The notes under the pieces were generated by a model. The model worked only from the letters and a program-made list of their open reading frames with translations. It did no database searches and was not told where the DNA came from. Shown here in pieces: positions 1 to 64,000 of a stretch of 64,000 bases of DNA. Each line of letters begins with the position of its first letter. Positions within the stretch are counted from its first letter, which is position 1. The stretch spans positions 4,216,501-4,280,500 of the forward strand of contig NC_016940.1 in NCBI RefSeq assembly GCF_000250635.1, written 5' to 3'. Both the position numbers and the translations under genes were made by a program. This DNA is from Saprospira grandis str. Lewin. GTDB lineage: Bacteria; Bacteroidota; Bacteroidia; Chitinophagales; Saprospiraceae.

Positions 1-2
1 AT

Positions 3-830
3 AAAATCCAGATCGAAATCAAACGCCAACTCATTAGCGAGAGCAAAGCAGAGGGCCAAGGGTTTTTAGAATTACCCGATTATAAACTCATCAAAACAGT
101 GCCCGAAGAAGAATTTGAAGCCCTTTGGCAACAAATTGATGAGCAAATTGCCGCCAACCGCTCGCAAGCGGCCCAAAAACAACTCGATCGAGACTGGAAC
201 AGCTATCGTCGCCGACTCAATAGCAAGGGGAAAAACTTGCTCGATCAGCGAGGGAAAACGGCTTTTATTAGTTTTGCCACAGGGCAGAGTAAAACGCTAC
301 AATCGGGCGCCCTGAGCATAGATTGGCCCAGCAGCACAAGCAGTTATCATGCGGCGGCCCTCTCCAGTTTTGTAGAAGAAATTGAGGTCCAACAATACCA
401 GGGCAACAGTCTGTATACAGGAGCTCAGCCCTATGCCAACTGCTTCGGCCGCGGACTAAGTTGTGGCTATCGGAGCAATTGCTCAGAAATTCGGGTGCGC
501 GCCCCTTATGAATCTGATGTGATTGTGAGCATTAAAGACCGCTGGGATGAGGTGGTCGACCACGCCTATATTTCTGCGGGCGGCAGCTATACCTTTCGCC
601 TGCCCAATGGCTCCTATCAGCCCTTTTTCTACTATGGCAAAAGCTGGCATCCCTATAAAAAAATGCCCTCCAAGGCCTGTAACAACCTAAAAGGCGGCTT
701 TCTGCAAAACACCCTCACGGGCAAAGATGGCCTGCAATATCTCTCTAACCAAATACTCACTTACACCCTTCGCCTACAGCGCAATGGTAATTTTTCTACT
801 CGGCCCTCTTCTTTTTCAGAGGCCTTTTAA
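3..830 (+). CDS. Conserved hypothetical protein, 5' end outside window
   Basis: The frame is open from base 3 to the TAA at 828-830, so the N-terminus lies before the window; an in-frame GTG at 99 exists, but the sequence before it (KIQIEIKRQL...) also reads as ordinary protein, so I treat the gene as 5'-partial. The visible 275 residues begin with a charged helical stretch rich in E, Q and R. A beta-rich C-terminal half follows, with cysteines and aromatic motifs (SAGGSYTFRLPNGSYQPFFYYGKSW split by short loops). I do not recognise a named family. Two small genes follow at spacings of 9 and 6 bases on the same strand, so it is probably the first visible gene of an operon. No membrane segment is seen in the visible part. 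Confidence 0.7.
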   Translation, partial: KIQIEIKRQLISESKAEGQGFLELPDYKLIKTVPEEEFEALWQQIDEQIAANRSQAAQKQLDRDWNSYRRRLNSKGKNLLDQRGKTAFISFATGQSKTLQSGALSIDWPSSTSSYHAAALSSFVEEIEVQQYQGNSLYTGAQPYANCFGRGLSCGYRSNCSEIRVRAPYESDVIVSIKDRWDEVVDHAYISAGGSYTFRLPNGSYQPFFYYGKSWHPYKKMPSKACNNLKGGFLQNTLTGKDGLQYLSNQILTYTLRLQRNGNFSTRPSSFSEAF

Positions 831-839
831 ATCAAAAAT

Positions 840-1043
840 ATGTCTGAGCAAAACAATCCTCCACAAAACACAATTGGCCCTATTGGCTGCATAGCTATCG
901 GCATTGTTATCCTTTTTGTATTGGCTATTATTGGCCAACTCGCAGAGGGTATTGATCGAGTTTTTGCCATGATGCCTTGGTGGGCCCATGCCCTACTAAC
1001 GGCCTCCGTTTTCTACCTTGCTTATAAATATCTAGATAAATAA
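840..1043 (+). CDS. Small membrane protein, 67 aa
   Basis: A short protein with a polar Asn/Pro-rich N-terminus. Two hydrophobic segments follow, one around residues 12-32 (IGCIAIGIVILFVLAIIG) and one around 46-63, and a short basic tail. This predicts a two-span inner-membrane protein with both ends on the same side. It sits 9 bases after the preceding stop and 6 bases before the next start, so the three genes are probably co-transcribed. No family is recognised. The tight spacing and the clear membrane pattern are the support for it being real. Confidence 0.6.
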   Translation: MSEQNNPPQNTIGPIGCIAIGIVILFVLAIIGQLAEGIDRVFAMMPWWAHALLTASVFYLAYKYLDK

Positions 1044-1049
1044 TAACAT

Positions 1050-1487
1050 ATGTTCAGCTCCATTGTCATTATAGGCCTGGCAATCCTGGCCTACAGCCTC
1101 TTCAAATTCTCCTCGGCCCTAAGCGAGGACCGCTACGAACTAGAGGAGCAAAGCCTAGCCGAAAAATTTTCGACTGTAGTCCATACACTCAACCAAGCCG
1201 CCTTTAATGGACAGGGCAAAATCGTCCCGCTAGACCAGCGATCTTTTAATCTTTGGCAGCAAGGAAAAAACCAGATCATCAACTTTCATTATAGTACCGG
1301 GCACCTCAGTATTTGCTGGAAATACAAGTATTTGCAAAAAGAATTGGTACATGAACGACAATTTGATAATGTCCGAAATTTGAGTTTGCTAGAACAACAA
1401 CAACTAGCCGAACGCATGATCCAAGAAATGAGGCCACTAATCGCTCAACATCAACAAAATGTTTTGCTGCGCGGCAGAGAGTTCTAA
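1050..1487 (+). CDS. Hypothetical protein with N-terminal membrane anchor, 145 aa
   Basis: The protein starts with one hydrophobic segment (residues 2-20, FSSIVIIGLAILAYSLFKF) followed by a polar domain of about 120 residues with predicted helices. This suggests a membrane-anchored protein with its bulk in the cytoplasm or periplasm. No motif is recognised. It is the last gene of the small operon: a strong hairpin with a T-run (1496-1521) follows 8 bases after the stop. The function is unknown. Its neighbours, a small membrane protein and an unidentified protein, give no pathway hint. Confidence 0.6.
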   Translation: MFSSIVIIGLAILAYSLFKFSSALSEDRYELEEQSLAEKFSTVVHTLNQAAFNGQGKIVPLDQRSFNLWQQGKNQIINFHYSTGHLSICWKYKYLQKELVHERQFDNVRNLSLLEQQQLAERMIQEMRPLIAQHQQNVLLRGREF

Positions 1488-1495
1488 ACTATACG

Positions 1496-1521
1496 ATCCC
1501 CTCTTTGGAGGGGATTTTTTT
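1496..1521 (+). terminator. Rho-independent terminator
   Basis: A perfect 8-bp stem, ATCCCCTC / GAGGGGAT with loop TTTG at 1496-1515, is followed by seven T. It lies directly after the 145-aa gene. The GGGGCC repeat begins at the base after the T-run. Confidence 0.85.
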
Positions 1522-1993
1522 GGGGCCTGCCGCCTGCGGCGGCCGGGCCCTTGCAGGGCTCGCAGGTCTGCTCGGCCCTTCGCCAGCAAGCTGGCTGGGT
1601 CTGCCGGCTACGCGGCCCCCTTACAGGCCCCTAGGCCTGCGGCCCTTCGGGCCTGCTAGCTGTGGCTGCAGGTTGAAACCAGCAGCCAATTTAGGTGCAG
1701 CACAGCCCACTCCTCACCAACAACTGGCCTGCAGCTTAAAAGCCGCAGGACCTGAAAACCGAATAGCTCCTTTCCACAAACAAAGCAGGGGCTTTTAAGC
1801 CGCTGCGGCGAGAAAGACCAAAGCCCAATAAGAATTTAGGCTGCAGATAGCGGCAAAGCCGCCATGGCCGAAGGCCAAACGGCCTAGCGATGTGAAAGGG
1901 GGCGGCGAAGCCGCAGACCAAGGCCGTCAGGTCGCAGGGCCGAGCAGACCTGCGAGCCCTGAAACGTAGCGCCCGCCGAAGGCGGGAGGCCCC
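1522..1993. repeat. Composite GGGGCC repeat with inner TTAAAA foldback unit
   Basis: This 470-bp gene-free stretch is wholly repeat. It opens with a plus-oriented GGGGCC unit (1522-about 1650). The middle (about 1655-1865) is the TTAAAA-centred foldback unit that also occurs near 17830, 45240 and 47090. It closes with a minus-oriented GGGGCC unit ending in GGCCCC at 1988-1993. The two outer units therefore face each other as an inverted pair around the middle unit. Apparent open frames here (1459-1921, both strands) are by-products of high GC and are not called as genes. Confidence 0.8.
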
Positions 1994-2039
1994 TAAAAAA
2001 TACTTTTAGGCTAAACCAATAACCACAAAATAAGGCTTT

Positions 2040-2558
2040 CTACAGCAACTTAATCTCTCTAATATCCGCTTCGCTTAAATCTAAAAGCAAGATGGCGCAC
2101 CAAGATGAATCAGGATCTGTTCCAAGATACACACTTTCACTTATTCGGTAATACTTAACTGGCCCCCTACTTTCTCCAATCGTTATAAGCATAGCCGTTT
2201 CATTCATAAAAGCAGTCATCATCTCCAACCTATGATGTTGAAGGTCATCGTCTATTTCTATCCCTAAAGAACAGCTATAAAACTCATCACTCAACTCTAA
2301 ACGATTAAATTCATCATCCTCTAGTTTTTTTATTTTTTCATTATTTAATGAGACGAGATCCATTCTAGACAGAGTTTTACTGCAAGAGTCAAAAGCGGAT
2401 TGAATGAATACTCCACTATTTTTACTAAAAAAATCAATAAATATTGAATCCCCCTTAAGAGTTTCTCTTAAACGAATCATAAAAGGAAGATAATAATAAT
2501 AGTAATCTATCAAATAATCCAAGGGCTTAGCAATAGATTTAAAATTTAGTCTTAACAT
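2040..2558 (-). CDS. Hypothetical protein, possible immunity protein, 172 aa
   Basis: An AT-rich gene, unlike the GC-richer housekeeping genes nearby, encoding a soluble, acidic protein of 172 residues with no signal peptide. It contains a run YYYYYL near residue 20 and an acidic stretch around residues 75-105. No family is recognised. It starts 9 bases after the stop of a broken reading frame that looks like the C-terminal tail of a larger protein. That order, a tail of a large protein followed by a small acidic gene, is typical of polymorphic toxin/immunity pairs, so an immunity role is an inference from context only. Confidence 0.55.
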   Translation of the reverse strand: MLRLNFKSIAKPLDYLIDYYYYYLPFMIRLRETLKGDSIFIDFFSKNSGVFIQSAFDSCSKTLSRMDLVSLNNEKIKKLEDDEFNRLELSDEFYSCSLGIEIDDDLQHHRLEMMTAFMNETAMLITIGESRGPVKYYRISESVYLGTDPDSSWCAILLLDLSEADIREIKLL

Positions 2559-2567
2559 GGTTAAAAT

Positions 2568-2678
2568 TTATTTTTTATAATCTGGCATAAAGTGCCTAAC
2601 TGCAGGCAATTCCTTTGCATTTCTAGGAGGCCCAAACATAATTTCATTCTCCCCAGAAAAGTACATTTTTTCATTGCC
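2568..2678 (-). pseudogene. C-terminal remnant of a larger protein, cut by an IS end
   Basis: The minus-strand frame ends at 2568 and reads NEKMYFSGENEIMFGPPRNA then about 15 more residues to the stop. Upstream of about 2678 the same open frame runs into sequence nearly identical to the left end of the IS3-family element at 20572, so the residues coded there are IS-derived and the real 5' part of the gene is missing. The fragment may be the tail of a polymorphic toxin, because a possible immunity gene follows 9 bases later; the toxin type cannot be told from 35 residues. Confidence 0.5.
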
Positions 2679-2766
2679 CTTACCCCCAAAATTAGGACAG
2701 TAATTTAAGGTGGAAAAACGAAAGAAAAAAGTCGTATAATGAAGCACTAAATTACAATAAAAATGA
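2676..2766 (+). mobile_element. Solo left end of IS3-family element
   Basis: The stretch begins TGCCCTTACCCCCAAAATTA and continues through the AGTCGTATAATGAAGCACTA region. It matches the left end of the element at 20703 with few changes (TAATTTAAGG for TAGTTTAAGG). It stops at the position of the transposase start codon. No transposase follows, so it is a remnant. Confidence 0.8.
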
Positions 2767-2784
2767 GCCAAAGGTAAAAACCAT

Positions 2785-3192
2785 CGGCCCATATCATTTA
2801 TAGCAAACAAGGGCTTTAGCCCGCCAGTTTGCTCAGTCTACAACCATGGGCTTCAGCCCATGGGCCCAAAACTACCCAACTGCTAAAAGACGCTTTCTCC
2901 CCCCCTTTTTTTTTTAAAAGATCCGAGAAAAAGTTGAGGGACTAGCGCGTGGATATCCTTACCGCCCTGGGCTGAAGCCCAGGGTTATTAACTGAGCGAA
3001 CTGACGGACTAAAGTCCTTGTTCGCTTTTTCTACTTGTAGCTTTCCATTAAACTTCAGCCCAAAACTACCCAGCTACTAAAAGACGCGCCCCCCCTTTTT
3101 TAAAAAGATCCGAGAAAAAGTTGAGGGACTAATAAAGAACATCAGATACTAGAGAAAGAGTGCGTTAAAAATTTTTTGTCCATCCTTTTGCT
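2785..3192. repeat. Array of short palindromes and 80-bp direct repeats
   Basis: There is no gene here. Bases 2787-2881 match 24857-24950 and carry the palindromes GGGCTTTAGCCC and CATGGGCTTCAGCCCATG. A segment of about 80 bp containing AAAACTACCCA, a C-tract, a T-tract, and GATCCGAGAAAAAGTTGAGG occurs twice, at about 2868-2942 and 3060-3131. Further palindromes are CCCTGGGCTGAAGCCCAGGG near 2966 and GGACTAAAGTCC near 3014. Confidence 0.7.
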
Positions 3193-3355
3193 GCCTAGGG
3201 ACAAGCCCCTAGGCTAGCTTTTTCAGACAGCCCTCTAAAGAGGGCCTTTGGATATGGTCCTTCTTTACGATAACAATTGAGCAAAGACGTAGATCACAAT
3301 TTGAGGCCCTTTAGGGCTGACTCCATTGGATTAGCTTGGGGGCTTGTCCCTAGGC
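3193..3355. repeat. 163-bp element with 22-bp terminal inverted repeats, copy 1
   Basis: The left end (3193-3214, GCCTAGGGACAAGCCCCTAG + GC) and the right end (3334-3355) are inverted copies with two mismatches. The interior contains CCCTCTAAAGAGGG and GAGGCCCTTTAGGGC palindromes. A second copy of the same length lies at 23161-23323 with perfect ends. No coding frame is seen, so this resembles a non-autonomous MITE-like element. Confidence 0.75.
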
Positions 3356-3362
3356 GATGAAT

Positions 3363-3526
3363 AGCAGGCGGCAAAGCCGCCATGGCCGAAGGCCAAACGG
3401 CCCAGCGCTGCGAAGGGGTGGCCCAAAGGGCCAGACCGAAGGCGAAACGAAGTGAAGCCTGAAGGGCCGAACAGACCTGTGAGCCCCGCAGCATAGCGGC
3501 GGCCAGCTTCGCTGGCCGCGGGCCCC
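3363..3526 (-). repeat. GGGGCC repeat, minus orientation
   Basis: The unit reads, on the minus strand, from GGGGCCCGCGG at 3526 to GGCCTTCGGCC near 3385. It ends 4 bases from the comEC stop, on the 3' side of that gene. Confidence 0.8.
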
Positions 3527-3529
3527 AAA

Positions 3530-5500
3530 TCATCTCCCTAAAGATGTTCTAATCAGCTGTATATGGGGTTGCTGCTGCATGATGGGCAACAACAAACTAT
3601 CCGAAAGCCGACTATCCGCGATAAGATAATCAATCTTTTTTTCGGGCCAATACTCAGGCCGCCGATAAAGAAGCAAGATCCGCTTTTGGCCCAATAATAA
3701 CCATTGATTTTGCTTGCTAGCAATGGGCTGCTCTTCCAAGCTTTTGATTTTGGCCCGCCGCTGACTACCCGCCGATAAATATCCCCGCTGCCGAGCCGAA
3801 GACCAAACCGTCGAATCATAATAACTATAGGCCGTTCGGCCATGAAAATAGTCGATATACAGCCCTCGATTGCTCTGATAAACCGCTAAATGCGCCTGTT
3901 TTTCGGCCCGCAACTGCTGCCAACTATTATGGCCCAAAATGAATAACAAACAACAAGCCCCTAGCAATAAGGGCGTTATCCGCCGCCAAGCTAAGCTCAA
4001 CACCAAAGATAAAATGGCAAAATAAGCCAGTAGTAGCTCCCAAGAAGCCAACTCAAAAGCCGATATTTTAGCCATTGGCCAAGTTTCTATGGCCAAAATG
4101 GCCCCATTCATCAAACGCAAAAGAAAAACAAGCAGCCAAGATAAAAGTCCGCCCAAAATGGGAATATCTAAGCACAATAAAGCCGCCATGCCCAAAGGCA
4201 AAAGAATCCCCGCCAAAGGCACCACCAACAAACCCGATAACCAAAAATAACTGGGAAACTGATGAAAATAATAGAGCGTGAGCGGCAAAGTAGCCAGTTG
4301 CGCCGCCAAAGAAACCGTAAATAAACCCCAGATGTACTGCACGGGCCAAAAAGAAAAATAATACCAACGATAAAGCTTGGGCTGAAAATAAACAATGCCC
4401 AAAACAGCCAAATAAGAAAGCTGAAAACCTAAATTCCACAAATTGGCGGGATCATATAACAAAAGCAAAAAAGCCGAGCCCGAAAGACTATTGTAAATCG
4501 AGGAGTTTCGGCCCAAACACTGCCCCAAAATCAAAAGCGAAAACATACTACTGGCCCGACAAACCGAGGGCGCCGCCCCCGTTAATAAGGCAAATAACCA
4601 AATGCCTAACAATAATAAAATAGCCTCTCGAAAAGAATAACGCCAGGCCGATTTTCGCCTAAATAATTTGATTAAGGCCCCTAAAATACTAGCCAACAAG
4701 CCTACATGCAAGCCCGAAACCGCCAAAACATGACTGGCCCCCGTGGCCGAATAAGCCTGCCGAAGCTCCTGGTCCAAATCGGTTTTGTCGCCCAAAATCA
4801 AAGCCGCGGCCACCGAATAAGCGCCATCCTGACCCGGAATTAGCCGCCGCAATCTCGCCTTTAAGAATAAACGCCAATCAATCAAAATGCCCCAAAAGCT
4901 AGGCGCTGCCTTGGCCGCTAAATGCCAATTTTTGCTATACATTTGGGCCGAAATCCCCTTTTGGCCATAATAGGCCCGAGCATCAAATTGACCGTAGTTT
5001 TTGGGCGCCTCAAAAGCCCTAGGCTTGCCCAAAAGGACCAATTCATCCCCATAATTAAGGGCCAAAGCCTGACTATCCTTGGGCAAATACAACAACAGCG
5101 GCTCCTGACAAACTATCCAGCCTTTGTCCGCTTCATAATAATGCGCTAGCTGCAACTGCAGCTGTACCGTTTTGCTTTTCGGTTGAGGCAAACTATTTAC
5201 CCTAGCCCGAAACTCGGTCCAAACTAAGGGAATAGGCTGCTCTCTTGGCCGCAAAACCCGCTCATAGGTCCAAACATAGCCCCCCAAGATGAGCAACAAC
5301 TGCAAACCCAAACCCCAAAAACGCCAAAAAAATGGGGAATATCGCCCCAAATATTGCCCAAGCAATAGAAGAAGCAATACGCCCCAAAATGAATATGCGC
5401 CCCAATGGGCCGCAGCCGACCAAGGCAGGCAATACGCTAACAATAGGCCCAATAAGCCCGGTAAAAGTAAACGGAAAAATGGAATCGTACTCCAGTTCAT
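3530..5500 (-). CDS. comEC: ComEC/Rec2-family DNA uptake channel protein
   Basis: ComEC forms the inner-membrane channel that takes single-stranded DNA into the cell during natural transformation. The N-terminus has several membrane spans and a soluble DUF4131-like part. The family core then begins with the Competence motif VLAVSGLHVGLL (about residues 258-269), preceded by ALILGDKTDLD, and about seven more spans follow. At about 656 residues it lacks a full C-terminal beta-lactamase-like domain, as is common in Bacteroidota. I chose the ATG at 5500 (MNWSTIPFFR) because it matches usual starts; an ATG at 5533 would add 11 residues. It is a single gene upstream of a GGGGCC repeat. Confidence 0.88.
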   Translation of the reverse strand: MNWSTIPFFRLLLPGLLGLLLAYCLPWSAAAHWGAYSFWGVLLLLLLGQYLGRYSPFFWRFWGLGLQLLLILGGYVWTYERVLRPREQPIPLVWTEFRARVNSLPQPKSKTVQLQLQLAHYYEADKGWIVCQEPLLLYLPKDSQALALNYGDELVLLGKPRAFEAPKNYGQFDARAYYGQKGISAQMYSKNWHLAAKAAPSFWGILIDWRLFLKARLRRLIPGQDGAYSVAAALILGDKTDLDQELRQAYSATGASHVLAVSGLHVGLLASILGALIKLFRRKSAWRYSFREAILLLLGIWLFALLTGAAPSVCRASSMFSLLILGQCLGRNSSIYNSLSGSAFLLLLYDPANLWNLGFQLSYLAVLGIVYFQPKLYRWYYFSFWPVQYIWGLFTVSLAAQLATLPLTLYYFHQFPSYFWLSGLLVVPLAGILLPLGMAALLCLDIPILGGLLSWLLVFLLRLMNGAILAIETWPMAKISAFELASWELLLAYFAILSLVLSLAWRRITPLLLGACCLLFILGHNSWQQLRAEKQAHLAVYQSNRGLYIDYFHGRTAYSYYDSTVWSSARQRGYLSAGSQRRAKIKSLEEQPIASKQNQWLLLGQKRILLLYRRPEYWPEKKIDYLIADSRLSDSLLLPIMQQQPHIQLIRTSLGR

Positions 5501-5577
5501 AAGTCTGTATTGAGGTAACTTGAAATAAATCACTACAATATAAACTAAAAAACCGAGCTATAAAACTATCGTATACT

Positions 5578-6444
5578 TTAAATTAACTCCAAGCTCTTCT
5601 CAATCAGTTCTTTGACCAATTGTTTAGGCTGATCATGGAAGATCCCCGCCTCTCTATTGGCCAAAATAGCATTTAGCGAAAGGGCCTGATGGCCCAAAGC
5701 AGTAGCCAAGCCATAAATTCCAGCCGTTTCCATTTCTAAATTGCTCGCTTTGTATCCATCAAATTCTAAGGCTCTAAATTTTGACAATAGCGCAGGCATG
5801 CGGTTCTTGGCTCTGAGCTCCCGGTTTTGTGGAGCATAAAAGCCCGTTGCCGTTAGCGTAATTCCCTCCAAAAAGCCAGCGGGACGAAATTGCTCTAATA
5901 GTGCTGTTCCACAACTGACGGCCTCTGGACGAATACCAAAATCCAACCCAGCCAACAAAGCCTGGGCTTTTTGGGCCAATACGTTTTCCTTTTCGCTCAT
6001 GGGCCGCTCATAAAAGCCCAATAGGCCTTCCAAGCCAATCGAATAACGGCTCATCAATAAGCTCCCTACGGGAATATCCTCCCGCAAACTGCCCGAGGTG
6101 CCAATCCGTAGGAGCTTTAAGCTGCGCAATTCTTTTTTGAGGGTCCTTGTTTTTAAATCAATATTGACCAAAGCATCTAGCTCATTAATAACAATGTCAA
6201 TATTATCGGTCCCCATACCTGTCGACATGACCGTGATGCGCTTCCCGCCCATTTCTCCAGTATGGATCACAAATTCTCTTTTGCGAATTTCCGTATCTAT
6301 ACGATCAAAGTAGCAACTGATTTTACTCACTCGCTCAGGATCTCCAACCAAAATAACGGTATCGGCCAGTTGTTCGGGCTGCATATTCAAATGATAAATG
6401 CTGCCATCGGGATTCAAAATCAATTCTGATGCGGCTAAACTCAT
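5578..6444 (-). CDS. Nucleoside phosphorylase, uridine phosphorylase type
   Basis: This cytoplasmic enzyme of the PNP/UDP phosphorylase family cleaves nucleosides with phosphate to a free base and ribose-1-phosphate, serving nucleotide salvage. Visible family features are VILVGDPERV (about residues 30-39) for phosphate binding, STGMGTDNIDI (about 84-94), RIGTSGSL (about 122-129), and the late NLEMETAGIY signature that contacts the ribose. The length of 288 residues is normal for the group, a little longer than E. coli Udp. It follows lpdA on the same strand, but a terminator lies between them, so it probably has its own promoter. The base specificity cannot be read from the sequence. Confidence 0.85.
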   Translation of the reverse strand: MSLAASELILNPDGSIYHLNMQPEQLADTVILVGDPERVSKISCYFDRIDTEIRKREFVIHTGEMGGKRITVMSTGMGTDNIDIVINELDALVNIDLKTRTLKKELRSLKLLRIGTSGSLREDIPVGSLLMSRYSIGLEGLLGFYERPMSEKENVLAQKAQALLAGLDFGIRPEAVSCGTALLEQFRPAGFLEGITLTATGFYAPQNRELRAKNRMPALLSKFRALEFDGYKASNLEMETAGIYGLATALGHQALSLNAILANREAGIFHDQPKQLVKELIEKSLELI

Positions 6445-6465
6445 AGTTGTTTTATTAGCTTCTTA

Positions 6466-6510
6466 TAAAAAAAAGCAACAGCCCTTGGCACCGGTCCAAG
6501 AGCTGTTGCT
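6466..6510 (-). terminator. Rho-independent terminator after lpdA
   Basis: A stem AGCAACAGC / GCTGTTGCT with an inner CTTGG/CCAAG pairing lies at 6474-6510. On the minus strand it is followed by eight or more T (6466-6473). It separates lpdA from the nucleoside phosphorylase gene. Confidence 0.85.
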
Positions 6511-6532
6511 CCTCATTTCAGTTCTTTTTGAC

Positions 6533-7954
6533 CTAGCTATGCAAGGCGCGGTCTTCGGTGGCGGCCAAGGCAGCCTCTTTCACCGCTTCGGTAAAGGTAG
6601 GATGCGGATGGCTATAACGAGACATATCCTCGGCAGAAGCACGGAATTCCATGGCTGCTACGGCCTCAATAATGAGGTCCGCACAACGAGCACCAATCAT
6701 GTGCACGCCCAAAACCTCATCGGTTTCTTTATCCGATAGGATTTTTACAAAACCATTGGTATCGGCAGAAGCACGAGCGCGACCAAGGGCCTTAAAGGGG
6801 AATTTACCCACTTTATAAGCTACTTTTGCCGCTTTCAATTCTTCTTCGGTCTGCCCCACTGCAGCCACTTCAGGCCAAGTGTAAACCACACCAGGAATCA
6901 AGTTGTAGTTGATATGAGGCTTTTGCCCACTGATGTATTCCGCTACATAAACGCCTTCTTCCTCGGCTTTATGGGCCAACATAGCCCCACGAACAACATC
7001 GCCAATCGCAAAAATACCTTCTACATTGGTTTGCATATGGTTGTCAATTTTGATGCGCCCACGCTCATCCAATTCAACGCCTACATTTTCTAGCCCCAAA
7101 GCATCCGTATAAGGACGGCGACCAATAGCCACTAGACAGTAATCGGCTTGAAGCTCCAGTTTTTTACCATCTTTGCGCGATTCAGCAACCAATTTCACTT
7201 CCTCGCCTAGGTTTTCTACAGTTTCTACCTTATGGTTGAGGTGGAACTTGATTTTCAATTCTTTTTTGAGCACTTTGCGCATTTCTTTGCCCAAATCGGC
7301 ATCCATACCACCCAAAACAGCATTTTGGTACTCAATCACCTCGACCTCTGTGCCCAAACGAGCATAAACAGAGCCCAATTCCAGTCCAATTACACCAGCA
7401 CCAATCACCAACAAACGCTTAGGCACTTCTTTCAAAGTCAAGGCCTCTGTCGAGCTAATTACACGCTGCTTATCGTAGTTGAAAGCGGCAGGCAAAACAG
7501 GCTTAGAACCCGTTGCAATAATCACTTTATCGGTCTCGATGGTCTGCGTTTCGCCTTCGCCATCCTTGGGCGCAATCTGAATTGTATTGCGGCTCACAAA
7601 GCTTCCGTGGCCCGTATAAACGGTAATTTTGTTCTTTTTCATCAAGAACTCTACCCCCGCACAAGTCTGCGAAACCACCTCGTCCTTACGCTTCACCATC
7701 TGCTCAAAATCTACAGAAAGTCCAGAAACGTTAATGCCGTGGTCTTGAAATTTTTTCTCCGCCGCATGAAAATGCTCCGAAGAATCTAATAGCGCCTTTG
7801 AGGGAATACAACCTACGTTCAGGCAGGTTCCGCCCAAAGTAGAATAACGCTCAATAATGGCCACTTTCTGGCCCAGTTGGGCAGCGCGAATGGCTGCTAC
7901 ATAACCGCCAGGTCCAGATCCGATGATGGTGAGATCGTACTTCATCTTGCTCAT
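6533..7954 (-). CDS. lpdA: Dihydrolipoyl dehydrogenase (E3)
   Basis: The E3 subunit of 2-oxoacid dehydrogenase complexes and the glycine cleavage system re-oxidises dihydrolipoamide with NAD+ through FAD. The FAD-binding GSGPGG is at residues 12-17. The redox-active disulfide pair is C44 and C49 in GGTCLNVGCIPSKAL, and the NAD-binding GAGVIGLELG is near residue 185. A second FAD motif, IFAIGDV, lies near 315, and the catalytic HPHPTFTEA is near the C-terminus. The length of 473 residues is typical. No other E1/E2 genes are nearby, so it probably serves several complexes. A clear terminator follows it. Confidence 0.96.
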   Translation of the reverse strand: MSKMKYDLTIIGSGPGGYVAAIRAAQLGQKVAIIERYSTLGGTCLNVGCIPSKALLDSSEHFHAAEKKFQDHGINVSGLSVDFEQMVKRKDEVVSQTCAGVEFLMKKNKITVYTGHGSFVSRNTIQIAPKDGEGETQTIETDKVIIATGSKPVLPAAFNYDKQRVISSTEALTLKEVPKRLLVIGAGVIGLELGSVYARLGTEVEVIEYQNAVLGGMDADLGKEMRKVLKKELKIKFHLNHKVETVENLGEEVKLVAESRKDGKKLELQADYCLVAIGRRPYTDALGLENVGVELDERGRIKIDNHMQTNVEGIFAIGDVVRGAMLAHKAEEEGVYVAEYISGQKPHINYNLIPGVVYTWPEVAAVGQTEEELKAAKVAYKVGKFPFKALGRARASADTNGFVKILSDKETDEVLGVHMIGARCADLIIEAVAAMEFRASAEDMSRYSHPHPTFTEAVKEAALAATEDRALHS

Positions 7955-8006
7955 TTTTTATAGTCGGGAAGAATTCTTCCCAAAAGAGATTTTTTAATAT
8001 TTTTTT

Positions 8007-8148
8007 GGGGCCTCCTGCCTGCGGCAGGCGCTACGTTTCGGGGCTCGCAGTTCTGCTCGGCCCTTCACCAGCTTTGCTGGCTCGGTCTGGCCTGACGGCC
8101 ACCCCTGCACATCGCTAGGCCGTTTTGGGCCGCTGGCCCAAAGGCAGA
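8007..8148 (+). repeat. GGGGCC repeat, plus orientation
   Basis: It begins GGGGCCTCCTGCC after a T-run and contains the variable hairpin CCAGCTTTGCTGG. It ends with CACATCGCTAGGCC and a short GGGCCGCTGGCCC palindrome. It lies between the lpdA start and the stop of the DUF4349 gene. Confidence 0.85.
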
Positions 8149-8156
8149 CAAGCTGC

Positions 8157-9233
8157 CTATTCGCTGTCTTTGGGCGCCTTGGGCTGCTGCAACTGTTTTT
8201 GCTGCATGAGCCAAGCTTGCTGCGCCTGAAAGGCTTTTAGTTTGGCTTGCTGCGCTCTTTTTCGGCTAGAGCGGGCTGCAAAAAGCGCCGTTAGCGAAAA
8301 GATAAGGCCCAGTAGAATATAGGGCCAAAGGTAAGCCATGCTCACCAAAGACTCCTTGAAATTGGTCCAACCCGTTTGCGCGCCCTCTGCCATCCGATTG
8401 CCAAAAGCAGCCTGCTGTACCTTTTCCTCTGGGTTCACCTCCTGGTAAAAGGTCAAGGTAATGCTGCTATGGGCCGATTTTTCTAGCATGAGGTTGACCG
8501 CCTGCTTGAGCAGCTCAATATCCTCCGTAATTTGGTCCAACTCTCTTTGAATAGGCAAAATAGCCTGAGCATCCTGCGCATTGCGCAGCAAACTCTCCAA
8601 ACGAGTTTTGGCCAAATACTTATTCTTCAAGCGGCTATCGAGCTCTACAAATTGGCCGCCCAAATCTTGGCGCCAAATGCGTTTTTCCCGAACCACTACA
8701 GAAAGCTCTCGCAGCTCCTCCAAAAAGATCTGGAAATTGCTGGGCGGAAGTTGTAGGACCAAAGTATTTTCTAGCTGCAAATCACTGCCCTTTTCTTCCT
8801 CAGAAAGAATTTCGGCCTGATAAGTAGCAGCTAACTCCTTGATTTTCTTATAGGCTTGCTCATAGTTGCGCACCCCAATCAAAACGGCCCCATTTTCAAT
8901 GGGCAATTTGGTCTTTTTGCTGGGCGCATCTTCCTGAAACAAGCTATCGGGAGCTTGGTTTTCTTTATCATCATATTGGGCCAAAATAGCCTTGACCTCC
9001 TCCTTGGCCGAAGCATCTAGGCTTAGGCTAAGGCGTTGTAATTGTACAGACTGGCTGCTACTATCAATGGTAGAAGCCTCCATTTTTCGGCTCCATTGCT
9101 TGAAGCGATAAGCCGTTTCTTGAGCTGCATTTTCTTTGGCCGCTTCTTGGGCCAAGGCCTCTTCGGTGGGAGGCGATTGACAGGCGGTCCAGAAAAAAGG
9201 CAGGGCTAAAAGTAAGTATGCTTTTTTATTCAT
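8157..9233 (-). CDS. DUF4349 lipoprotein
   Basis: The N-terminus is a lipoprotein signal (MNKKAYLLLALPFFWTAC, lipid-bearing Cys 18). A soluble domain of the DUF4349 type follows, with a long coiled-coil region (about residues 195-255, rich in L, E, Q, R). Near the C-terminus there is a membrane span (about residues 300-318, YLWPYILLGLIFSLTALFAA) and then a basic, Gln-rich tail. The arrangement is typical of this family: a cell-envelope protein of unknown role. It is a single gene flanked by GGGGCC repeats on both sides. Confidence 0.82.
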   Translation of the reverse strand: MNKKAYLLLALPFFWTACQSPPTEEALAQEAAKENAAQETAYRFKQWSRKMEASTIDSSSQSVQLQRLSLSLDASAKEEVKAILAQYDDKENQAPDSLFQEDAPSKKTKLPIENGAVLIGVRNYEQAYKKIKELAATYQAEILSEEEKGSDLQLENTLVLQLPPSNFQIFLEELRELSVVVREKRIWRQDLGGQFVELDSRLKNKYLAKTRLESLLRNAQDAQAILPIQRELDQITEDIELLKQAVNLMLEKSAHSSITLTFYQEVNPEEKVQQAAFGNRMAEGAQTGWTNFKESLVSMAYLWPYILLGLIFSLTALFAARSSRKRAQQAKLKAFQAQQAWLMQQKQLQQPKAPKDSE

Positions 9234-9271
9234 GCGATTTAGGCAATTAGCAGTGGAGAGATAGTTCCCTA

Positions 9272-9421
9272 GCGGCCAAAGGCCGAATGGCCTAGCGATG
9301 GTAGGCAGTGCGGCAAAGCCGCAGACCCAGCAAAAACTTGTTTTTTGCGCAGGGCCGAGCGAGTAGCGAGCTGCCGAACGTAGCGCCCGCAGCCCCTCTT
9401 AAAAGGGCTGCGGGAGGCCCC
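9272..9421 (-). repeat. GGGGCC repeat, minus orientation
   Basis: The GGGGCC end (9416-9421 on the minus strand) is 5 bases from the stop of the phosphohexomutase gene. The variable hairpin here is GCAAAAAACAAGTTTTTGC-like on the minus strand, very different in sequence from other copies but still complementary. Confidence 0.85.
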
Positions 9422-9426
9422 AAATC

Positions 9427-10830
9427 TTAGCCCTCTAAAAGAGCCGCTTTGGTAGCATCTAGGATTTGGCGCACCTCTTCATCGGTAGGCGCTTGGGCAT
9501 AGACCCGCAAAACGGGCTCGGTGCCAGAGGGGCGAATCATCACCCAAGCATCATCGCGTAGGTAAAACTTAAAGCCGTCAATATCCTCCACTTTTTGGAT
9601 CTTGTAGGGACCGAATTGGCTATAGCTGCCTGCCTTACAATTTTCTACAATCTGCCATTTTAGCTCATTGTTGAGGTGGAGATCATCGCGGTTAAAGGCA
9701 AAAGGACCAACCAACTCATAGATTTCGTCCATCAATTGGCTGAGGGTTTTGCCTGTTTTGGCCATAAACTCAAGGAGAATGAGGCCAATCCAGATGCCGT
9801 CTCTTTCGGGAATATGGCCCGTAGCGGCAATTCCACCCGATTCTTCTCCCCCAACGAGGACCTCCTCTTTGGTCATAATTTCGGCAATATATTTAAAGCC
9901 GATTTTGGTCACTTGGCAATCCAAGTTATAGAGTTCACAAAGTTTTTTCACTTTATCTGTTACCGAGAAAGTCACGACCACCTTGCCCGAAAGCCCTTTA
10001 TATTTGTGTAGGTAGTGAATGAGGAGCAACAAAATCTGATGCGAATCGACAAAGCGGCCCTCTTCATCATACATGCCGATGCGATCGGCATCGCCATCAT
10101 TGGCTAGGCCTGCGTTGAGTTCGGGCGTTTTGGCCAAAAGAGCAGAAAGCTCGCCTAGGTTACGGTGGATGGGCTCTGGAGCTTGGCCCATAAAGCTAGG
10201 ATTATAATCGCAATGCAATTCTGTTACGGCCGGAATCAATTGGCGAACCACATTTTGTCCAGCGCCATACATGGCATCATAAGCCAAATTGACAAAAGAA
10301 TTGTTGATGGCCTCGATATCAAAGGCCTTGCGGCAGTGCTCCACATACAACTTTTCGAGATCGATATATTCGATTTTGCCCTGAGCGACAAATTCTGCTT
10401 GGGTAGTGCTTGGGGTAGCGGGCACCTCATCGGCGATGCGGTCCTCTACCTCCGTCACTTCGGCGGGAATGCTGGGCCCACCATAAGCCGACTTTAATTT
10501 ATAGCCATTGTAGCTAGGAGGATTATGGCTGGCCGTGATGACCACGCCCATAAATGCCTTTTGCAAAACCACCCCTAAAGAAACCATGGGAGTAGAAACA
10601 AAGCCTTGGGCCAAATAGACCTTCAGGCCTTGGTCGGCAAAGATGCGGGCCGCCAAATCGGCGAACATGCTTCCTGCAAAACGGCAATCGTGTCCGAGCA
10701 CTACAGCTTGGCCACCTTCGGCCTTAATATATTGAGCGGTAGCTAGGGCTACTCTTTTGAGGTTATCGTTGGTGTACGTATCTGCGATGATGGCGCGCCA
10801 GCCATCGGTACCAAATTTAATCTTCGTCAT
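9427..10830 (-). CDS. Phosphoglucomutase/phosphomannomutase family protein
   Basis: An alpha-D-phosphohexomutase that moves phosphate between C6 and C1 of a hexose, linking glycolytic sugars to wall and polysaccharide precursors. The active-site serine is S101 in TASHNPPSYNGYK. The metal-binding loop is DGDADR (about residue 245), the sugar-binding loop is GGEESGG (about 330), and the phosphate-binding RPSGTEP is near the C-terminus. It starts with KFGTDGWRA, a signature of the group. Its length of 467 residues is normal. Whether glucose, mannose or glucosamine phosphate is preferred cannot be decided here; the surface polysaccharide genes at 52-57 kb are a plausible consumer. Confidence 0.92.
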   Translation of the reverse strand: MTKIKFGTDGWRAIIADTYTNDNLKRVALATAQYIKAEGGQAVVLGHDCRFAGSMFADLAARIFADQGLKVYLAQGFVSTPMVSLGVVLQKAFMGVVITASHNPPSYNGYKLKSAYGGPSIPAEVTEVEDRIADEVPATPSTTQAEFVAQGKIEYIDLEKLYVEHCRKAFDIEAINNSFVNLAYDAMYGAGQNVVRQLIPAVTELHCDYNPSFMGQAPEPIHRNLGELSALLAKTPELNAGLANDGDADRIGMYDEEGRFVDSHQILLLLIHYLHKYKGLSGKVVVTFSVTDKVKKLCELYNLDCQVTKIGFKYIAEIMTKEEVLVGGEESGGIAATGHIPERDGIWIGLILLEFMAKTGKTLSQLMDEIYELVGPFAFNRDDLHLNNELKWQIVENCKAGSYSQFGPYKIQKVEDIDGFKFYLRDDAWVMIRPSGTEPVLRVYAQAPTDEEVRQILDATKAALLEG

Positions 10831-11076
10831 CTTGGCTTTTTGTAAATCAAAATTGCTGGACCTCTTGGTCCTTGAAGGCGAAAGATAAATTTTTTTCTGA
10901 ACTCCTTAAAACCTAAAAGCCATCAATTAAAAATGAGGGGCTGAAAAGCCTTTTGAGAGCTCCTAAAAAGGTAAAAAATCACAGCGGGACAAAAAATAAT
11001 CCTTTAGATTAGGCAGCGCCTGTCACAGGCAGAGAACAATTCTATTTTTTTCTCACAGCTAAAACAACGCTAAAAA

Positions 11077-11589
11077 ATGAAAGTGACCACTGCATTCACG
11101 GCCCTAACGGCAGAAGTAAAACAACGATTGGACGAAGAGCTCAAGGGCGTATTGAGCGAAGCAGAGCATAAAGACTTTGTGAAATGGGTAAAACCCTATG
11201 AAGAATTTGGGTATCGTCAATTGGATGACATTTATCTTTTTGCGGAAGTAACCGTAGAGGGAGATGTTGAAGTAGAGGAGCTAGTTCCTAATTGTGTTGT
11301 AGACCAAGAAGACTGGTACAACTATGATGACGAGCCCGATATGCAAATTGATCCGGTTTATATACCCTTGAAGGCCCTTAGTCCCCAAATGCCGCTCTCG
11401 CTAACTGCTAACAACAGCTTTATTGTAGTGCTAAAAGCGGAAGGTAATCTGTGGGATGCTTGCAAGGAGCTCCCTTCTTGGATTTGGAATGACAAATGCT
11501 TTGAGTTCATGCTCAGTCTAAGTCTAAAAACCAAAACAGGCAAACAGTATGATGGCAGCACTGCCAGCCAAACTATTCGTTGGTCTTAA
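11077..11589 (+). CDS. Hypothetical protein, 170 aa
   Basis: A soluble, acidic protein without signal peptide or membrane span. The middle part is strongly acidic (around residues 75-100, with EDWYNYDDEPDMQ), and the C-terminal half looks beta-rich. I do not recognise a family. The ATG at 1077+10000 is preceded by an A-rich leader and a T-rich 240-bp gap with no other clear feature. A perfect palindromic terminator (11609-11645) follows 20 bases after the stop, supporting a single-gene transcript. Confidence 0.65.
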   Translation: MKVTTAFTALTAEVKQRLDEELKGVLSEAEHKDFVKWVKPYEEFGYRQLDDIYLFAEVTVEGDVEVEELVPNCVVDQEDWYNYDDEPDMQIDPVYIPLKALSPQMPLSLTANNSFIVVLKAEGNLWDACKELPSWIWNDKCFEFMLSLSLKTKTGKQYDGSTASQTIRWS

Positions 11590-11608
11590 TCTCTTGAGCT
11601 AAGCATAA

Positions 11609-11645
11609 AAAGGGCGCAAAACCTAGGTTTTGCGCCCTTTCTTTT
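11609..11645. terminator. Bidirectional terminator
   Basis: A perfect 32-bp palindrome AAAGGGCGCAAAACC / GGTTTTGCGCCCTTT, centred near 11624, has T-runs on the plus side and A-runs on the minus side. It can end the 170-aa gene and transcripts coming from the right. Confidence 0.9.
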
Positions 11646-11646
11646 T

Positions 11647-11818
11647 GGGGCCGAAGCGGTCCGTTTAGAGAGAAACCAAAAGATGAGCGGCCCAGCGATG
11701 TGGAGGGGGGGCCGCAGGCCAGACCGAGTTTTTTGGAGCGCTAGCGAGAAAAACGAAGGGCCGAGCGAATAGCGAGCCCCGCAACGTAGCGGCGGCCAGC
11801 TTGCTGGCCGCGGGCCCC
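11647..11818 (-). repeat. GGGGCC repeat, minus orientation
   Basis: The minus-strand unit starts GGGGCCCGCGGCC at 11818, 17 bases after the stop of the T9SS cargo gene. It carries a degenerate hairpin with TTTTTTGGAGCGCTAGCGAG and AAAAA arms. Confidence 0.8.
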
Positions 11819-11835
11819 AAATCCTTAAAAAAAGA

Positions 11836-12948
11836 CTAGCCCTTAATGAGCATCTGTTGATACAATTGGCCTTTTTCATCTTGGAGGCGGAGCAAATAAG
11901 GGCCCGCGGGCAAATTGGCCAGCGAAATAGCCGTTCCGTTCTGCCATTGGCCAGTTTGTAAGAGTTGGCCCTGCAAATTATAGAGTTGGTAGGGCGCCTG
12001 CAAAAGCTCGAGCTCTAGATAAACCGCATTTTGGGCGGGCTGAGGATAGAGGCGAAACTCTTGTACGCTCAAGCTTTGCACCGCAGTTCCAATCTGTCTT
12101 TGGCCTTTAAATTCGGCAGCTTCTACGGCTTGATTATCCTTATTGGTGGTGAGTCTGGCCAGGGGCATGCCCTCATTTTCGGCAATAAAGCTAAACTGCT
12201 CCGTGGTATCAGTGAGCGGGAAAGGCAATTGGCCTGCAATTGTGCTACTGATGTCCTGCCAACCCGCGCCAAAAGGCGTCACAAAATAGGCTTCAATTTG
12301 CACATCCGAGTAATTGACCGTATGCTGGCGCAAAACGGTATAGCTGCTATCGGGCAGTTGGCAAGTGCCAAAAGCATCCACCTCCGACTCATAGTCACCT
12401 TCTAGGTTAATGCGGATCGAATCGGGATCGATGGGTAAATTCATAGAATCGATAAAGGGGCGCAGGCCGGGCACGCTATCAATATGTTCTGAAATAAGCA
12501 TTTGGTAGCTATCGGTATAGCTGTCTCCATAATTGAGGGGGGCACGTTGAATCTCTAGGGGGTCATTAAACAGGCCTGAAAAGGCGATTGTACCAAAGCC
12601 CAGCGCGCCAGCTACATACTCCATTTTTGTGCTACTGATATCAATAAACACCTGAGCTTGGCCAAAAAAGGGCTGTTGAATATCGGCGGTGGGAAAATCG
12701 GGGCGGTTGGCGGCTTCTACACTATCGCGGCTAAAGGTTTCGGTCCGCAAAGAGGTAAAATTCCAAGTTTGGGCCTGATTAGAAGCGGGGGTAATGGCTA
12801 GTGCCAGGGAGTCGAAACTACTGAGGCTAGTTGATCGTTCAAAGACATCGCCAGCGGCGGGAAAAATCGAATTAGAGAGAGTGGGCTGGGCAAAAAGAGC
12901 CAAGCTAGGCAGGGCCAAAAAGGCCCAGAGAAGTAGTGATTTTCTCAT
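11836..12948 (-). CDS. Secreted protein with T9SS type A sorting domain
   Basis: The protein has a Sec signal peptide (residues 1-20, RKSLLLWAFLALPSLALFAQ) and a beta-rich central part of about 270 residues. The C-terminal domain is a type A sorting signal of the type IX secretion system: FRLYPQPAQNAVYLEL starts it, then LYNLQGQLLQTGQW, then LPAGPYLLRL, ending in QQMLIKG. Such proteins cross the outer membrane through T9SS and are released or attached to the surface. The central part is not recognised; no catalytic motif is visible. It is divergent from lpxD, with 90 bases between starts. Confidence 0.85.
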   Translation of the reverse strand: MRKSLLLWAFLALPSLALFAQPTLSNSIFPAAGDVFERSTSLSSFDSLALAITPASNQAQTWNFTSLRTETFSRDSVEAANRPDFPTADIQQPFFGQAQVFIDISSTKMEYVAGALGFGTIAFSGLFNDPLEIQRAPLNYGDSYTDSYQMLISEHIDSVPGLRPFIDSMNLPIDPDSIRINLEGDYESEVDAFGTCQLPDSSYTVLRQHTVNYSDVQIEAYFVTPFGAGWQDISSTIAGQLPFPLTDTTEQFSFIAENEGMPLARLTTNKDNQAVEAAEFKGQRQIGTAVQSLSVQEFRLYPQPAQNAVYLELELLQAPYQLYNLQGQLLQTGQWQNGTAISLANLPAGPYLLRLQDEKGQLYQQMLIKG

Positions 12949-13082
12949 CCTTTCCTAAATTTTAGTTCACGTTATAGAATCTACTAAGATAAGATTATCT
13001 CATTGAAAAATCTCTTTTTGTTTTTTGGCGGCAAAAATTGCATATTAGGGCGCATTTTTCCACCATTCAATCTATCTGCATA

Positions 13083-14138
13083 ATGAAATCTGTTTCTGCT
13101 GCCGAATTGGCCCATTTGCTCGACGCTAAAATTGAAGGCGACCCCAATGTTCGGGTCCATAAACCCGCCAAAATTGAGGAGGGCGAGCCTGGTGCCATTA
13201 GCTTTTTGGGCAACCCCAAATACGAATCTTACCTTTATAATTGTGCCTCCTCTATTGTTTTGGTGGGGCTTGACTTTGAGCCGCAGGCGCCAGTTTCGGC
13301 CACCTTGCTGCGTGTAAAAGACGTTTATGCCAGCCTTAGCTTTTTGCTACAGCATTTTCAGGCTGCCCAGGCGGAGGCTCCTGCGGCCCAGCAGATTTCG
13401 CCTCAGGCCGTCATTGATCCTTCGGCAAAGGTTGCAGAAGGTGCAGAAGTGGGCGCTTTGGCCTATGTTGGCCCCAATGTAGTCATTGAGGCGGGCGCAA
13501 AAATTTATCCGCAGGCCTATATTGGCGCAGATGTAAAAATTGGAGCAGGCAGTATCATTGAGCCTGGCGTTCGCATTTTGAAGGGCTGTCAAATTGGCCA
13601 AAACTGTATCATTCATGCCAACTCCGTAATTGGTTCCGATGGCTTTGGCTTTGCGCCTCAGGCCGATGGCAGCTATGAGAAGATTCCACAACTGGGGATT
13701 GTCATTCTAGAAGATCAGGTAGAAGTGGGGGCCAATACGGTGATTGACCGTGCCACCATGGGGCAAACCCTAATTAAGCAGGGGGTAAAGCTCGACAACC
13801 TCATCCAAATTGCTCATAATGTAGAGATTGGGAAGCATACCGCCGTGGCTGCTCAGGCGGGCATTGCGGGCAGCACCAAGGTGGGCGAAAACTGCCTTAT
13901 TGGTGGACAGGTGGGGCTGGTTGGCCACATCCAATTGGCCAAGGGCACAAAAATTCAGGCCCAAAGTGGGATCAACAAGAGCGTAAAAAAGGAGAACCAG
14001 GCGCTCTTTGGCTCCCCGGCTCTCCCTTATAATGATTTCTTGCGCTCTCAAGCGGTCTTCAAGCAGTTGCCCCGCCTCCAAAAAGAGGTCAATGCACTTA
14101 GAAAAGCCCTAAAGGCCCTGCAAGAAAAAGAAGACTAA
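13083..14138 (+). CDS. lpxD: UDP-3-O-(3-hydroxyacyl)glucosamine N-acyltransferase
   Basis: The third enzyme of lipid A synthesis: it adds the N-linked 3-hydroxyacyl chain to UDP-3-O-acylglucosamine. An N-terminal uridine-binding domain comes first (GEPGAISFLGNPKY, about residues 37-50). A left-handed beta-helix of hexapeptide repeats follows (about residues 100-300), then a C-terminal helix. The catalytic histidine lies in LDNLIQIAHNVEIG, and GSDGFGFA matches the acyl-carrier-protein/acyl binding loop. I chose the ATG at 13083 (MKSVSAAEL), which gives a normal 351 residues; an upstream TTG at 13038 would add 15. It converges on the TPM gene, with stops overlapping by four bases. Confidence 0.93.
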   Translation: MKSVSAAELAHLLDAKIEGDPNVRVHKPAKIEEGEPGAISFLGNPKYESYLYNCASSIVLVGLDFEPQAPVSATLLRVKDVYASLSFLLQHFQAAQAEAPAAQQISPQAVIDPSAKVAEGAEVGALAYVGPNVVIEAGAKIYPQAYIGADVKIGAGSIIEPGVRILKGCQIGQNCIIHANSVIGSDGFGFAPQADGSYEKIPQLGIVILEDQVEVGANTVIDRATMGQTLIKQGVKLDNLIQIAHNVEIGKHTAVAAQAGIAGSTKVGENCLIGGQVGLVGHIQLAKGTKIQAQSGINKSVKKENQALFGSPALPYNDFLRSQAVFKQLPRLQKEVNALRKALKALQEKED

Positions 14139-14596
14139 GCCTTAGAAATTTCATCAGGCAATTCGTTCTGATCGTCATCTCCAGCATGTGGAAAATGGGC
14201 CTTGAGTTGCTCGCCAGTTTGTAAAATGGCAGCCTTGAGGCCTTCTAAAAATTGCTTTTTCTGAAAAGCCGTATGCAAATTATCCCGAATTTCATCCCAG
14301 AAATTAGCGGGAACCACCGCATTGATGCCCTGATCGGCCACAATGGCAAATTTGTGCTGCTCATAGGCCAGATAAAACAAGACCCCATTTTGCTGCTTGG
14401 TTTTTTGCATTTCTAGTTCCTTAAAACAGACTAGAGCACGGGCAAAAGCATCTTCTCCCTTAAATTTGGGTTCTACATGTACTCGAATTTCCCCAGAGCT
14501 TTTAGCTTCGGCCTCTCGGATGGCCGCAATCAATTGGTCTTCCTCTTCTGGCTTAAAAAAATGCTTGGGTTGCTTACTTAAGAATGGTATTTTCAT
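14135..14596 (-). CDS. TPM domain protein
   Basis: A 153-residue protein of the TPM (TLP18.3/Psb32/MOLO-1) domain family. Visible features are SSGEIRVHVEPK near residue 33, VLFYLAYEQHKFAIVADQGIN near 80-100 (written with its core FAIVADQGIN), and a final helix. Unlike many relatives it has no signal peptide or membrane anchor, so it is probably cytoplasmic. The ATG at 14596 (MKIPFLSKQP) is chosen because sequence further upstream is GGGGCC repeat. Its exact role is unknown; the family has been linked to phosphatase-like or envelope functions. Confidence 0.78.
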   Translation of the reverse strand: MKIPFLSKQPKHFFKPEEEDQLIAAIREAEAKSSGEIRVHVEPKFKGEDAFARALVCFKELEMQKTKQQNGVLFYLAYEQHKFAIVADQGINAVVPANFWDEIRDNLHTAFQKKQFLEGLKAAILQTGEQLKAHFPHAGDDDQNELPDEISKA

Positions 14597-14618
14597 AGGA
14601 TTATTTTTTTGTTTTTTT

Positions 14619-14738
14619 GGGGCCTCCGCCTCCCTTCGGTCGTCGGCGCTACGTTTCGCAGCTCGCAAGCCTGCTCGGCCCTTCGCCGCCTTCAGCGGCT
14701 CGGTCTGGCCTGCGGCCACTGCTCCACATCGCTAGGCC
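14619..14738 (+). repeat. GGGGCC repeat, plus orientation
   Basis: It starts GGGGCCTCCGCC after a T-run and ends CACATCGCTAGGCC. The variable hairpin is GCCGCCTTCAGCGGC. It fills the gap between glpD and the TPM gene. Confidence 0.85.
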
Positions 14739-14761
14739 AATAGGGCCAAAAACTTTTATAG

Positions 14762-16426
14762 TTAGGCAAAATCTACGGCTTGCATATAGGCTTGTTGTAG
14801 TTCTTGCATTTGCAATTGCAATTCTGAGGGCCCCCAATTAAAGTATTTGAGCATGCGCTGCATCACTTTGGGGTATTCGGCAATAATAGCGGCCCGTTCG
14901 AAATAGAGCTTGCCTGTTCTGCGGATAAAGAAATCGGCCAAACTGCCCACACTTTCGTATTCTAGGGCATATTGCAGCTCGGCAAAGAGCAGGCGATCGG
15001 CTGGATTTTGGACCTCGGCATGTAGGGCAAAGGCATTTTCTAGAATAAGGTCCAGATTGGCCCCATAGCGTCTAGCCAAGCGACCAATTTGCTCTGGGCT
15101 GGCCGAAATCTGCTTGGCCTCTCCCACTCTTAACTGAATAAAGCGGTCAAACTCTTCTTCGCTGGCAAAATCGCCTCCGCTCAAGACCAATTTTTCGGTT
15201 TGGCAGCTGGCTTCGATTCCTAGGCGCTTCACAATTTGGTCCACCACTCTTTCGGCCATTTTGCGGTAGCCAGTCAGTTTTCCACCGGCAATAGAAATGA
15301 GGCCAGAAGAGGCATAAAAAATCTCATCTTTTCTAGACAGCTCCGAGGCCGACTTACCATCTTCATGAATCAGGGGCCGCAAACCCGCCCAAGAAGAGTC
15401 GATATCATCTTCCGTTAGAGGGTGTTCGGGAAACATTTCCTTACAGGCGGCCAAAATATAATCCACATCGGCTTGTTCGCTGCGGGGGCTATCAATGGCT
15501 CCTTTATAATCGGTGTCGGTAGTACCGATATAAGTACAATTCTCTCTAGGAATGGCAAAAATCATTCGACCATCTTGGCGCACATCAAAATAGACGGCCT
15601 GTTGGATGGGCAGGCGCTGCCGATCGACCACCAGATGCACTCCTTTTGATAAATGTAGGCGTTTGCCCTCTACCCCATCGGCATCTTTGGCGCGGAGTTC
15701 ATCCACCCAAGGGCCTGTAGCATTGACTACATGTTTGGCCTTGAGTTCATACTCTTCCTCCAAGATATAATCGCGAATAGCTGCTCCTGTGACTTGTCCA
15801 TTTTCATCATAGGTAAAGTTGAGCATTTCGCTATGATTGAGGGCCAAAGCACCCTGTTCTACGGCCGTTTTGATTAGCTCAATGGTCAGGCGGGCATCAT
15901 CTGTTCGATATTCGTAATACATGGCTCCAGCCTTAACAATACCTTGAGGCAAAAGGGGTTCTGCTGCTAGGGTTTCCTCTTTGCTCAGCATTTGGCGGGC
16001 CTCTGTTTTGTTCACTTTGGCCAGGCGGTCATACACCCAAAGCGCCAAAGAGCTCGACCATTTTCCCAAAGAGCCCTCTTCTATAATAGGAAGGAGCATT
16101 TTTTCGGGCCGAACAATATGACGGGCATTATGGTGTACAATGGCTCGTTCTAGGCCCACTTCACGGACCAAGCCCAGCTCCAATTGCTTAAGATAGCGCA
16201 AACCGCCATGAATAAGCTTTGTCGAGCGACTGCTGGTTCCCCAAGCAAAATCATTTTTTTCGACCAATACCACCGAAAGTCCTCGGCTAGCGGCATCTAG
16301 AGCAATGCCGGCCCCAGTGGCCCCACCACCAACCACTAAAAGGTCGTAGGTTTTATCATGCGTAGTTAATAAATAACGGGCGCGTTCTTTTACAGAAAAT
16401 TTATGAGTAGACGTTTTTGGCTGCAT
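14762..16426 (-). CDS. glpD: Aerobic glycerol-3-phosphate dehydrogenase
   Basis: A FAD enzyme at the membrane that oxidises glycerol-3-phosphate to dihydroxyacetone phosphate and feeds electrons to quinone. The FAD-binding GGGATGAGIALD begins at residue 33, SRSTKLIHGGLRYL (about 66-79) is a family signature, and HVVNATGPWVDEL follows in the middle. SIAGGKLTGYR lies near residue 375, and the C-terminal GlpA/D helical domain follows. The length of 554 residues is normal. No glycerol kinase or facilitator gene is adjacent. The next gene upstream (STAS regulator) is divergent. Confidence 0.94.
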   Translation of the reverse strand: MQPKTSTHKFSVKERARYLLTTHDKTYDLLVVGGGATGAGIALDAASRGLSVVLVEKNDFAWGTSSRSTKLIHGGLRYLKQLELGLVREVGLERAIVHHNARHIVRPEKMLLPIIEEGSLGKWSSSLALWVYDRLAKVNKTEARQMLSKEETLAAEPLLPQGIVKAGAMYYEYRTDDARLTIELIKTAVEQGALALNHSEMLNFTYDENGQVTGAAIRDYILEEEYELKAKHVVNATGPWVDELRAKDADGVEGKRLHLSKGVHLVVDRQRLPIQQAVYFDVRQDGRMIFAIPRENCTYIGTTDTDYKGAIDSPRSEQADVDYILAACKEMFPEHPLTEDDIDSSWAGLRPLIHEDGKSASELSRKDEIFYASSGLISIAGGKLTGYRKMAERVVDQIVKRLGIEASCQTEKLVLSGGDFASEEEFDRFIQLRVGEAKQISASPEQIGRLARRYGANLDLILENAFALHAEVQNPADRLLFAELQYALEYESVGSLADFFIRRTGKLYFERAAIIAEYPKVMQRMLKYFNWGPSELQLQMQELQQAYMQAVDFA

Positions 16427-16598
16427 AACTAATTTTGGTAAAACAAAGAATTCATCTTCCTCAGTAAGTTAAGGAACTAGTAGAAAAAGCCGAATAAGTA
16501 GCCCTTTTTTTTTAGCGGACTTCTCTCTATCTGATTCGGGATTATACAGTAAAAACAACAGGCATTAGAGGCAAAAAAACAACAATAAACAGCAAGTT

Positions 16599-17600
16599 GT
16601 GACGAACAAAACTAAAAAACAATATTTAGTTACAACCAGTGCCACCGAAATTAAATTCTATTTTTTTAAGAACTTTCCTCCTAATGCTTATATTATGTGG
16701 CATTTTCAAAACAAAACAGTCAATAGCATGGGAAAACAAAAGACCTACTCTGCCGCCTTATACAGGCAGCTATTTTTTTATAGCGAGGAAGAAAGCCAGT
16801 TGATCAATTCGGCCAGTAAAAATATTGATCAGGAAGGGGTCGATTGGACCTTTAAGGAAATTACTAGTTGGATGGAAGAAGGCCCCTACAGCAATTCTTT
16901 TACCCAACAGATGGTAGAAATGACTCGGAGCGGAAAATCTGAGATTTGGAAAGATATGGCCGCAGGTTCTTTTAATGATGATTATGTAGAACGCCAAACA
17001 GAGGCCCGCTGGTTGTTTTTGCGTTCTGGCGTTAGTCTAGAAGCTTTTACGGCCATGATTGCTAAATTTCATGAGCTCATTTTTCAGGTTTTCATGAAAT
17101 ACAATACGCCCACTCCCGAATTGGTCCGGGCCCTCAAGGGCTTTGCCCAGATAGATCTCAGCATTGTCTCCGAAGTTTATCGACAAAAAGCAATTAACGA
17201 TTTAGAGGAGCAAAATGAGGCCCTCAAGCAGTTATCGACTCCTATTGCTCAAATTTGGCAGGGGATTTTACTCTTGCCTTTGGTGGGCTTTATTGATTCT
17301 AAACGGGCCAAAGATGTTATGGAGGCCATGTTGGAAGAAATTGCCAAGAGTCAGGCTAAATTTTTCATTTTAGACATCAGTGGGGTGGCTATTGTGGATA
17401 CTGCCGTCGCCAATCACCTCATCAAGATGACCAAGGCTGCTCGCTTGATGGGCAGTGAATGCATGATTTCTGGCGTTTCTGGTCCCATCGCCCAAACCAT
17501 TGTCGAGCTGGGCATTGCCATTGATGAAATTCGGACCACGGGCAGCATGCGAGATGCCCTCCGCTTGGCTATCCAAGAAGGCGGCACAGCCATCGTTTAA
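16599..17600 (+). CDS. RsbR-like STAS domain stress regulator
   Basis: The C-terminal half (about residues 215-325) is a STAS domain of the RsbR type, with FILDISGVAIVDTAVANHLI and the conserved CMISGVSGPIAQTIVELGI region; serines or threonines in these two loops are the usual phosphorylation sites. The N-terminal half is helical and may be a globin-like or other sensor. In known systems RsbR and RsbS form stressosomes that hold back a switch kinase. No rsbS, rsbT or rsbU lies beside it. The start is uncertain: GTG at 16599, or ATG at 16695 or 16728. A terminator follows. Confidence 0.8.
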   Translation: MTNKTKKQYLVTTSATEIKFYFFKNFPPNAYIMWHFQNKTVNSMGKQKTYSAALYRQLFFYSEEESQLINSASKNIDQEGVDWTFKEITSWMEEGPYSNSFTQQMVEMTRSGKSEIWKDMAAGSFNDDYVERQTEARWLFLRSGVSLEAFTAMIAKFHELIFQVFMKYNTPTPELVRALKGFAQIDLSIVSEVYRQKAINDLEEQNEALKQLSTPIAQIWQGILLLPLVGFIDSKRAKDVMEAMLEEIAKSQAKFFILDISGVAIVDTAVANHLIKMTKAARLMGSECMISGVSGPIAQTIVELGIAIDEIRTTGSMRDALRLAIQEGGTAIV

Positions 17601-17629
17601 GTTGATCCCCTTGCTATTCCCCTATTGAT

Positions 17630-17667
17630 AACTCCTCATCTTTTTTTGGATGAGGGGTTATTTTTTT
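17630..17667 (+). terminator. Rho-independent terminator
   Basis: A stem AACTCCTCATC / GATGAGGGGTT (17630-17659, one G:T pair) is followed by ATTTTTTT. The GGGGCC repeat starts at the next base, 17668. Confidence 0.88.
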
Positions 17668-18236
17668 GGGGCCTGCCGCCTTCGGCGGCCGGGCCCTTAC
17701 AGGGCTCGCAGGTCTGCTCGGCCCTGCGGGCTTCGCCCTTGGTCTGCCGCTGCGCGGCCCCCTTTCAGGCCCCTAGGCCGACGGGCCTTAGTCTGGCCTA
17801 ACGGCCACTGCTGTCCATCCCTAGGCCTGCGGCGGCTTCGCCGCCTGCTAGCTGTGGCTGCAGGTTAAAACCAGCAGCCAATTTAGGTACAGCACAGCTA
17901 GCTCCTGACCAACAATTGGCCTGCAGCTTAAAAGCCGCAGGACCTGAAAACCAAATATTCCCTTTCCATAAACAAAGCAGGGGCTTTTAAGCCGCTGCGG
18001 CAAGAAAGACCAAGGCCCAACAAAAATGGCTGCGGCCTTTAGGCTGCAGGTAGCGGCAGAGCCGCCATGGCCGAAGGCCAAACGGCCACAACAAGCCCTT
18101 TAGGGCGTCTTCGACGACCAACGGGAGTAACCGATGTGCAGGGGTGGCCAAAGGCCAGACCAAGCGGGCGAAGCCCGCGCAGGGCCGAGCGAGCAGCGAG
18201 CCCCGAAACGTAGCGCCCGCCGAAGGCGGGAGGCCC
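17668..18236. repeat. Composite GGGGCC repeat with inner TTAAAA foldback unit
   Basis: This has the same build as 1522-1993: a plus GGGGCC unit (17668-about 17825), the TTAAAA foldback unit (about 17830-18060), and a minus GGGGCC unit (about 18065-18236). The middle unit pairs CAGCTTAAAAGCCGCAGG with GGGGCTTTTAAGCCGCTGCG. The whole 570-bp stretch holds no gene. Confidence 0.82.
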
Positions 18237-18269
18237 TGTAGCCTACCCGTAAGGTGCAACCAAAAAATA

Positions 18270-19102
18270 CTATACATCTAACATCGTCCTTTCAAAGTCA
18301 TATGGGCTAATATTTCCCAGACTTTGGTGGGGACGATTAAAATTGTAGTGCTGAAACCAATTTTGAATTTCCTCATTTAGTTCTTCTAAAGAGTGGAACC
18401 AAGATAAGTTTAAACACTCTGTTCTCAAAGTTTTATTTAATCGCTCAATAAATGCATTTTGGGTAGGTTTTCCTGGCTGGATGAACTTTAATTCAATATC
18501 ATGTTTTTGGGCCCAAGCAGCTAACTTTTTAGAGATGAATTCTGGCCCATTATCGCAACGAATATAGTCAGGTTTACCTCTGTAATCCAGTACTTTATCA
18601 AGTACATCAGTAAGCTTTTTTGCAGAGATACTTTGATGGGCTTCTGTCCACAAAGCTCGCCTTGAGGTCTCATCCATAATGTTGATAATTCGGACCGATT
18701 TCTTATCTGAGCTCATGACCCAATCGCTTAAAAAATCCATAGACCAACCCTTATTTACCTCCTTGGGCAAAGAGATAGGTTCAAATTTTCGGCGAATACG
18801 CTGACGCTTTGGGCGCTGTCTTAAGTTTAATTTTTCTCTCTTCCAGATTCTATACACCTTCTTATGATTGAAGATAACACCTTGATTTCTAATGTAATGA
18901 AAAACCTTCCAAAAGCCCCAAGCTAAATATTCTTTCGTGACTTCATGCAGTAATTTAGCGATTTGATCATCGACTACTTCTGGCCGATGACCTGACTTTC
19001 GTTTATAGTATGTTTGACGACGAAACCCCAAAACGACACAGATTCGACGCACACTGTACTTCTTGGACAGCTCGTCTATGACTCTTTCTTGTCTTTTGGG
19101 GT
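18270..19102 (-). CDS. IS3-family transposase OrfB (DDE integrase)
   Basis: The catalytic part of the transposase. An HTH_21-like region (HEVTKEYLAWGFWKVFHYI) is followed by the rve integrase core with the DDE triad: D in WSMDFLSD, D in IRCDNGPEF, and E 35 residues later in NAFIERLNKTLRTE. It ends NRPHQSLGNISPYDFE, as in other IS3 transposases. A free start at 19052 is possible, but the frame is open back to the CCCAAAA heptamer at 19094-19100, so expression as an OrfAB fusion by -1 frameshifting is likely. It appears intact. Confidence 0.88.
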
Positions 19103-19375
19103 TAAGTGCTTTTTTGCCATTACATAGCCCTCTTCTAAAATTTCATAATTCATGCTTAAGTCTGCATACATCTTTTTTAAACGAGTATTTTGGGCCTCTA
19201 ATTCCTTGATTAAACGCTCTTTATCGTCAACTTCTTGCTCTTTGGATCTTTTCCATTTATAGAAAGTGGCTGGGCTTATTTGGTGCTTTCTACACAAATC
19301 TGCCACGCTAAGGCCGCTGTCGTGCTCAGCTAAAATTGATAACTTCTGCTTTTCCGTGAATTTACTTTTTCGCAT
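19076..19375 (-). CDS. IS3-family transposase OrfA (HTH)
   Basis: A 99-residue DNA-binding protein with the transposase_8 helix-turn-helix: KFTEKQKLSILAEHDSG, SVADLCRKHQIS, and PATFYKWKRS. A leucine-zipper-like coiled coil follows (residues 55-75). It recognises the IS ends and, fused to OrfB, makes the transposase. Near its 3' end lies CCCAAAA in phase for -1 slippage (CCA AAA to CCC AAA), and the -1 frame continues into OrfB. Confidence 0.88.
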   Translation of the reverse strand: MRKSKFTEKQKLSILAEHDSGLSVADLCRKHQISPATFYKWKRSKEQEVDDKERLIKELEAQNTRLKKMYADLSMNYEILEEGYVMAKKHLTPKDKKES

Positions 19376-19520
19376 CCTTTTAGTTTTTGTTCTTTAAGAT
19401 AATTATTTTCTATAACTAATGGTTGCTTTTTTGGGCAGGCTACAGCCCCAACTACACATCAATGTGTATGGGCTACTGGTCTGAAGATGGTTGATGCTAC
19501 TAGTACAAACGAATACCTAT

Positions 19521-20150
19521 TTACCTAAATTTTTGCATATTCCATCCATAATTCGTTTTCTCTAAAGGATTCTTATCTTCAATTTTTAAGTTTTCAAATT
19601 TTACTTTTTTATTTTTAGTACTCACTAGCCATTCTCTATAATAGCAAAAAACTTTTTTATAATGCTCTTCATTTAATACAACTCTCTGTTCATCTAGTCC
19701 TTTATCTAATAAAATATAATCACTATAGTCCCCCAAATTATACAATCGTTGTGCTTTACTAGATTTACTGCTTTTATATAGTAAACAAGTTTGGTTTCTA
19801 TTAAAGTAAAAATCATCTTTCAAAAGGCTTTCAATTAAATACAACGCTACTGCTTGATTTGATGTAGCAAGCCTCTCTCTTGAATCTGAGCCTCTCAAAC
19901 TATCCGGAACAGGGCTGAAACTTGTCTGCCATGAAGGATTTTCTCGTGTATCTCCTTCGTATCTCAATAAGTCTTCTATTAGTAGGTATTTATTTTCAAC
20001 TAATAAGAGATTTTCTTTTGCATAAGAGATACTAATAACTAAACTATCTATCTCTATATTTTTTTTCATTTCTTGAGAAGATACCTTTGTAAAAAGACCT
20101 CCTATTAAAATAATAGTTACTAGTAGATATATTTTATATATAGACTTCAT
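19521..20150 (-). CDS. Secreted hypothetical protein, possible immunity protein, 209 aa
   Basis: An AT-rich gene whose product starts with a signal peptide (KIYLLVTIILIGGLFTKVSS, cut near residue 25). The mature part of about 185 residues is polar with many Y, L and K. There is no known family. It begins one base after the stop of the broken toxin-like frame at 20152, an arrangement typical for a toxin C-terminal tip followed by its immunity gene. A periplasmic location would fit immunity against a toxin acting in the periplasm. This role is inferred from context only. Confidence 0.6.
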   Translation of the reverse strand: MKSIYKIYLLVTIILIGGLFTKVSSQEMKKNIEIDSLVISISYAKENLLLVENKYLLIEDLLRYEGDTRENPSWQTSFSPVPDSLRGSDSRERLATSNQAVALYLIESLLKDDFYFNRNQTCLLYKSSKSSKAQRLYNLGDYSDYILLDKGLDEQRVVLNEEHYKKVFCYYREWLVSTKNKKVKFENLKIEDKNPLEKTNYGWNMQKFR

Positions 20151-20151
20151 A

Positions 20152-20571
20152 TTATTGCCCTTTTACCTTTTGTTGAATTTTGTCAAACTGGACTTGATTA
20201 ACAGTACGCACCCCATTGTTAATACTCCCTTCCTTCGTACTTACTTTAGTATTTTCTAAATTAGACTTCCGGACTACCTCATATCGATCAAATTTTTTTT
20301 CCTCCCATGTTTTTTGAGGAGACAGTCCAGTCTGTTTCAACCCCACTCCTCCCTTAGAACTCACAGTCTTTGATGATTCGTACTTTTCTACATGTTCCAT
20401 TCTACTACCAAGATAATATATTCCAACATCTCCTTTTTGGGGATCACTAATATTACGTTCATAACTATCTCCCTCTAGCAACTCTTCAGCTGGCGCACCA
20501 TCTGCTGAGTAAGTATGAAGTACAAATTTTCCATCCAATAAACAATCTCCTGCACAATTAGGTGTAGCACT
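20152..20571 (-). pseudogene. Toxin-like C-terminal tail of Rhs protein, 5' cut by IS
   Basis: The minus-strand frame is open from the IS border at 20571 (HSATPNCAGDC LLDGKFVLH) to the stop at 20152. A TTG at 20538 is only an apparent start, since coding continues before it. The C-terminal part is Lys/Ser/Glu-rich with a repeated V-S-K pattern. The Rhs core on the other side of the IS (from 21954) ends in the same strand and order, so this is most likely the variable C-terminal tip of that Rhs protein, now separated by the insertion. The toxin activity is not recognisable. Confidence 0.6.
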
Positions 20572-20702
20572 ATGCCCTTACCCCCAAAATTAGGACAGTA
20601 GTTTAAGGTGGAAAAACGCAAGAAAAAAAGTCGTATAATGAAGCACTAAATTACAAAAGAGATGAGAAAGAAGCGCCGTAATTTCAGTTCTAAATTTAAG
20701 GC
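20572..20702 (+). repeat. 131-bp tandem duplicate of the IS left end
   Basis: Bases 20572-20702 and 20703-20833 are identical by eye, beginning ATGCCCTTACCCCC and ending AATTTAAGGC. Each copy contains the IS end and the first 13 codons of orfA. The first copy is a truncated leftover joined directly to the full element. Confidence 0.9.
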
Positions 20703-20792
20703 ATGCCCTTACCCCCAAAATTAGGACAGTAGTTTAAGGTGGAAAAACGCAAGAAAAAAAGTCGTATAATGAAGCACTAAATTACAAAAGAG

Positions 20793-21080
20793 ATGAGAAA
20801 GAAGCGCCGTAATTTCAGTTCTAAATTTAAGGCAAAAGTAGCCTTAGAAGCGCTAAAAGAGCAATTGACCTTGGCAGAATTAGCGACAAAATATGAGCTA
20901 CATGCAAATCAAATATCGGCCTGGAAGAAAGAACTTTTGGCCAATAGTTTTTTGCTTTATGAAAAAAAGCGAGGGCCCAAAGTGGATGCTGATGAAGAAA
21001 AAGAAGCCCGTTTATATGAGCAAATAGGCAAGTTGCAGTTTGAGCTAGACTGGCTTAAAAAAAAATATAGAGGAATGTGA
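20793..21080 (+). CDS. IS3-family transposase OrfA (HTH)
   Basis: A 95-residue protein with the transposase_8 helix-turn-helix: RRNFSSKFKAKVALEALKEQ, then LAELATKYELHANQISAWKK. A coiled coil (YEQIGKLQFELDWLKKK) follows. It ends in an A9 tract (21055-21065) shared with the start of the orfB frame. The orfB frame is +1 relative to orfA, so joining the two needs slippage by polymerase or ribosome on the A-run. It is otherwise intact and probably binds IS ends. Confidence 0.87.
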   Translation: MRKKRRNFSSKFKAKVALEALKEQLTLAELATKYELHANQISAWKKELLANSFLLYEKKRGPKVDADEEKEARLYEQIGKLQFELDWLKKKYRGM

Positions 21081-21910
21081 TGAAGCTTTAAGACTGAGCC
21101 AAATAGCAGTATTAGAAGGACTTAGCATAGCTCGGCAATGTGAGTTAATGTCGGTTTCCCGATCAAAATACTACTATCAAGCTGTGGGCGAAAGTGCAGA
21201 AAACTTAAAGCTGATGCGTAAAATTGACGAGTTTCATCTGTCACATCCAGAATGGGGCTACCCTAGGATGACCGAGTATTTAAGGGCCTCAGGCTTGACT
21301 TGTAACAAAAAACGAGTTGCTCGCTTGATGAAAAAGATGAATATTCGATCTGTTTTACCTAAGCCAAACACCTCATTATCAGCTAAAAGCCATAAGAAAT
21401 ACCCTTATTTACTTCGAGGCCTAAAAGTGAGCCGTTCAAATGAAGTTTGGGCAACTGACATTACTTATATTCCTATGCAAGCGGGTTTTATGTACTTAAC
21501 CGTTGTCATGGATTGGTATAGTCGATATGTTTTGAGCTGGCGGATTTCGAACAGCATGGATAAGCGATTTTGTCTAGAGGCTCTGGACGAAGCTTGGAAA
21601 TGGGGGCAGCCAGAAATATTTAATTCTGATCAAGGAGCCCAATTTACTTCTCTAGAATTTACGTCTGAGTTGCTCAACAGAGGAATTAAGATCAGCATGG
21701 ATGGAAAAGGCCGCGCCTTAGATAATGTGTTTGTAGAAAGATTATGGTGGTCCGTAAAATATGAGCATATTTATTTGAGAGCTTATGAAAATGGTTTTAG
21801 ATTTACACAAAGGACTTAAAGAGTATTTTAATTATTATAACAATCACAGGCTTCATAGTTCTTTAGGATATAAAACTCCTCAAGATATTTTTCTTCAGCA
21901 TCTTCTCTAG
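21079..21910 (+). pseudogene. IS3-family transposase OrfB, frameshifted
   Basis: The DDE transposase has D in WATDITYIPM, D in FNSDQGAQFTS and E in NVFVERLWWS. The N-terminal part reads ALRLSQIAVLEGLSIARQCE before the ATG at 21148. Near 21794 an extra T in GGTTTTAG shifts the frame and gives a stop at 21819. Without that T the frame continues through YFNYYNNHRLHSSLGYKTPQ to the stop at 21910. The last 30 residues, after the catalytic E, are thus lost. It is either a real mutation or a homopolymer sequencing error. Confidence 0.85.
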
Positions 21911-21953
21911 GGAGGGGAGCTAGCTCCCCTCCCTGAAGAACCTCCACCTTAAA

Positions 21954-23138
21954 CTAAGGGACTTTCTGTTTAAGCATTGGGGTAGGCGCACTATTCTTGG
22001 GTCTAGGGTTATTCTTATCTACAGTTATACTTTCCTTAGAGATCACGGGTCTCTGATTTTTTACTGCACCTGTATAGGTAATTACTGCATTATAAACATT
22101 TCCATCTGTTACTAACTTAACTTTTACTTTTGAACCATCATCTGCTAGAATATATCCTTCTTGAGCATAATATCCATAAACATGAGCATCTGCTTTTGTA
22201 TTTACTATTGTCTTATAGGTTAATGTACCTTCCTTGTGCATTCGCTTAATTTCTTGGTTAATTTCTTGTCTCGCACCATTTACGGAAGTCATCCCGTCTA
22301 GATCTCCCTGATCGTGAAATTCAACTTTTCCTGTTGGTGTGAAAATTATATTTCCATCTTCATCTACAACATAACCTCCATTTTCGTCCAGTAGTTTAAT
22401 TGGAGAGTTTAGAGCAAAGACATATGGGCTTATATTAGAATAAATTGACTTATAAGGATCCACAGACCACCATCGGCCAATTCTCCCATCATAATTTCTT
22501 GCGCCAAAGTCAAGGTTTCCATCTGCAATCTCAGGATTTCCTCCTCTTGCCCATTAAACCCAAAACGATACTCCTCCCCACTCACAAACTTACGGCCAGG
22601 CATTTCCCAACCAAAGGGATTTTGAACTCATTTAAAAACAACTGTTCTTGGACTTGAAAGCTAATTTTGCGTCCTTCGTCGTTATTTTTCTCCACGATAG
22701 CGCTGCTATCCCGTCAAAAAATGCCTAGAAGACCCACAAAATTATTACTCAAGCCCTTCAAGAACGTCGCTTTCAAATGAGTTCTACAAACTTGCAGAAG
22801 AAACCTGCGCCAAATAATAATCTGCCTGTCCAGTTTGGCTGCTGTCTTGACCCAAAGATTTATCACTGACCGTAGCCAGTACGTTGCCTAAATGGTTGGA
22901 CAGCTCATAGCGGCGGCGGCCCAGCTCAAGTTGCTGGTAGCTGCTTTGCGCCAAAGTGGTTTTGAGCAGGCTCCCAGCAGGCAAACCAAGGGTCCCCGAC
23001 TCATCCCGATACCTTAAAGCTAAGGCTTTTTTCAAGATTCCCAAACGGGCAGAGCCATATAAATGTAGCTCCTCTAAATACAGGCTATCTTTGTCATCGA
23101 CCAGCGCAATATTTTCTTCATTGTACTGATAAACCGCT
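21954..23138 (-). pseudogene. Rhs repeat-associated core, decayed C-terminal part
   Basis: Read on the minus strand, pieces of the Rhs core appear in the right order but in different frames. These are YQYNEENIALVDDKDSLYLE and HLYGSARLGI (23138-23035), RRRYELSNHLGNVLATVSDK (about 22915), PFGWEMPGRKF and RFGFNGQEE (22615-22545), FGARNYDGRIGRWWSVDPY (about 22500-22450), and SPYVFALNSPIKLLDENG. One base is missing near 22540, and a foldback element (22624-22784) interrupts the frame before PFGW. About 110 unmatched residues follow DENG and are cut by the IS at 21955. The N-terminal Rhs body is absent. Confidence 0.85.
22624..22784. mobile_element. 161-bp foldback (MITE-like) insertion in Rhs remnant
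   Basis: The ends GAACTCATTT and AAATGAGTTC are perfect inverted copies. The similarity extends for about 55 bp each side with small gaps (GTTCTTG, CTTGA, TAATTTTG shared), and the centre is GATAGCGCTGCTATC. It splits a Rhs frame between ...AQVSSAS and NPFGWEMPG. Confidence 0.75.
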
Positions 23139-23160
23139 CATATGCAAAATGCCAATAACC

Positions 23161-23323
23161 GCCTAGGGACAAGCCCCTAGGCTAGCTTTTTCAGACAGCC
23201 CTCTAAAGAGGGCCTTTGGATATGGTCCTTCTTTACGATAACAACTGAGCAAAGACGTAGATCATAATTTGAGGCCCTTTAGGGCTGACTCCATTGGATT
23301 AGCCTAGGGGCTTGTCCCTAGGC
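23161..23323. repeat. 163-bp element with 22-bp terminal inverted repeats, copy 2
   Basis: The left end (23161-23182) and right end (23302-23323) are perfect inverted copies of GCCTAGGGACAAGCCCCTAG + GC. The interior is almost identical to copy 1 at 3193-3355. It abuts the broken 5' side of the Rhs remnant and is followed by a GGGGCC repeat, as copy 1 is. Confidence 0.82.
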
Positions 23324-23331
23324 GATGAATG

Positions 23332-23477
23332 GCAGGCGGCAAAGCCGCCATGGCCGAAGGCCAAACGGCCTAGCGATGTGCAGGGGTGGCCATAGGCCAG
23401 ACCAAGCGGGCGAAGCCCGCGCAGGGCCGAGCGAACAGCGAGCCCCGAAACGTAGCGCCCGCCAAAGGCGGGAGGCC
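23332..23477 (-). repeat. GGGGCC repeat, minus orientation
   Basis: A minus-oriented unit running from the GCCAAAGGCGGGAGGCC end to the GGCCGAAGGCC part. Its variable hairpin is GCGGGCTTCGCCCGC. It lies downstream of the 145-aa gene on the minus strand. Confidence 0.82.
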
Positions 23478-23505
23478 TATAGAAAATCACTACAGACCAA
23501 CGTAA

Positions 23506-23943
23506 TCAATCATATATTTTTTTCAGCTTCAATAGAAAAAAATCTTCCTCTTTTAACTCCCCTTTGATAGAAAAAAATTTTGGATAAAACTTAACTCCTA
23601 TCAAACTCCTTCTGATACAAGCTTCTTCTATTCGTTGATCTAAACAACTTAGACCTGAAGAATCTCTCACATAATAATCATAAACATAAAAGTAGTTTTC
23701 GCAATCTGATTTTGCGAGAAGGATAATAGCCTCTGAATGAACTATTTCACATTTAGAAACAATCATCGAATCTACATTTATATTTGAAAACAACTGACAC
23801 TGCTCTATCCCTAACACATTATCAAGGTTAATTGTATCTGTTTTAACATACACCCTTTCCTGCCCTAAAAGGTTATTACACAGCATCATAAACATCAATA
23901 GCATCCCTTTTTGAACAATCATCAAACAAACTATTATATACAT
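23506..23943 (-). CDS. Secreted hypothetical protein, possible orphan immunity protein
   Basis: A 145-residue AT-rich gene product with a hydrophobic N-terminus (MIVQKGMLLMFMMLCNNLLG), probably a signal peptide cut after LLGQ. The mature part has four cysteines and a charged C-terminus. No family is recognised. It stands alone upstream of Rhs debris, in base composition like the other putative immunity genes here, so an orphan immunity gene left after toxin loss is a reasonable guess. The start may be at 23943 or at an internal Met. Confidence 0.5.
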   Translation of the reverse strand: MYIIVCLMIVQKGMLLMFMMLCNNLLGQERVYVKTDTINLDNVLGIEQCQLFSNINVDSMIVSKCEIVHSEAIILLAKSDCENYFYVYDYYVRDSSGLSCLDQRIEEACIRRSLIGVKFYPKFFSIKGELKEEDFFLLKLKKIYD

Positions 23944-24108
23944 TAAGAAATAACTTTATCTGAGTACTGTGCCCACCCCAACACTTAAACAGAACATCCC
24001 TTCATTTAAGCTGGAGTTTCTAGCTAAAAAATCGCCAATATTTAAGCCTGCTCAACAATAGCTAGGCCTAGACAAAAAAGAGTCTTATCGCACTCCTTTA
24101 CACATTGA

Positions 24109-24696
24109 CTAAAACGTATTTAAAATACTCCAACTCAAAGTATCTCTGAGCCTTAATAATTCATTAAATTTATTAGGGTTTTGCTCCGCGCCCACAAAGA
24201 CATCTTCAGCGCCAAAGCCCTCTAGAATAAAACAAGCTTCACCAAGGGTTATCGTCTTGGGATCCTGTTTGAGCTGTCCAATCAATGGACGATACAAAGA
24301 AGCTATATTCTTTTTCTTAAGCACATTTTTTACCACCTCATAATACCTAAATTCATCATAACATTCTGGCCAATAGCGAAACTCAATTTTCTTCTCGATC
24401 AGCTTAACCTCATCTCTGGTATCCAACTCTACTAATCGAATTAAATGAACAAGCGCTCCCAAACCACTATCTTTTGCAGGTATATACGTTATTCTATACA
24501 CCTGACTATCTAAATGATTTCTACAAGGTTCATCAATAGCCTCATAAACTTTGGACATACAAAAATCACAAGCAGGGTCTCCTTTGCTCCTAAATTTCTT
24601 CTCCTCTTTACTCGAACAGGCAAGCAAAAAAGAAATACCCCCAAAAACAGCAATGCTAACTCTGAGCATATAAGGTAGATTGATTTTAATCGGCAT
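24109..24696 (-). CDS. Hypothetical lipoprotein, 195 aa
   Basis: The N-terminus contains a lipoprotein signal with box FLLAC (Cys 27), so the protein is probably anchored in a membrane facing the periplasm or surface. The mature part holds CDFCMSK near residue 43 and a Tyr-rich middle (RYWPECYDEFRYYEV). No family is recognised. An internal ATG at 24669 (MLRVSIAVFG) would give a more standard signal length. It sits at the upstream side of the Rhs graveyard, alone, and may be an orphan immunity gene. Confidence 0.6.
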   Translation of the reverse strand: MPIKINLPYMLRVSIAVFGGISFLLACSSKEEKKFRSKGDPACDFCMSKVYEAIDEPCRNHLDSQVYRITYIPAKDSGLGALVHLIRLVELDTRDEVKLIEKKIEFRYWPECYDEFRYYEVVKNVLKKKNIASLYRPLIGQLKQDPKTITLGEACFILEGFGAEDVFVGAEQNPNKFNELLRLRDTLSWSILNTF

Positions 24697-24986
24697 AAAG
24701 TTCTTTCTAGTTCAAATGTTTGAAAAAGCCCAATTTCTCCCCGGCCCTTAAAGCTAAGGCTTTTTCAAAAAAAATAACGCTCTAACTAAAGTAACTCTTT
24801 GAGAGGATCAGCCCCATGCACAATAAAATGGGCCGATGGTTTTAACCTTCGGCCCATATCATTTATAGCAAACAAGGGCTTTAGCCCGCCAGTTTGCATA
24901 GCCCCACAAGCATGGGCTTTAGCCCATGGGCCAAAACTACCCAGCCGCCGAAGAAAACAGCCAAAAGAAAAAAGACCGATGTGCTA
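24697..24986. repeat. Intergenic debris: Rhs scrap and palindromic repeat
   Basis: No gene is seen. CCTTAAAGCTAAGGCTTTTT at about 24745 matches the Rhs remnant near 23015 and is a small scrap of it. Bases 24857-24950 match 2787-2881, including GGGCTTTAGCCC and CATGGGCTTTAGCCCATG. Confidence 0.6.
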
Positions 24987-25138
24987 AAGGCGGCAAAGCC
25001 GCCGCAGGCCCAGCGCTGCGGAGCGGGTGGCCGAAGGCCAGACCGAGCAAAACGAGCGCTAGCGAAGTTTTGCGAAGGGCCGAACAGACCTGTGAGCCCC
25101 GCAGCATAGCGGCGGCCAGCTTGCTGGCCGCGGGCCCC
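24987..25138 (-). repeat. GGGGCC repeat, minus orientation
   Basis: The minus unit ends at GGCCCC (25133-25138). Its variable hairpin is CAAAACGAGCGCTAGCGAAG + TTTTG. It lies upstream of the DUF4856 promoter. Confidence 0.85.
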
Positions 25139-25168
25139 AAAAATCCATCTAAAAAAAGCTTATTTTTA

Positions 25169-25199
25169 TTTGGAATTAGTTTAGATAAGCATAAATTTG
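25169..25199 (+). promoter_or_regulatory. Bacteroidota-type promoter for DUF4856-imelysin genes
   Basis: TTTG at 25169-25172 and TAAATTTG at 25192-25199 are separated by 19 bases. This matches the known -33 TTTG and -7 TAnnTTTG consensus exactly. The start codon is 41 bases downstream. Confidence 0.75.
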
Positions 25200-25239
25200 C
25201 AGCCGTTAAGTTATTCTTATCATAAAAATATAACCTCTT

Positions 25240-26358
25240 ATGAATTTAGCGAGCTTACAAAAAGCCCTACTTATTTTGGCCGTTTTTGGCCTCGGTCTTA
25301 GCTCTTGTAAAAAAGACGATGACAGCTATGATGTGCCCGAAACTTACAGCTTTGAGAACGTTAGTTATAGCGGACAAACAGACCGCCTCGATATGTTGGG
25401 CGAACTAGCCGCTTATGCCAAATCGGCTAGTGCTCTGAGCGCAAATGCCTTGGATGCCAACAGCATGAAGGATATGTTTGCTAACCAAAATGATCCCTTT
25501 GCTGATGCAGATCTCAATGCAAGCAGCAAGCAGCTTAAAAGCAAGACGGTTTCTACAGAGCAGACGCTTATGGAAGACCTGATGGATGCGCTTGCCACAG
25601 CTAGTATGTATACCGATAGCACGGCTAGCAGCGGACAAGCCGGGATCATGCAAACCAATGATGGCGCAAGCAGCTACTTGCTCAATGCCAATGGTTTGGA
25701 GCTGGCTCAAGTGATCGAAAAAGGAATTATGGGCGCTTGTTTCTACTATCAAGCCACGGCCGTTTATATGGGCAGCGGAAAAATGGATGTAGACAATGAA
25801 ACCGTAGTGGAAGGCGAAGGGACCGAAATGGAACACCATTGGGATGAGGCCTTTGGCTATTTTGGGGCGCCTACCGACTACCCTAGCAATACAACTGGCA
25901 TCCGCTTTTGGGGCAAATATGCCGACGGTAGCCGCGAAACTTATTTGAGCACAGGAACCAACTTGATGAATGCCTTGATTGAGGGCCGTGCCGCTATTTC
26001 TGCCCAAGATCTAGACGAACGCGATGCTCAAATTGCTATCGCTCGCGAACAATGGGAACTGGTTTTGGCCGGCTCTGCCCTACATTATATCAATAAGGGA
26101 ATCGCTAACCTTAGCGATGATGCCGCCGCCGCTCATCACGCGCTATCAGAAGCTTATGCCTTTGTTTACGGCCTCAAATTTGGCGGACTACAAACGCTTA
26201 GCACTGCTGATGTAGATGCTATTTTGGTTCAAGTTGGCAACCATGCCGATCCACTACAAGCCAATCTATATAACAGTACAAGCGCTAACCTTCAGGCTGC
26301 AAAGACCGCTTTGGTCAATGCTTTTCCGGCCTTAGCTAGCGTTCAGGACCAACTTTAA
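25240..26358 (+). CDS. DUF4856 lipoprotein
   Basis: A lipoprotein with a signal ending in GLGLSSC (Cys 23), then an acidic linker KKDDDS. The mature domain of about 340 residues fits the DUF4856 family of Bacteroidota, with EHHWDEAFGYFGAPTDYP and FWGKYADG in the middle. The first of these resembles motifs of imelysin-like iron-uptake proteins. In many Bacteroidota this family lies next to an imelysin gene, as here (next gene 94 bases on). A role in iron capture at the cell surface or periplasm is inferred from that pairing. It is driven by a consensus promoter at 25169-25199. Confidence 0.82.
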   Translation: MNLASLQKALLILAVFGLGLSSCKKDDDSYDVPETYSFENVSYSGQTDRLDMLGELAAYAKSASALSANALDANSMKDMFANQNDPFADADLNASSKQLKSKTVSTEQTLMEDLMDALATASMYTDSTASSGQAGIMQTNDGASSYLLNANGLELAQVIEKGIMGACFYYQATAVYMGSGKMDVDNETVVEGEGTEMEHHWDEAFGYFGAPTDYPSNTTGIRFWGKYADGSRETYLSTGTNLMNALIEGRAAISAQDLDERDAQIAIAREQWELVLAGSALHYINKGIANLSDDAAAAHHALSEAYAFVYGLKFGGLQTLSTADVDAILVQVGNHADPLQANLYNSTSANLQAAKTALVNAFPALASVQDQL

Positions 26359-26452
26359 GCCTAGTTTTTTGTTTTTTGTTCATTCTCTTGGCTGCTCGGC
26401 GCTTCGGCGCTGGGCAGTTTTTATATTTTCAGCAATTCACAACCATCCATTT

Positions 26453-27544
26453 ATGCTCAATTTCAACTACTACCAAGGCGGTTTATGTCTGGCCGCCCTG
26501 CTCTTTAGCCTCTTTAGCTGTGGCTCAGAAACCGAAGACCCCTGTGCTGTAGAATTTGACCAATTGGCCCTGCTCGAAAATGTAGCCGATAATTTTATTT
26601 CGCCCGCCTATAACAATCTACAAACTAAAGTAGACAGCCTAAATGATGCGGTAAATGCTTTTTGTGCCCAGCCCGATGCCAGCAAACTTCAGGCCCTCAA
26701 AAGCAGTTGGCTGTCGGCCAATATCGCTTTCCAAAACGCCAAAATCTATGAGTTTGGTCCCGCCGCAGATTACCAATTGCGCAGTAGCCTCAATAATTAT
26801 CCGGTTTTTACGAGCCGCCTAGAGTATGCGATTAGCAGCCAAACTTACAACCTCGAAATTGATTCCTTTGCCTATACCCGCGGCTTTCCCGCTCTCGATT
26901 ATCTGCTGCATCACGATAGCGAGACCCAAATTCTAAATGAGTTTGCCGATACCGCCCGACAAAATTACCTCAAGGCTGTTTGCCAGCAAATCAAGCAAAA
27001 AGTAGATTGGACCCAAGACGGCTGGAGCGCCTATGCCAATAGCTTTAAAACCACCGAAGGACTAGCCGTGGGCAGCCCCCTCAGCCTTTTGGTCAACCAG
27101 CTCAACCAAAATTACGAGCTGTTCAAAAATAATAAGTTGGGAACGCCCGTAGGCGCCAAGGTCAGCTATATTGCAGCACCCGAAAAAACGGAGGCCTACT
27201 ATAGCGGCCAGTCGCTTATTTTGGCCCAAACTACCCTAAACGCCAGTCAGGCCCTTTTTAATGGTGGCAATGGCCAAGGACTAGATGATTATCTGGATGC
27301 TACGGCAGTTCAAAAGGATGGCCGCCCACTTAGCCAACTCATCAATGAGCAGTTTGATGCGGCCAGCAGCGCCCTCGATGCCCTAAATGGGCAAAGCCTA
27401 GCCGACAATATCCGCAATAATTTTGAGGCCTGCAAAAGCGCTTATGCTCAGGCCCAAAACCAAGTGGTCTATCTCAAAACAGACCTTCCCGCCGTCCTTT
27501 GCATCAATATCACTTATGCCGATAATACCGATGATGGCGATTAA
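26453..27544 (+). CDS. Imelysin family lipoprotein
   Basis: A lipoprotein (box LFSC, Cys about 24) of the imelysin/EfeO-like M75 family, which takes part in iron uptake in the periplasm. Family features are IYEFGPAAD and YTRGFPALDYLLHHD; the latter replaces the classical GxHxxE region, as in many Bacteroidota members. The C-terminal half repeats the four-helix fold. The ATG at 26453 (MLNFNYYQGG) is used because the upstream frame has no signal peptide and poor coding character. It forms a pair with the DUF4856 gene. No TonB receptor or di-haem peroxidase follows, which is often found in such loci. Confidence 0.87.
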   Translation: MLNFNYYQGGLCLAALLFSLFSCGSETEDPCAVEFDQLALLENVADNFISPAYNNLQTKVDSLNDAVNAFCAQPDASKLQALKSSWLSANIAFQNAKIYEFGPAADYQLRSSLNNYPVFTSRLEYAISSQTYNLEIDSFAYTRGFPALDYLLHHDSETQILNEFADTARQNYLKAVCQQIKQKVDWTQDGWSAYANSFKTTEGLAVGSPLSLLVNQLNQNYELFKNNKLGTPVGAKVSYIAAPEKTEAYYSGQSLILAQTTLNASQALFNGGNGQGLDDYLDATAVQKDGRPLSQLINEQFDAASSALDALNGQSLADNIRNNFEACKSAYAQAQNQVVYLKTDLPAVLCINITYADNTDDGD

Positions 27545-27558
27545 ATTACTGTTTTTTT

Positions 27559-27755
27559 GGGGCCTGCCGCCGAAGGCGGCCGGGCCCTTGCAGGGCTCGC
27601 AGGTCTGCTCGGCCCTGCGCTTCGGTGCTACGCACCTTCGGTTACTCCCTTTGGTCGTTGAACTGCGCCCTAAAGGGCTTGTTCTGGTCTGCCGCTGCGC
27701 GGCCCCCTTTCAGGCCCCTAGGCCGAATGGAAGTTCTGCGCTTCGGCCATCCTTT
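27559..27755 (+). repeat. GGGGCC repeat, plus orientation
   Basis: It starts GGGGCCTGCCGCCGAAGGCG 14 bases after the imelysin stop, following a run of seven T. It carries a longer variable arm with CGGTGCTACGCACC. Confidence 0.83.
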
Positions 27756-28052
27756 GATAAAAATTTCAGGCTAGTCAAGGCATTTTTTAAAGGCATAGCC
27801 CTAGCTATGGCTGAGAAAAATAACGCAGAATAGCAAGAAATTAAAGCAAAGGATAGAAGTGGCAGGGCTTTCATTTGGCCTTTGCCTGCGGCCCTTCGGG
27901 CCTGCTATATGGGCCTGTAGGTTAAAACCCACAGCCATACAACAACGGTATTGCTTCGCAATGATGTATGAATGAGGGTTGAAACCCTCATGAAATGAAC
28001 TTTTTGGACATCCTTTATATGAGCATGGCCCTAGGCTAGCTAAAAAATCGTC

Positions 28053-28078
28053 ATCCCCTCATTCGAGGGGATTTTCTG
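28053..28078 (+). terminator. Terminator-like hairpin
   Basis: An 8-bp perfect stem ATCCCCTC / GAGGGGAT with loop ATTC, followed by TTTCTGTT. It resembles the hairpin at 1496. No gene directly precedes it. Confidence 0.55.
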
Positions 28079-28164
28079 TTCCACTAGTCCTTGTTCGCTT
28101 TTTCAGACTACTCTTACCCCAAAAATTAGGACAGTAGTTTAAGGTGGAAAAAGTTAAGCTTAGA

Positions 28165-28191
28165 CCATAAAAAGCCCTCCGTAGAGGGCTT
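28165..28191 (-). terminator. Terminator after the OmpA-domain gene
   Basis: A stem AAGCCCTC / GAGGGCTT with a 4-base loop at 28172-28191. On the minus strand it is followed by a T-run. It lies 26 bases after the stop of the 731-aa gene. Confidence 0.8.
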
Positions 28192-28216
28192 AAAATAGCT
28201 AGTGAAGGTTAATTTA

Positions 28217-30412
28217 TTAAGGCTTTAGCTGTCGGAGTTCAGAGAAGCTAATGGGCCGATAATTCAGTTTTTTCTGGGCCAAATCATCCGGAAAAGTACT
28301 CAGTTGGGCCAGTTCTAGCCCCCCATTTTCTTTAAAGCGCAAAGCAGTAATCTTCATTTTTTGGCTGCGGTCTACCTCTCCAGGCGTTTGATAGCTTTTT
28401 GTTTCTTTATTATAATACATCTGCATCACTCCACGAGTTTTGCTGAAGGTGGTACTTAGTCGCTCAGCAGCTTTTAATTTAGGGGCTTTTTCCACCTTAA
28501 TTTGGGCCAGCATTTTCTCTTCTTCCTTTAGGTCTAGGAAACGGTCGCAGTTAATCCAGCCTAAGCGGTTAATCTGCATACTATTGACAACATATCGGCG
28601 CTGAAAGTCGGGAGAGATCTGCCCTCTTTCTATTTTAGCGGCAATGACTTTCTGATAGATTTTGTCTAGTTGGTCCACAAACTGCTGCAGTTCCTCGGCT
28701 TGTTTATTAAAGCCAGTCAGTGAAAGGACCTCATTATAGTTGGCAATCATTTTATTGAGCAAATGCGCATGTCGGTAGACGCCATTTAGGGTTTCGCTAG
28801 TACTTAGGGCCAATCTTCTTTGCACATCTTTCTCCTCTCTAGTTTGGATAGCACGAAGGTCTCGCATTAGTTTGTCGCGCAACTCATTGAGTTTATGATT
28901 GCGATTAAAAGTGTAATTGGTCCGAATACACTTCTTTAGCGATGTAGCCAATTGCAAAAAGATAGCGGGTTGTTTGGCTGCTTCTTCAATTTCCAAAAGG
29001 GTTTGCATCTCTTCCTCAAAGCCCAGTTGCTGGCATTCTTCCTTTAGGTAAGCTTGGTAGCGTTGTAGCTGCTTAGTATTGCCAATTAGGCCGACTAGGC
29101 TTTCGCTAAATGCGGCCGACCATTTAAAGTCGAGCATCCATTGGTTAATGTCAGCTTCATTGTTTTTGGCCAAATCGACCAAGAGGTCGAGGCTATCTTG
29201 CTGGGCCCAGTAAGCGGCCAAGTTAATTTCATATTGGGCCAAGGCCTGTTTATGGCGTTTTTGGGCCGCTGCATAGCTTTTGGCTCTGCCTTCATTGATT
29301 TTCTCAAAGCGTTGGCGGCGTTCTTCGGCCTTTTTGAGCAGTTGGGCGATGCGAGCCTCATATTTTTTGCCGCTTTCAAAGCGTTTCTTGGGGTTTTCGC
29401 TACGGATAGCCTTTTCATCCACTACAGGCAGCTCCATATATTCTAGGGGAGCTAGGGCGCCAGGCTTTTGCGGCATAGCCAAAAGATGCTCAATTTTAGG
29501 CATGGGCGGTGCGGCAATAATGCGAATAGAGTCTAGGTCTAGCAAATTAAATTTAAAAGTGGGGGGATCTTTCTCAAAGTTAAAGCTCTTGACTTTGGTC
29601 CCAGAGGCTTCCCAGACAATATCTTCTGTGGTTTGGCTAATATCTCGATCAGCATAAAAGACCTGCATGCCTTCGTTTAGGGGTTCATCGGAAGGAAGGC
29701 GAAGGTTGAGGCTGGCTTTGGGCGCCAGTTGTAGCTTCTCATCATTCAGATCTTGGGCCTGAATATTGACCATGCCGCCTGTTTCGATCAGTTCATGGCC
29801 AGGGGCCACAGTTTGTAGATTCTGCATCCACATATCGTTAAGGCTGAGGGCTTCTCGCAGTTCTATTTTCACTTTATCATCGCTGAGAGCTTGGCCATTG
29901 GCCCGAACAAAGCTGCCTGCGGGAATAAACAACTGGCTGCCATTGGCCCCAAAGATCAGGGTATCTCTATTGGGGTTGATCCAAAACTCCTGTTTTATGC
30001 GCTGGTCCATAAAGCTATAGAACTCTTTCCAGTTTTTGGGTTGGAAGACCTGCAAACGGACCTCTACTCTTCGGTTTTCGGCCCAATCGCCTTCAGAGAG
30101 TTCTCCCTTTGCCGTTAGCGAAAAGCTAGCGGTTTCTAAGCCGTTTGCTTCTAGATATTGAGCCACAGCTTGGGCTCTTCTTCGGGCGAGATCTTCATTA
30201 TAGCTCAGGCTACCCGCTTCATCGCAAAAGCCTTTGAGGTCCAAAACAAGGTCGGGATATTCTTGGCTTTCGGCCAAGAGCTGTTCTAATTTTGCTTTTG
30301 CTTTTTTCGTCAATTGGGCTTGGCCTGATTCAAAGTAAACGGACTGCTCAAAATTTTGAGCAAAAGCGGAGAAGCTCAGGCTAACAAGGAGAACAAAAAG
30401 GATATTTCTCAT
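28217..30412 (-). CDS. OmpA-domain envelope protein, 731 aa
   Basis: After a signal peptide (ILFVLLVSLSFSAFAQ) comes an OmpA C-terminal-type peptidoglycan-binding domain (about residues 22-125). It has YFESGQAQLTKKAKAKLEQL and then YNEDLARRRAQAVAQYLEAN and AENRRVEVRL. Normally this domain is C-terminal; here it is followed by about 600 residues. These begin with a region like an anchor/ZU5-type domain (LFIPAGSFV...). A long Lys/Glu/Gln-rich helical stretch (about 330-650) then predicts coiled coil. The protein probably sits in the periplasm bound to peptidoglycan. It is a single gene with its own terminator. Confidence 0.75.
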   Translation of the reverse strand: MRNILFVLLVSLSFSAFAQNFEQSVYFESGQAQLTKKAKAKLEQLLAESQEYPDLVLDLKGFCDEAGSLSYNEDLARRRAQAVAQYLEANGLETASFSLTAKGELSEGDWAENRRVEVRLQVFQPKNWKEFYSFMDQRIKQEFWINPNRDTLIFGANGSQLFIPAGSFVRANGQALSDDKVKIELREALSLNDMWMQNLQTVAPGHELIETGGMVNIQAQDLNDEKLQLAPKASLNLRLPSDEPLNEGMQVFYADRDISQTTEDIVWEASGTKVKSFNFEKDPPTFKFNLLDLDSIRIIAAPPMPKIEHLLAMPQKPGALAPLEYMELPVVDEKAIRSENPKKRFESGKKYEARIAQLLKKAEERRQRFEKINEGRAKSYAAAQKRHKQALAQYEINLAAYWAQQDSLDLLVDLAKNNEADINQWMLDFKWSAAFSESLVGLIGNTKQLQRYQAYLKEECQQLGFEEEMQTLLEIEEAAKQPAIFLQLATSLKKCIRTNYTFNRNHKLNELRDKLMRDLRAIQTREEKDVQRRLALSTSETLNGVYRHAHLLNKMIANYNEVLSLTGFNKQAEELQQFVDQLDKIYQKVIAAKIERGQISPDFQRRYVVNSMQINRLGWINCDRFLDLKEEEKMLAQIKVEKAPKLKAAERLSTTFSKTRGVMQMYYNKETKSYQTPGEVDRSQKMKITALRFKENGGLELAQLSTFPDDLAQKKLNYRPISFSELRQLKP

Positions 30413-30521
30413 AATGGCTTAGAATTTTGTTTTGGAAAAAGAACATTTGGCTGCGCATCTGTTCTTTTAATCTCTTTTTGGTCCAAAGGTTACGACTAAA
30501 GATTTTCTTTTTTTAAAAAAA

Positions 30522-30693
30522 AGGGCCGAAGCCGACTGCCATAAAGCAAGAAAAAATGATGTGCGGCCTAGCGATGTGTAGGGGTGGCCGAAGGCCAGAC
30601 CGAGTTTTTTGAGCAAAGCGAAAAAACGAAGGGCCGAGCAGACCTGCGAGCCCCGAAACGCAGCGCCGACGACCGAAGGGAGGCGGAGGCCCC
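30522..30693 (-). repeat. GGGGCC repeat, minus orientation
   Basis: A minus unit from GGGGCCTCCGCC (30693) downward. The variable hairpin arms here are GTTTTTTC-like and AAAAAAC, unlike the GC arms of other copies. It lies downstream of queD. Confidence 0.85.
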
Positions 30694-30697
30694 AAAA

Positions 30698-30734
30698 ACA
30701 AAAAAACCAGCTCATCTTTACAGACAAACTGGTT
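30698..30734 (-). terminator. Possible terminator after queD
   Basis: AACCAG (30705-30710) pairs with CTGGTT (30729-30734). On the minus strand it is followed by a T-run. The loop is long, so it is weaker than the others. Confidence 0.55.
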
Positions 30735-30757
30735 ATATAGTACTGATTTAAAGCGGT

Positions 30758-31174
30758 TTACTCTCCGAAGTACTCGCAATAAATTTTGGGTGTTTCTTGT
30801 AATTTCACGCAATGCAATTGGCAATTATCGGGCAGGAAGGGCGCCAACTCTTGCCAGATATAATAGACTAGATTTTCGGTAGTGGGCAGCACGCCTTCGG
30901 GCAAAAAATTGGGGTCCATATTCATATTGGAGTGGTCCAGAATATCGGTTACTTTTTCGCGCATAAGTTTGGCCAGCACCTTGGCATCCATAAGAAATCC
31001 GGTAACGGGATCGGGTTTTCCCTTGAGGGTCACCCAAAGCTCATAATTATGGCCATGAAAGTTTTTGTTGGCGCATTTTCCGAAGATTTCAAAATTTTTC
31101 TCATCGCTCCAGCTGGGCACCCAAAGTTGGTGAGCGGCATTAAAACTTTCTTTTCTACTGAGGTATACAAGCAT
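30758..31174 (-). CDS. queD: 6-carboxytetrahydropterin synthase / PTPS family
   Basis: A zinc enzyme of the QueD/PTPS family that converts dihydroneopterin triphosphate to 6-carboxytetrahydropterin (queuosine pathway) or to pyruvoyl tetrahydropterin. Zinc ligands are H15 in FNAAHQL and the two His of NFHGHNY; the catalytic Cys is in GKCANKNF. Other family signatures are LDHSNMN and PTTENLVYYIW, with a final glutamate in LQETPKIYCEY. The ATG at 31174 (MLVYLSRKES) gives 138 residues, the usual length. It follows the acyl-CoA reductase gene by 60 bases on the same strand. The QueD function is preferred; PTPS is the alternative. Confidence 0.88.
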   Translation of the reverse strand: MLVYLSRKESFNAAHQLWVPSWSDEKNFEIFGKCANKNFHGHNYELWVTLKGKPDPVTGFLMDAKVLAKLMREKVTDILDHSNMNMDPNFLPEGVLPTTENLVYYIWQELAPFLPDNCQLHCVKLQETPKIYCEYFGE

Positions 31175-31234
31175 ATTGCATCTCCTTTTTGGCCCTTTTG
31201 AGAAACAGTCAAGGGACCTTTTTATCAAATAAAA

Positions 31235-32260
31235 TTATAGGTCTAGCAAAAAGGCTAGGGTATCTTTTCCGTCGGCAAAATTGCTCCATTTGGGCTGTTG
31301 AGCCTGCCCAAATTTTACGCTTGGCCCTGCTAGTGTGAGTCTTTGATTGACTACAACCTGAATCTTGTCCCAATCCTTGGCGAGCAGCTGTTCTAGCTCT
31401 TCCAGATCGTTATAGACCTCATAATGCAGACTAGCGATTCTAGATTCGAGGGCCGGCAGGGGCAAAAGCGAAAGGACCGCATTGACATAATGTTCTTGGC
31501 CATTGAGCAAGTACAAAGAGCGGTTATAGTCGTAATTATTGCGGTATTTGCTATGGTGTTCTAGGGGCGTAAAGGCCTCTAATCTTTGCATAAAGAGTTC
31601 AAAATTGAAGTCTTTAGGCAGATAAATTTTGGCGACAGAGCGGCAGCCCAGGCCAAAATAATCAAAGATATCGCGACCTAGGGCCAGGATTTCCTCCTCG
31701 CTTTCCTCTCCAGATAAAACCGCTACAGATTTACGGTTTTTGCGGATAATATGCGGCTTTTTGCTAAAATAATGTTCAAAATAGCGGGCCGAATTATCGC
31801 TGCCGGTAGCAATGACGGCATCAAAATTCTTGAGTTGGTCCACCACCTCAAAATAGGGTGCAATAGCGGGCTGCTGCTGTTTCCAGAGGGCCAAGAGGGC
31901 GGGAATCAGCACGGCATCCTTAGAAGAATACTTAATGAGGGCCTTATGTCCCGCCAAAAAGCAGAGCAAAATATCTTTGATGCCCACCATGGGAATATTG
32001 CCGGCCAGCACCAGCCCAACTCGCTTACTAATGGGATAATCTTCTGGCTGATAATTGGCCAAAAAGGCGTTGAGTTCCTCCTCGGCCAAATAGTTATTGG
32101 TCAGGGCATCCAAGGCTTTTTGGCTATCCTCTGCCCGAAACCAACCATTTTGTCGATAAGCCAGCGGGAAATGTTTCCGCATTTCTCCCTGCCCATATTC
32201 AGAGGCCAACAATTGCCCCAAATCGATTAGCGCTTGCTTGCGCGCCGCAAAATCCATCAT
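31235..32260 (-). CDS. LuxC-type acyl-CoA reductase
   Basis: A member of the LuxC acyl-CoA reductase family (aldehyde dehydrogenase fold), which reduces acyl-CoA to fatty aldehyde with NADPH. Visible are the nucleotide-binding VGLVLAGNIPMVG (about residues 83-95), IKYSSKDAVL, FDAVIATGSDNSARYF, and the nucleophile Cys in FGLGCRSVAKIYLP (about residue 205). Its length of 341 residues is shorter than LuxC of light-emitting bacteria but usual for Bacteroidota proteins of this kind. No luciferase genes are present, so light production is not implied. The role in this organism is unknown. Confidence 0.82.
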   Translation of the reverse strand: MMDFAARKQALIDLGQLLASEYGQGEMRKHFPLAYRQNGWFRAEDSQKALDALTNNYLAEEELNAFLANYQPEDYPISKRVGLVLAGNIPMVGIKDILLCFLAGHKALIKYSSKDAVLIPALLALWKQQQPAIAPYFEVVDQLKNFDAVIATGSDNSARYFEHYFSKKPHIIRKNRKSVAVLSGEESEEEILALGRDIFDYFGLGCRSVAKIYLPKDFNFELFMQRLEAFTPLEHHSKYRNNYDYNRSLYLLNGQEHYVNAVLSLLPLPALESRIASLHYEVYNDLEELEQLLAKDWDKIQVVVNQRLTLAGPSVKFGQAQQPKWSNFADGKDTLAFLLDL

Positions 32261-32339
32261 GCTCTATTTTTAATATGTGTTCGGCGCAAAGTTCGCAAAA
32301 AAAAAGAGCTAGAACGAATAAGTTATTTAAAATATGTTT

Positions 32340-32380
32340 TGGAAAAAAAAGACCGAGCAGCTGAGGGCTACTCGGTCTTT
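32340..32380 (-). terminator. Terminator after the GHKL-metalloprotease gene
   Basis: A 10-bp stem AAAGACCGAG / CTCGGTCTTT (32348-32380). On the minus strand it is followed by eight T. It lies 10 bases after the gene's stop. Confidence 0.88.
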
Positions 32381-32389
32381 GGGTTGGAA

Positions 32390-33784
32390 TTAGTTTAATA
32401 GCTTCACGGCAAGCTTACCTATAAGCTCTGTTAGTTCATTTTCAAACTCTCGAGTTACATCATGAAAATTGGTTTTCGCATGCACTAACTCATGCATTAA
32501 AGTACCTGCAAAACATTCGAGTGAGTCCAATGCCTTTACTGAAATAACAATATTATCCTCTAGTGGATCCCAACAGCCCAAAGTATTGTCTTCTGAGATA
32601 GTTTTCCTCATAGTTTTAGACAACTTAATTTCTCTTACTCTTTCTGGCAGCCCCCCATACAAATCAACAATTTCAGCTAAAAAGCTCCATATGTACTTTT
32701 TCCTTTCCGATAGCTCATCAGCCTCACAAAATTCAAAAGAAAAGCTCTCATTATACGCCGATAAAAAGTTTTCTAAGCTAGTAATAGCATTTCCAGAGGC
32801 ATCTTTAACATTGTCAATCTTCGCCTTCAAATTTTTAGGAATAACAATAAGCGACCGCCCTTCATTTTTGGCATCATCAATAATACTTGTATTGTTAACT
32901 ACCTCTTCATTTGTAACAAAAATATAATCGCCCAAAGCATTTAAAGTACTGATAGCATGAATCTGTACGTCTACCCAACTCAACTCGTCAAATGATTCAT
33001 TTTCACTTAGACGTTTAAGGTCATTTGCTAACAAAAAAGCGGCAATCCTTGAATTTGATTTTTTTAAGATCCTCTTTATTGCTTCAGTGTAAGCACTGCG
33101 CCCTACATTTGTTCTTTCTCGATTAAGTGACTTTCTAATTTTTGCATCTAGGTAGGTTATATTATAACTAAATAAAAAGTTAGCCTCTTCCGCAACCTTT
33201 ACACCATTTATATAGATATATGATGCGTCGTTTTTAGTGTCTCGCCCAATAATATCTCCTTTAGATGTTGACTCAATCAAACTACTTTCAGTGAATCTCA
33301 AAAAAAGTTGTTTGGCTTTCTCCATATCCTCATCCGCCAACCCTTTCAATATAAACTCCGTCCCTTTCATATCAGGGAACTTAGCTGGGCCTATCACTGC
33401 ATGTAGAGTTGTAACATCGCCAAATTCTCCCTTAGCTAATCGCGCTGTACGGAAACTTTGATGCGATGAATTTATTTCAACATCAATAGAATTTCTATCT
33501 AAAGTAGCCAAGGCATCCTTTAGTCCAATACCAAAATTCCCTATTACCTTAGGGTGTTTTTGCTTTTCTTGATTTTCATTTTGAGTCAAATGAAAGTAGT
33601 TAAGTCCTCGACCAAAATCTCTAATACACCAAGCTCCATCAGGTCTTTTAAAGATCTTTATCTCCTCAGTATCTGTCAATAGTTCCTCATCTAAAGCATT
33701 CGCTATAATTTCTCTTACAGCATGTGCAGGTTCCCAACTCTCTAGGATCTTCTCAATATTTAAATCAAATTTTTTCTCTGTCAT
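32390..33784 (-). CDS. GHKL ATPase fused to HExxH metalloprotease-like domain
   Basis: The N-terminal half is a GHKL (Hsp90/MutL/histidine-kinase-type) ATPase. The N-box is AVREIIANALDEE (E25, N29, D32), the G1 box is RDFGRGL (about 55-61) and the G2 box is GNFGIGLKDAL (82-92). The C-terminal end carries HELVH at 431-435, followed by H441 and the TREFENELT glutamates, a pattern of zinc metalloproteases. I used the ATG at 33784 (MTEKKFDLNI); an ATG at 33823 would add 13 residues. The gene is AT-rich and lies downstream of the hsd operon. A defence role is inferred from position only; the family is otherwise annotated just as ATP-binding protein. Confidence 0.8.
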   Translation of the reverse strand: MTEKKFDLNIEKILESWEPAHAVREIIANALDEELLTDTEEIKIFKRPDGAWCIRDFGRGLNYFHLTQNENQEKQKHPKVIGNFGIGLKDALATLDRNSIDVEINSSHQSFRTARLAKGEFGDVTTLHAVIGPAKFPDMKGTEFILKGLADEDMEKAKQLFLRFTESSLIESTSKGDIIGRDTKNDASYIYINGVKVAEEANFLFSYNITYLDAKIRKSLNRERTNVGRSAYTEAIKRILKKSNSRIAAFLLANDLKRLSENESFDELSWVDVQIHAISTLNALGDYIFVTNEEVVNNTSIIDDAKNEGRSLIVIPKNLKAKIDNVKDASGNAITSLENFLSAYNESFSFEFCEADELSERKKYIWSFLAEIVDLYGGLPERVREIKLSKTMRKTISEDNTLGCWDPLEDNIVISVKALDSLECFAGTLMHELVHAKTNFHDVTREFENELTELIGKLAVKLLN

Positions 33785-33897
33785 ATCTGTTTTTATTTGT
33801 GTTAGTAATTTACGCTTTATCATCTGATATTTCTCAAAACTTCCCTATTTATTACTATCCATAAGTATTATATTATATGTTTTGAAGCTGCTGTTTT

Positions 33898-33931
33898 GGG
33901 GCCTCCGCTGCGGCTTCGCCGCCTGCTGGAC
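33898..33931 (+). repeat. Truncated GGGGCC repeat
   Basis: Only the first part of the unit is present (GGGGCCTCCGCTGCGGCTTC and a few bases more). It is preceded by a short T-run and lies between the GHKL gene and the sorting-domain lipoprotein. Confidence 0.7.
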
Positions 33932-33959
33932 CTAAATGAGGAGAAGCGACCCTAATTAC

Positions 33960-34487
33960 TTAATAAGTCAAGCGAAAACGTCCTCTTTTTGTCCTTTCTT
34001 TACCAGCTATTTTATAGCTAAAAACATAAATATAATCATCTTGTGCCTGCAAAACTCCATTGACTCTACCATCCCAGCCCTTAATAGAACTGGAACGATC
34101 TCCGTCAAAAACAATACTACCCCAACGATTATAAATCGTAAAACTAATAATTTCAATCCTAGGGCTAAGAGGATATGGCAAGGGCCGGAAGTAATCATTA
34201 ACGCTATCACCATTAGGCGTAAAAACAGCCGTAAATCCTTCAATATCATCTTCAGCAACTAGATCTAAGGGCCTATCTAGTTTTTTTATTGTTTTAAAGT
34301 AAGAAGGAGCATCTTCTAAGGCAGTATCCTCTATCGATAAAAACAGACTAGTGTCTAACTCCTCTTTCGCTTGCTCTTGAATGGTATTAACTTGACGAAC
34401 GGCTGGTGTTCCTTGCTCACAAGAGGATAAAAAAACAGCTCCACCTACCCACAAAAAAACTCCCTTCAATCTACCCTTTCCTAACAT
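33960..34487 (-). CDS. Lipoprotein with gliding-motility-type C-terminal domain
   Basis: The product has a lipoprotein signal (box FLSSC, Cys about 23), a linker of about 60 polar residues and a C-terminal domain of the gliding-motility-associated/T9SS type B class. That domain has FTPNGDSVNDYFRP, then FTIYNRWGSIVFDG, GWDGRVNG and YIYVFSYK. Such domains guide secretion through T9SS in much larger adhesins; here almost the whole protein is the domain. The ATG at 34487 (MLGKGRLKG) avoids overlap with hsdR. It lies between hsdR and the GHKL gene but has no obvious link to defence. Confidence 0.8.
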   Translation of the reverse strand: MLGKGRLKGVFLWVGGAVFLSSCEQGTPAVRQVNTIQEQAKEELDTSLFLSIEDTALEDAPSYFKTIKKLDRPLDLVAEDDIEGFTAVFTPNGDSVNDYFRPLPYPLSPRIEIISFTIYNRWGSIVFDGDRSSSIKGWDGRVNGVLQAQDDYIYVFSYKIAGKERTKRGRFRLTY

Positions 34488-34506
34488 ATCATCAACTTTA
34501 TCAAAG

Positions 34507-37500
34507 CTAAATATTCCGCTTAATCGCCTCTTGCTCCACATAGCGCTTCAGCCCATCAATAATGGCTTGAGCAAAACCTTCATCTTGTACAAACTTCCGA
34601 TAGAGCTGAATATCCAGTTTGCGATGATGCGTCATGACCTCTTTCATAATTTTATCGAAAGCCATATCCCTATTCTGTGCATCGGGATTTTCCATAACCT
34701 TATCCTTATAATCTGGGTGGTTCAAAATGCCCTCTCCAAAAGAGGCAAAACGAATCCGCTGCTCCTCTGGGGTAGCCCCCCAATCCTTAAACCAGCGCTC
34801 ATTAAACATCCTCAAGATTTCTTCTAAAGTATCTTTTTCCTCTTCTTCATGAGCTCCTCTGGGGTTGGCATTCTGAGGTTTTAGGCTAGTTTCCTCTGCA
34901 TCCAATTCTATTTTATGATTGAGCTTTACGCGCTCAATACCATAAGTAGACAAATCTACGGCATCCAATAAGCTGTCTAGCTGGTCCTTATCTTTATTCC
35001 TAATGACCATCTTGGGAATAAGAAACTTTAAGAACCAAAATAGCTGCTCCCAATTCAAACGGCTATAATCCATATCCATATCCATAATTGAAGCCAGTTG
35101 CCCATAAATCTTAACAAACTGCTTGGCCTTAATTTTATAGTCTGCTTTTTCTTCATCGGTAAGTTCTAGCTCCTCATTAAAACGATGAGCTGCCTGGTCT
35201 ATAATTGGACTCAATAGCTGGGCATCAGCATTATCAAAGAATAAATTAGTAAACTCCTTTACTTCGGCCAGTTCATATACCCCAGGGTCTTCTAGATGGT
35301 CCTTTAACTCATGTAATATATTCACATCTGTAGCCTCAGACAAACTGGTTGCGGTATAAAAATCATCAAAGGCTTTTTTGATGTCTTCTGTACTATTAAA
35401 GAAGTCCAATACAAAAAGATCTTCGGTCTTCTTGCCCAATTTATTAGCCGAGCGATTCAGACGCGATAAAGCCTGTACCGCCAAAACCCCTTGTAGCTTT
35501 TTATCAATATACATACTACAAAGCTTGGGCTGATCAAAACCTGTAAGGTACTTGTTGGCCACAATCAATATCCGATATTCATCCATATCAAAATAACGGG
35601 CAATCTTATCACTGATGTAGTCTGGGTCCGAAGACTTTGCCCGATCTAATTCGGCAGGTAAATAGTTGATCTGCTCTTCTGTATACTCTATACCCTTCAA
35701 CATTTTTTTACCAGAAAATGCAACCAATATCCTGAAGGGGTTCCCCTTTTGCTCCAACAATCGCTGCATGGCCTGATAATATAAAATAGCCGCCTCAATG
35801 CTCTGCGTTAAGACCATCGCCTTGCCTTTCCCCTTTAACTTCCGCTTCGCCTGCACTTGCTCCATAAAATGATTGAGCATAATCTCGGCCTTGGTCGCTA
35901 TTGTCCGCTCTTGCCGCTCTACATACTTCCGCAATTTCTTTTGCGCCTTTTTGGTATCAAAAAGGGGATTCTCCGCTATAGATTTTTGTAGCTCATAGTA
36001 GCTCTTGTAGGTCGTGTAATTGGCCAAAACATCTAAAATAAAGCCCTCCTCTATGGCCTGCTTCATAGAATACAAATGAAAAGGCTTAAAACTCCCATCT
36101 GCCTGCCGAACCCCAAACTTTTCTAGGGTCGAGTTCTTTGGCGTAGCCGTAAAGGCTAAATAAGAAACATTCTGCCGCATCTTACGGGAAGACATCAAAT
36201 CAAATAGCTTGTCCTGAGCATCGCCCAAGCTATCATCTGTTTTGGCAAAAGTCATATTCATTTTGTCTGCAGTGGTCCCCGTCTGTGAACTATGCGCCTC
36301 ATCTATAATTACCGCAAACTGCTTCTCATTCATCTGACTAATTCCCTCCAAAACAAAAGGAAACTTTTGTATGGTCGTAATGATAATCTTTTTCCCCAGC
36401 TCTAATGCCGCCTTCAAATCTGCAGAGCGATAAGCTGGAGCAACAATGTTTTTGACCTGAGAAAAACTCTTAATGTTCTCCCTAATTTGCTTATCTAATA
36501 AACGCCGATCCGTTACCACAATAACCGAATCAAATAAAGGCCTTTCCATTCCTCTAAATCCCCTAACATTTTCATGCTTAGGGTAGGTCTCTATCAACTG
36601 ATAGGCCGCCCAAGTTATAGAGTTGGATTTTCCCGAACCCGCCGAATGCTGAATCAAATAGGTTTTTCCCAGGCCTTCCGCTTCTATATCCGCCACAATC
36701 TTACGAACCACATCCAACTGATGAAAACGAGGAAAATATAAGGTCCGCTTGTTTAATGCAGTCGTTCGCTTGCCATCAAAGCGCACAAAATGCTGAATCA
36801 AATTGGCCAAACTCTCCCGCTTGAAAATTTGCTCCCACAAATAGGCGGTTTTATGCCCAAACTCATTAACGGGATTCCCCTTGCTTTGCCCATTCCCCTT
36901 ATTAAAAGGCAAAAAGAAGGTCCCTTTACCCGCCAAACGAGTAGTCATATAGACCTCATCTGTATCGACCGCAAAATGAACCAAACAACGACCAAATTGC
37001 AAAAGCGGCTGCCGTATATCTCGGTCTTCTCTATACTGTTTTTGCCCATGATAACGAGCATTCTGCCCCGTCCAAGGATTCTTGAGCTCCATCGTAATTA
37101 TAGGCAGACCATTTACAAAAATGACCATGTCTATTTCCTGTAAGGGCTTATCTAGTGAATAACGCAATTGCCGACTCACACTAAACTCATTTTGCTCAAA
37201 CTGCTGCCGAACTCTTTTCCCACTACTCGCTAAGGGCAAGGGATACAATAACTCAAAATGCGCATCATCAACATCTAGCCCTTTGCGCAACAGTTCTAAA
37301 ACCCCATATTTCTTGATGAGCACATTCAAGCGATGAAGGATCTTTAATTCCCCATCCGACCGCTTGCGCAGCTTGGCCAACTCCTCGGCCTGACTGCTTT
37401 CTAAGAAATGCCAAAAACGCCGCTTGTCTATGGCCCATTTTGCATCATAATCATTAGGGTCCCCTATATAAAACCCATTGCCCGAACGGTAGTGGATCTC

Positions 37501-37617
37501 CCCCTCCGCCATCTGCTGGGGCGCATAACCCTGCGCTTTCAGCTCCTCTAAATTACTACCCGTTAAGGCTTTTTCTATGGCCGCCTCTAAGGCCTGTTCA
37601 TTCGTCTTGCTTGGCAT
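34507..37617 (-). CDS. hsdR: Type I restriction enzyme, R (motor/nuclease) subunit
   Basis: HsdR pulls DNA past the enzyme with an SF2 helicase motor and cuts it. The PD-(D/E)xK nuclease site is seen as EIDMVIFVNG...TMELKN (D163, E177, K179). The Walker A motif is AGSGKS (326-331) in YLIQHSAGSGKSNS, the Walker B is VIIDEAHSSQTG, and motif III is YLAFTATPKNSTL. The C-terminal part is the helical domain that binds the methylase core. The length of 1036 residues is normal. The first 22 coding bases plus 13 bases before them also occur exactly at 38122-38156. It lies 17 bases after the 137-aa gene. Confidence 0.95.
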   Translation of the reverse strand: MPSKTNEQALEAAIEKALTGSNLEELKAQGYAPQQMAEGEIHYRSGNGFYIGDPNDYDAKWAIDKRRFWHFLESSQAEELAKLRKRSDGELKILHRLNVLIKKYGVLELLRKGLDVDDAHFELLYPLPLASSGKRVRQQFEQNEFSVSRQLRYSLDKPLQEIDMVIFVNGLPIITMELKNPWTGQNARYHGQKQYREDRDIRQPLLQFGRCLVHFAVDTDEVYMTTRLAGKGTFFLPFNKGNGQSKGNPVNEFGHKTAYLWEQIFKRESLANLIQHFVRFDGKRTTALNKRTLYFPRFHQLDVVRKIVADIEAEGLGKTYLIQHSAGSGKSNSITWAAYQLIETYPKHENVRGFRGMERPLFDSVIVVTDRRLLDKQIRENIKSFSQVKNIVAPAYRSADLKAALELGKKIIITTIQKFPFVLEGISQMNEKQFAVIIDEAHSSQTGTTADKMNMTFAKTDDSLGDAQDKLFDLMSSRKMRQNVSYLAFTATPKNSTLEKFGVRQADGSFKPFHLYSMKQAIEEGFILDVLANYTTYKSYYELQKSIAENPLFDTKKAQKKLRKYVERQERTIATKAEIMLNHFMEQVQAKRKLKGKGKAMVLTQSIEAAILYYQAMQRLLEQKGNPFRILVAFSGKKMLKGIEYTEEQINYLPAELDRAKSSDPDYISDKIARYFDMDEYRILIVANKYLTGFDQPKLCSMYIDKKLQGVLAVQALSRLNRSANKLGKKTEDLFVLDFFNSTEDIKKAFDDFYTATSLSEATDVNILHELKDHLEDPGVYELAEVKEFTNLFFDNADAQLLSPIIDQAAHRFNEELELTDEEKADYKIKAKQFVKIYGQLASIMDMDMDYSRLNWEQLFWFLKFLIPKMVIRNKDKDQLDSLLDAVDLSTYGIERVKLNHKIELDAEETSLKPQNANPRGAHEEEEKDTLEEILRMFNERWFKDWGATPEEQRIRFASFGEGILNHPDYKDKVMENPDAQNRDMAFDKIMKEVMTHHRKLDIQLYRKFVQDEGFAQAIIDGLKRYVEQEAIKRNI

Positions 37618-37633
37618 CTTTGTTTTGTTTGTT

Positions 37634-38047
37634 TTAAAAGTACTCTTGAAGCAGAAATAGAACTATTTCTCCCATCAAGCTCAATGTCCGCTGTATAGTT
37701 AGAGAATCATGTATACGAACAATCCCTTTTCGCTGCTCATATCGAAATTGCTCCTCTGCGCTCAATACTCGATAATCTGCCTTCGCATAACTTACCCAAT
37801 CATCATATCCAATCTTATGCTTAGCAAAGCCAGCCTCTAAACCTGGATTATCTGTCACAGGCTTTACATCCTCTAGCAACACAGCAATTGCCAAAACAGT
37901 AAAGCCCCTAGTCACAAGCATATAATCGCCCTTTTTGGCGGTTTCCCCCCCACTAGGATGATTCAAAACAATCCCCTCTCCTAGAATATACTCATAAAAG
38001 TCAGGGGCATCTGCCCCCCACTTCGTTCCTAATTTCCAAATGTTCAT
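37634..38047 (-). CDS. Accessory protein, homologous to N-terminus of the slot ATPase
   Basis: A 137-residue soluble protein. The pattern MNIWKLGTKWG...YEYILGEGIVL and GDYMLVTRGFTVLAIAVL suggests a small alpha/beta domain, possibly PUA/EVE-like, but this is uncertain. Its C-terminal part EEQFRYEQRKG and HDSLTIQRTLSLMG (98-126) lines up with EELFRYKSR and DDSTIKKILELG (89-116) of the AAA ATPase at 39035. The N-terminal MNIWK also resembles MRFWS there. It is thus probably a stand-alone copy of that sensor-like domain. It sits between hsdR and the ghost hsdS end, in the slot of the hsd operon. Confidence 0.72.
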   Translation of the reverse strand: MNIWKLGTKWGADAPDFYEYILGEGIVLNHPSGGETAKKGDYMLVTRGFTVLAIAVLLEDVKPVTDNPGLEAGFAKHKIGYDDWVSYAKADYRVLSAEEQFRYEQRKGIVRIHDSLTIQRTLSLMGEIVLFLLQEYF

Positions 38048-38081
38048 AGTTTGTCATTTTTATTTCCCTTAATATATCAAC

Positions 38082-38156
38082 TTTCCCCTACTCCCCCAAA
38101 CACATACGCCCGCAATACTAAGTTCATTCGTCTTGCTTGGCATCTTTGTTTTGTTT
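38082..38156 (-). other. Ghost hsdR-start / hsdS-end junction (recombination scar)
   Basis: Bases 38122-38156 are an exact 35-bp copy of 37596-37630 (hsdR start with its leader). Bases 38082-38111 are an exact 30-bp copy of 41367-41396 (hsdS end with its stop). Ten bases (38112-38121) separate them. On the minus strand the order is HNH stop, ghost hsdR start, ghost hsdS end, 137-aa gene. Confidence 0.92.
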
Positions 38157-38863
38157 TAGCGTAGTTCTTTAAATCTCTTTTTTAGAAAAAAGATAAGCAT
38201 GCCCTGAAAAGCCGTATAACGACCATTTTTAGGCTGCTCTAGCTTGGCTAACAGATCTCTAGCATAGTCTTCAGCTGTTTCCCATGACTTATTTCGCTGA
38301 TCATAGCGATCTATCTTTCTACTTAATACATCCCAAGCCTGCTTACGAAGCCGAACTAAGGTCTGCGCATTTAACTTGAGCGTTTCCTTCAATTCCTTGT
38401 CTATGTTTGGATCTTTTGAGCTGATCGCCCCTCTATAATTATATCTAATATTAAATCTGCGCTCCTCATCCTTTTTTCTGATGCTAGCAGGATTAGGAAT
38501 ATACTTTAATTCCGTATTTCCCTTAGCACTATCGCAAAAGCGATCTTTCCCATCTAAATCTTCTCCCCCCTTACAAGCCGCAAACAGGTTGTTGTAGTCT
38601 GTGACTTTATCCGGATAACCATCCTGTGACTCAAAATGCTCAATCTTCATCTTTAGGTCCGTGCTCCCATCCTCATACACTCGCTCCTCTATGCTGTTCA
38701 TACAATAACAACAAAGATAACCCTGCTCTGCCAACAAGGAATCCTTTAGCACGGCCCCCACTTCCTTTTTTAAGTCCTCAAAGTCTGGACTTGCCGTTTT
38801 TCGTCTTAGTTCTTTATAGCCCTCTATTACTTCTGCAGAAGGCCTTTTGTTTATCTGTTTCAT
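38156..38863 (-). CDS. HNH nuclease, TIGR02646 / PtuB-like
   Basis: A 235-residue protein of the TIGR02646 HNH group, the kind that serves as the nuclease PtuB in Septu and in some retron systems. The zinc and active-site elements are GYLCCYCMNSIEE (C51-C54), KIEHFESQ (H76), DYNNLFAACKGG (N91/N92, C97) and FCDSAKGN (C110, K114). The C-terminal half is helical. The partner ATPase lies upstream, separated by a GGGGCC repeat of 145 bp. The stop codon overlaps the ghost hsdR leader. The expected role is cutting of nucleic acid once the ATPase is released or activated. Confidence 0.86.
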   Translation of the reverse strand: MKQINKRPSAEVIEGYKELRRKTASPDFEDLKKEVGAVLKDSLLAEQGYLCCYCMNSIEERVYEDGSTDLKMKIEHFESQDGYPDKVTDYNNLFAACKGGEDLDGKDRFCDSAKGNTELKYIPNPASIRKKDEERRFNIRYNYRGAISSKDPNIDKELKETLKLNAQTLVRLRKQAWDVLSRKIDRYDQRNKSWETAEDYARDLLAKLEQPKNGRYTAFQGMLIFFLKKRFKELR

Positions 38864-38883
38864 CTTTAGTTTTGTTTTAGCTT

Positions 38884-39028
38884 GGCCGCCGCAAAGGAGC
38901 GCAGCGACTGGCCTAGCGATGTGCAGCAGTGCGGCCTAGCCGCAGACCAAGGCCGTTAGGCCGCAGGGCCGAGCGAACAGCGAGCTGCGGAACGTAGCGC
39001 CGCAAGGCGAAGCCGCAGCGGAGGCCCC
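38884..39028 (-). repeat. GGGGCC repeat inside the defence operon
   Basis: A minus unit whose GGGGCC end (39028) is 7 bases from the ATPase stop. It separates the ATPase gene from its HNH partner, so it is probably transcribed within the operon. Confidence 0.85.
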
Positions 39029-39034
39029 AAAATA

Positions 39035-41290
39035 TTAGTTCTCTAATTCCTCTTCTGCTAGCTTAAGCGCAAAATTCAATTTAAACATATCCGCATCTCT
39101 GGCGGGCAGTTTTAAAGCTTCTATTCGCTGCCTTGCCTCAGCCAAACTCTCGGCATTCTCCTCCTCTATTAAGGCAAATATGGCATCTATTTCTTGGGTC
39201 ACTTCCTCATCTCGCTGCTTAACCCCCATCCACTCTAAGAAAATATCGGCAATGTCCCGACCATAAGTGAAGTTGATCTCCCTAGGCGCTTTGGCCGCTT
39301 CTTGCCCCCCAATAGGCGAATCCAAAATGTATACCTTGGCCGTCTCCCCATGAGCCTCTAAATAACTGGCCACCAAAGGCGAATGCGTGCTCACAATAAA
39401 CTGCGCCCGAGGAAACTCCTCCGCTAAAGCATCTAAGATCTTGCGCTGCCATTTCGGATGCAAATAGGTGTCGATCTCATCGATCAAGACAATAGCTGGG
39501 TATTCATAAAATTCTGCATCATAATCTGCCGACTCATACAAGCGCCGAATCAAACGCCCCACCCAAGCAAATACATTCCGAAAGCCCTGACTAAGCAGAT
39601 GAAAGGGTACTTTCCGCCCCTCTAACTGCAACCAAATCAAGTTTTCTTGATGCTCTACCTGAAGGAGCTCTACCTGCTGCTCCAAAATCTTAGACAATAA
39701 GCTAAAGATGAAGGTTAATACCGCCCCCTCATTATGTCCATTATTTTTATGACTATCTGCCTCCAAGTCTTTGATCCACTCCCCTAAGGCCGCATAGCGA
39801 TTCTGATCCCTATTATAAATCAGGCTACTCACATCATTAAAGTTTGGCGCTAAGACCTTCTTGGGCTCATGATCGTCCTTGCTGCTGCCGGCCTGCAATT
39901 GCGGAAAACCCAAGAGCAAATGCTTGTATTGACTAAGGCCCGCCGCTAAGCCAAATGAATCCCGCTCTATCTGCATGCTATTATGTGCCCCAACAAAAAA
40001 CATCCCAGCCTCCTTGCTGAACTCTACTTTATTGCGGTAGTCTTGCTCTAGCTCATAATCTACGGTAATCTTGCCCCGATAAGGATGCTCCAAACGATAG
40101 GTTCCCGTTTCTGTGTCAATCCGAAGCAAGCGCTGTATTTCCTTTTCTCGAAGATCTAAGGCGGGATTATCATCAATCCCCACTAAGCCCAAGGCCAAAG
40201 CCCGCAATACCGTAGACTTTCCGCTTCCATTATGCCCCAATAAACAGATGATCCGACTGCTTAAGTCTAACTCCAAACGCTCAAAATGTCCTATGTTCTC
40301 TAAGACTAAGCGCTGCAAGCGAAAATGCTGCTCTTTTCTGGGCGGCAAACTTGGGGCGCTGCTTGGGGTTGAGTCAGGAATTAGCTCATTAAAACTATTG
40401 TAACGAAGGCTCTTTCGATATGGCATGACCTTAGCCAACTGCCGCTCAAAAAATTCTTGCGGAATAAAGCCCAAATTCCCCAAGGGGCTCTTCTTATGCT
40501 GCTCTAGCAACAAAAAGGCATCTATGGTTTCTTTATCTCCATCTACAAAAGATTGCAGCCAAACAGAAAAATTTCCTACCTCATATTCTTTCTCCCAATA
40601 GCCGCCTTTTCCACCCTCCTTAGAGTTATACTGCATCCCCCCTAGCTTTACTGCCAACTTTTTAAAGAAGGCCGCTTTATTCATATTATCGCTAGCCGAA
40701 AGAATTAACTTAATATCCCCCATGAAAGTTATTTCCAAGTAGATATTAGGCCTTTTGGCCAATAGATCATCTCCCATCCAAAAGGAGATGATACAATTAT
40801 CTTTATCCCCCAAAAAGAAATAACCCTTTTTGAGCATATTCGCTGTATTTCGAGCCCGTAAGCGAAAGTAAAGAGAAGGCTGCTCTTTTCTTAAAAAGTT
40901 TAAAGTCGATAGTGCAGATCTAGATATAGATACGCTTTCCCTTCCTAGTTCGAGTATTTTTTTGATTGTTGAATCATCGCTAACTTCTTCAAACGTATAC
41001 CTAGACTTATATCTAAACAGTTCTTCAGGATTGAATATTTTAATTCTTGTAGGCGTTGACAGATACTTATTGAGCTTGGGAAGCTTATCAAAATACTCGG
41101 CCTCTTCAAATTCCTGAATAAAATCTCCTGTAATTTGAGCAAGTGCCATAGCCTCACCATAATCCCCGATAAGAATCCAAAAGTCTTCCTTAGAAACTAA
41201 TTCATTTAGTTTTTGGGGATAAACAATAAATTCTGCCTCTATGAACAAATCGAGAAGCTCATCACCTACCTTAACACTCCAAAATCTCAT
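39035..41290 (-). CDS. AAA ATPase, PtuA/OLD-like, with extra N-terminal domains
   Basis: The C-terminal 430 residues are an ABC-type AAA_21 ATPase as in Septu PtuA and OLD proteins. Walker A is GHNGSGKST (352-360), the signature-like motif is LLSQGFRN (565-572), Walker B is IVLIDEID (600-607) with YLHP, and the H-loop is STHSP (634-638). Unlike usual PtuA, about 325 residues precede it. Residues 1-120 match the 137-aa slot protein, residues about 125-300 form an unrecognised domain, and a Ser/Pro linker (305-318) follows. The extra domains may be the sensor. It begins 82 bases after the hsdS stop, in the same direction. Confidence 0.84.
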   Translation of the reverse strand: MRFWSVKVGDELLDLFIEAEFIVYPQKLNELVSKEDFWILIGDYGEAMALAQITGDFIQEFEEAEYFDKLPKLNKYLSTPTRIKIFNPEELFRYKSRYTFEEVSDDSTIKKILELGRESVSISRSALSTLNFLRKEQPSLYFRLRARNTANMLKKGYFFLGDKDNCIISFWMGDDLLAKRPNIYLEITFMGDIKLILSASDNMNKAAFFKKLAVKLGGMQYNSKEGGKGGYWEKEYEVGNFSVWLQSFVDGDKETIDAFLLLEQHKKSPLGNLGFIPQEFFERQLAKVMPYRKSLRYNSFNELIPDSTPSSAPSLPPRKEQHFRLQRLVLENIGHFERLELDLSSRIICLLGHNGSGKSTVLRALALGLVGIDDNPALDLREKEIQRLLRIDTETGTYRLEHPYRGKITVDYELEQDYRNKVEFSKEAGMFFVGAHNSMQIERDSFGLAAGLSQYKHLLLGFPQLQAGSSKDDHEPKKVLAPNFNDVSSLIYNRDQNRYAALGEWIKDLEADSHKNNGHNEGAVLTFIFSLLSKILEQQVELLQVEHQENLIWLQLEGRKVPFHLLSQGFRNVFAWVGRLIRRLYESADYDAEFYEYPAIVLIDEIDTYLHPKWQRKILDALAEEFPRAQFIVSTHSPLVASYLEAHGETAKVYILDSPIGGQEAAKAPREINFTYGRDIADIFLEWMGVKQRDEEVTQEIDAIFALIEEENAESLAEARQRIEALKLPARDADMFKLNFALKLAEEELEN

Positions 41291-41372
41291 AACTATTGCC
41301 TATTTGTTCCCAGTAGTCGCCTACCAGAAGGTTTCTATTCTATTTCGGTCCTTAAATATAAGTCTTTTTCCC

Positions 41373-42665
41373 CTACTCCCCCAAACACATACGCCCCCGA
41401 ACAACCTCATCAATCAATACCTCCCGATACTCCCGCAAAGCCTTTATCCCCTTACGCTGATCCAATACCGCCCGAGCCGTCTTACTCACGACCTCATCTA
41501 TAATATTAGAAATAAAGATTTGCTCCTCCATTGGAGGTAATAACAATGGTAATTGTTTAAAATCTTCAAACCGTATATCCCACTGACCAATCCGAACACC
41601 ATATGAGATGCGATTGTACTCAGATATATATTTTTTACACCTAAGTAAATTATGTAAATATCGAGAATAAATTTTTGACGTATCAACCTCACATGTAATA
41701 TAGGCAGGACTCACAATTCCTTTATAATTACTCACCCCCATAGATCCTTGCCATGCTTTCATTTTGTTAATGACAAAATCTCCAGGTTTCACTGCTTTAT
41801 AGGTAGATGTATCTAAAGAAGTGGCATTATGATTATCATCTCGAGATGACTTTGGAATCACTCCATACTCACGATAGACAGATAAAACTTCATAATCAGG
41901 ATGTCCCTTATCACTTTTCAGTTGCATTAAATCCCTGATTTTCAAAACCTCCCAACTCTCCGGAATCTCCCCCAACCAAGCTACCCCCGAATCCTTCATC
42001 TCTACCCCACTATCCAAACCCTGACTCACCGCCCGCTGAATCACAATCTGCTGCCGCTCTTCCAATAAGGCGATCATCCGCTCCTTTTGCGCTATGGCCA
42101 AATCAATCTGCGCACACTTCTGATCTAAATAATCCGCTATGCGACGCTGCTCGGGAAGAGGGGGGATGGGCATAAATGAATATGAAAGCTGAGGGTAGCT
42201 AATATTTTTCCCTTCTCTAATACCTACAACTGATGTTTGTAACTCAGAGATAAAAGTTGGACTCTTAAACAAATACTTATAATAACCATCCTCAATTTTT
42301 CTTCTAGCTCTAAGTACAGTGTAAGCAGGACTAATAATACCATCATGATGACAATACTCTAAGCCACCTTCAAAAGATCTTAAACTAATGGCAAAATCAC
42401 CTTTAGCAATAAACTTGAAAGACTCTAGGTTTCCTGAAGGCATGACCATCCTCGTTGCTACCCATGATCTAGGAACAACTCCTTGACTTTGTGTTACAGA
42501 TAACAACTCTGCCTCTGGTTTACCTTTCTCTGAATAATCCTTAAAAAGGTACTTCATCTTCACCACCTCCCAATGCGCGGGAACCTCCCCCAACCAATCT
42601 ACCCCACTATCCTTATAGGCCGAATAAACGGCCTTTGTTGTTTTTTCCTTTTCAATCACTATCAC
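41373..42665 (-). CDS. hsdS: Type I restriction enzyme, specificity subunit
   Basis: HsdS reads the two halves of the target site and docks the methylase and motor subunits. Two target-recognition domains are each introduced by a copy of the conserved repeat: DSGVDWLGEVPAHWEV (about residues 18-33) and DSGVAWLGEIPESWEV (about 227-242). Each ends in a helical spacer: PPLPEQRRIADYLDQKCAQI, and PPMEEQIFISNIIDEVV. The GTG start abuts the hsdM stop. The C-terminal region is copied as a 30-bp ghost at 38082-38111. The 430 residues are a normal length. The recognised sequence cannot be predicted here. Confidence 0.93.
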   Translation of the reverse strand: MIVIEKEKTTKAVYSAYKDSGVDWLGEVPAHWEVVKMKYLFKDYSEKGKPEAELLSVTQSQGVVPRSWVATRMVMPSGNLESFKFIAKGDFAISLRSFEGGLEYCHHDGIISPAYTVLRARRKIEDGYYKYLFKSPTFISELQTSVVGIREGKNISYPQLSYSFMPIPPLPEQRRIADYLDQKCAQIDLAIAQKERMIALLEERQQIVIQRAVSQGLDSGVEMKDSGVAWLGEIPESWEVLKIRDLMQLKSDKGHPDYEVLSVYREYGVIPKSSRDDNHNATSLDTSTYKAVKPGDFVINKMKAWQGSMGVSNYKGIVSPAYITCEVDTSKIYSRYLHNLLRCKKYISEYNRISYGVRIGQWDIRFEDFKQLPLLLPPMEEQIFISNIIDEVVSKTARAVLDQRKGIKALREYREVLIDEVVRGRMCLGE

Positions 42666-45008
42666 TTATACCAACTTTAAAATTTCTGCAATCAATCCAT
42701 CGCTTTCTGCTTCTAGCGTTCTGATCTCCTGACTCACTTCTTCTAGGGAGCGCAAGGGCTGATGACGATAAAAATATTTGTTGAAGCTAATCTCATAGCC
42801 CAGCTTTACGCTATCCAGATTGATCCAAGCCTCGGCAATATGCGGACGCACTTCCTCTAAGAAGTAGCTATGAATCTCTTCCTTTAAGGGAATGTTTTCG
42901 CTATCTCTCAAGCTGCTTTCGCTTTCATACTCCAAGTATTCGCCCGCCTTTCCGCTGGGATAATAGCCAAAGTCGGGCAGCTGCTCTAGCGTACAACCCA
43001 AATGAGCCAATAAGTTTGTTAGCTTTTGGCCGCTCAACTTCAAGCGGCGCTTAATGACCTTTTCGGCCTTGGCATCATAAGTACTTACTGCCGAATAAAT
43101 GGCCTTTTTCTCTGTGGCCGATAGCTTTAGCCCCAAGGCCTTGATCTGCTTTGCTAGCGCTGCTACAAACTGATTGAAATCAAAATAGACCTGCTCCCCT
43201 ATGGCCTGCATCAACTGCTGGGCCGCAGCATAAAGGGCCTGCCCTTTTTCCCAGCCCTTGGCGGTGGTTAAGGCCGTTTTTTGCTTGGCCGACAAAGAAA
43301 TGCCCTCCGCCTCACAATAGGCCAAAAGCGCTTTCTTATGCTGCCCCAACTGCTGATAAACATCCTCCCCAAATTCGGCATAGGCCCAACGCATAGGCGC
43401 TTCTAAACCTCGCTGATAAAGCAGACTTTCAATGGCCTCCGCACTAAATTTAGCCCGCAAACGCTGTGGCCGCTCTATATTGACCTTATAATAGCCAAAA
43501 TCCTGGTTCTCAAAAACCTGAGCCGCAATGCCCTCTTCTCCCTGCCGCTCTACAGTCGCCAATTCCTGATAAACCGATAGAATCTCCCCAATATGCGCCT
43601 GCGATAACTCACAGTTCTTATCTCCCAAGTTCTTACGCAACTTCTGATACAACTGACTCGCATCAATCAACTGTACTTTGCCGGCCCGCTCTGCCGACTT
43701 CCGATTGCTCAACAACCAAATATAGGTCGTGATCCCCGTATTGTAAAAGAGGTTGTTGGGCAACTGTATAATCGCCTCCAAATAATCTTGCTCTATCAAA
43801 TAGCGACGGATATTGCTCTCTCCGCTGCCCGCATCGCCCGTAAACAAACTCGAGCCATTATGCACAGAAGCAATCCGAGAGCCCGTAGGACTTTCGGTCT
43901 TCATCTTGCTCAACATTTCCATCAAAAAGAGCAACTGCCCATCAGAAGAGCGGGGCGTAGCCGCCACAATTTCTTCTTTCCCCCAATAATCTTTGAGCGG
44001 CACTAAAAAACGAACATCGGTGCCATCTACACCATCAATATACTTCTTCTCCGAGCTCCAAGACTTGCCATAGGGCGGATTAGAGAGCATAAAATCAAAC
44101 TGCAAACCCGCAAACTCATCGGTAGATAAGGTAGAGCCACTGCGGATATTTGCGGGGTCATTCCCCTTAATCATCATATCCGACTTACAAATCGCATAGG
44201 TTTCATCATTGATCTCTTTGCCAAAGAGGTATACATCATGATCCGTACAACGGATTTCCCCCTCCTCATCTTTCACAAAATTCTGCGCCTCGGTCAGCAT
44301 CCCCCCCGATCCACAAGCGGGATCATAAATCGTCATCACCTTGGGCAAGGCCTCCTTAATCGGCAAAAAGACCAAACGGCTCATTAAATCAATGACCTCT
44401 CTGGGCGTAAAATGCTCCCCCGCTTCCTCATTGTTTTCCTCATTAAACTTCCGAATCAACTCCTCAAAGACATAGCCCATCCCCAAGTTAGTCAAAGCGG
44501 GCAGCTTATTCCCCTCAGGGTCTAGCTTATCCTGATTGGTCAGGTTAATACCAGGCGATATAAACTTCTCCACCACCGCCAGAAGCACATCCTTATTCAC
44601 CATATGGCGAATTTGCGCCCTGAGGTTAAACTTCTCAATAATCTCCTGCACATTTTGGCTAAAGCCCAGCAAGTACTCCTCAAAATTGGCCAACAACAAC
44701 TGGGGGTTATTACTTGTCCGCTCATAGAACCGTTGCAAGGTCCACGTACTCGTATTATAAAAAACATAGCCCGAAGCATGCTGCAAAGCATGCTCATCCC
44801 AATCCACCAACTTCATCACCTCCTTCTGAAAATACGCCTCTTCCAAAACGGCTTCCTTTGTATCTTCCAACAAAGCATCCAAACGCCGCAAAACCACCAT
44901 GGGCAAAATCACATCACGGTACTTTCCACGCACATAAATATCTCGCAAACAATCATCTGCAATAGACCAAATAAAGGACACCAATTTATTATGAACAGCT
45001 GTATTCAT
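42666..45008 (-). CDS. hsdM: Type I DNA methyltransferase, M subunit
   Basis: HsdM methylates adenine in the target site using S-adenosylmethionine. The SAM-binding motif is DPACGSGG (229-236), the catalytic motif is NPPYGKSW (310-317), and an N-terminal HsdM_N helical domain precedes them (about 10-150). At 780 residues it is longer than the usual 500-550. The part after about residue 560 is a Gln/Ala-rich helical extension ending in the HRQPLRSLEEVSQEIR region, seen in some longer relatives. It is the first gene of the operon hsdM-hsdS-ATPase-HNH-137aa-hsdR. Confidence 0.94.
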   Translation of the reverse strand: MNTAVHNKLVSFIWSIADDCLRDIYVRGKYRDVILPMVVLRRLDALLEDTKEAVLEEAYFQKEVMKLVDWDEHALQHASGYVFYNTSTWTLQRFYERTSNNPQLLLANFEEYLLGFSQNVQEIIEKFNLRAQIRHMVNKDVLLAVVEKFISPGINLTNQDKLDPEGNKLPALTNLGMGYVFEELIRKFNEENNEEAGEHFTPREVIDLMSRLVFLPIKEALPKVMTIYDPACGSGGMLTEAQNFVKDEEGEIRCTDHDVYLFGKEINDETYAICKSDMMIKGNDPANIRSGSTLSTDEFAGLQFDFMLSNPPYGKSWSSEKKYIDGVDGTDVRFLVPLKDYWGKEEIVAATPRSSDGQLLFLMEMLSKMKTESPTGSRIASVHNGSSLFTGDAGSGESNIRRYLIEQDYLEAIIQLPNNLFYNTGITTYIWLLSNRKSAERAGKVQLIDASQLYQKLRKNLGDKNCELSQAHIGEILSVYQELATVERQGEEGIAAQVFENQDFGYYKVNIERPQRLRAKFSAEAIESLLYQRGLEAPMRWAYAEFGEDVYQQLGQHKKALLAYCEAEGISLSAKQKTALTTAKGWEKGQALYAAAQQLMQAIGEQVYFDFNQFVAALAKQIKALGLKLSATEKKAIYSAVSTYDAKAEKVIKRRLKLSGQKLTNLLAHLGCTLEQLPDFGYYPSGKAGEYLEYESESSLRDSENIPLKEEIHSYFLEEVRPHIAEAWINLDSVKLGYEISFNKYFYRHQPLRSLEEVSQEIRTLEAESDGLIAEILKLV

Positions 45009-45090
45009 TTTCTTCTTTCTCTGATTAACAATAACTGCGAATATAATATAATATTTCGCTTGTCCTGCCTATCCTTCTTCATCTCTTTTT

Positions 45091-45230
45091 GGGGCCTCCG
45101 CTGCGGCTTCGCCTTGCGGCGCTACGTTCCGCAGCTCGCTATTCGCTCGGCCCTTCGCCGCCTAGGGCGGCTCGGTCTGGCCTGACGGCCACTGCTGCAC
45201 ATCGCTAGGCCTGCGGCCCTTCGGGCCTGC
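45091..45230 (+). repeat. GGGGCC repeat, plus orientation, upstream of hsdM
   Basis: It starts GGGGCCTCCGCTGCGGCTTC and contains the variable hairpin GCCGCCTAGGGCGGC. It ends with CACATCGCTAGGCC. The hsdM promoter must lie in the 80 bases between it and the start codon, or further up. Confidence 0.83.
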
Positions 45231-45485
45231 TATCTGGGCCTTTGGCCTGCGGCCATGGGCTGCAGCTTAAAAGCCGCAGCCAGATTAGGATCCAATGAGC
45301 TAACGCTTTATGGGGTCCATGGCCTGCAGCTTAAAAGCCGCAGGTCCTGAAAAACCTAAGTCCCTGCCTTCTATCTTAGAAGCAGGGGCTTTTAAGCTCC
45401 TGCGGCGAGCAAGATGATGGCCCAACCGGATTGGCTGCGGCCTTTAGGCTGCAGATGGCGGCTTTGCCGCCATGGCCGAAGGCCA
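45231..45485. repeat. TTAAAA foldback unit
   Basis: This is the same unit as in 1655-1865, 17830-18060 and 47090-47360. CAGCTTAAAAGCCGCAGG occurs twice on the left and CAGGGGCTTTTAAGCTCCTG on the right. It ends with GGCTTTGCCGCCATGGCCGA. Confidence 0.78.
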
Positions 45486-45493
45486 AAAAGCCC

Positions 45494-45952
45494 ATCAAAA
45501 CCTTTATGCCCTATTCTGTAGCTGCAGAATACCCCATCAAAACCTTTACGCCCTGTTCTGCAGTTGCAGAATACCATATCAAAACCTTTATGCCCTATTC
45601 TGCAGTTGCAGAACACCATATCAAAACCTTTATGCCCTATTCTGCAGTTGCAGAATACCATATCAAAACCTTTATGCCCTATTCTGCAGTTGCAGAACAC
45701 CATATCAAAACCTTTATGCCCTATTCTGCAGTTGCAGAACACCATATCAAAACCTTTATGCCCTATTCTGCAGTTGCAGAACACCATATCAAAACCTTTA
45801 TGCCCTATTCTGCAGTTGCAGAACACCCCATCAAAACCTTTATGCCCTATTCTGCAGTTGCAGAATACCATATCAAAACCTTTATGCCCTATTCTGCAGT
45901 TGCAGAACACCCCATCAAAACCTTTATGCCCTATTCTGCAACTACAAACTAA
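45494..45952. repeat. 42-bp tandem repeat array, 11 units
   Basis: Units start at 45494 and then every 42 bases up to 45914. The unit is ATCAAAACCTTTATGCCCTA + TTCTGCAGTTGCAGAA + CACCAT, with small changes (AACACC or AATACC; CATATC or CCCATC). Each has the hairpin TTCTGCA-GT-TGCAGAA. The first two units and the last are diverged. Confidence 0.93.
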
Positions 45953-46028
45953 ATCCCCTATTTAACGCACCAAATTGATAAGTCGTAAACAGCAAATACC
46001 AAAAAAGTTATAATTATTTAGGAAAAAG

Positions 46029-46060
46029 TTTGACATTTAAAAAGTATTTGCCTAAGTTTA
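46029..46060 (+). promoter_or_regulatory. Probable Bacteroidota-type promoter
   Basis: TTTG at 46029-46032 and TAAGTTTA at 46053-46060 have a 20-base spacer. The second box differs from TAnnTTTG at the last base. It lies 39 bases before the start of the 325-aa gene. Confidence 0.5.
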
Positions 46061-46099
46061 TAACGTTATCTATTTTACAACCCCAATAATTTTATTATT

Positions 46100-47077
46100 A
46101 TGTTTCAAAACCCAGATTGGGCAGCCCTAAGTAATTTCTTTTATAGCAGTACGAAAGGCTCCTTCAAAAAAATGTATCAGCTAGCTACAGATCATTTGAG
46201 CAAGCTACGCATCAAAGCGGCTACGGATCCTGACATTCAGGACATCTTGACCTTTTTCGAGCCTTTTTATTTTGCTTTCTTGCAGCAGTATGAGCGTTCT
46301 ATTGATGGGCGTACGGCTTATCATGCAAAAACAGCAGAGTTTAAGGAGCTGCTAGAAGAAGTAACGGGGCCCCTACTTCGCCGTTGGGCCGCCGAGATTC
46401 AGATCAGCTATGACAATCAGAGCCGTCAGTACAAAAGCTTCTTTCCGCAGGGCCGTGGCGTTTTTCAAAATAATAGCCTTGAAGTTCGCATCCAACTGGT
46501 TAAAACCTTGGGGCGCAACCTACTCCAAGATCCCCAATTGGCTACCCTAGGAACTACCGTTGCCAGCTATGGCCAACAACTAGAAGATCTCCGCAACGAA
46601 CAGCAGGGACTAGAATACCACTACAGTAACAACTCTACCCTGCTCGAGCAGCAGCGAGAAGAATTGTCTTTGGGACTCTTTGCCTGCTTTGCTCGCCTAG
46701 AGTTTCACTACTACCGAGACATCAATCAGGTGGCTGACTTTTACGAACTCAAGTACCTCCGCCGCAACAACAACGGTAGCAGCGAAGAAAGCACAGAAGA
46801 AGAAGATTATGGCCTCTTTGAGATAGATCTAGCTGCAGAAAGCCGCTCACTGCAGCTAGAGGGTTTGCTCCGTGGTGGGGAAAACATCCGCATTACCCAT
46901 CTAGAAGGAGAGCCCATTAAATACTACTCCGCCGCTAATGCAACTGACAGCCCCGCTCAGATCTATGAATTGCAGCCCAACCAAAGCGTTAGCTTGCAAC
47001 TGCCTGCGGGCCACCGCTTGCTCTTCTTTGATAATCCAGCAAGCCAAATGGCTAAGATTGAATTGGAATTGATGTAG
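46100..47077 (+). CDS. Hypothetical protein, 325 aa
   Basis: A soluble protein with no signal peptide. The N-terminal 200 residues are mostly helical (FQNPDWAALSNFFYSSTKGS start, LKYLRR near 225). An acidic Ser/Glu linker (SSEESTEEEDYG, about 232-243) follows, and a smaller C-terminal beta-rich domain of about 75 residues ends in LLFFDNP and IELELM. I do not recognise a family. It stands alone between the 42-bp array and a repeat block, with a probable promoter at 46029. Its base composition is like that of the core genes, so it is probably native. Confidence 0.7.
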   Translation: MFQNPDWAALSNFFYSSTKGSFKKMYQLATDHLSKLRIKAATDPDIQDILTFFEPFYFAFLQQYERSIDGRTAYHAKTAEFKELLEEVTGPLLRRWAAEIQISYDNQSRQYKSFFPQGRGVFQNNSLEVRIQLVKTLGRNLLQDPQLATLGTTVASYGQQLEDLRNEQQGLEYHYSNNSTLLEQQREELSLGLFACFARLEFHYYRDINQVADFYELKYLRRNNNGSSEESTEEEDYGLFEIDLAAESRSLQLEGLLRGGENIRITHLEGEPIKYYSAANATDSPAQIYELQPNQSVSLQLPAGHRLLFFDNPASQMAKIELELM

Positions 47078-47489
47078 GGGGGCTCCCCTGCAATCTACAG
47101 GCCCTGATATACCTGCGGGTTAAAACCCGCAGCCAGATTAGGATCTAATAAGCGAACTCTTTATCGGGTCCATGGCCTGCAGCTTAAAAGCCGCAGGTCC
47201 TAAAAAACCTAAGCCCCTGCCTTCTATCTTGGAAGCAGGGGCTTTTAAGCTCCTGCGGCGAGCAAGATGATGGCCCAACCGGATTGGCTGCGGCCTTTAG
47301 GCTGCAGATGGCGGCTTCGCCGCCATGGCCGAAGGCCAAACGGCCCAGCGCTGCGGAGGCCCGTTTCGGTAGGTTAAAACCCACCGCAACAATGGTATTG
47401 CTTCGCAATGATATATAGATGAGGGTTGAAACCCTCATTAAATTTAGCCCCGCAGCATAGCGGCGGCCAGCTTGCTGGCCGCGGGCCCC
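47078..47489. repeat. Repeat block: TTAAAA foldback, palindrome unit, GGGGCC tail
   Basis: Bases about 47090-47360 repeat the TTAAAA foldback unit at 45237-45485 nearly word for word. Bases 47372-47448 match 27919-27996 (GGTATTGCTTCGCAATGAT, TGAGGGTTGAAACCCTCAT). Bases 47445-47489 are the end of a minus GGGGCC unit. The remaining 140 bases before hemB show no clear signal. Confidence 0.75.
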
Positions 47490-47630
47490 AAATCCTCAGC
47501 TAGAAAAGGAGAAGGACAGCAGAGAACAGTTTTCAAAGGGTTGCTTTGTCAGTTTGCAGTAAAAAAAGGGAGAAGCCCTCGTTTTTAAGGCGCTTATTTT
47601 TAACTTTCGGCCAGAACAAAACGATGAAAA

Positions 47631-48632
47631 ATGTTTCCATATAATCAAAGTCGGCCCCGCCGCAACAGAAAAAACCCCGCCGTCCGAGCCCATATTCAAG
47701 AGCATCATCTTACGGTAGATCGCTTGATGTATCCCCTCTTTTTGGTCCAAGGAGAAGGCGTTAAAGAAGAAGTGAGCTCTTTGCCCGGCAACTACCGCTG
47801 GAGCCTAGAACTTCTTTTGAAGGAAATTGAAAGCTGTATGAATTTGGGCCTGCAAAGCTTTGTGCTTTTTCCGGCTGTGCCCGAAGATTTTAAGGATAAA
47901 GTAGCCTCTTATAGCTATGCCGAAGAGAATTTTTATCTGCATGCTTTGCGCCGCATCAAAGAGGAGTTTCCAGAAGCTTGTTTGATGACCGATGTGGCTA
48001 TGGACCCTTATAGCTCTGATGGACATGATGGCTTAGTAGACGAATACGGCCAAATTCTAAATGATGAAACCCTGCCTATTTTGAGCAAAATGGCCTTGGC
48101 CCAAGCTCAGGCGGGCGTAGATATTATTGGTCCCAGCGATATGATGGATGGCCGTGTGGCCCATATTCGCCAGACCCTAGACCAGGCGGGTTTTGGCCAT
48201 ACCTCCATTATGTCTTATACGGCCAAATATGCCTCGGCTTTTTATGGTCCCTTTAGAGATGCCCTAGACTCGGCCCCAAAAGCTGGAGATAAAAAGACCT
48301 ACCAGATGAGTCCCGCCAATAGCCGAGAAGCCCTTATTGAAGGCCGATTGGATGCAGCAGAGGGCGCTGATTATTTGATGGTAAAACCCGCTTTGCCTTA
48401 TCTCGATATTATTGCTTTGCTTAACCAAAACTTTGAGCTGCCCATTGCCGCCTATAATGTAAGTGGCGAATGTGCTATGCTCTCGGCCGCTTGCGAAAAG
48501 GGTTGGCTGGATTTTGAAAAGGCCATGCCCGAAATGCTCATGAGCATCCACCGAGCTGGGGCCAAAGTGATTTTGAGTTATTTTGCCAAGGCCTATGCAG
48601 AAATGGCCAAGGCTGGAAAAATTAAGTTTTAA
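47631..48632 (+). CDS. hemB: Porphobilinogen synthase (ALA dehydratase)
   Basis: It joins two 5-aminolevulinate molecules to porphobilinogen, the second common step of haem synthesis. The Schiff-base lysines are K199 (SYTAKYASAFYGPFRD) and K252 (YLMVKPALPYLD). The loop that binds zinc through three cysteines in many species reads MTDVAMDPYSSDGHDG here, with D121, D125 and D133, so this is the cysteine-free, magnesium-type enzyme. The 333 residues are typical. The stop codon overlaps the rarA start by one base, so the two genes are translated together. Confidence 0.95.
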   Translation: MFPYNQSRPRRNRKNPAVRAHIQEHHLTVDRLMYPLFLVQGEGVKEEVSSLPGNYRWSLELLLKEIESCMNLGLQSFVLFPAVPEDFKDKVASYSYAEENFYLHALRRIKEEFPEACLMTDVAMDPYSSDGHDGLVDEYGQILNDETLPILSKMALAQAQAGVDIIGPSDMMDGRVAHIRQTLDQAGFGHTSIMSYTAKYASAFYGPFRDALDSAPKAGDKKTYQMSPANSREALIEGRLDAAEGADYLMVKPALPYLDIIALLNQNFELPIAAYNVSGECAMLSAACEKGWLDFEKAMPEMLMSIHRAGAKVILSYFAKAYAEMAKAGKIKF

Positions 48633-49906
48633 TGCAACCATTAGCCGAACGCCTGCGCCCCCAAAGCCTAGATGATTATATGGGCCAAGAACATTTGTTG
48701 GGCGCAGGCGCCCCGCTTCGCAATATGCTCCAATCGGGCCAATTGCCCTCCCTGATTCTTTGGGGACCTCCAGGTATTGGCAAAACGACCTTGGCCCGCT
48801 TGCTGGCCCAAGAATCTGGCCGCCCGCTGCATAGCCTCTCGGCTGTAGATGCGGGCGTCAAAGAACTTCGGGAGCTGCTGCAAAGAGCCAAAAAACAAAA
48901 TCTCTTTCAACAAGGGAAAAGTCCCTTGCTCTTTATTGATGAGATTCACCGCTTTAGCAAATCGCAACAAGATGCTTTGCTCTCTGCTGTAGAGCAAGGA
49001 GTGGTTACCCTTTTGGGCGCCACCACCGAAAACCCTTCTTTTGAGGTCATTCGCGCTCTGCGCTCTCGCTGCCAGATCTATCGTCTGCGGCCCCTAACGG
49101 CCCAGCAACTACAAAGCATTGCCGAGCAAGCCTTGGCCAAAGATGAATTGCTCCAACAATATAAGGTGGAAGTGGTTGATGCCGAGGCCCTGCAACAATA
49201 TGCAGCTGGAGATGCTCGTAAGCTGCTCAACATCTTAGAGTTGTTGGTGGGTAGCCATGCTGATCCCAAGCAGCCTTTGCGCATTACGGCCGATCTATTG
49301 GCGGAGGTACTACAAGAGAATCTGGCCGCCTACGACAAAAATGGCGACTGGCATTATGCCGTGACCTCGGCCCTGATCAAATCTATCCGTGGCTCGGACC
49401 CCAATGCCGCCCTTTATTGGCTGGCGCGGATGTTGGCGGGAGGCGAAGACCTCAAGTTTATTGCCCGAAGATTGATTATTTCGGCTAGTGAGGATATTGG
49501 GTTGGCCAATCCCAACGCCATCCTTTTGGCCAATCAATGTTTTGAGGCCGTGGACCGCATTGGCTATCCCGAATCTCGGATTATACTCTCGCAGACCGTG
49601 ATTTATTTGGCCTGTTCGCCCAAAAGCAATTCCGCTTATCAGGCCATCAATAAGGCGATGGAGCTGGTGGAAAAAACCGGACAACTAGAGGTGCCATTGG
49701 CCCTTCGGAACCCTCGCTCTCAGGAGGACCGACAAGAGGGTTTTGGCGATGGCTATCTTTACTCACATGCTTATCCCGGCCATTTTGTAGAGCAAGAATT
49801 TATGCCCGAAGCCCTGCGGGGGCACAAACTTTATGAGCCTGCTCAAAACGCTCAAGAGCATAAGTTTAAACAAAAACTCGATCAGTATTGGAAAAAATAT
49901 CGCTAA
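48632..49906 (+). CDS. rarA: Replication-associated recombination ATPase RarA
   Basis: An AAA+ ATPase of the RarA/MgsA/WRNIP1 family that acts at stalled replication forks together with SSB. Walker A is GPPGIGKT (45-52), Walker B is FIDEIHRF (about 107), sensor 1 is [12 protein letters not shown], and the arginine-finger region is SRCQIYRL. The C-terminal tetramerisation domain includes [20 protein letters not shown] and the final [17 protein letters not shown]. The length of 424 residues is normal. Start and stop overlap the neighbours on both sides (hemB and the 188-aa gene). Confidence 0.95.
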
Positions 49907-50454
49907 CTCTCTTGCTGCTGCTCCCCTTTGGCCTCTTGGCCCAAAAGGTAGAATTTGAAAAGCGTTCTCGCTACGACAAGCTCCCTCCTGCCATGCAGGA
50001 AAGTCTGCAAGCGCTCTATGGGCAGCTGCCCAAAAGGGCTAAATTTTACCAAGAGTACCAAAAGGAAAGCTATAGTTATGAGGCCAAATTTCGCTATCGG
50101 GGCCATTGCCATAGTGTGGAATACGATGCGCAGGGGCAACTAGAAGATATTGAGGTTCGCCAGAAGTGGAAAAAGCTGGCGCCAGAGATTAGGCAGCCGA
50201 TAGAGCAAGCCCTAGCGCAGCAATTTAAGCGTTATCGCATTCGCAAGCTACAGCTGCAACTGACTGGCCCAGAGCAGGATTTAGCCCAGCAATTGCAGAC
50301 TCACAAGCTGCTTATCCCCTCTGCTTATGAACTCATCATCAAGGGGAATGATGGCCAAGGCTGGCAGCTTTGGGAATTTCTATTTACGGCAGAGGGCCAA
50401 ATTCTTCGGCAAGAGCAGTTGATAGAAGCCAGTAGTTGGCAATTAGATTATTAG
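49888..50454 (+). CDS. Secreted hypothetical protein, 188 aa
   Basis: It starts with TTG at 49888, overlapping the rarA end by 19 bases. The N-terminus is a clear signal peptide ([16 protein letters not shown], cut near residue 19). The mature protein is rich in K, Q, E and Y. The middle has YEAKFRYRGHCHSVEYDAQG and EDIEVRQKWKKL, reminiscent of the PepSY-like small beta-lactamase-inhibitor fold found in Bacteroidota secreted proteins, but this is weak. It is translationally linked to rarA, which is odd for a secreted protein and may only reflect compact packing. Confidence 0.65.
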   Translation: MEKISLTLLLLLPFGLLAQKVEFEKRSRYDKLPPAMQESLQALYGQLPKRAKFYQEYQKESYSYEAKFRYRGHCHSVEYDAQGQLEDIEVRQKWKKLAPEIRQPIEQALAQQFKRYRIRKLQLQLTGPEQDLAQQLQTHKLLIPSAYELIIKGNDGQGWQLWEFLFTAEGQILRQEQLIEASSWQLDY

Positions 50455-50462
50455 TATTTTTT

Positions 50463-50597
50463 GGGGCCCGCGGCCGGCTAGGCTTCGCCTAGGTCGGCCG
50501 CCGCTATGCTGCGGGGCTCACAGGTCTGTTCGGCCCTTCGCCGCTTTCAGCGGCTCGGTCTGGCCTTCGGCCACCCCTGCGCAGCGCTGGGCCAGGG
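50463..50597 (+). repeat. GGGGCC repeat, plus orientation
   Basis: It starts 9 bases after the stop of the 188-aa gene with GGGGCCCGCGGCC. The first hairpin is CTAGGCTTCGCCTAG and the second is GCCGCTTTCAGCGGC. Confidence 0.85.
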
Positions 50598-50620
50598 AAG
50601 CCCATCCAATTTCTTTCTCT

Positions 50621-51274
50621 ATGCGATATCTCTTTTTCTTCTTTCTCTTAGTTAAGGCGGGCGGACTTTATGCTCAAGAATTTAAGCAAGAGCAGGGTAT
50701 TTTGTCCGAACTCCTTTTGCGCTACAAGCATAACAACAGCTGGCGTTCAGGCTTCAAGTTAGAGCATTTTGCTCAGTTTCCGCCTTTGGTGCATAGTAGT
50801 TTCAATGCCCAATACTTTCTAGATTACAAAACGAATAGGGGCTTAAAATTGGCTTGGGGTTATCGTTTGGCTCAGGATGCGGGGCAGGCCATTAGTCATC
50901 GTTTTATTCAGCAACTGGCTTGGGGGCAGAAATTATCGCTAGGGCAATTGGGCCATCGTTTTCGTTTGGAGGGCAACTGGGGGGGGCAGCGGCGGCCTGA
51001 ATATCGCTTGCGTTATCGGCTATCGCTAGAACGTCCCTTAATGGGCCAAAAAATCAATGCAAAAGAGCTATATTGGCAGGCCTCAGAAGAGCTACTGCCG
51101 GGCTGGCGGCCTGAGGGTGGGCAATATGAAAACCGCTTGGCCATTTCCTTGGGATATCGTTCGGCGGGGGCTTGGCGTTTACTGCTTGGAATAGAGCAGC
51201 GGCTTCGGTTTCGGCCAAGGGCGCTACGGCAGCAAATTTGGGGAAAGATTTATTACATCTACGCTATTAACTAA
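50621..51274 (+). CDS. DUF2490 outer-membrane beta-barrel protein
   Basis: A signal peptide (RYLFFFFLLVKAGGLYA) is followed by about 200 residues. They form alternating hydrophobic/polar strands rich in aromatic and basic residues (WRSGFKLEHF, LKLAWGYRLAQD, YRLRYRLSLERP, WGKIYYIYAIN at the end). This is typical of the DUF2490 family of small outer-membrane barrels. Its function is unknown. It ends 4 bases before rsmE and starts just after a GGGGCC repeat. Confidence 0.78.
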   Translation: MRYLFFFFLLVKAGGLYAQEFKQEQGILSELLLRYKHNNSWRSGFKLEHFAQFPPLVHSSFNAQYFLDYKTNRGLKLAWGYRLAQDAGQAISHRFIQQLAWGQKLSLGQLGHRFRLEGNWGGQRRPEYRLRYRLSLERPLMGQKINAKELYWQASEELLPGWRPEGGQYENRLAISLGYRSAGAWRLLLGIEQRLRFRPRALRQQIWGKIYYIYAIN

Positions 51275-51278
51275 GACT

Positions 51279-51995
51279 ATGCAACTCTTTTATTGTCCAA
51301 ACATTCAGGGACAGCAAGCCATACTAGAAGAAGATGAATTTCGTCATGCTTGCAAAACCTTACGTAAAAAAGAGGGGGATCAGCTTCATCTTTTTGATGG
51401 GCGGGGGCATTATTATTTGGCCCAAATTGCCAAAACGAGCAAGCGAGAAGCCCGCTTAGATATATTGGATCAGGAAGAGCGGCCCTTGCCTTGGTCCTTT
51501 TCTTTGCATTTAGCTTTGGCCCCTACCAAAAACATGGATCGCATGGAGTGGTTGGTAGAAAAGGCCGTAGAAGTGGGGGTAAATAAAATCAGTTTATTCT
51601 TGAGCCAGCAATCGGAGCGCAAAAAGGTTCGGTTGGATCGTTTGCAGCGGATTGCTCTTTCGGCGGCCAAGCAATCGCATAAATGGGTATTGCCTGAATG
51701 GGGCGAATTGCAGAAGCTCACTGACTTTTTGCCCCAGCAAACTGCCCCGCATCGGTTTATTGCCCATTGTCATAGTTCGGATTTGCCCTTATTGAAAGCG
51801 GCTTGTCCAAAAACAATTGGGCCTAAGGAAGAAATTTTAATTTTGTTGGGACCAGAGGGCGATTTTTCTTGGCCAGAAGTAGAAATGGCCGAGGCCGCTG
51901 GTTTTCGGTCGGTGAGTTTGGGGCATAGTCGTTTACGGACCGAGACGGCGGCTCTTTATGCCTGTCAGGGCATTCAGTGGGAGTTGGGCCAATAA
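51279..51995 (+). CDS. rsmE: 16S rRNA (uracil-1498-N3)-methyltransferase
   Basis: A SPOUT methyltransferase that modifies U1498 of 16S rRNA. An N-terminal PUA-like part (RHACKTLRKKEGDQLHLFDG) comes first. The knotted SAM-binding domain follows, with LALAPTKNMDRMEWLVEKAV, SERKKVRLDRL, LLGPEGDFSWPEVEMA and the final SLGHSRLRTETAAL. The length of 238 residues is usual. It overlaps the start of a repeat region and probably shares a transcript with the DUF2490 gene. Confidence 0.94.
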   Translation: MQLFYCPNIQGQQAILEEDEFRHACKTLRKKEGDQLHLFDGRGHYYLAQIAKTSKREARLDILDQEERPLPWSFSLHLALAPTKNMDRMEWLVEKAVEVGVNKISLFLSQQSERKKVRLDRLQRIALSAAKQSHKWVLPEWGELQKLTDFLPQQTAPHRFIAHCHSSDLPLLKAACPKTIGPKEEILILLGPEGDFSWPEVEMAEAAGFRSVSLGHSRLRTETAALYACQGIQWELGQ

Positions 51996-52002
51996 ATAGG
52001 GG

Positions 52003-52164
52003 GCGCAGCCCCCTTGGCCCGCAGGGCCAGAGGCCCAGCGCTGCGGAAGGGTGGCCGAAGGCCAGACCGAGCTTTGAGCGCAGCGAAAAGCGAAGGGCCG
52101 AACGAACAGTGAGCCCTGCAGCATAGCGGCGGCCGCCCCACTAATTAGGGCGGCCGCGGGCCCC
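52003..52164 (-). repeat. GGGGCC repeat, minus orientation
   Basis: A minus unit ending at GGCCCC (52159-52164). The variable hairpin is CTTTGAGCGCAGCGAAAAG-like. It lies between rsmE and the polysaccharide operon, about 100 bases before its first start codon. Confidence 0.83.
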
Positions 52165-52261
52165 AAAAAAAACAAAGTTTTAAAATTGAAGCGAGATTCC
52201 TTAAAATTTGAAAAAAGCCTTAGTTTTGGGCATTTGAGACAAAGCAGATGACAAAGCCCCT

Positions 52262-53377
52262 ATGGAATTTAGCGAGAAAACAATAGTCATTTTATCTCCC
52301 AAAGCCTGGGGAGTAGACTCTCCGGCAAGGCAACTTTATGCGCGTTTTTTAGCTCGTAGGGGAAATCAGGTATATTTTGTCAATCCGCCTTCTCAATTTA
52401 ACTCGGTGACGCCACAGACCGAGGAAGAGAATTTGTTTGTGGTAGATTATCGTTTGCCCAAGCCTATTTTTGGGTTGTGGGGGACTTCCTCGGAGCTTAG
52501 TCAGGCCAAGCGAATTTTAAAGCTCATTGCTAAGCCTATTGACTTGCTTTTTAGTTTTCATTGTTGTGCTTTTGGCGACCTTTCTGTATTTGGAGCGCAA
52601 AAGTCGATTTTTTATTTGGAGGACTGGCAAGAAAAGGCGGAGCATGCGCAGGCGATTATGCGGACGGCGGATTTGGTGTTGGCCTTATCGAGTCCATTGC
52701 TGGCCTCTTTGCCTGAGGGCAAGGCCAAGAAAATGCGCTTTGAGCATGCCTTGCATCCGGCCTTTATTACGGCAGAAAAGCGTTCGGAGCGGATTCGGGC
52801 CAATACGCAGTTTACGACGGGGCGTTTGCGTTGTGGTTATGTGGGAAATTTGCAAAATGAATTTATTGCCACAGAGTTATTTCAGCAACTTATACGGCAA
52901 CATCCTACTGTAGAATTTCATATGATTGGGCCATTTGTGAAGAACAGCAACTTGGCCTTGGAGGGCAACAAAACCTGGGAAGACCCCTTTGTAGAGTATT
53001 TGATGGGCTCGCCCAATGTCCGTATGTATGGTAGTTTGATGCGGAAGCGCATGACCGAATTGGTTCAGACCATGGATCTTTTTTTGGTTTGCTATGATAG
53101 TGAGCAATTTGCGGATAAGGTGGCCAATCCACAGAAAGTATTAGAATATTTGAGCACGGGAAATTTGGTCGTGGCTAGTCCTACTGCAGACTATCAAGAT
53201 CGGCAAGATCTATTGGTCATGGCAGAAAAGCTAGAAGATTTGCCCGAGCGCTTTGCCCAAAGTTTGAAAAAAGTGGAGCAATTGAATAAGCCGGCCCTAA
53301 AGGCTAAGCGTTTGGCCTTTGCCCAGCAATTTCAGTATGAGCAACAGCTAGAAAAAATTGCCCAATTCTTAGATTAA
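52262..53377 (+). CDS. Glycosyltransferase family 1/4-type protein
   Basis: A GT-B-fold glycosyltransferase that transfers a sugar from a nucleotide donor, presumably onto a surface glycan. The N-terminal domain starts with TIVILSPKAWGVDSPARQLY. The middle carries GYVGNLQNEFIATELFQQL and MIGPF, typical starts of the donor-binding domain, and the C-terminal part has ANPQKVLEYLSTGNLVVASP, the E-containing motif that binds the nucleotide sugar. No membrane span is seen. It is the first gene of a five-gene operon, 10 bases before the GT2 gene. The donor and acceptor are unknown. Confidence 0.84.
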   Translation: MEFSEKTIVILSPKAWGVDSPARQLYARFLARRGNQVYFVNPPSQFNSVTPQTEEENLFVVDYRLPKPIFGLWGTSSELSQAKRILKLIAKPIDLLFSFHCCAFGDLSVFGAQKSIFYLEDWQEKAEHAQAIMRTADLVLALSSPLLASLPEGKAKKMRFEHALHPAFITAEKRSERIRANTQFTTGRLRCGYVGNLQNEFIATELFQQLIRQHPTVEFHMIGPFVKNSNLALEGNKTWEDPFVEYLMGSPNVRMYGSLMRKRMTELVQTMDLFLVCYDSEQFADKVANPQKVLEYLSTGNLVVASPTADYQDRQDLLVMAEKLEDLPERFAQSLKKVEQLNKPALKAKRLAFAQQFQYEQQLEKIAQFLD

Positions 53378-53387
53378 GCCTTTTTCT

Positions 53388-54215
53388 ATGTCAATTAACC
53401 CGCCATTGGTGGCGATCATTATGCCCGCTTATCATGCGGAGGAATATATTGCCACAGCCATTCAATCTGTCTTAGACCAAAGTCATACTAATTGGCAATT
53501 GCGGATTGTGAATGATGGTAGTCGGGACATGACGGAAGAGATCATTCTTCAATTTGAAGACCCTCGGATTGTTTATTTCAAGCAAGAAAATCAGGGCGTT
53601 AGTGCGGCCCGCAATTTGGCCCTAAAAGATATGCAGGCTGATTTTTTCTGTTTTTTGGATGCCGATGATGCCCTGCCACCTAATAGTTTAGCGGATCGTT
53701 TGGCGCTTTTTGCCCAAGATGAGCAACTTTCTTTTGTAGATGGGCGGATTTTGATCCAAGATGAGCGGCTAGAGCAAACGGTTCGAGAAGTGCAGCCCAA
53801 TTGGAAGGGCAACCCTTTGATTGACTTGGTTCGTTTGGGCGGACAATCTTTTTTTGGTCCAAGTTGGATGATTCGATGCCAGCCCAATAAAAACTATCAG
53901 CTCAAAATGGGCATGACCCATGCGGAAGACCTCCTTTTTTATATTCAGTTAGCGGCAGAAGGTGGGCAATATGCAGCCATTCAGACGCCTGTTTTGCGTT
54001 ATCGTCAGGGCAATGTTTCTGCCATGAGCAACCTCAAAGGCTTAGAGATGGGCTATTGGGAATTATTGGCGGAGGTGAAAAAGCTAAAAACCGTTCCGAT
54101 GATTCATATTCGCTACCTCAAAAAGCGAATTTTGCGCATCATGTTTTTATCTTACCTTCGAGCAAAACAATTTTCGGCCCTAGGCCCAGTTTTACAACGA
54201 TATTTTAAAGCATGA
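53388..54215 (+). CDS. Family 2 glycosyltransferase
   Basis: A GT-A-fold enzyme. The N-terminal VAIIMPAYHAEEYIATAIQS, then LRIVNDGSRDMTEE, and the metal-binding DxD region FFCFLDADDALPP (D at about 85-88) are diagnostic. Further on, GPSWMIRC and HAEDLLFYIQLA contain the likely catalytic base region (ED). The length of 275 residues is usual. Its stop overlaps the next start by four bases (ATGA), so it is translationally coupled. It probably adds one sugar to a surface polysaccharide or glycolipid. Confidence 0.9.
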   Translation: MSINPPLVAIIMPAYHAEEYIATAIQSVLDQSHTNWQLRIVNDGSRDMTEEIILQFEDPRIVYFKQENQGVSAARNLALKDMQADFFCFLDADDALPPNSLADRLALFAQDEQLSFVDGRILIQDERLEQTVREVQPNWKGNPLIDLVRLGGQSFFGPSWMIRCQPNKNYQLKMGMTHAEDLLFYIQLAAEGGQYAAIQTPVLRYRQGNVSAMSNLKGLEMGYWELLAEVKKLKTVPMIHIRYLKKRILRIMFLSYLRAKQFSALGPVLQRYFKA

Positions 54216-55414
54216 TTCTATTTTATATCTCTTATTGGGGCGTCAAAGAGGGCCTGACCGTATCTACTGTTTATCCTCATTTGAAAATATTGGCCCAAAG
54301 AGAAGATGTAACGGCCATTCACTTTTTTACGGTAGAACGAGCAGAAGACCAGAAATTTAAGGATGAGCTGCCGCCTATTTCCAAAACGACCCACTACCCT
54401 ATTTTTTCTAAAAATATGGGTTTGCATTTGCTGACCAAAGCCGCTGATTGGTGGCGAATACAATCCACTATTCTAGCCGCTGCCAAAGCACAAAAGCCCG
54501 ACTTTCTCATTTGCCGCTCTTCTATGGCTAGCGGTATCGGGCATTTGGTGAAAGAGAAACTAGGCATCCCTTATATGGTAGAATCTTTTGAGCCCCATGC
54601 CAACTATATGGTCGAATCGGGAGTTTGGTCGCCCAATGGCATCAAAACTCAGTTTCAGAGAAAGAAGGAGGCCCAAACCAAAGCTACCGCCGATGCAATT
54701 GTTGGGGTGAGCTACAACTACCAACGGCAACTTATTGAAAAAGAAGGCATTTCAGCCAATAAGGTCTATACCGTTCCTTGTACGGTCCCTTTAGAGCGCT
54801 TTGCATTTGATGCAAACAAAAGAGCCGAAACTAGGGCCAAACTAGGGCTATCGGCAGATACTATTATTGGGCTATATTTGGGAAAATTTGGCGGTAGTTA
54901 CTATGATAAGGAAGCTTTTCAAATCTTTAAAGCTGCCGCTAATTATTATCAGGATCGCTTTTTTCTTTGTCTATTGAGTCCTGCACCAAAAGCAGAAGTA
55001 AAAGCTAAACTAGCCGAAGTTAATTTTCCCGAGAATCAATACTTTCATGATTTAGTAGCTCATAATGAGGTACCCAATTATCTATCTGCAGCAGATTTTG
55101 CCTTTTCTTTGGTTAAACCAGCTCCTTCTCGCCCGTTTTGCTCTCCTATCAAAAATGGCGAATATTGGGCGGCCGGCTTGCCTATTTTAGTTCCAGCTAA
55201 TGTGGGAGATGATTCCGATATTATCCAAAAAGAACAAAAAGGGGGAATTATTATTAACCTAGAGGTTCCCCAGCCCAATTATCAAGATTATTTTGAAGCT
55301 TTAGCCCCTTTATTGGCTAAACGCGAGGAGGCTGCCGAATTGGCCCAAAAATACCGTTCGCCAGACCAAGTCGCAGAAGTCTATGATCAGATTATTCGCA
55401 AATTATCGCTATGA
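54212..55414 (+). CDS. Glycosyltransferase family 4-type protein
   Basis: A GT-B glycosyltransferase of 400 residues. The N-terminal domain has LFYISYWGVKEGLTVSTVYP. ICRSSMASGIGHLVKEKLGIPYMVESFEP lies in the middle, with its core MASGIGHLVKE. The donor domain follows with VGVSYNYQRQL, YTVPCTVPLERF, GLYLGKFGGSYY, and the nucleotide-sugar motif SPIKNGEYWAAGLPILVP. It overlaps both neighbours by four bases (ATGA at 54212 and at 55411). The specificity is unknown. Confidence 0.87.
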   Translation: MILFYISYWGVKEGLTVSTVYPHLKILAQREDVTAIHFFTVERAEDQKFKDELPPISKTTHYPIFSKNMGLHLLTKAADWWRIQSTILAAAKAQKPDFLICRSSMASGIGHLVKEKLGIPYMVESFEPHANYMVESGVWSPNGIKTQFQRKKEAQTKATADAIVGVSYNYQRQLIEKEGISANKVYTVPCTVPLERFAFDANKRAETRAKLGLSADTIIGLYLGKFGGSYYDKEAFQIFKAAANYYQDRFFLCLLSPAPKAEVKAKLAEVNFPENQYFHDLVAHNEVPNYLSAADFAFSLVKPAPSRPFCSPIKNGEYWAAGLPILVPANVGDDSDIIQKEQKGGIIINLEVPQPNYQDYFEALAPLLAKREEAAELAQKYRSPDQVAEVYDQIIRKLSL

Positions 55415-56487
55415 TTAACGTAACCAAACCTTTTTTGGCCCCTCAGGCCGAATATGAAGCCTATCTTTCTGCTATCTGGCAAAGAGGCTGGCTCACTAAT
55501 AATGGTCCTTTGGTCAATGAACTAGAGGCCGAGCTTAAAAACTATTTGCAATTGCCCCATTTGCACTTTTTAAGCAATGGAACGATTGCCTTGCAAATTG
55601 CGATCAAGGCCCTAGATCTGCAAGGGGAAATTCTGACCACGCCCTTTTCTTATGTGGCCACGACAAGTAGTATCGTTTGGGAAAACTGCCGGGCCGTTTT
55701 TGTCGATATTGATCCCGAAACGCTAAATATCGACCCCAATTTATTGGAACAGCATATTGGTCCAAATACTTCGGCCATTTTGGCTACGCATGTCTATGGC
55801 AATCCCTGCGATATTGACGCCATCCAAAAAATTGCCGATAAACATAATCTAAAGGTTATTTATGATGCCGCTCACTGCTTCGGTAGCGAGTATAAGGGCC
55901 AATCGGTCTTCGCTTTTGGCGATGTGAGTACTTGTAGCTTTCATGCTACCAAGCTTTTTCATACGATTGAAGGCGGTGCCGTGATGAGCCCTTCCGAAGA
56001 AATTGCGCAGCGCCTCGGCTATATGCGCAACTTTGGCCATGATGGTCCAGAAAGCTTTGCGGAGGTGGGCATCAATGGCAAAAACTCTGAGTTTCATGCC
56101 GCTATGGGCTTGGTCAATCTCAAACATATTGCCCGCATTCGCCAATCTCGTTTGGACCAAAAAGCCTATTATGATAAGGCCCTAAAAGGCCTTCCCCTCA
56201 GCCAACCCAAAATCTTGGCCCAAGCGCAACCCAATTATTCTTATTATCCCATCATTTTTGAATCGGAAGAAGCCCTGCTCAAAACTGTCAAAGCCCTAAA
56301 TAGCCACTGGATTTACCCTCGCCGCTATTTTTATCCCGCCCTTAATTCACTAAATTATGTGGACCAACAAAGCTGTCCCCTTGCCGAGGATATCTCTAAA
56401 CGAGTGCTTTGCCTACCCATGTATGTAGAGCTTTCTGAGGCCGAAATGAAGCTAATTACTAATGTGATTCGTAACGCCCTAAAATAA
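55411..56487 (+). CDS. DegT/DnrJ/EryC1/StrS sugar aminotransferase
   Basis: A PLP-dependent aminotransferase that puts an amino group on a keto-sugar nucleotide. Visible are GWLTNNGPLVNELE, HFLSNGTIALQIA, YDAAHCFGSEYKG (the D and H that hold PLP), and the lysine in CSFHATKLFHTIEGGAV. Near the C-terminus are YPRRYFYPAL and CLPMY. The 358 residues are typical. It is followed by an acyltransferase gene, the usual pair for making N-acylated amino sugars (as PglE and PglD do). The dehydratase that makes the keto-sugar is not in this window. Confidence 0.92.
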   Translation: MINVTKPFLAPQAEYEAYLSAIWQRGWLTNNGPLVNELEAELKNYLQLPHLHFLSNGTIALQIAIKALDLQGEILTTPFSYVATTSSIVWENCRAVFVDIDPETLNIDPNLLEQHIGPNTSAILATHVYGNPCDIDAIQKIADKHNLKVIYDAAHCFGSEYKGQSVFAFGDVSTCSFHATKLFHTIEGGAVMSPSEEIAQRLGYMRNFGHDGPESFAEVGINGKNSEFHAAMGLVNLKHIARIRQSRLDQKAYYDKALKGLPLSQPKILAQAQPNYSYYPIIFESEEALLKTVKALNSHWIYPRRYFYPALNSLNYVDQQSCPLAEDISKRVLCLPMYVELSEAEMKLITNVIRNALK

Positions 56488-56491
56488 GCCT

Positions 56492-57127
56492 ATGCTGATT
56501 ATGGGAGCTGGGGGACATGCCCTCGAAATTTTAGAATTGGCCGCCCAAAATGGACAATTGGAGGGCCTTTGCTTTTTTGATAATACCAGAAGTGCGCCCT
56601 CTTGGGTCTATGATCGCTTTCCCGTTTTGTACCAGGAGGAGCAGCTGCGGGCGCATTTTGCCCAGGCGCCAGATTTTGTTTTGGGGGTGGGCAGTCCTAG
56701 GGTCCGCCGAATTTTGGCCCAAATTGGCCGAGCCGCAGGCGGGCAGCTCCAAAGCATTCAGGCCCAAGATGTCTATATCGGCCAGTTTGATAACCAATTG
56801 GCCCAGGGACTCAATCTGATGCAGGGCGTTTGGATTAGCAATTCGGTGAGTATTGAGGAGGGCGCCCTGATTAATGCGGGGGCGCAGCTGCATCATGAGG
56901 TAAAAGTGGGAGCTTATACGGAGATTTCGCCTAAGGCCCTTCTTTTGGGGGCGGTCCAAATTGGTCAAAATTGCCGAATTGGGGCCCAGGCGACGATTCT
57001 ACCAGGAATCAAAATTGCCGATGAGGTGGTGGTTGGCGCTGGGGCTGTCGTCCATAAAGATTTGCCCAAAGGAGTAACGGCTGTTGGCGTTCCGGCCAAA
57101 ATTATTAAGGGAGCTGCTATTTTTTAG
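56492..57127 (+). CDS. NeuD/PglD-family sugar O/N-acyltransferase
   Basis: The N-terminal part is the PglD-type nucleotide-sugar-binding domain (IMGAGGHALEILELA, residues 3-17). The C-terminal part is a left-handed beta-helix of hexapeptide repeats (about 95-200), with INAGAQLHHEVKVGAYTEIS containing the catalytic His pair region and ending in VGAGAVVHKDLPKG and GVPAKI. It uses acetyl-CoA to acylate an amino sugar. It is the last gene of the operon, 4 bases after the aminotransferase stop. Confidence 0.92.
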   Translation: MLIMGAGGHALEILELAAQNGQLEGLCFFDNTRSAPSWVYDRFPVLYQEEQLRAHFAQAPDFVLGVGSPRVRRILAQIGRAAGGQLQSIQAQDVYIGQFDNQLAQGLNLMQGVWISNSVSIEEGALINAGAQLHHEVKVGAYTEISPKALLLGAVQIGQNCRIGAQATILPGIKIADEVVVGAGAVVHKDLPKGVTAVGVPAKIIKGAAIF

Positions 57128-57536
57128 GGGCATCCCGCAGCCCTTTTATTTGGGGCTGCGGGCGCTAGGTTGCGCAGCTCGCTGCTCGCTCGGCCCTGCA
57201 GCGGCTTTGCCGCTTTGGTCTGGCCTTCGGCCACTGCTCCACAGCGCTATGCCGTTCGGCCTGCGGCCGGGCGGGCTCTGCCCGCCATTGGACCAAAAAG
57301 CTCGGCCAGCCAGCCCGAGGGATTCCTTAGGGAATCCCGTAGAGGGGTGGGTGGGCGGGGACATATAGACGAATGAGGAGCGCAGCGAGGAATACCGCTT
57401 TTGGATCTAGTCCGGCAGGGCCTAGCGCTGGTAGGCAGTGGCCGAAGGCCAGACCGAGCAAAAACTTGTTTTTTGCGAAGGGCCGAGCGAGCAGCGAGCT
57501 GCCGAACATAGCGGCCGCCAAAGGCGGCAGGCCCCT
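57128..57536. repeat. Inverted pair of GGGGCC repeats
   Basis: A plus unit (57152-about 57265, variable hairpin AGCGGCTTTGCCGCT) and a minus unit (about 57415-57535, hairpin GCAAAAACTTGTTTTTTGC) face each other. The middle (57266-57414) holds GGGATTCCTTAGGGAATCCC and no gene. The minus unit shares its unusual hairpin with the copy at 9272-9421. Confidence 0.8.
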
Positions 57537-57558
57537 AAACCATCCTAAACAAAAAGAA

Positions 57559-58794
57559 ATGAGAATTTTAGTTTTTATGCTCTTGCTTTGCAGTAGCTTG
57601 CAAGCGCAATATTATGGCAGCCATATTCCAGTAGCCAGCAAGCTCATTTTGCCCCCAGAAGAATTTGGAGAAGGGCCCTATCCGCTCTTGGTCATGCTGC
57701 CCTTTACGAGTGGCGATGCCCGCTATATGTTTGAGGCCTATGCCAAGGCGGCGGGCAGCGAAAAAAGCGATTCGGACCAAGAAAAACTGGCCAGCATTAT
57801 TGCCGCCCTGCCCGCCCCAGGCGAACAAGCCCAGCCCTTTGCCCTTATGTTGCCCGCAGGAAAAGGCAGCCGCAGAGATCACTCTTGGCGAGGATTTAAG
57901 GCCTGCTTTGAACGCTATGAACGCCGTTTGGAAAAAGACATAAAAAACAATCTGGGCCGCTACCCTATTGACAGCCAACGCATTTATCTGACCGGCGTCT
58001 CTTTGGGCGGCGATTTGAGTTGGGCCATTTCTCAGCGGCAGCCCCAGCGCTACCAAGGCGCCTTGGTGATGGGCAGCCGTTGTAGCTACCCCACTACCGC
58101 CGAAACCCTAGGACTTTTTAAGGAAAAAGACTATCGCTTTTTTATGACCATGGGCATGCAAGAAGCCCCCGATCGCCTCAATGGAATGCGTTATGCCCGC
58201 CGTTTGCTCGATAGTGCGGGCGTAGACCACATTTATAAAGAAATGCCCGAGCTGCGGCACAACAAGGCCGAACTTTGGTTGTTTTTGGAGGGACTGCGTT
58301 ATCTTTTGGCCCCCAAAAGCAGCAACAAATTGGTCCAAAAAGAACAAGCCCTGCCCTTAGACAAAATAGTGGGAACTTGGTCTGCTGGCGAAGTTGAACA
58401 CAGCCAATTTGTGGCCGAAGAAAAAAGTCAGATTAGCAAAGGCGATGAACTCTTTGTTGTACAAGAAGAAACTTTTTTAGAAAATCAAAGCCTAAAAATA
58501 GAGCGCCTATCCGAGCAATCGGTCCGTTTAAAACTGCCCAATTTACCGGCCATAGATGCCTATTTGGCCTGGGGAGAGCTAGAAGGAGAAGCAGCTATAG
58601 AACTACGGATTCCGGAGCAGCGCAAAGGCCAATACTACTATCGGGGCAGTAATTTGGGCCTAGAATATGAGCAAGCAGCGGGTTATATCAAACTAGATGG
58701 CGAGTTTCCGCACATTAGCTTTAGTGTAGAGCAATTTGTTGGGCGGTCGGCCAAGGGCTTTGAGCGCTATTCCTTTTTTTTATTGCTAGAATAG
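57559..58794 (+). CDS. Secreted alpha/beta-hydrolase (esterase-like)
   Basis: A signal peptide (RILVFMLLLCSSLQAQ) is followed by an alpha/beta-hydrolase domain of the polyhydroxybutyrate-depolymerase/feruloyl-esterase kind. It has YPLLVMLPFTSGDARYMFE as the oxyanion strand region, and the nucleophile serine in IYLTGVSLGGDLSWAI, with a possible catalytic His in PELRHNKAELW. About 120 further residues form a beta-rich C-terminal part. The ATG at 57559 was chosen because the frame upstream is GGGGCC repeat. It probably acts in the periplasm or outside. The substrate is unknown. Confidence 0.8.
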   Translation: MRILVFMLLLCSSLQAQYYGSHIPVASKLILPPEEFGEGPYPLLVMLPFTSGDARYMFEAYAKAAGSEKSDSDQEKLASIIAALPAPGEQAQPFALMLPAGKGSRRDHSWRGFKACFERYERRLEKDIKNNLGRYPIDSQRIYLTGVSLGGDLSWAISQRQPQRYQGALVMGSRCSYPTTAETLGLFKEKDYRFFMTMGMQEAPDRLNGMRYARRLLDSAGVDHIYKEMPELRHNKAELWLFLEGLRYLLAPKSSNKLVQKEQALPLDKIVGTWSAGEVEHSQFVAEEKSQISKGDELFVVQEETFLENQSLKIERLSEQSVRLKLPNLPAIDAYLAWGELEGEAAIELRIPEQRKGQYYYRGSNLGLEYEQAAGYIKLDGEFPHISFSVEQFVGRSAKGFERYSFFLLLE

Positions 58795-58828
58795 GCGTAG
58801 TTTTGAGGCCACAAAACTACTATACATT

Positions 58829-59560
58829 ATGTCTACAACATGGTTTGCCGATTGGTTTGACTCGGCCTATTATCACTTACTATACAACAACAGAAACGAA
58901 GCAGAAGCGCAAGAATTCATGCGTAATCTTTTGGCGCATTTGAACTTAGACAAAGGGAGTCGCCTATTAGATTTGGCCTGTGGCAAGGGCCGTCATTCTA
59001 TTTATTTGCATAGCCAAGGCTATGAAGTTTTGGGCGTAGACTTGGCGCCCGAAAGCATTGCCGCCGCCAATGAGCAGGCCCAGCAAGGGCTTAGCTTTGC
59101 CGTACATGATATGCGAGCGCCATTAAATATGGGCCAATTTGATGCGGTGCTTAATCTGTTTACTAGTTTTGGCTACTTTGAAAGCGAAGAAGAGCATCTA
59201 CAAACCCTCAAAGAGGTCCGAAACATGCTGCCCAAAGAGGGCTTTTTTGTGATGGACTTTATGAATGCGCATAAGGTCATTCAGAACCTCGTTTTGGCCG
59301 AAGAAAAGCAGGTAGAAGATGTCCTTTTTCATCTTCGTCGCTATGTAGAAAACGGCTACATTGTTAAGGATATTCGTTTTGAGGCCGAGGGCCAAAACTT
59401 TAACTTTCAGGAGCGGGTGCGCGGCTTTTTGTTGGCCGACCTACAAGCCCTTTTTGCTCAGGCGGGTCTAGAAATTCTGGACCAATTTGGCAACTACCAA
59501 CTGGATCCTTTTTCTGAAGAAAGCTCTAATCGTTTGATCTTAATTGCTAAAGCATGCTAG
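58829..59560 (+). CDS. Class I SAM-dependent methyltransferase
   Basis: A 243-residue methyltransferase with the Rossmann-fold SAM site: LLDLACGKGRHSIYL (about residues 43-57, motif I), VLGVDLAPESIAAA (acidic loop), FAVHDMRAPL and FDAVLNLFTSFGYF (motif IV). This pattern matches a widespread small-molecule methyltransferase group in Bacteroidota; the substrate is unknown. It overlaps the following PAP2 gene by seven bases, so both are probably translated from one message. Confidence 0.88.
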   Translation: MSTTWFADWFDSAYYHLLYNNRNEAEAQEFMRNLLAHLNLDKGSRLLDLACGKGRHSIYLHSQGYEVLGVDLAPESIAAANEQAQQGLSFAVHDMRAPLNMGQFDAVLNLFTSFGYFESEEEHLQTLKEVRNMLPKEGFFVMDFMNAHKVIQNLVLAEEKQVEDVLFHLRRYVENGYIVKDIRFEAEGQNFNFQERVRGFLLADLQALFAQAGLEILDQFGNYQLDPFSEESSNRLILIAKAC

Positions 59561-60126
59561 CCGAACTCATTGCTTGGGACCAACAGCTATTTACGACCAT
59601 AAATGGGGGCTGGCACAGCCCCTTTTTGGACCAAATTTTTCCAATTTGGCGAGAAAAAACGACTTGGATTCCCTTATATATTCTCATTTTGGCCAGCCTC
59701 ATTTATAAGCGCAAAAGCAAAGTCTGGCAGCCTCTTTTGCTCTTGGGGCTGGGCCTACTCCTCTTTGATACCTTCAGCAGCCAATTGCTCAAAAAGAATG
59801 TGATGCGTTTGCGGCCCTGCCGCACGGCCAGCCTAGAAGAAGAACTGCATTTGCTGGTGACCTGCGGCAGTGGCTACAGCTTTACCTCCTCTCATGCGAC
59901 CAATCATTTTGGCTTGGCCTATCTCTTTGCCCAACTCCTTTCTAGCGATTATAAGGCCTACAAAACCTACTTTTGGATCGGCTTTTTGCTTTGGGCCTTT
60001 AGCATTGCCTATGGGCAGCTCTATGTGGGCGTTCACTTCCCCTTGGACCTCCTTTGTGGCGCTTTTTTGGGCCTGAGTTTGTCGGCGCTATTGTATTGGG
60101 GGTATAAGCGTTTGGGTTGGGGGTAA
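59554..60126 (+). CDS. PAP2-family membrane phosphatase
   Basis: A membrane lipid phosphatase of the PAP2 family with about five spans. The three active-site motifs are visible: KKNVMRLRPC (motif 1, about residues 85-94), YSFTSSHATNHFG (motif 2, His as acid), and YGQLYVGVHFPLDLLCG (motif 3, nucleophile His). It may act on undecaprenyl diphosphate or phosphatidate; the sequence does not tell which. The 190 residues are usual for the short bacterial type. It follows the methyltransferase with a seven-base overlap. Confidence 0.9.
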   Translation: MLAELIAWDQQLFTTINGGWHSPFLDQIFPIWREKTTWIPLYILILASLIYKRKSKVWQPLLLLGLGLLLFDTFSSQLLKKNVMRLRPCRTASLEEELHLLVTCGSGYSFTSSHATNHFGLAYLFAQLLSSDYKAYKTYFWIGFLLWAFSIAYGQLYVGVHFPLDLLCGAFLGLSLSALLYWGYKRLGWG

Positions 60127-60180
60127 AATCATTTAAGTTATCCTGAAAAAGTTTGTATCGTTTTGTTTTCTTCATTTTTT

Positions 60181-60295
60181 GGGGCCTCCCGCCTGCGGCG
60201 GGCGCTACGTTTCGGGGCTCGCTATTCGCTCGGCCCTGCGCGGGCTTTGCCCGCTTGCTCTGCGGCTTCGCCGCCCCCCTGCACATCGCTAGGCC
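60181..60295 (+). repeat. GGGGCC repeat, plus orientation
   Basis: It starts GGGGCCTCCCGCCTGCGGCG after a T-run and ends CACATCGCTAGGCC. The variable hairpin is GCGGGCTTTGCCCGC. It ends about 24 bases before the likely start of the TonB receptor. Confidence 0.87.
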
Positions 60296-60318
60296 AAAAG
60301 AAAACAGGCCTAAACGGC

Positions 60319-62193
60319 CTGAAAAAGCGGGCGCTTTGCGCCCTTTTTGCGCTATTACTGCCTAGCGGTTTATTGGCCCAAATCATGAGCGATTCGGTAG
60401 AAACCGTGGCCGTCTCGGCCCAAAAGAAAACAGAACAAAGGCCCTTTAGCAAAAAGGAGTTTTCTACCCTAGAGCTAACACAAGAAAGTAGCCGAAGCCT
60501 CTCCAATTTATTGCAAAAAGAAGCGGGTATACATATCCGCTCCTATGGACCAGGACAACTGGCTACCCTCTCTAGCCGCGGCAGCGGCCCAGAGCAAAAC
60601 CTCCTGCGCTGGGAGGGCTTCAGTTTGGCCAACCCCATGCTGGGCCAAAGCGACCTCAATCTCATTCCCCTCTTTTTTATCGATCAACTGAGTTGGCAGG
60701 CAGGCGCTGGCGGCTTGAGTGTTCCCCAAGCTTTGGGCGGCAGCTTACTGATGCGCAGCAAATCGCCTCGTATAGAAGGCTGGCAAGCAGGATTTGGAAG
60801 TAGTTTGGGCAGTTTTAGCCGACAGCAGCAGCAGTTTCTCTTGGCTTTTGCCAAAAATAATTGGCGGCAATCGCTCCGCTTATTGGTCCAATCTGCTGTG
60901 AATGATTACCCTTACCGAGACCTACAAGCTTTTGGCTTTCCCAAGCCCTGGAAAAGAAGAGAACAGGCCGAAACCGCTCGTCAAGCTGCCCTTTATACTT
61001 TAGATCTCCCTCTTTTTAAGGGCCAAATGGACCTAAGAAGCTGGCTCCAAAAGGATCTGCAAGAGCTGCCGCCTACACTTTTGCAGGCCCAGCAGGCGAG
61101 CAGCGAAGTACAAAATACCCTGAGCTGGCGAAATAGCCTGAGCTGGAAAAAAAGCTTTAGCCGCTCTGTTTTTCAGGCGCGCTTGGGCTATCTCTATCAG
61201 GATATGGCCTATAGCCGCAATTTGAATAGTGAGCAACATCTGACCCAAGCTGTTTTTGTGCAGGCCCAACAGTTTTTTGCCTTAAAAAATGGCGCTTTGC
61301 TCATTAATGGGCGCTGGGGAGAAAACCAGGTCCAAAGCAGTAGTTATCTAAACATAAAAAAGGAGCAGCAAAGTCGTTTATCGCTAGGCCTTAGGCAGGC
61401 TGTTTTGGGCGCCCAACTAGAAGGGCAATTATCCTTGGCCCATCGGTCTAATTTGGGTGTTTTTCCTGCGGGGCATTTGAGTTTTAGAAAAATTTGGGCT
61501 GCGGGACTGGGCCTAGAAGTTAGTTTGCAGCGGTCCATTCGCTTTCCCACCCTAAATGATCGCTTCTGGCCCTTGGTGGGTCAAGAAGAGCTAGCGGTAG
61601 AGCAAGGCTGGCAAGAAGAGCTCAATATTTTTTGGCAAGACCAAAGATGGGGCTTGCATCAACTCAGTTTTTTTAATCAGGAAGTTGAGAATTGGATTTT
61701 ATGGCTGCCCAACCCCAACACGGCTTTATGGGAACCCCAAAACTTAGCGGCAGTTTGGGCCAGAGGAGCCAGTTGGAGCAGCGAAAAAAGCTTTAATTTG
61801 AAGAAGTTGGGCCAGTTGCAATTGCAAATTGGCGCCAACTACAACCGCATTAGTCGACATAAGAGTCCTTCTGCAGATTTGCGAGATAAGCAACTGGAGT
61901 ATCGGCCCATTTTTTCGGCTAATTTTGGGCTAAACTACCAATATAAAGCTTGGCGTTTGGGTTACCATCATCTTTGGGATAGTCCCCGCTATTTGGATGC
62001 TTTGAATGAAGAATCCTTGGCGGCTTATCAGTTGGGCCAACTTCAGTTGGCTTGGAAGGGCAAAATGGCCCAATATCCTATTCGCTTACAACTGCAGGTA
62101 CATAATCTTTGGGGAGCAGAATATCAGTTGGTGGCTGCTCGGCCCCTGCCCTTGCAACAATGGGAACTGAGCTTATTTTTTAGTGCCCAATAA
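60319..62193 (+). CDS. TonB-dependent outer-membrane receptor
   Basis: The mature protein begins with a plug domain: SLSNLLQKEAGIHIRSYGPG, LSSRGSGPEQNLLRWEGFSL and LGGSLLM. A beta-barrel of about 520 residues follows and ends in an aromatic strand (WELSLFFSAQ). It imports a ligand across the outer membrane using TonB energy. The start is unclear: a signal peptide reading KKRALCALFALLLPSGLLAQ lies in frame from 60322. It has no ATG before it, only CTG at 60319 or a TTG at 60163 that would read through the GGGGCC repeat. The first ATG, at 60385, would lose the signal. No carboxypeptidase-like domain is seen. The ligand is unknown. Confidence 0.85.
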   Translation: MKKRALCALFALLLPSGLLAQIMSDSVETVAVSAQKKTEQRPFSKKEFSTLELTQESSRSLSNLLQKEAGIHIRSYGPGQLATLSSRGSGPEQNLLRWEGFSLANPMLGQSDLNLIPLFFIDQLSWQAGAGGLSVPQALGGSLLMRSKSPRIEGWQAGFGSSLGSFSRQQQQFLLAFAKNNWRQSLRLLVQSAVNDYPYRDLQAFGFPKPWKRREQAETARQAALYTLDLPLFKGQMDLRSWLQKDLQELPPTLLQAQQASSEVQNTLSWRNSLSWKKSFSRSVFQARLGYLYQDMAYSRNLNSEQHLTQAVFVQAQQFFALKNGALLINGRWGENQVQSSSYLNIKKEQQSRLSLGLRQAVLGAQLEGQLSLAHRSNLGVFPAGHLSFRKIWAAGLGLEVSLQRSIRFPTLNDRFWPLVGQEELAVEQGWQEELNIFWQDQRWGLHQLSFFNQEVENWILWLPNPNTALWEPQNLAAVWARGASWSSEKSFNLKKLGQLQLQIGANYNRISRHKSPSADLRDKQLEYRPIFSANFGLNYQYKAWRLGYHHLWDSPRYLDALNEESLAAYQLGQLQLAWKGKMAQYPIRLQLQVHNLWGAEYQLVAARPLPLQQWELSLFFSAQ

Positions 62194-62209
62194 AAGGAAG
62201 AACTAATCT

Positions 62210-62433
62210 GCGGTGGGCAGGCGAGCGCAGCGAGCCGCAGGCCTAGCGATGTGCAAGGGTGGCCGTAGGCCAGACCGAGCAGGCAGAGCCTGCGAAGGGC
62301 CGAGCGAACAGCGAGCCCTGAAACGTAGCGCCGCAAGGCGAAGCCGCAGCGGAGGCCCCCAAACAGCAGCGAGCTGCAGAACGACAACAAGAACTTTAGT
62401 TCGCCGTTCGACGACTGAAAGGAGTAACGCCCC
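62210..62433 (-). repeat. GGGGCC repeat, minus orientation, plus partial unit
   Basis: A minus unit ends at 62359 (GGCCCC). It is followed by a second partial unit with GAACTTTAGTTC and GCGGGC-like arms that ends at CGCCCC near 62433. The block fills the gap after the TonB receptor and holds no gene. Confidence 0.8.
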
Positions 62434-62514
62434 AAAAAAAATAAAAAATGGCCTATTGGGAACAGAAAACTTATTTAGCCTTGTTCTAGTTTTGAATTGT
62501 TTAAAAGCTCCAAG

Positions 62515-62546
62515 TTTGTGCTCGATAAGAAAATAATATACCTTTG
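62515..62546 (+). promoter_or_regulatory. Bacteroidota-type promoter
   Basis: TTTG at 62515-62518 and TACCTTTG at 62539-62546 with a 20-base spacer match the -33/-7 consensus. It lies 70 bases before the start of the lipoprotein gene. Confidence 0.7.
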
Positions 62547-62615
62547 TGGCCCCAATTTTGAGGGGAGAAATTCAGTTTTCCCCTGATCACTAAAGTCTTA
62601 TAAAACTAAACCGCT

Positions 62616-63158
62616 ATGAAAAAATTACTTTTGTTCCTTTTTGCAGTAGGCCTATTTGCGGCTTGTCAAAATAATGTAGACCGCAAAGATTTGAGTTCTT
62701 CTGTGGTTAATGCGCAGGATATGGATAAAACCAGAGCTGGGCAGCAGAAAAAAGTAAAGGCCAAGGCTTATTACTATCCTTCTTTAGTTGCTTTTGAAAA
62801 GGGACAAAGCCAGAAAGATTTGAGCTTGACGGCCCTATCCAAGATCAATGAAATGGAGCAAAAAGAGTACAATTATGTTGTGCTTTATGATGCGGCTACT
62901 TCTTGGGCCGAAATTTTCAATACTGGAGATTACAGCCAAACGGGCGATGAGCAATTTAATGAGCTTTTGGCGAGTCACAATTTGCTTATTGTTCAGCAAT
63001 TTGAGGTAGATGATATGAGTGAAGGCTTGGTTTTGGCGCCTAATGCTGCGGTAGATTCTCCGGTAGAAGTAGCTAGAGAGCTCTCTCTTATTCAAGATGT
63101 TATGATGGTTCAGCTCAAAGAAGTACCTGTAGAAGATCAGATGACGGCCTCTAAATAG
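62616..63158 (+). CDS. Small lipoprotein, 180 aa
   Basis: A typical lipoprotein signal (KKLLLFLFAVGLFAAC, Cys 17) is followed by a polar mature part of about 160 residues. YYYPSLVAFEKGQSQKDLSL and YNYVVLYDAATSWAEIF are in its middle. No family is recognised. It is transcribed alone: a consensus promoter lies at 62515-62546 and a strong terminator at 63188-63224. It is probably anchored to a membrane facing the periplasm. Confidence 0.7.
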   Translation: MKKLLLFLFAVGLFAACQNNVDRKDLSSSVVNAQDMDKTRAGQQKKVKAKAYYYPSLVAFEKGQSQKDLSLTALSKINEMEQKEYNYVVLYDAATSWAEIFNTGDYSQTGDEQFNELLASHNLLIVQQFEVDDMSEGLVLAPNAAVDSPVEVARELSLIQDVMMVQLKEVPVEDQMTASK

Positions 63159-63187
63159 AGAACTTCTAACAGTCTGTTAAAGTATAC

Positions 63188-63224
63188 AAGCTAGTGTCCC
63201 TAATTGGGCGCTAGCTTTTTTTTT
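63188..63224 (+). terminator. Rho-independent terminator
   Basis: A stem AAGCTAG...CTAGCTT with inner CCC/GGG pairing (63188-63217) is followed by a run of T. It ends the lipoprotein transcript. Confidence 0.88.
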
Positions 63225-63293
63225 TCTGCTTGCTGTTGTATCTTGCTAAGAAATCAGTCAAGGGAAAATGAATTTGGCTAGAAGCAAACAATT

Positions 63294-63839
63294 ATGATGC
63301 AAGTAGATCCAGAAATACTCGAGGCAATATATACTCAGAAAGATGAAAATCTTTTGGAGCTTTCGCAAAAGCAGCCTGTTTTGCTTATTTTTTTACGTCA
63401 TTTTGGTTGTACATTTTGCAAGCAAACGATGTCGGACCTTTCTAAGGTGCGGGCAGAAATTGAGGGGCAGGGTATTTTACCTATTATTATCCATATGGCG
63501 CAAGAGGAGCTGGCCACAAAACGCCTCAGCAATTTTAAGCTGCCTGATATTGGGCATGTTTCGGATCCTGATTTAAGTTTGTACGCTTATTTTGGTTTGA
63601 AGAAAGGGACCTTTAGTCAGTTGTATGGACTAAAAGTTTTTGTGGGCGGCATGAAAGCTTTGGCCGAGGGCTTTAGTTTGCCTAGCATTAGTAAAGAGTA
63701 TGGAAATATTAGCCAGATGCCCGGTGTTTTTATTTTGGAAGCGGGGGAAATCAAATTGGCTTTTATTCATAGTTTTGCTGCAGAAAGAGCTGATTATCTA
63801 AAAATCATTGCCGAATATTTGGCCTTAGAAGAAAAATAA
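63294..63839 (+). CDS. Peroxiredoxin-like (AhpC/TSA) redox protein
   Basis: A thioredoxin-fold protein of the AhpC/TSA-related, SelL-like group. The redox motif is a CxxC in RHFGCTFCKQTM (about residues 39-42), after the strand PVLLIFLR. Other fold elements are GILPIIIHMAQEE and MPGVFILEAGEI, with the cis-Pro equivalent in QMPGVF. No signal peptide is present, so it is cytoplasmic. The length of 181 residues is normal. It probably reduces peroxide or a protein disulfide. After it come 160 bases without a gene; an ATG at 63989 may open another gene beyond the window. Confidence 0.82.
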   Translation: MMQVDPEILEAIYTQKDENLLELSQKQPVLLIFLRHFGCTFCKQTMSDLSKVRAEIEGQGILPIIIHMAQEELATKRLSNFKLPDIGHVSDPDLSLYAYFGLKKGTFSQLYGLKVFVGGMKALAEGFSLPSISKEYGNISQMPGVFILEAGEIKLAFIHSFAAERADYLKIIAEYLALEEK

Positions 63840-64000
63840 GCAAATAATATAAATCACTGGCTAACAACAACTTAAATAGATTAGCTGGTTAGTAAAAACT
63901 ATATTACCGCCTATAAATCAGGGCTTTGGGAACTTGAAAAAGTTTGTCATAGTTTAAGTGATTGTGTTTCAACAAAAAACGAAAGCACATGATTATTATG

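Follow-up and report, generated by a model that had tools for sequence, protein, structure and literature searches.

In the type I restriction-modification (RM) operon of Saprospira grandis str. Lewin two blocks of accessory genes (X and Y) lie between hsdS and hsdR, and at the seam between the blocks a copy of the hsdR start stands back to back with a copy of the hsdS end. The explanation that we consider quite probable is that an hsdS-X-hsdR allele and an hsdS-Y-hsdR allele of the operon were joined in a slot for exchangeable cassettes, with the stacked blocks and the seam as the product. The observations at hand are the repeats themselves, a sister form that carries X only, the varied content of the slot in other operons, a second seam in another genome (G226), three slots with a single misplaced copy and a pattern resembling gene conversion. 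Misplaced copies of hsd gene ends are called ghosts below, and the copies at the intact gene boundaries are called true.

Genes of the operon and the seam between its blocks

The window (the whole stretch of DNA analysed, 64,000 nucleotides) belongs to a genome of two contigs and 4,400,185 bases (G000). All genes of the operon are on the minus strand, in the order hsdM, hsdS, PtuA-like ATPase, PtuB-like HNH protein, Y and hsdR:

42666..45008, minus strand: hsdM, type I methyltransferase, 780 aa (PADLOC MTase_I, 4.5e-261; Pfam N6_Mtase, HsdM_N)
41373..42665, minus strand: hsdS, specificity subunit, 430 aa (PADLOC Specificity_I, 5.6e-116; Pfam Methylase_S)
41367..41396, minus strand: true 30-nt repeat, the last 24 nt of hsdS including the stop plus 6 nt (repeat search)
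39035..41290, minus strand: block X gene 1, PtuA-like ATPase, 751 aa (PADLOC PtuA, 1.8e-54; Pfam AAA_21)
38156..38863, minus strand: block X gene 2, PtuB-like HNH protein, 235 aa (PADLOC PtuB, 9.5e-58; no Pfam match)
38122..38156, minus strand: ghost hsdR leader and start, 35 nt, 100% copy of 37596-37630 (repeat search)
38112..38121, minus strand: filler separating the two ghosts, 10 nt
38082..38111, minus strand: ghost hsdS end, 30 nt, 100% copy of 41367-41396 (repeat search)
37634..38047, minus strand: block Y, 137-aa protein (35-39% identity to five homologues in the alignment; no Pfam match)
37596..37630, minus strand: true 35-nt repeat, the hsdR leader plus the first 22 nt of hsdR (repeat search)
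34507..37617, minus strand: hsdR, restriction subunit, 1036 aa (PADLOC REase_I, 4e-41; Pfam HSDR_N, T1R_D3-like)

Read along the minus strand, the seam consists of the ptuB stop, the hsdR leader with 22 nt of hsdR, 10 nt, the hsdS end and the gene for the 137-aa protein, and the first base of the ghost leader is shared with the ptuB stop codon. The two exact, back-to-back copies that had been reported from the letters alone were thus recovered at their positions, identical at 35/35 and 30/30 nt and 10 nt apart. The composition-based chance expectation for such exact matches within the 12-kb region was 2e-10 (30 nt) and 2e-13 (35 nt), and 60 shuffled versions of the slot contained no exact match longer than 12 nt for the hsdR start or 13 nt for the hsdS end. 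The coding remnants are short (22 nt of hsdR and 24 nt of hsdS). Beyond its 30 nt the ghost hsdS end continues into weakly similar leader sequence, and a blastn alignment against a genome of the same genus (G002) that includes the 30 nt extends over 61 columns (84%, 9 gaps). The supposed equal distance of both blocks to a true or ghost hsdR start did not hold, as the spacing from stop to ATG is 12 nt for the ghost ATG and 16 nt for the true ATG. One AAAC unit (4 nt) is missing from the ghost leader, and the true leader is of the type found in G002. Such a difference would be expected had X and Y arrived on separate alleles; slippage could also explain it.

The genes hsdM, hsdS and hsdR are open and run in one direction, which meets the criteria for type I RM, and X meets those for Septu genes with an adjacent PtuA-family ATPase followed by a PtuB-family HNH protein. 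On sequence evidence X is a Septu-like PtuA-PtuB pair; its anti-phage activity was not assayed, and a defence role of X, as of Y, is an inference. Assignment of X to the PtuAB of retron Ec78 type was rejected, with scores below the NCBIfam equivalog cut-offs (PtuA 136.9 bits vs 500; PtuB 87 vs 150). The space between ptuA and ptuB (38885-39032) holds a GC-rich repeat that is also present on both sides of the hsd operon (~45086-45211 and 33894-33920), and dozens of matches to the stretch upstream of hsdM were found in related genomes; the repeat is a possible site of PtuB exchange. Further upstream of hsdM (45392-45952) the window carries a tandem-repeat ORF region with FCNCRIGHKGFD units, and at the equivalent position a genome of the same species (G451) has a repeat ORF with a different unit. 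Downstream of the operon (32390-33823) a 477-aa protein showed a weak match, below cut-off, to a sacsin-type ATP-binding domain.

Homologues of Y are rare, being found in 3/395 genomes of the phylum (one weak), 8/396 of the order (one weak) and 10/395 of the class, the window's own genome included in each count. Matches with E-values below 1e-10, other than those of the window and of G770, lie inside open frames of at least 399 aa. The Y-domain ORF adjoins a McrC-like ORF in G102, G746 and G597 (judged by eye), and in G597 the Y domain is followed by EVE and AAA_5 Pfam domains. The McrB-like gene of G597 stands directly after hsdR, in an operon (L184) with an ATPase-HNH pair between hsdM and hsdS, so that hsdM, ATPase-HNH, hsdS, hsdR, the McrB-like gene (Y domain plus EVE) and the McrC-like gene form one run (5008-15986) in which three defence systems stand together. 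Going by these alignments, Y is a free-standing protein related to a domain of McrB-like proteins. It was rejected as McrBC type IV restriction, having 137 aa, no Pfam match and one domain only in common with McrB-like proteins. Searches for EVE, PUA or ASCH kinship gave no Pfam match and a best solved-structure profile match with an E-value of 0.12, and a fold prediction without alignment reached a pLDDT of 38 and was not used. By analogy with the EVE and ASCH proteins discussed below, and without fold evidence, Y is inferred to be a domain that recognises nucleic acids, possibly through modified bases.

Homology of Y to the N-terminal domain of PtuA was likewise not accepted (BLASTP E-value 0.14; profile comparison probability 64%, E-value 6.5e-5), and the Y profile against the whole of PtuA gave a probability of 1.2% and an E-value of 0.043; PtuA kinship is left as a weak lead. 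When PtuA residues 1-320 were searched in 298 genomes of the order 6 matched, with the five matches outside the window starting at residue 120 or later; the PtuA N-terminal domain was hence not found again among these genomes. Searches for Y gave no match in plasmids and none that was confirmed in two scans of viral contigs.

The hsdS-hsdR slot in related operons

Two locus samples were compiled: sample 1 with 89 loci (80 found by scanning bacterial and archaeal genomes and nine regions of relatives) and sample 2 with 60 regions from genomes of the phylum. Loci were counted if hsdS and hsdR were both on the piece (127/149), and the 22 lacking either gene were dropped. The gap between hsdS and hsdR measured less than 150 nt in 48 operons, 150-299 nt in 2 and at least 300 nt in 77 (43 in sample 1, 34 in sample 2). 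These counts are based on automatic ORF and profile calls; one locus (L120), which the script took for a filled slot, is in fact ordered hsdS-hsdM-hsdR, and two loci with identical hsdR and empty slots (L155 and L290) are probably one operon counted twice.

Pfam scans covered chosen proteins from the 27 of 43 filled sample-1 slots with clear ORFs, not every slot protein, and each of the 27 had at least one match at an E-value of 0.001 or lower (in L163 only below the Pfam cut-off). GmrSD was found in five slots (L093, L101, L104, L114, L129) and DarT or a macro domain in another five (L118, L131, L137, L138, L154), SLFN_AlbA_2 was the main slot gene in six (L100, L106, L108, L127, L134, L148), and PDDEXK_3 was present in two (L099, L132). 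Single slots held AbiEi/AbiEii (L116), HicA with PIN (L156), RhuM (L136) or an ATPase followed by a protein matched by the PtuB profile (L115). Two adjacent modules, DarT-macro and AAA_21-DUF4276, share the slot of L131 (5381-8998), and the slot search with hsdR start and hsdS end detected no ghost between them. Judged by its predicted genes the slot is modular, with varied contents of which many belong to defence families, and this part of the original prediction is borne out by the 77 of 127 same-family operons with a gap of at least 300 nt.

Among 60 related genomes 28 had an HsdR match at an E-value of 0.001 or lower in the first search, and in eight, the window's own included, the match was strong (best E-value below 1e-190). 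The genome of the same genus (G002) has the order hsdS-PtuA-PtuB-hsdR without Y and without ghosts, and the end of its PtuB gene directly abuts an hsdR leader of the true type. Other slots contained one large ATP-binding protein (G020, L035; Pfam NOV_C, PADLOC TmtA 1.6e-204), an ORF just before hsdR with a GmrSD_N match below the Pfam cut-off (G004), a RhuM-like gene (G055) or a GxxExxY-type gene (G047), the last two named by eye only; G022 and G034 have no gap between hsdS and hsdR. The hsdR gene is split into two ORFs in L035 of G020 and in L095. In the genome of the same species (G451) the seam region was unmatched, and three ORFs of 1046-1140 aa (L089, 3793-13710) replace the hsd operon beside the same neighbour genes; compared with the window, this position is a variable island.

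Of the two single-cassette forms that had been anticipated, the X-only form was thus found, in G002, and the Y-only form hsdS-Y-hsdR was not, as the window's slot was the only one in the two locus samples to match the Y profile. The closest approach to it is in G770, where a Y homologue that stands alone immediately follows hsdR in another type I operon. The outcome named in advance as refuting, that the three accessory genes always occur together, was not seen, since G002 has PtuA-PtuB without the 137-aa gene and without ghosts.

Amino acid identity between the window and G002 is 96% for hsdM, 46% for hsdS, 73% for PtuA, 35% for PtuB and 98% for hsdR; at the DNA level hsdM and hsdR are 96-97% identical and a neighbouring chromosomal stretch of the window 88%. 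In HsdS, stretches of up to 100% identity are interspersed with stretches of 17-27%. PtuA has a conserved ATPase core (92-100%, residues 307-666) between an N-terminal flank of 20-37% (residues 1-116) and a C-terminal flank of 11-27% (from residue 707), and PtuB varies between 22 and 47% in 40-residue bins, with 0% in the short last bin. Parts of the cassette thus appear to have been exchanged inside conserved frames. The mosaic of the PtuA-PtuB cassette resembles the pattern of the HsdS recognition domains. The last residues of Y (SLMGEIVLFLLQEYF) are similar to the tail of the G002 PtuB (SFAPMVVYLLKSEYL), with agreement at 11/12 nt through the stop; this short match may mark a further seam, at which Y replaced an older PtuAB cassette.

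In each of the 43 sample-1 slots the search used the operon's own hsdR start and hsdS end, along with at most six control segments. Coding remnants were accepted in the window (both), L099, L156 and L162. The L099 remnant is an hsdS end (82% over 60 nt) that encodes the HsdS C-terminus and sits directly between a helicase gene before it and a PDDEXK_3 gene after it; that of L156 is an hsdS end (88% over 43 nt) and that of L162 an hsdR start (85% over 115 nt). Control segments gave no match in the 43 slots. Ghosts were found in 1/34 sample-2 slots, L279 of G226, which carries both, and one control segment matched in this sample (Rmid2 in slot L271, 24 nt, E-value 4e-5). Candidates not accepted were a palindromic dispersed repeat (L132), tandem repeats (L149, L092), a non-coding leader only (L134), an hsdS stop with leader and the start of the first slot ORF, which is not hsd coding sequence (L116), and a weak match of 76% at R+121..+196 (L150).

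Outside the slots the boundary coding segments matched once in 804 kb of sample-1 sequence (L137, 32 nt, 87.5%), which was counted, and a match in L113 was the start of its own hsdS and was not; there was no boundary-segment match in 22 hsdM-hsdS gaps and nothing matched in 520 kb of sample-2 outside sequence. Ghosts therefore occur in 5/77 slots (174 kb), compared with 1 match in the 1,324 kb outside them; five or more of the six would fall in slots with P = 1.2e-4. With the window omitted as the starting point the count is 4/76 slots (P = 7.7e-4), and with the ambiguous slots L149 and L150 added P is 2e-6. The back-to-back pair is present in only two operons of the counted sample. Since 72/77 filled slots have no accepted ghost, the majority of cassettes either come in or are maintained with no such mark, or the mark has decayed.

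A second seam and the origin of the join

G226 belongs to another family of the same phylum as the window. The order in its operon is hsdS, a block of three ORFs (one with NB-ARC and TPR), a ghost hsdR start (279 nt, 82%), 3 nt, a ghost hsdS end with leader (79 nt, 92%), an AlbA_2 gene and hsdR. The ghost and true hsdR of G226 differ at 8, 7 and 34 sites in codon positions 1, 2 and 3, with 27 codons differing synonymously and 14 altering the residue; since 34 differences are in third and 15 in first or second positions, the ghost diverged while it was still part of a functional gene, as would be expected if two alleles were joined. The recurrence of the seam in G226 is the strongest support for the joining of two alleles.

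The same join is present in G261 (L281), whose contig ends inside the ghost so that hsdS is not seen, and which was excluded from the slot count. With 4/30 differing sites omitted for fitting neither state, the G261 ghost has the true-hsdR state at the first 15 counted sites and the ghost state at 10/11 of the remaining ones, the break lying between sites 127 and 133, and 5/200,000 shuffles were equally ordered. These sites are most simply explained by gene conversion between the ghost hsdR and the true one.

Under the joining of two alleles, the hsdS-hsdR gap of this operon family would be a slot for exchangeable cassettes, many of them defence genes, and alleles hsdS-X-hsdR and hsdS-Y-hsdR would have met in one cell. 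Incoming DNA comprising the hsdS end, Y and hsdR would have recombined homologously in hsdR on one side, and its other end, within the end of hsdS, would have been attached to the resident hsdR some 22 nt past the ATG, with no homology at the join. The product would be hsdS - X - (hsdR start and hsdS end) - Y - hsdR, an intact operon with two cassettes and the seam. The order of events and the homology-anchored illegitimate join are inferred. Both seams are joins without visible homology, with fillers of 10 nt (window) and 3 nt (G226), as would fit homology-facilitated illegitimate recombination, in which the anchored side leaves no trace. The recombination through flanking hsd sequence that was originally proposed fits in outline, but the join itself is without homology and has a filler. 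The window's genome has ComEC and DprA family matches, which makes uptake of DNA plausible, though not shown.

The same end product could have come from whole operons in tandem, for instance after single-crossover integration of hsdS-Y-hsdR, by a deletion from early in the first hsdR to late in the second hsdS. We hold this possible only tentatively: it yields the identical final order, ghost order and fillers, yet none of the 149 loci contains two whole hsd operons in tandem (duplicated hsd matches were split genes or an extra hsdM), an argument that is weak since the flanks were limited. Whether homology-anchored joining or tandem-operon deletion took place remains open, the two being inseparable from sequence. 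That the repeats are no scars at all and instead functional leader elements (for translation or re-initiation, for example), copied since each block requires them, is very unlikely. The ghost hsdR copy does begin at the ptuB stop and include the leader, and the mini-ORF from the ghost ATG stops (by eye) just before Y; however, the copies contain hsdR and hsdS coding sequence, PtuA-PtuB of G002 occupies the same slot without them, and ghosts elsewhere vary in length.

A site-specific, integron-like system that inserts blocks at fixed ends would account for X and Y each starting after TAGGGGAAA and ending ahead of a similar leader, but neither the retained hsdR (22 nt in the window vs 273 nt in G226) nor the filler is constant between the two seams, and we give this idea hardly any credence. 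Chance or an assembly error can practically be dismissed, as the expected number is ~1e-10 and the same type of seam occurs in G226 and is shared with G261.

Relation to known systems and meaning of the seam

The papers compared here were available in part, and the comparisons extend no further than those parts. Closest in position is DarTG2 between hsdS and hsdR in a type I RM operon of enteropathogenic E. coli (PMC12255303), where defence genes lie exactly in the gap as in the window; the available text describes one cassette, and no stacking, remnant or comparison of single and double forms. TgvAB, a GmrSD-like pair within the type I RM operon of Vibrio cholerae VPI-2 that protects against phages with modified DNA (PMC11411939), is also a defence pair inside a type I operon, with a different cassette and, in the portion seen, no seam. 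EcoprrI with its embedded PrrC (PMC3874165) and the rlo/mlo intervening ORFs of Campylobacter jejuni hsd loci (PMC5183652) are likewise accessory genes within hsd operons, whose route of acquisition is, unlike that considered here, not traced in the accessible parts of those papers.

For the orphan immunity gene arrays of the V. cholerae T6SS homology-facilitated illegitimate recombination has been proposed (PMC5361080). As is inferred for the window, a homologous anchor is combined with an illegitimate join and older modules are kept; the modules there, as far as the partial source goes, are of effector-immunity type, whereas in the window hsd genes would serve as anchors and the operon remains whole around the two cassettes. 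Stand-alone EVE and ASCH proteins have been linked to type I RM systems (PMC7641849) and are, like Y as conceived here, small recognition-domain proteins beside hsd genes. Unlike the EVE proteins of that partly available source, Y has no Pfam EVE match, and the McrB-like relative in G597 carries the Y domain plus EVE.

No description of the seam of hsdR start and hsdS end was found in the open-access literature, most subscription papers being outside the scope of the search. Already known are the slot, which has been suspected in print, and this type of recombination in other systems; new are the seam, its recurrence and the conversion-like pattern.

Extra defence genes in type I operons are known, and how they enter and accumulate is not traced in the compared papers, to the extent that these were available. 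On the reading favoured here the seam is a physical record of one step of gain, with two alleles head to tail and the operon intact, and genomes can be searched for an hsdR start with an hsdS end immediately behind it in order to count such joins. It also predicts that cassette loss should be as clean as gain. That the seam works as a reversible switch between cassette states is rather doubtful at present; the conversion-like pattern of G261 suggests that such direct repeats do recombine. If the switch were real, recombination would cleanly remove Y when it joins the two hsdR starts, and just as cleanly X when it joins the two hsdS ends, leaving an intact single-cassette operon either way, and populations should hold X-only and Y-only cells. 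Operons of this family would then be able to stack, test and shed defence modules with restriction unbroken.
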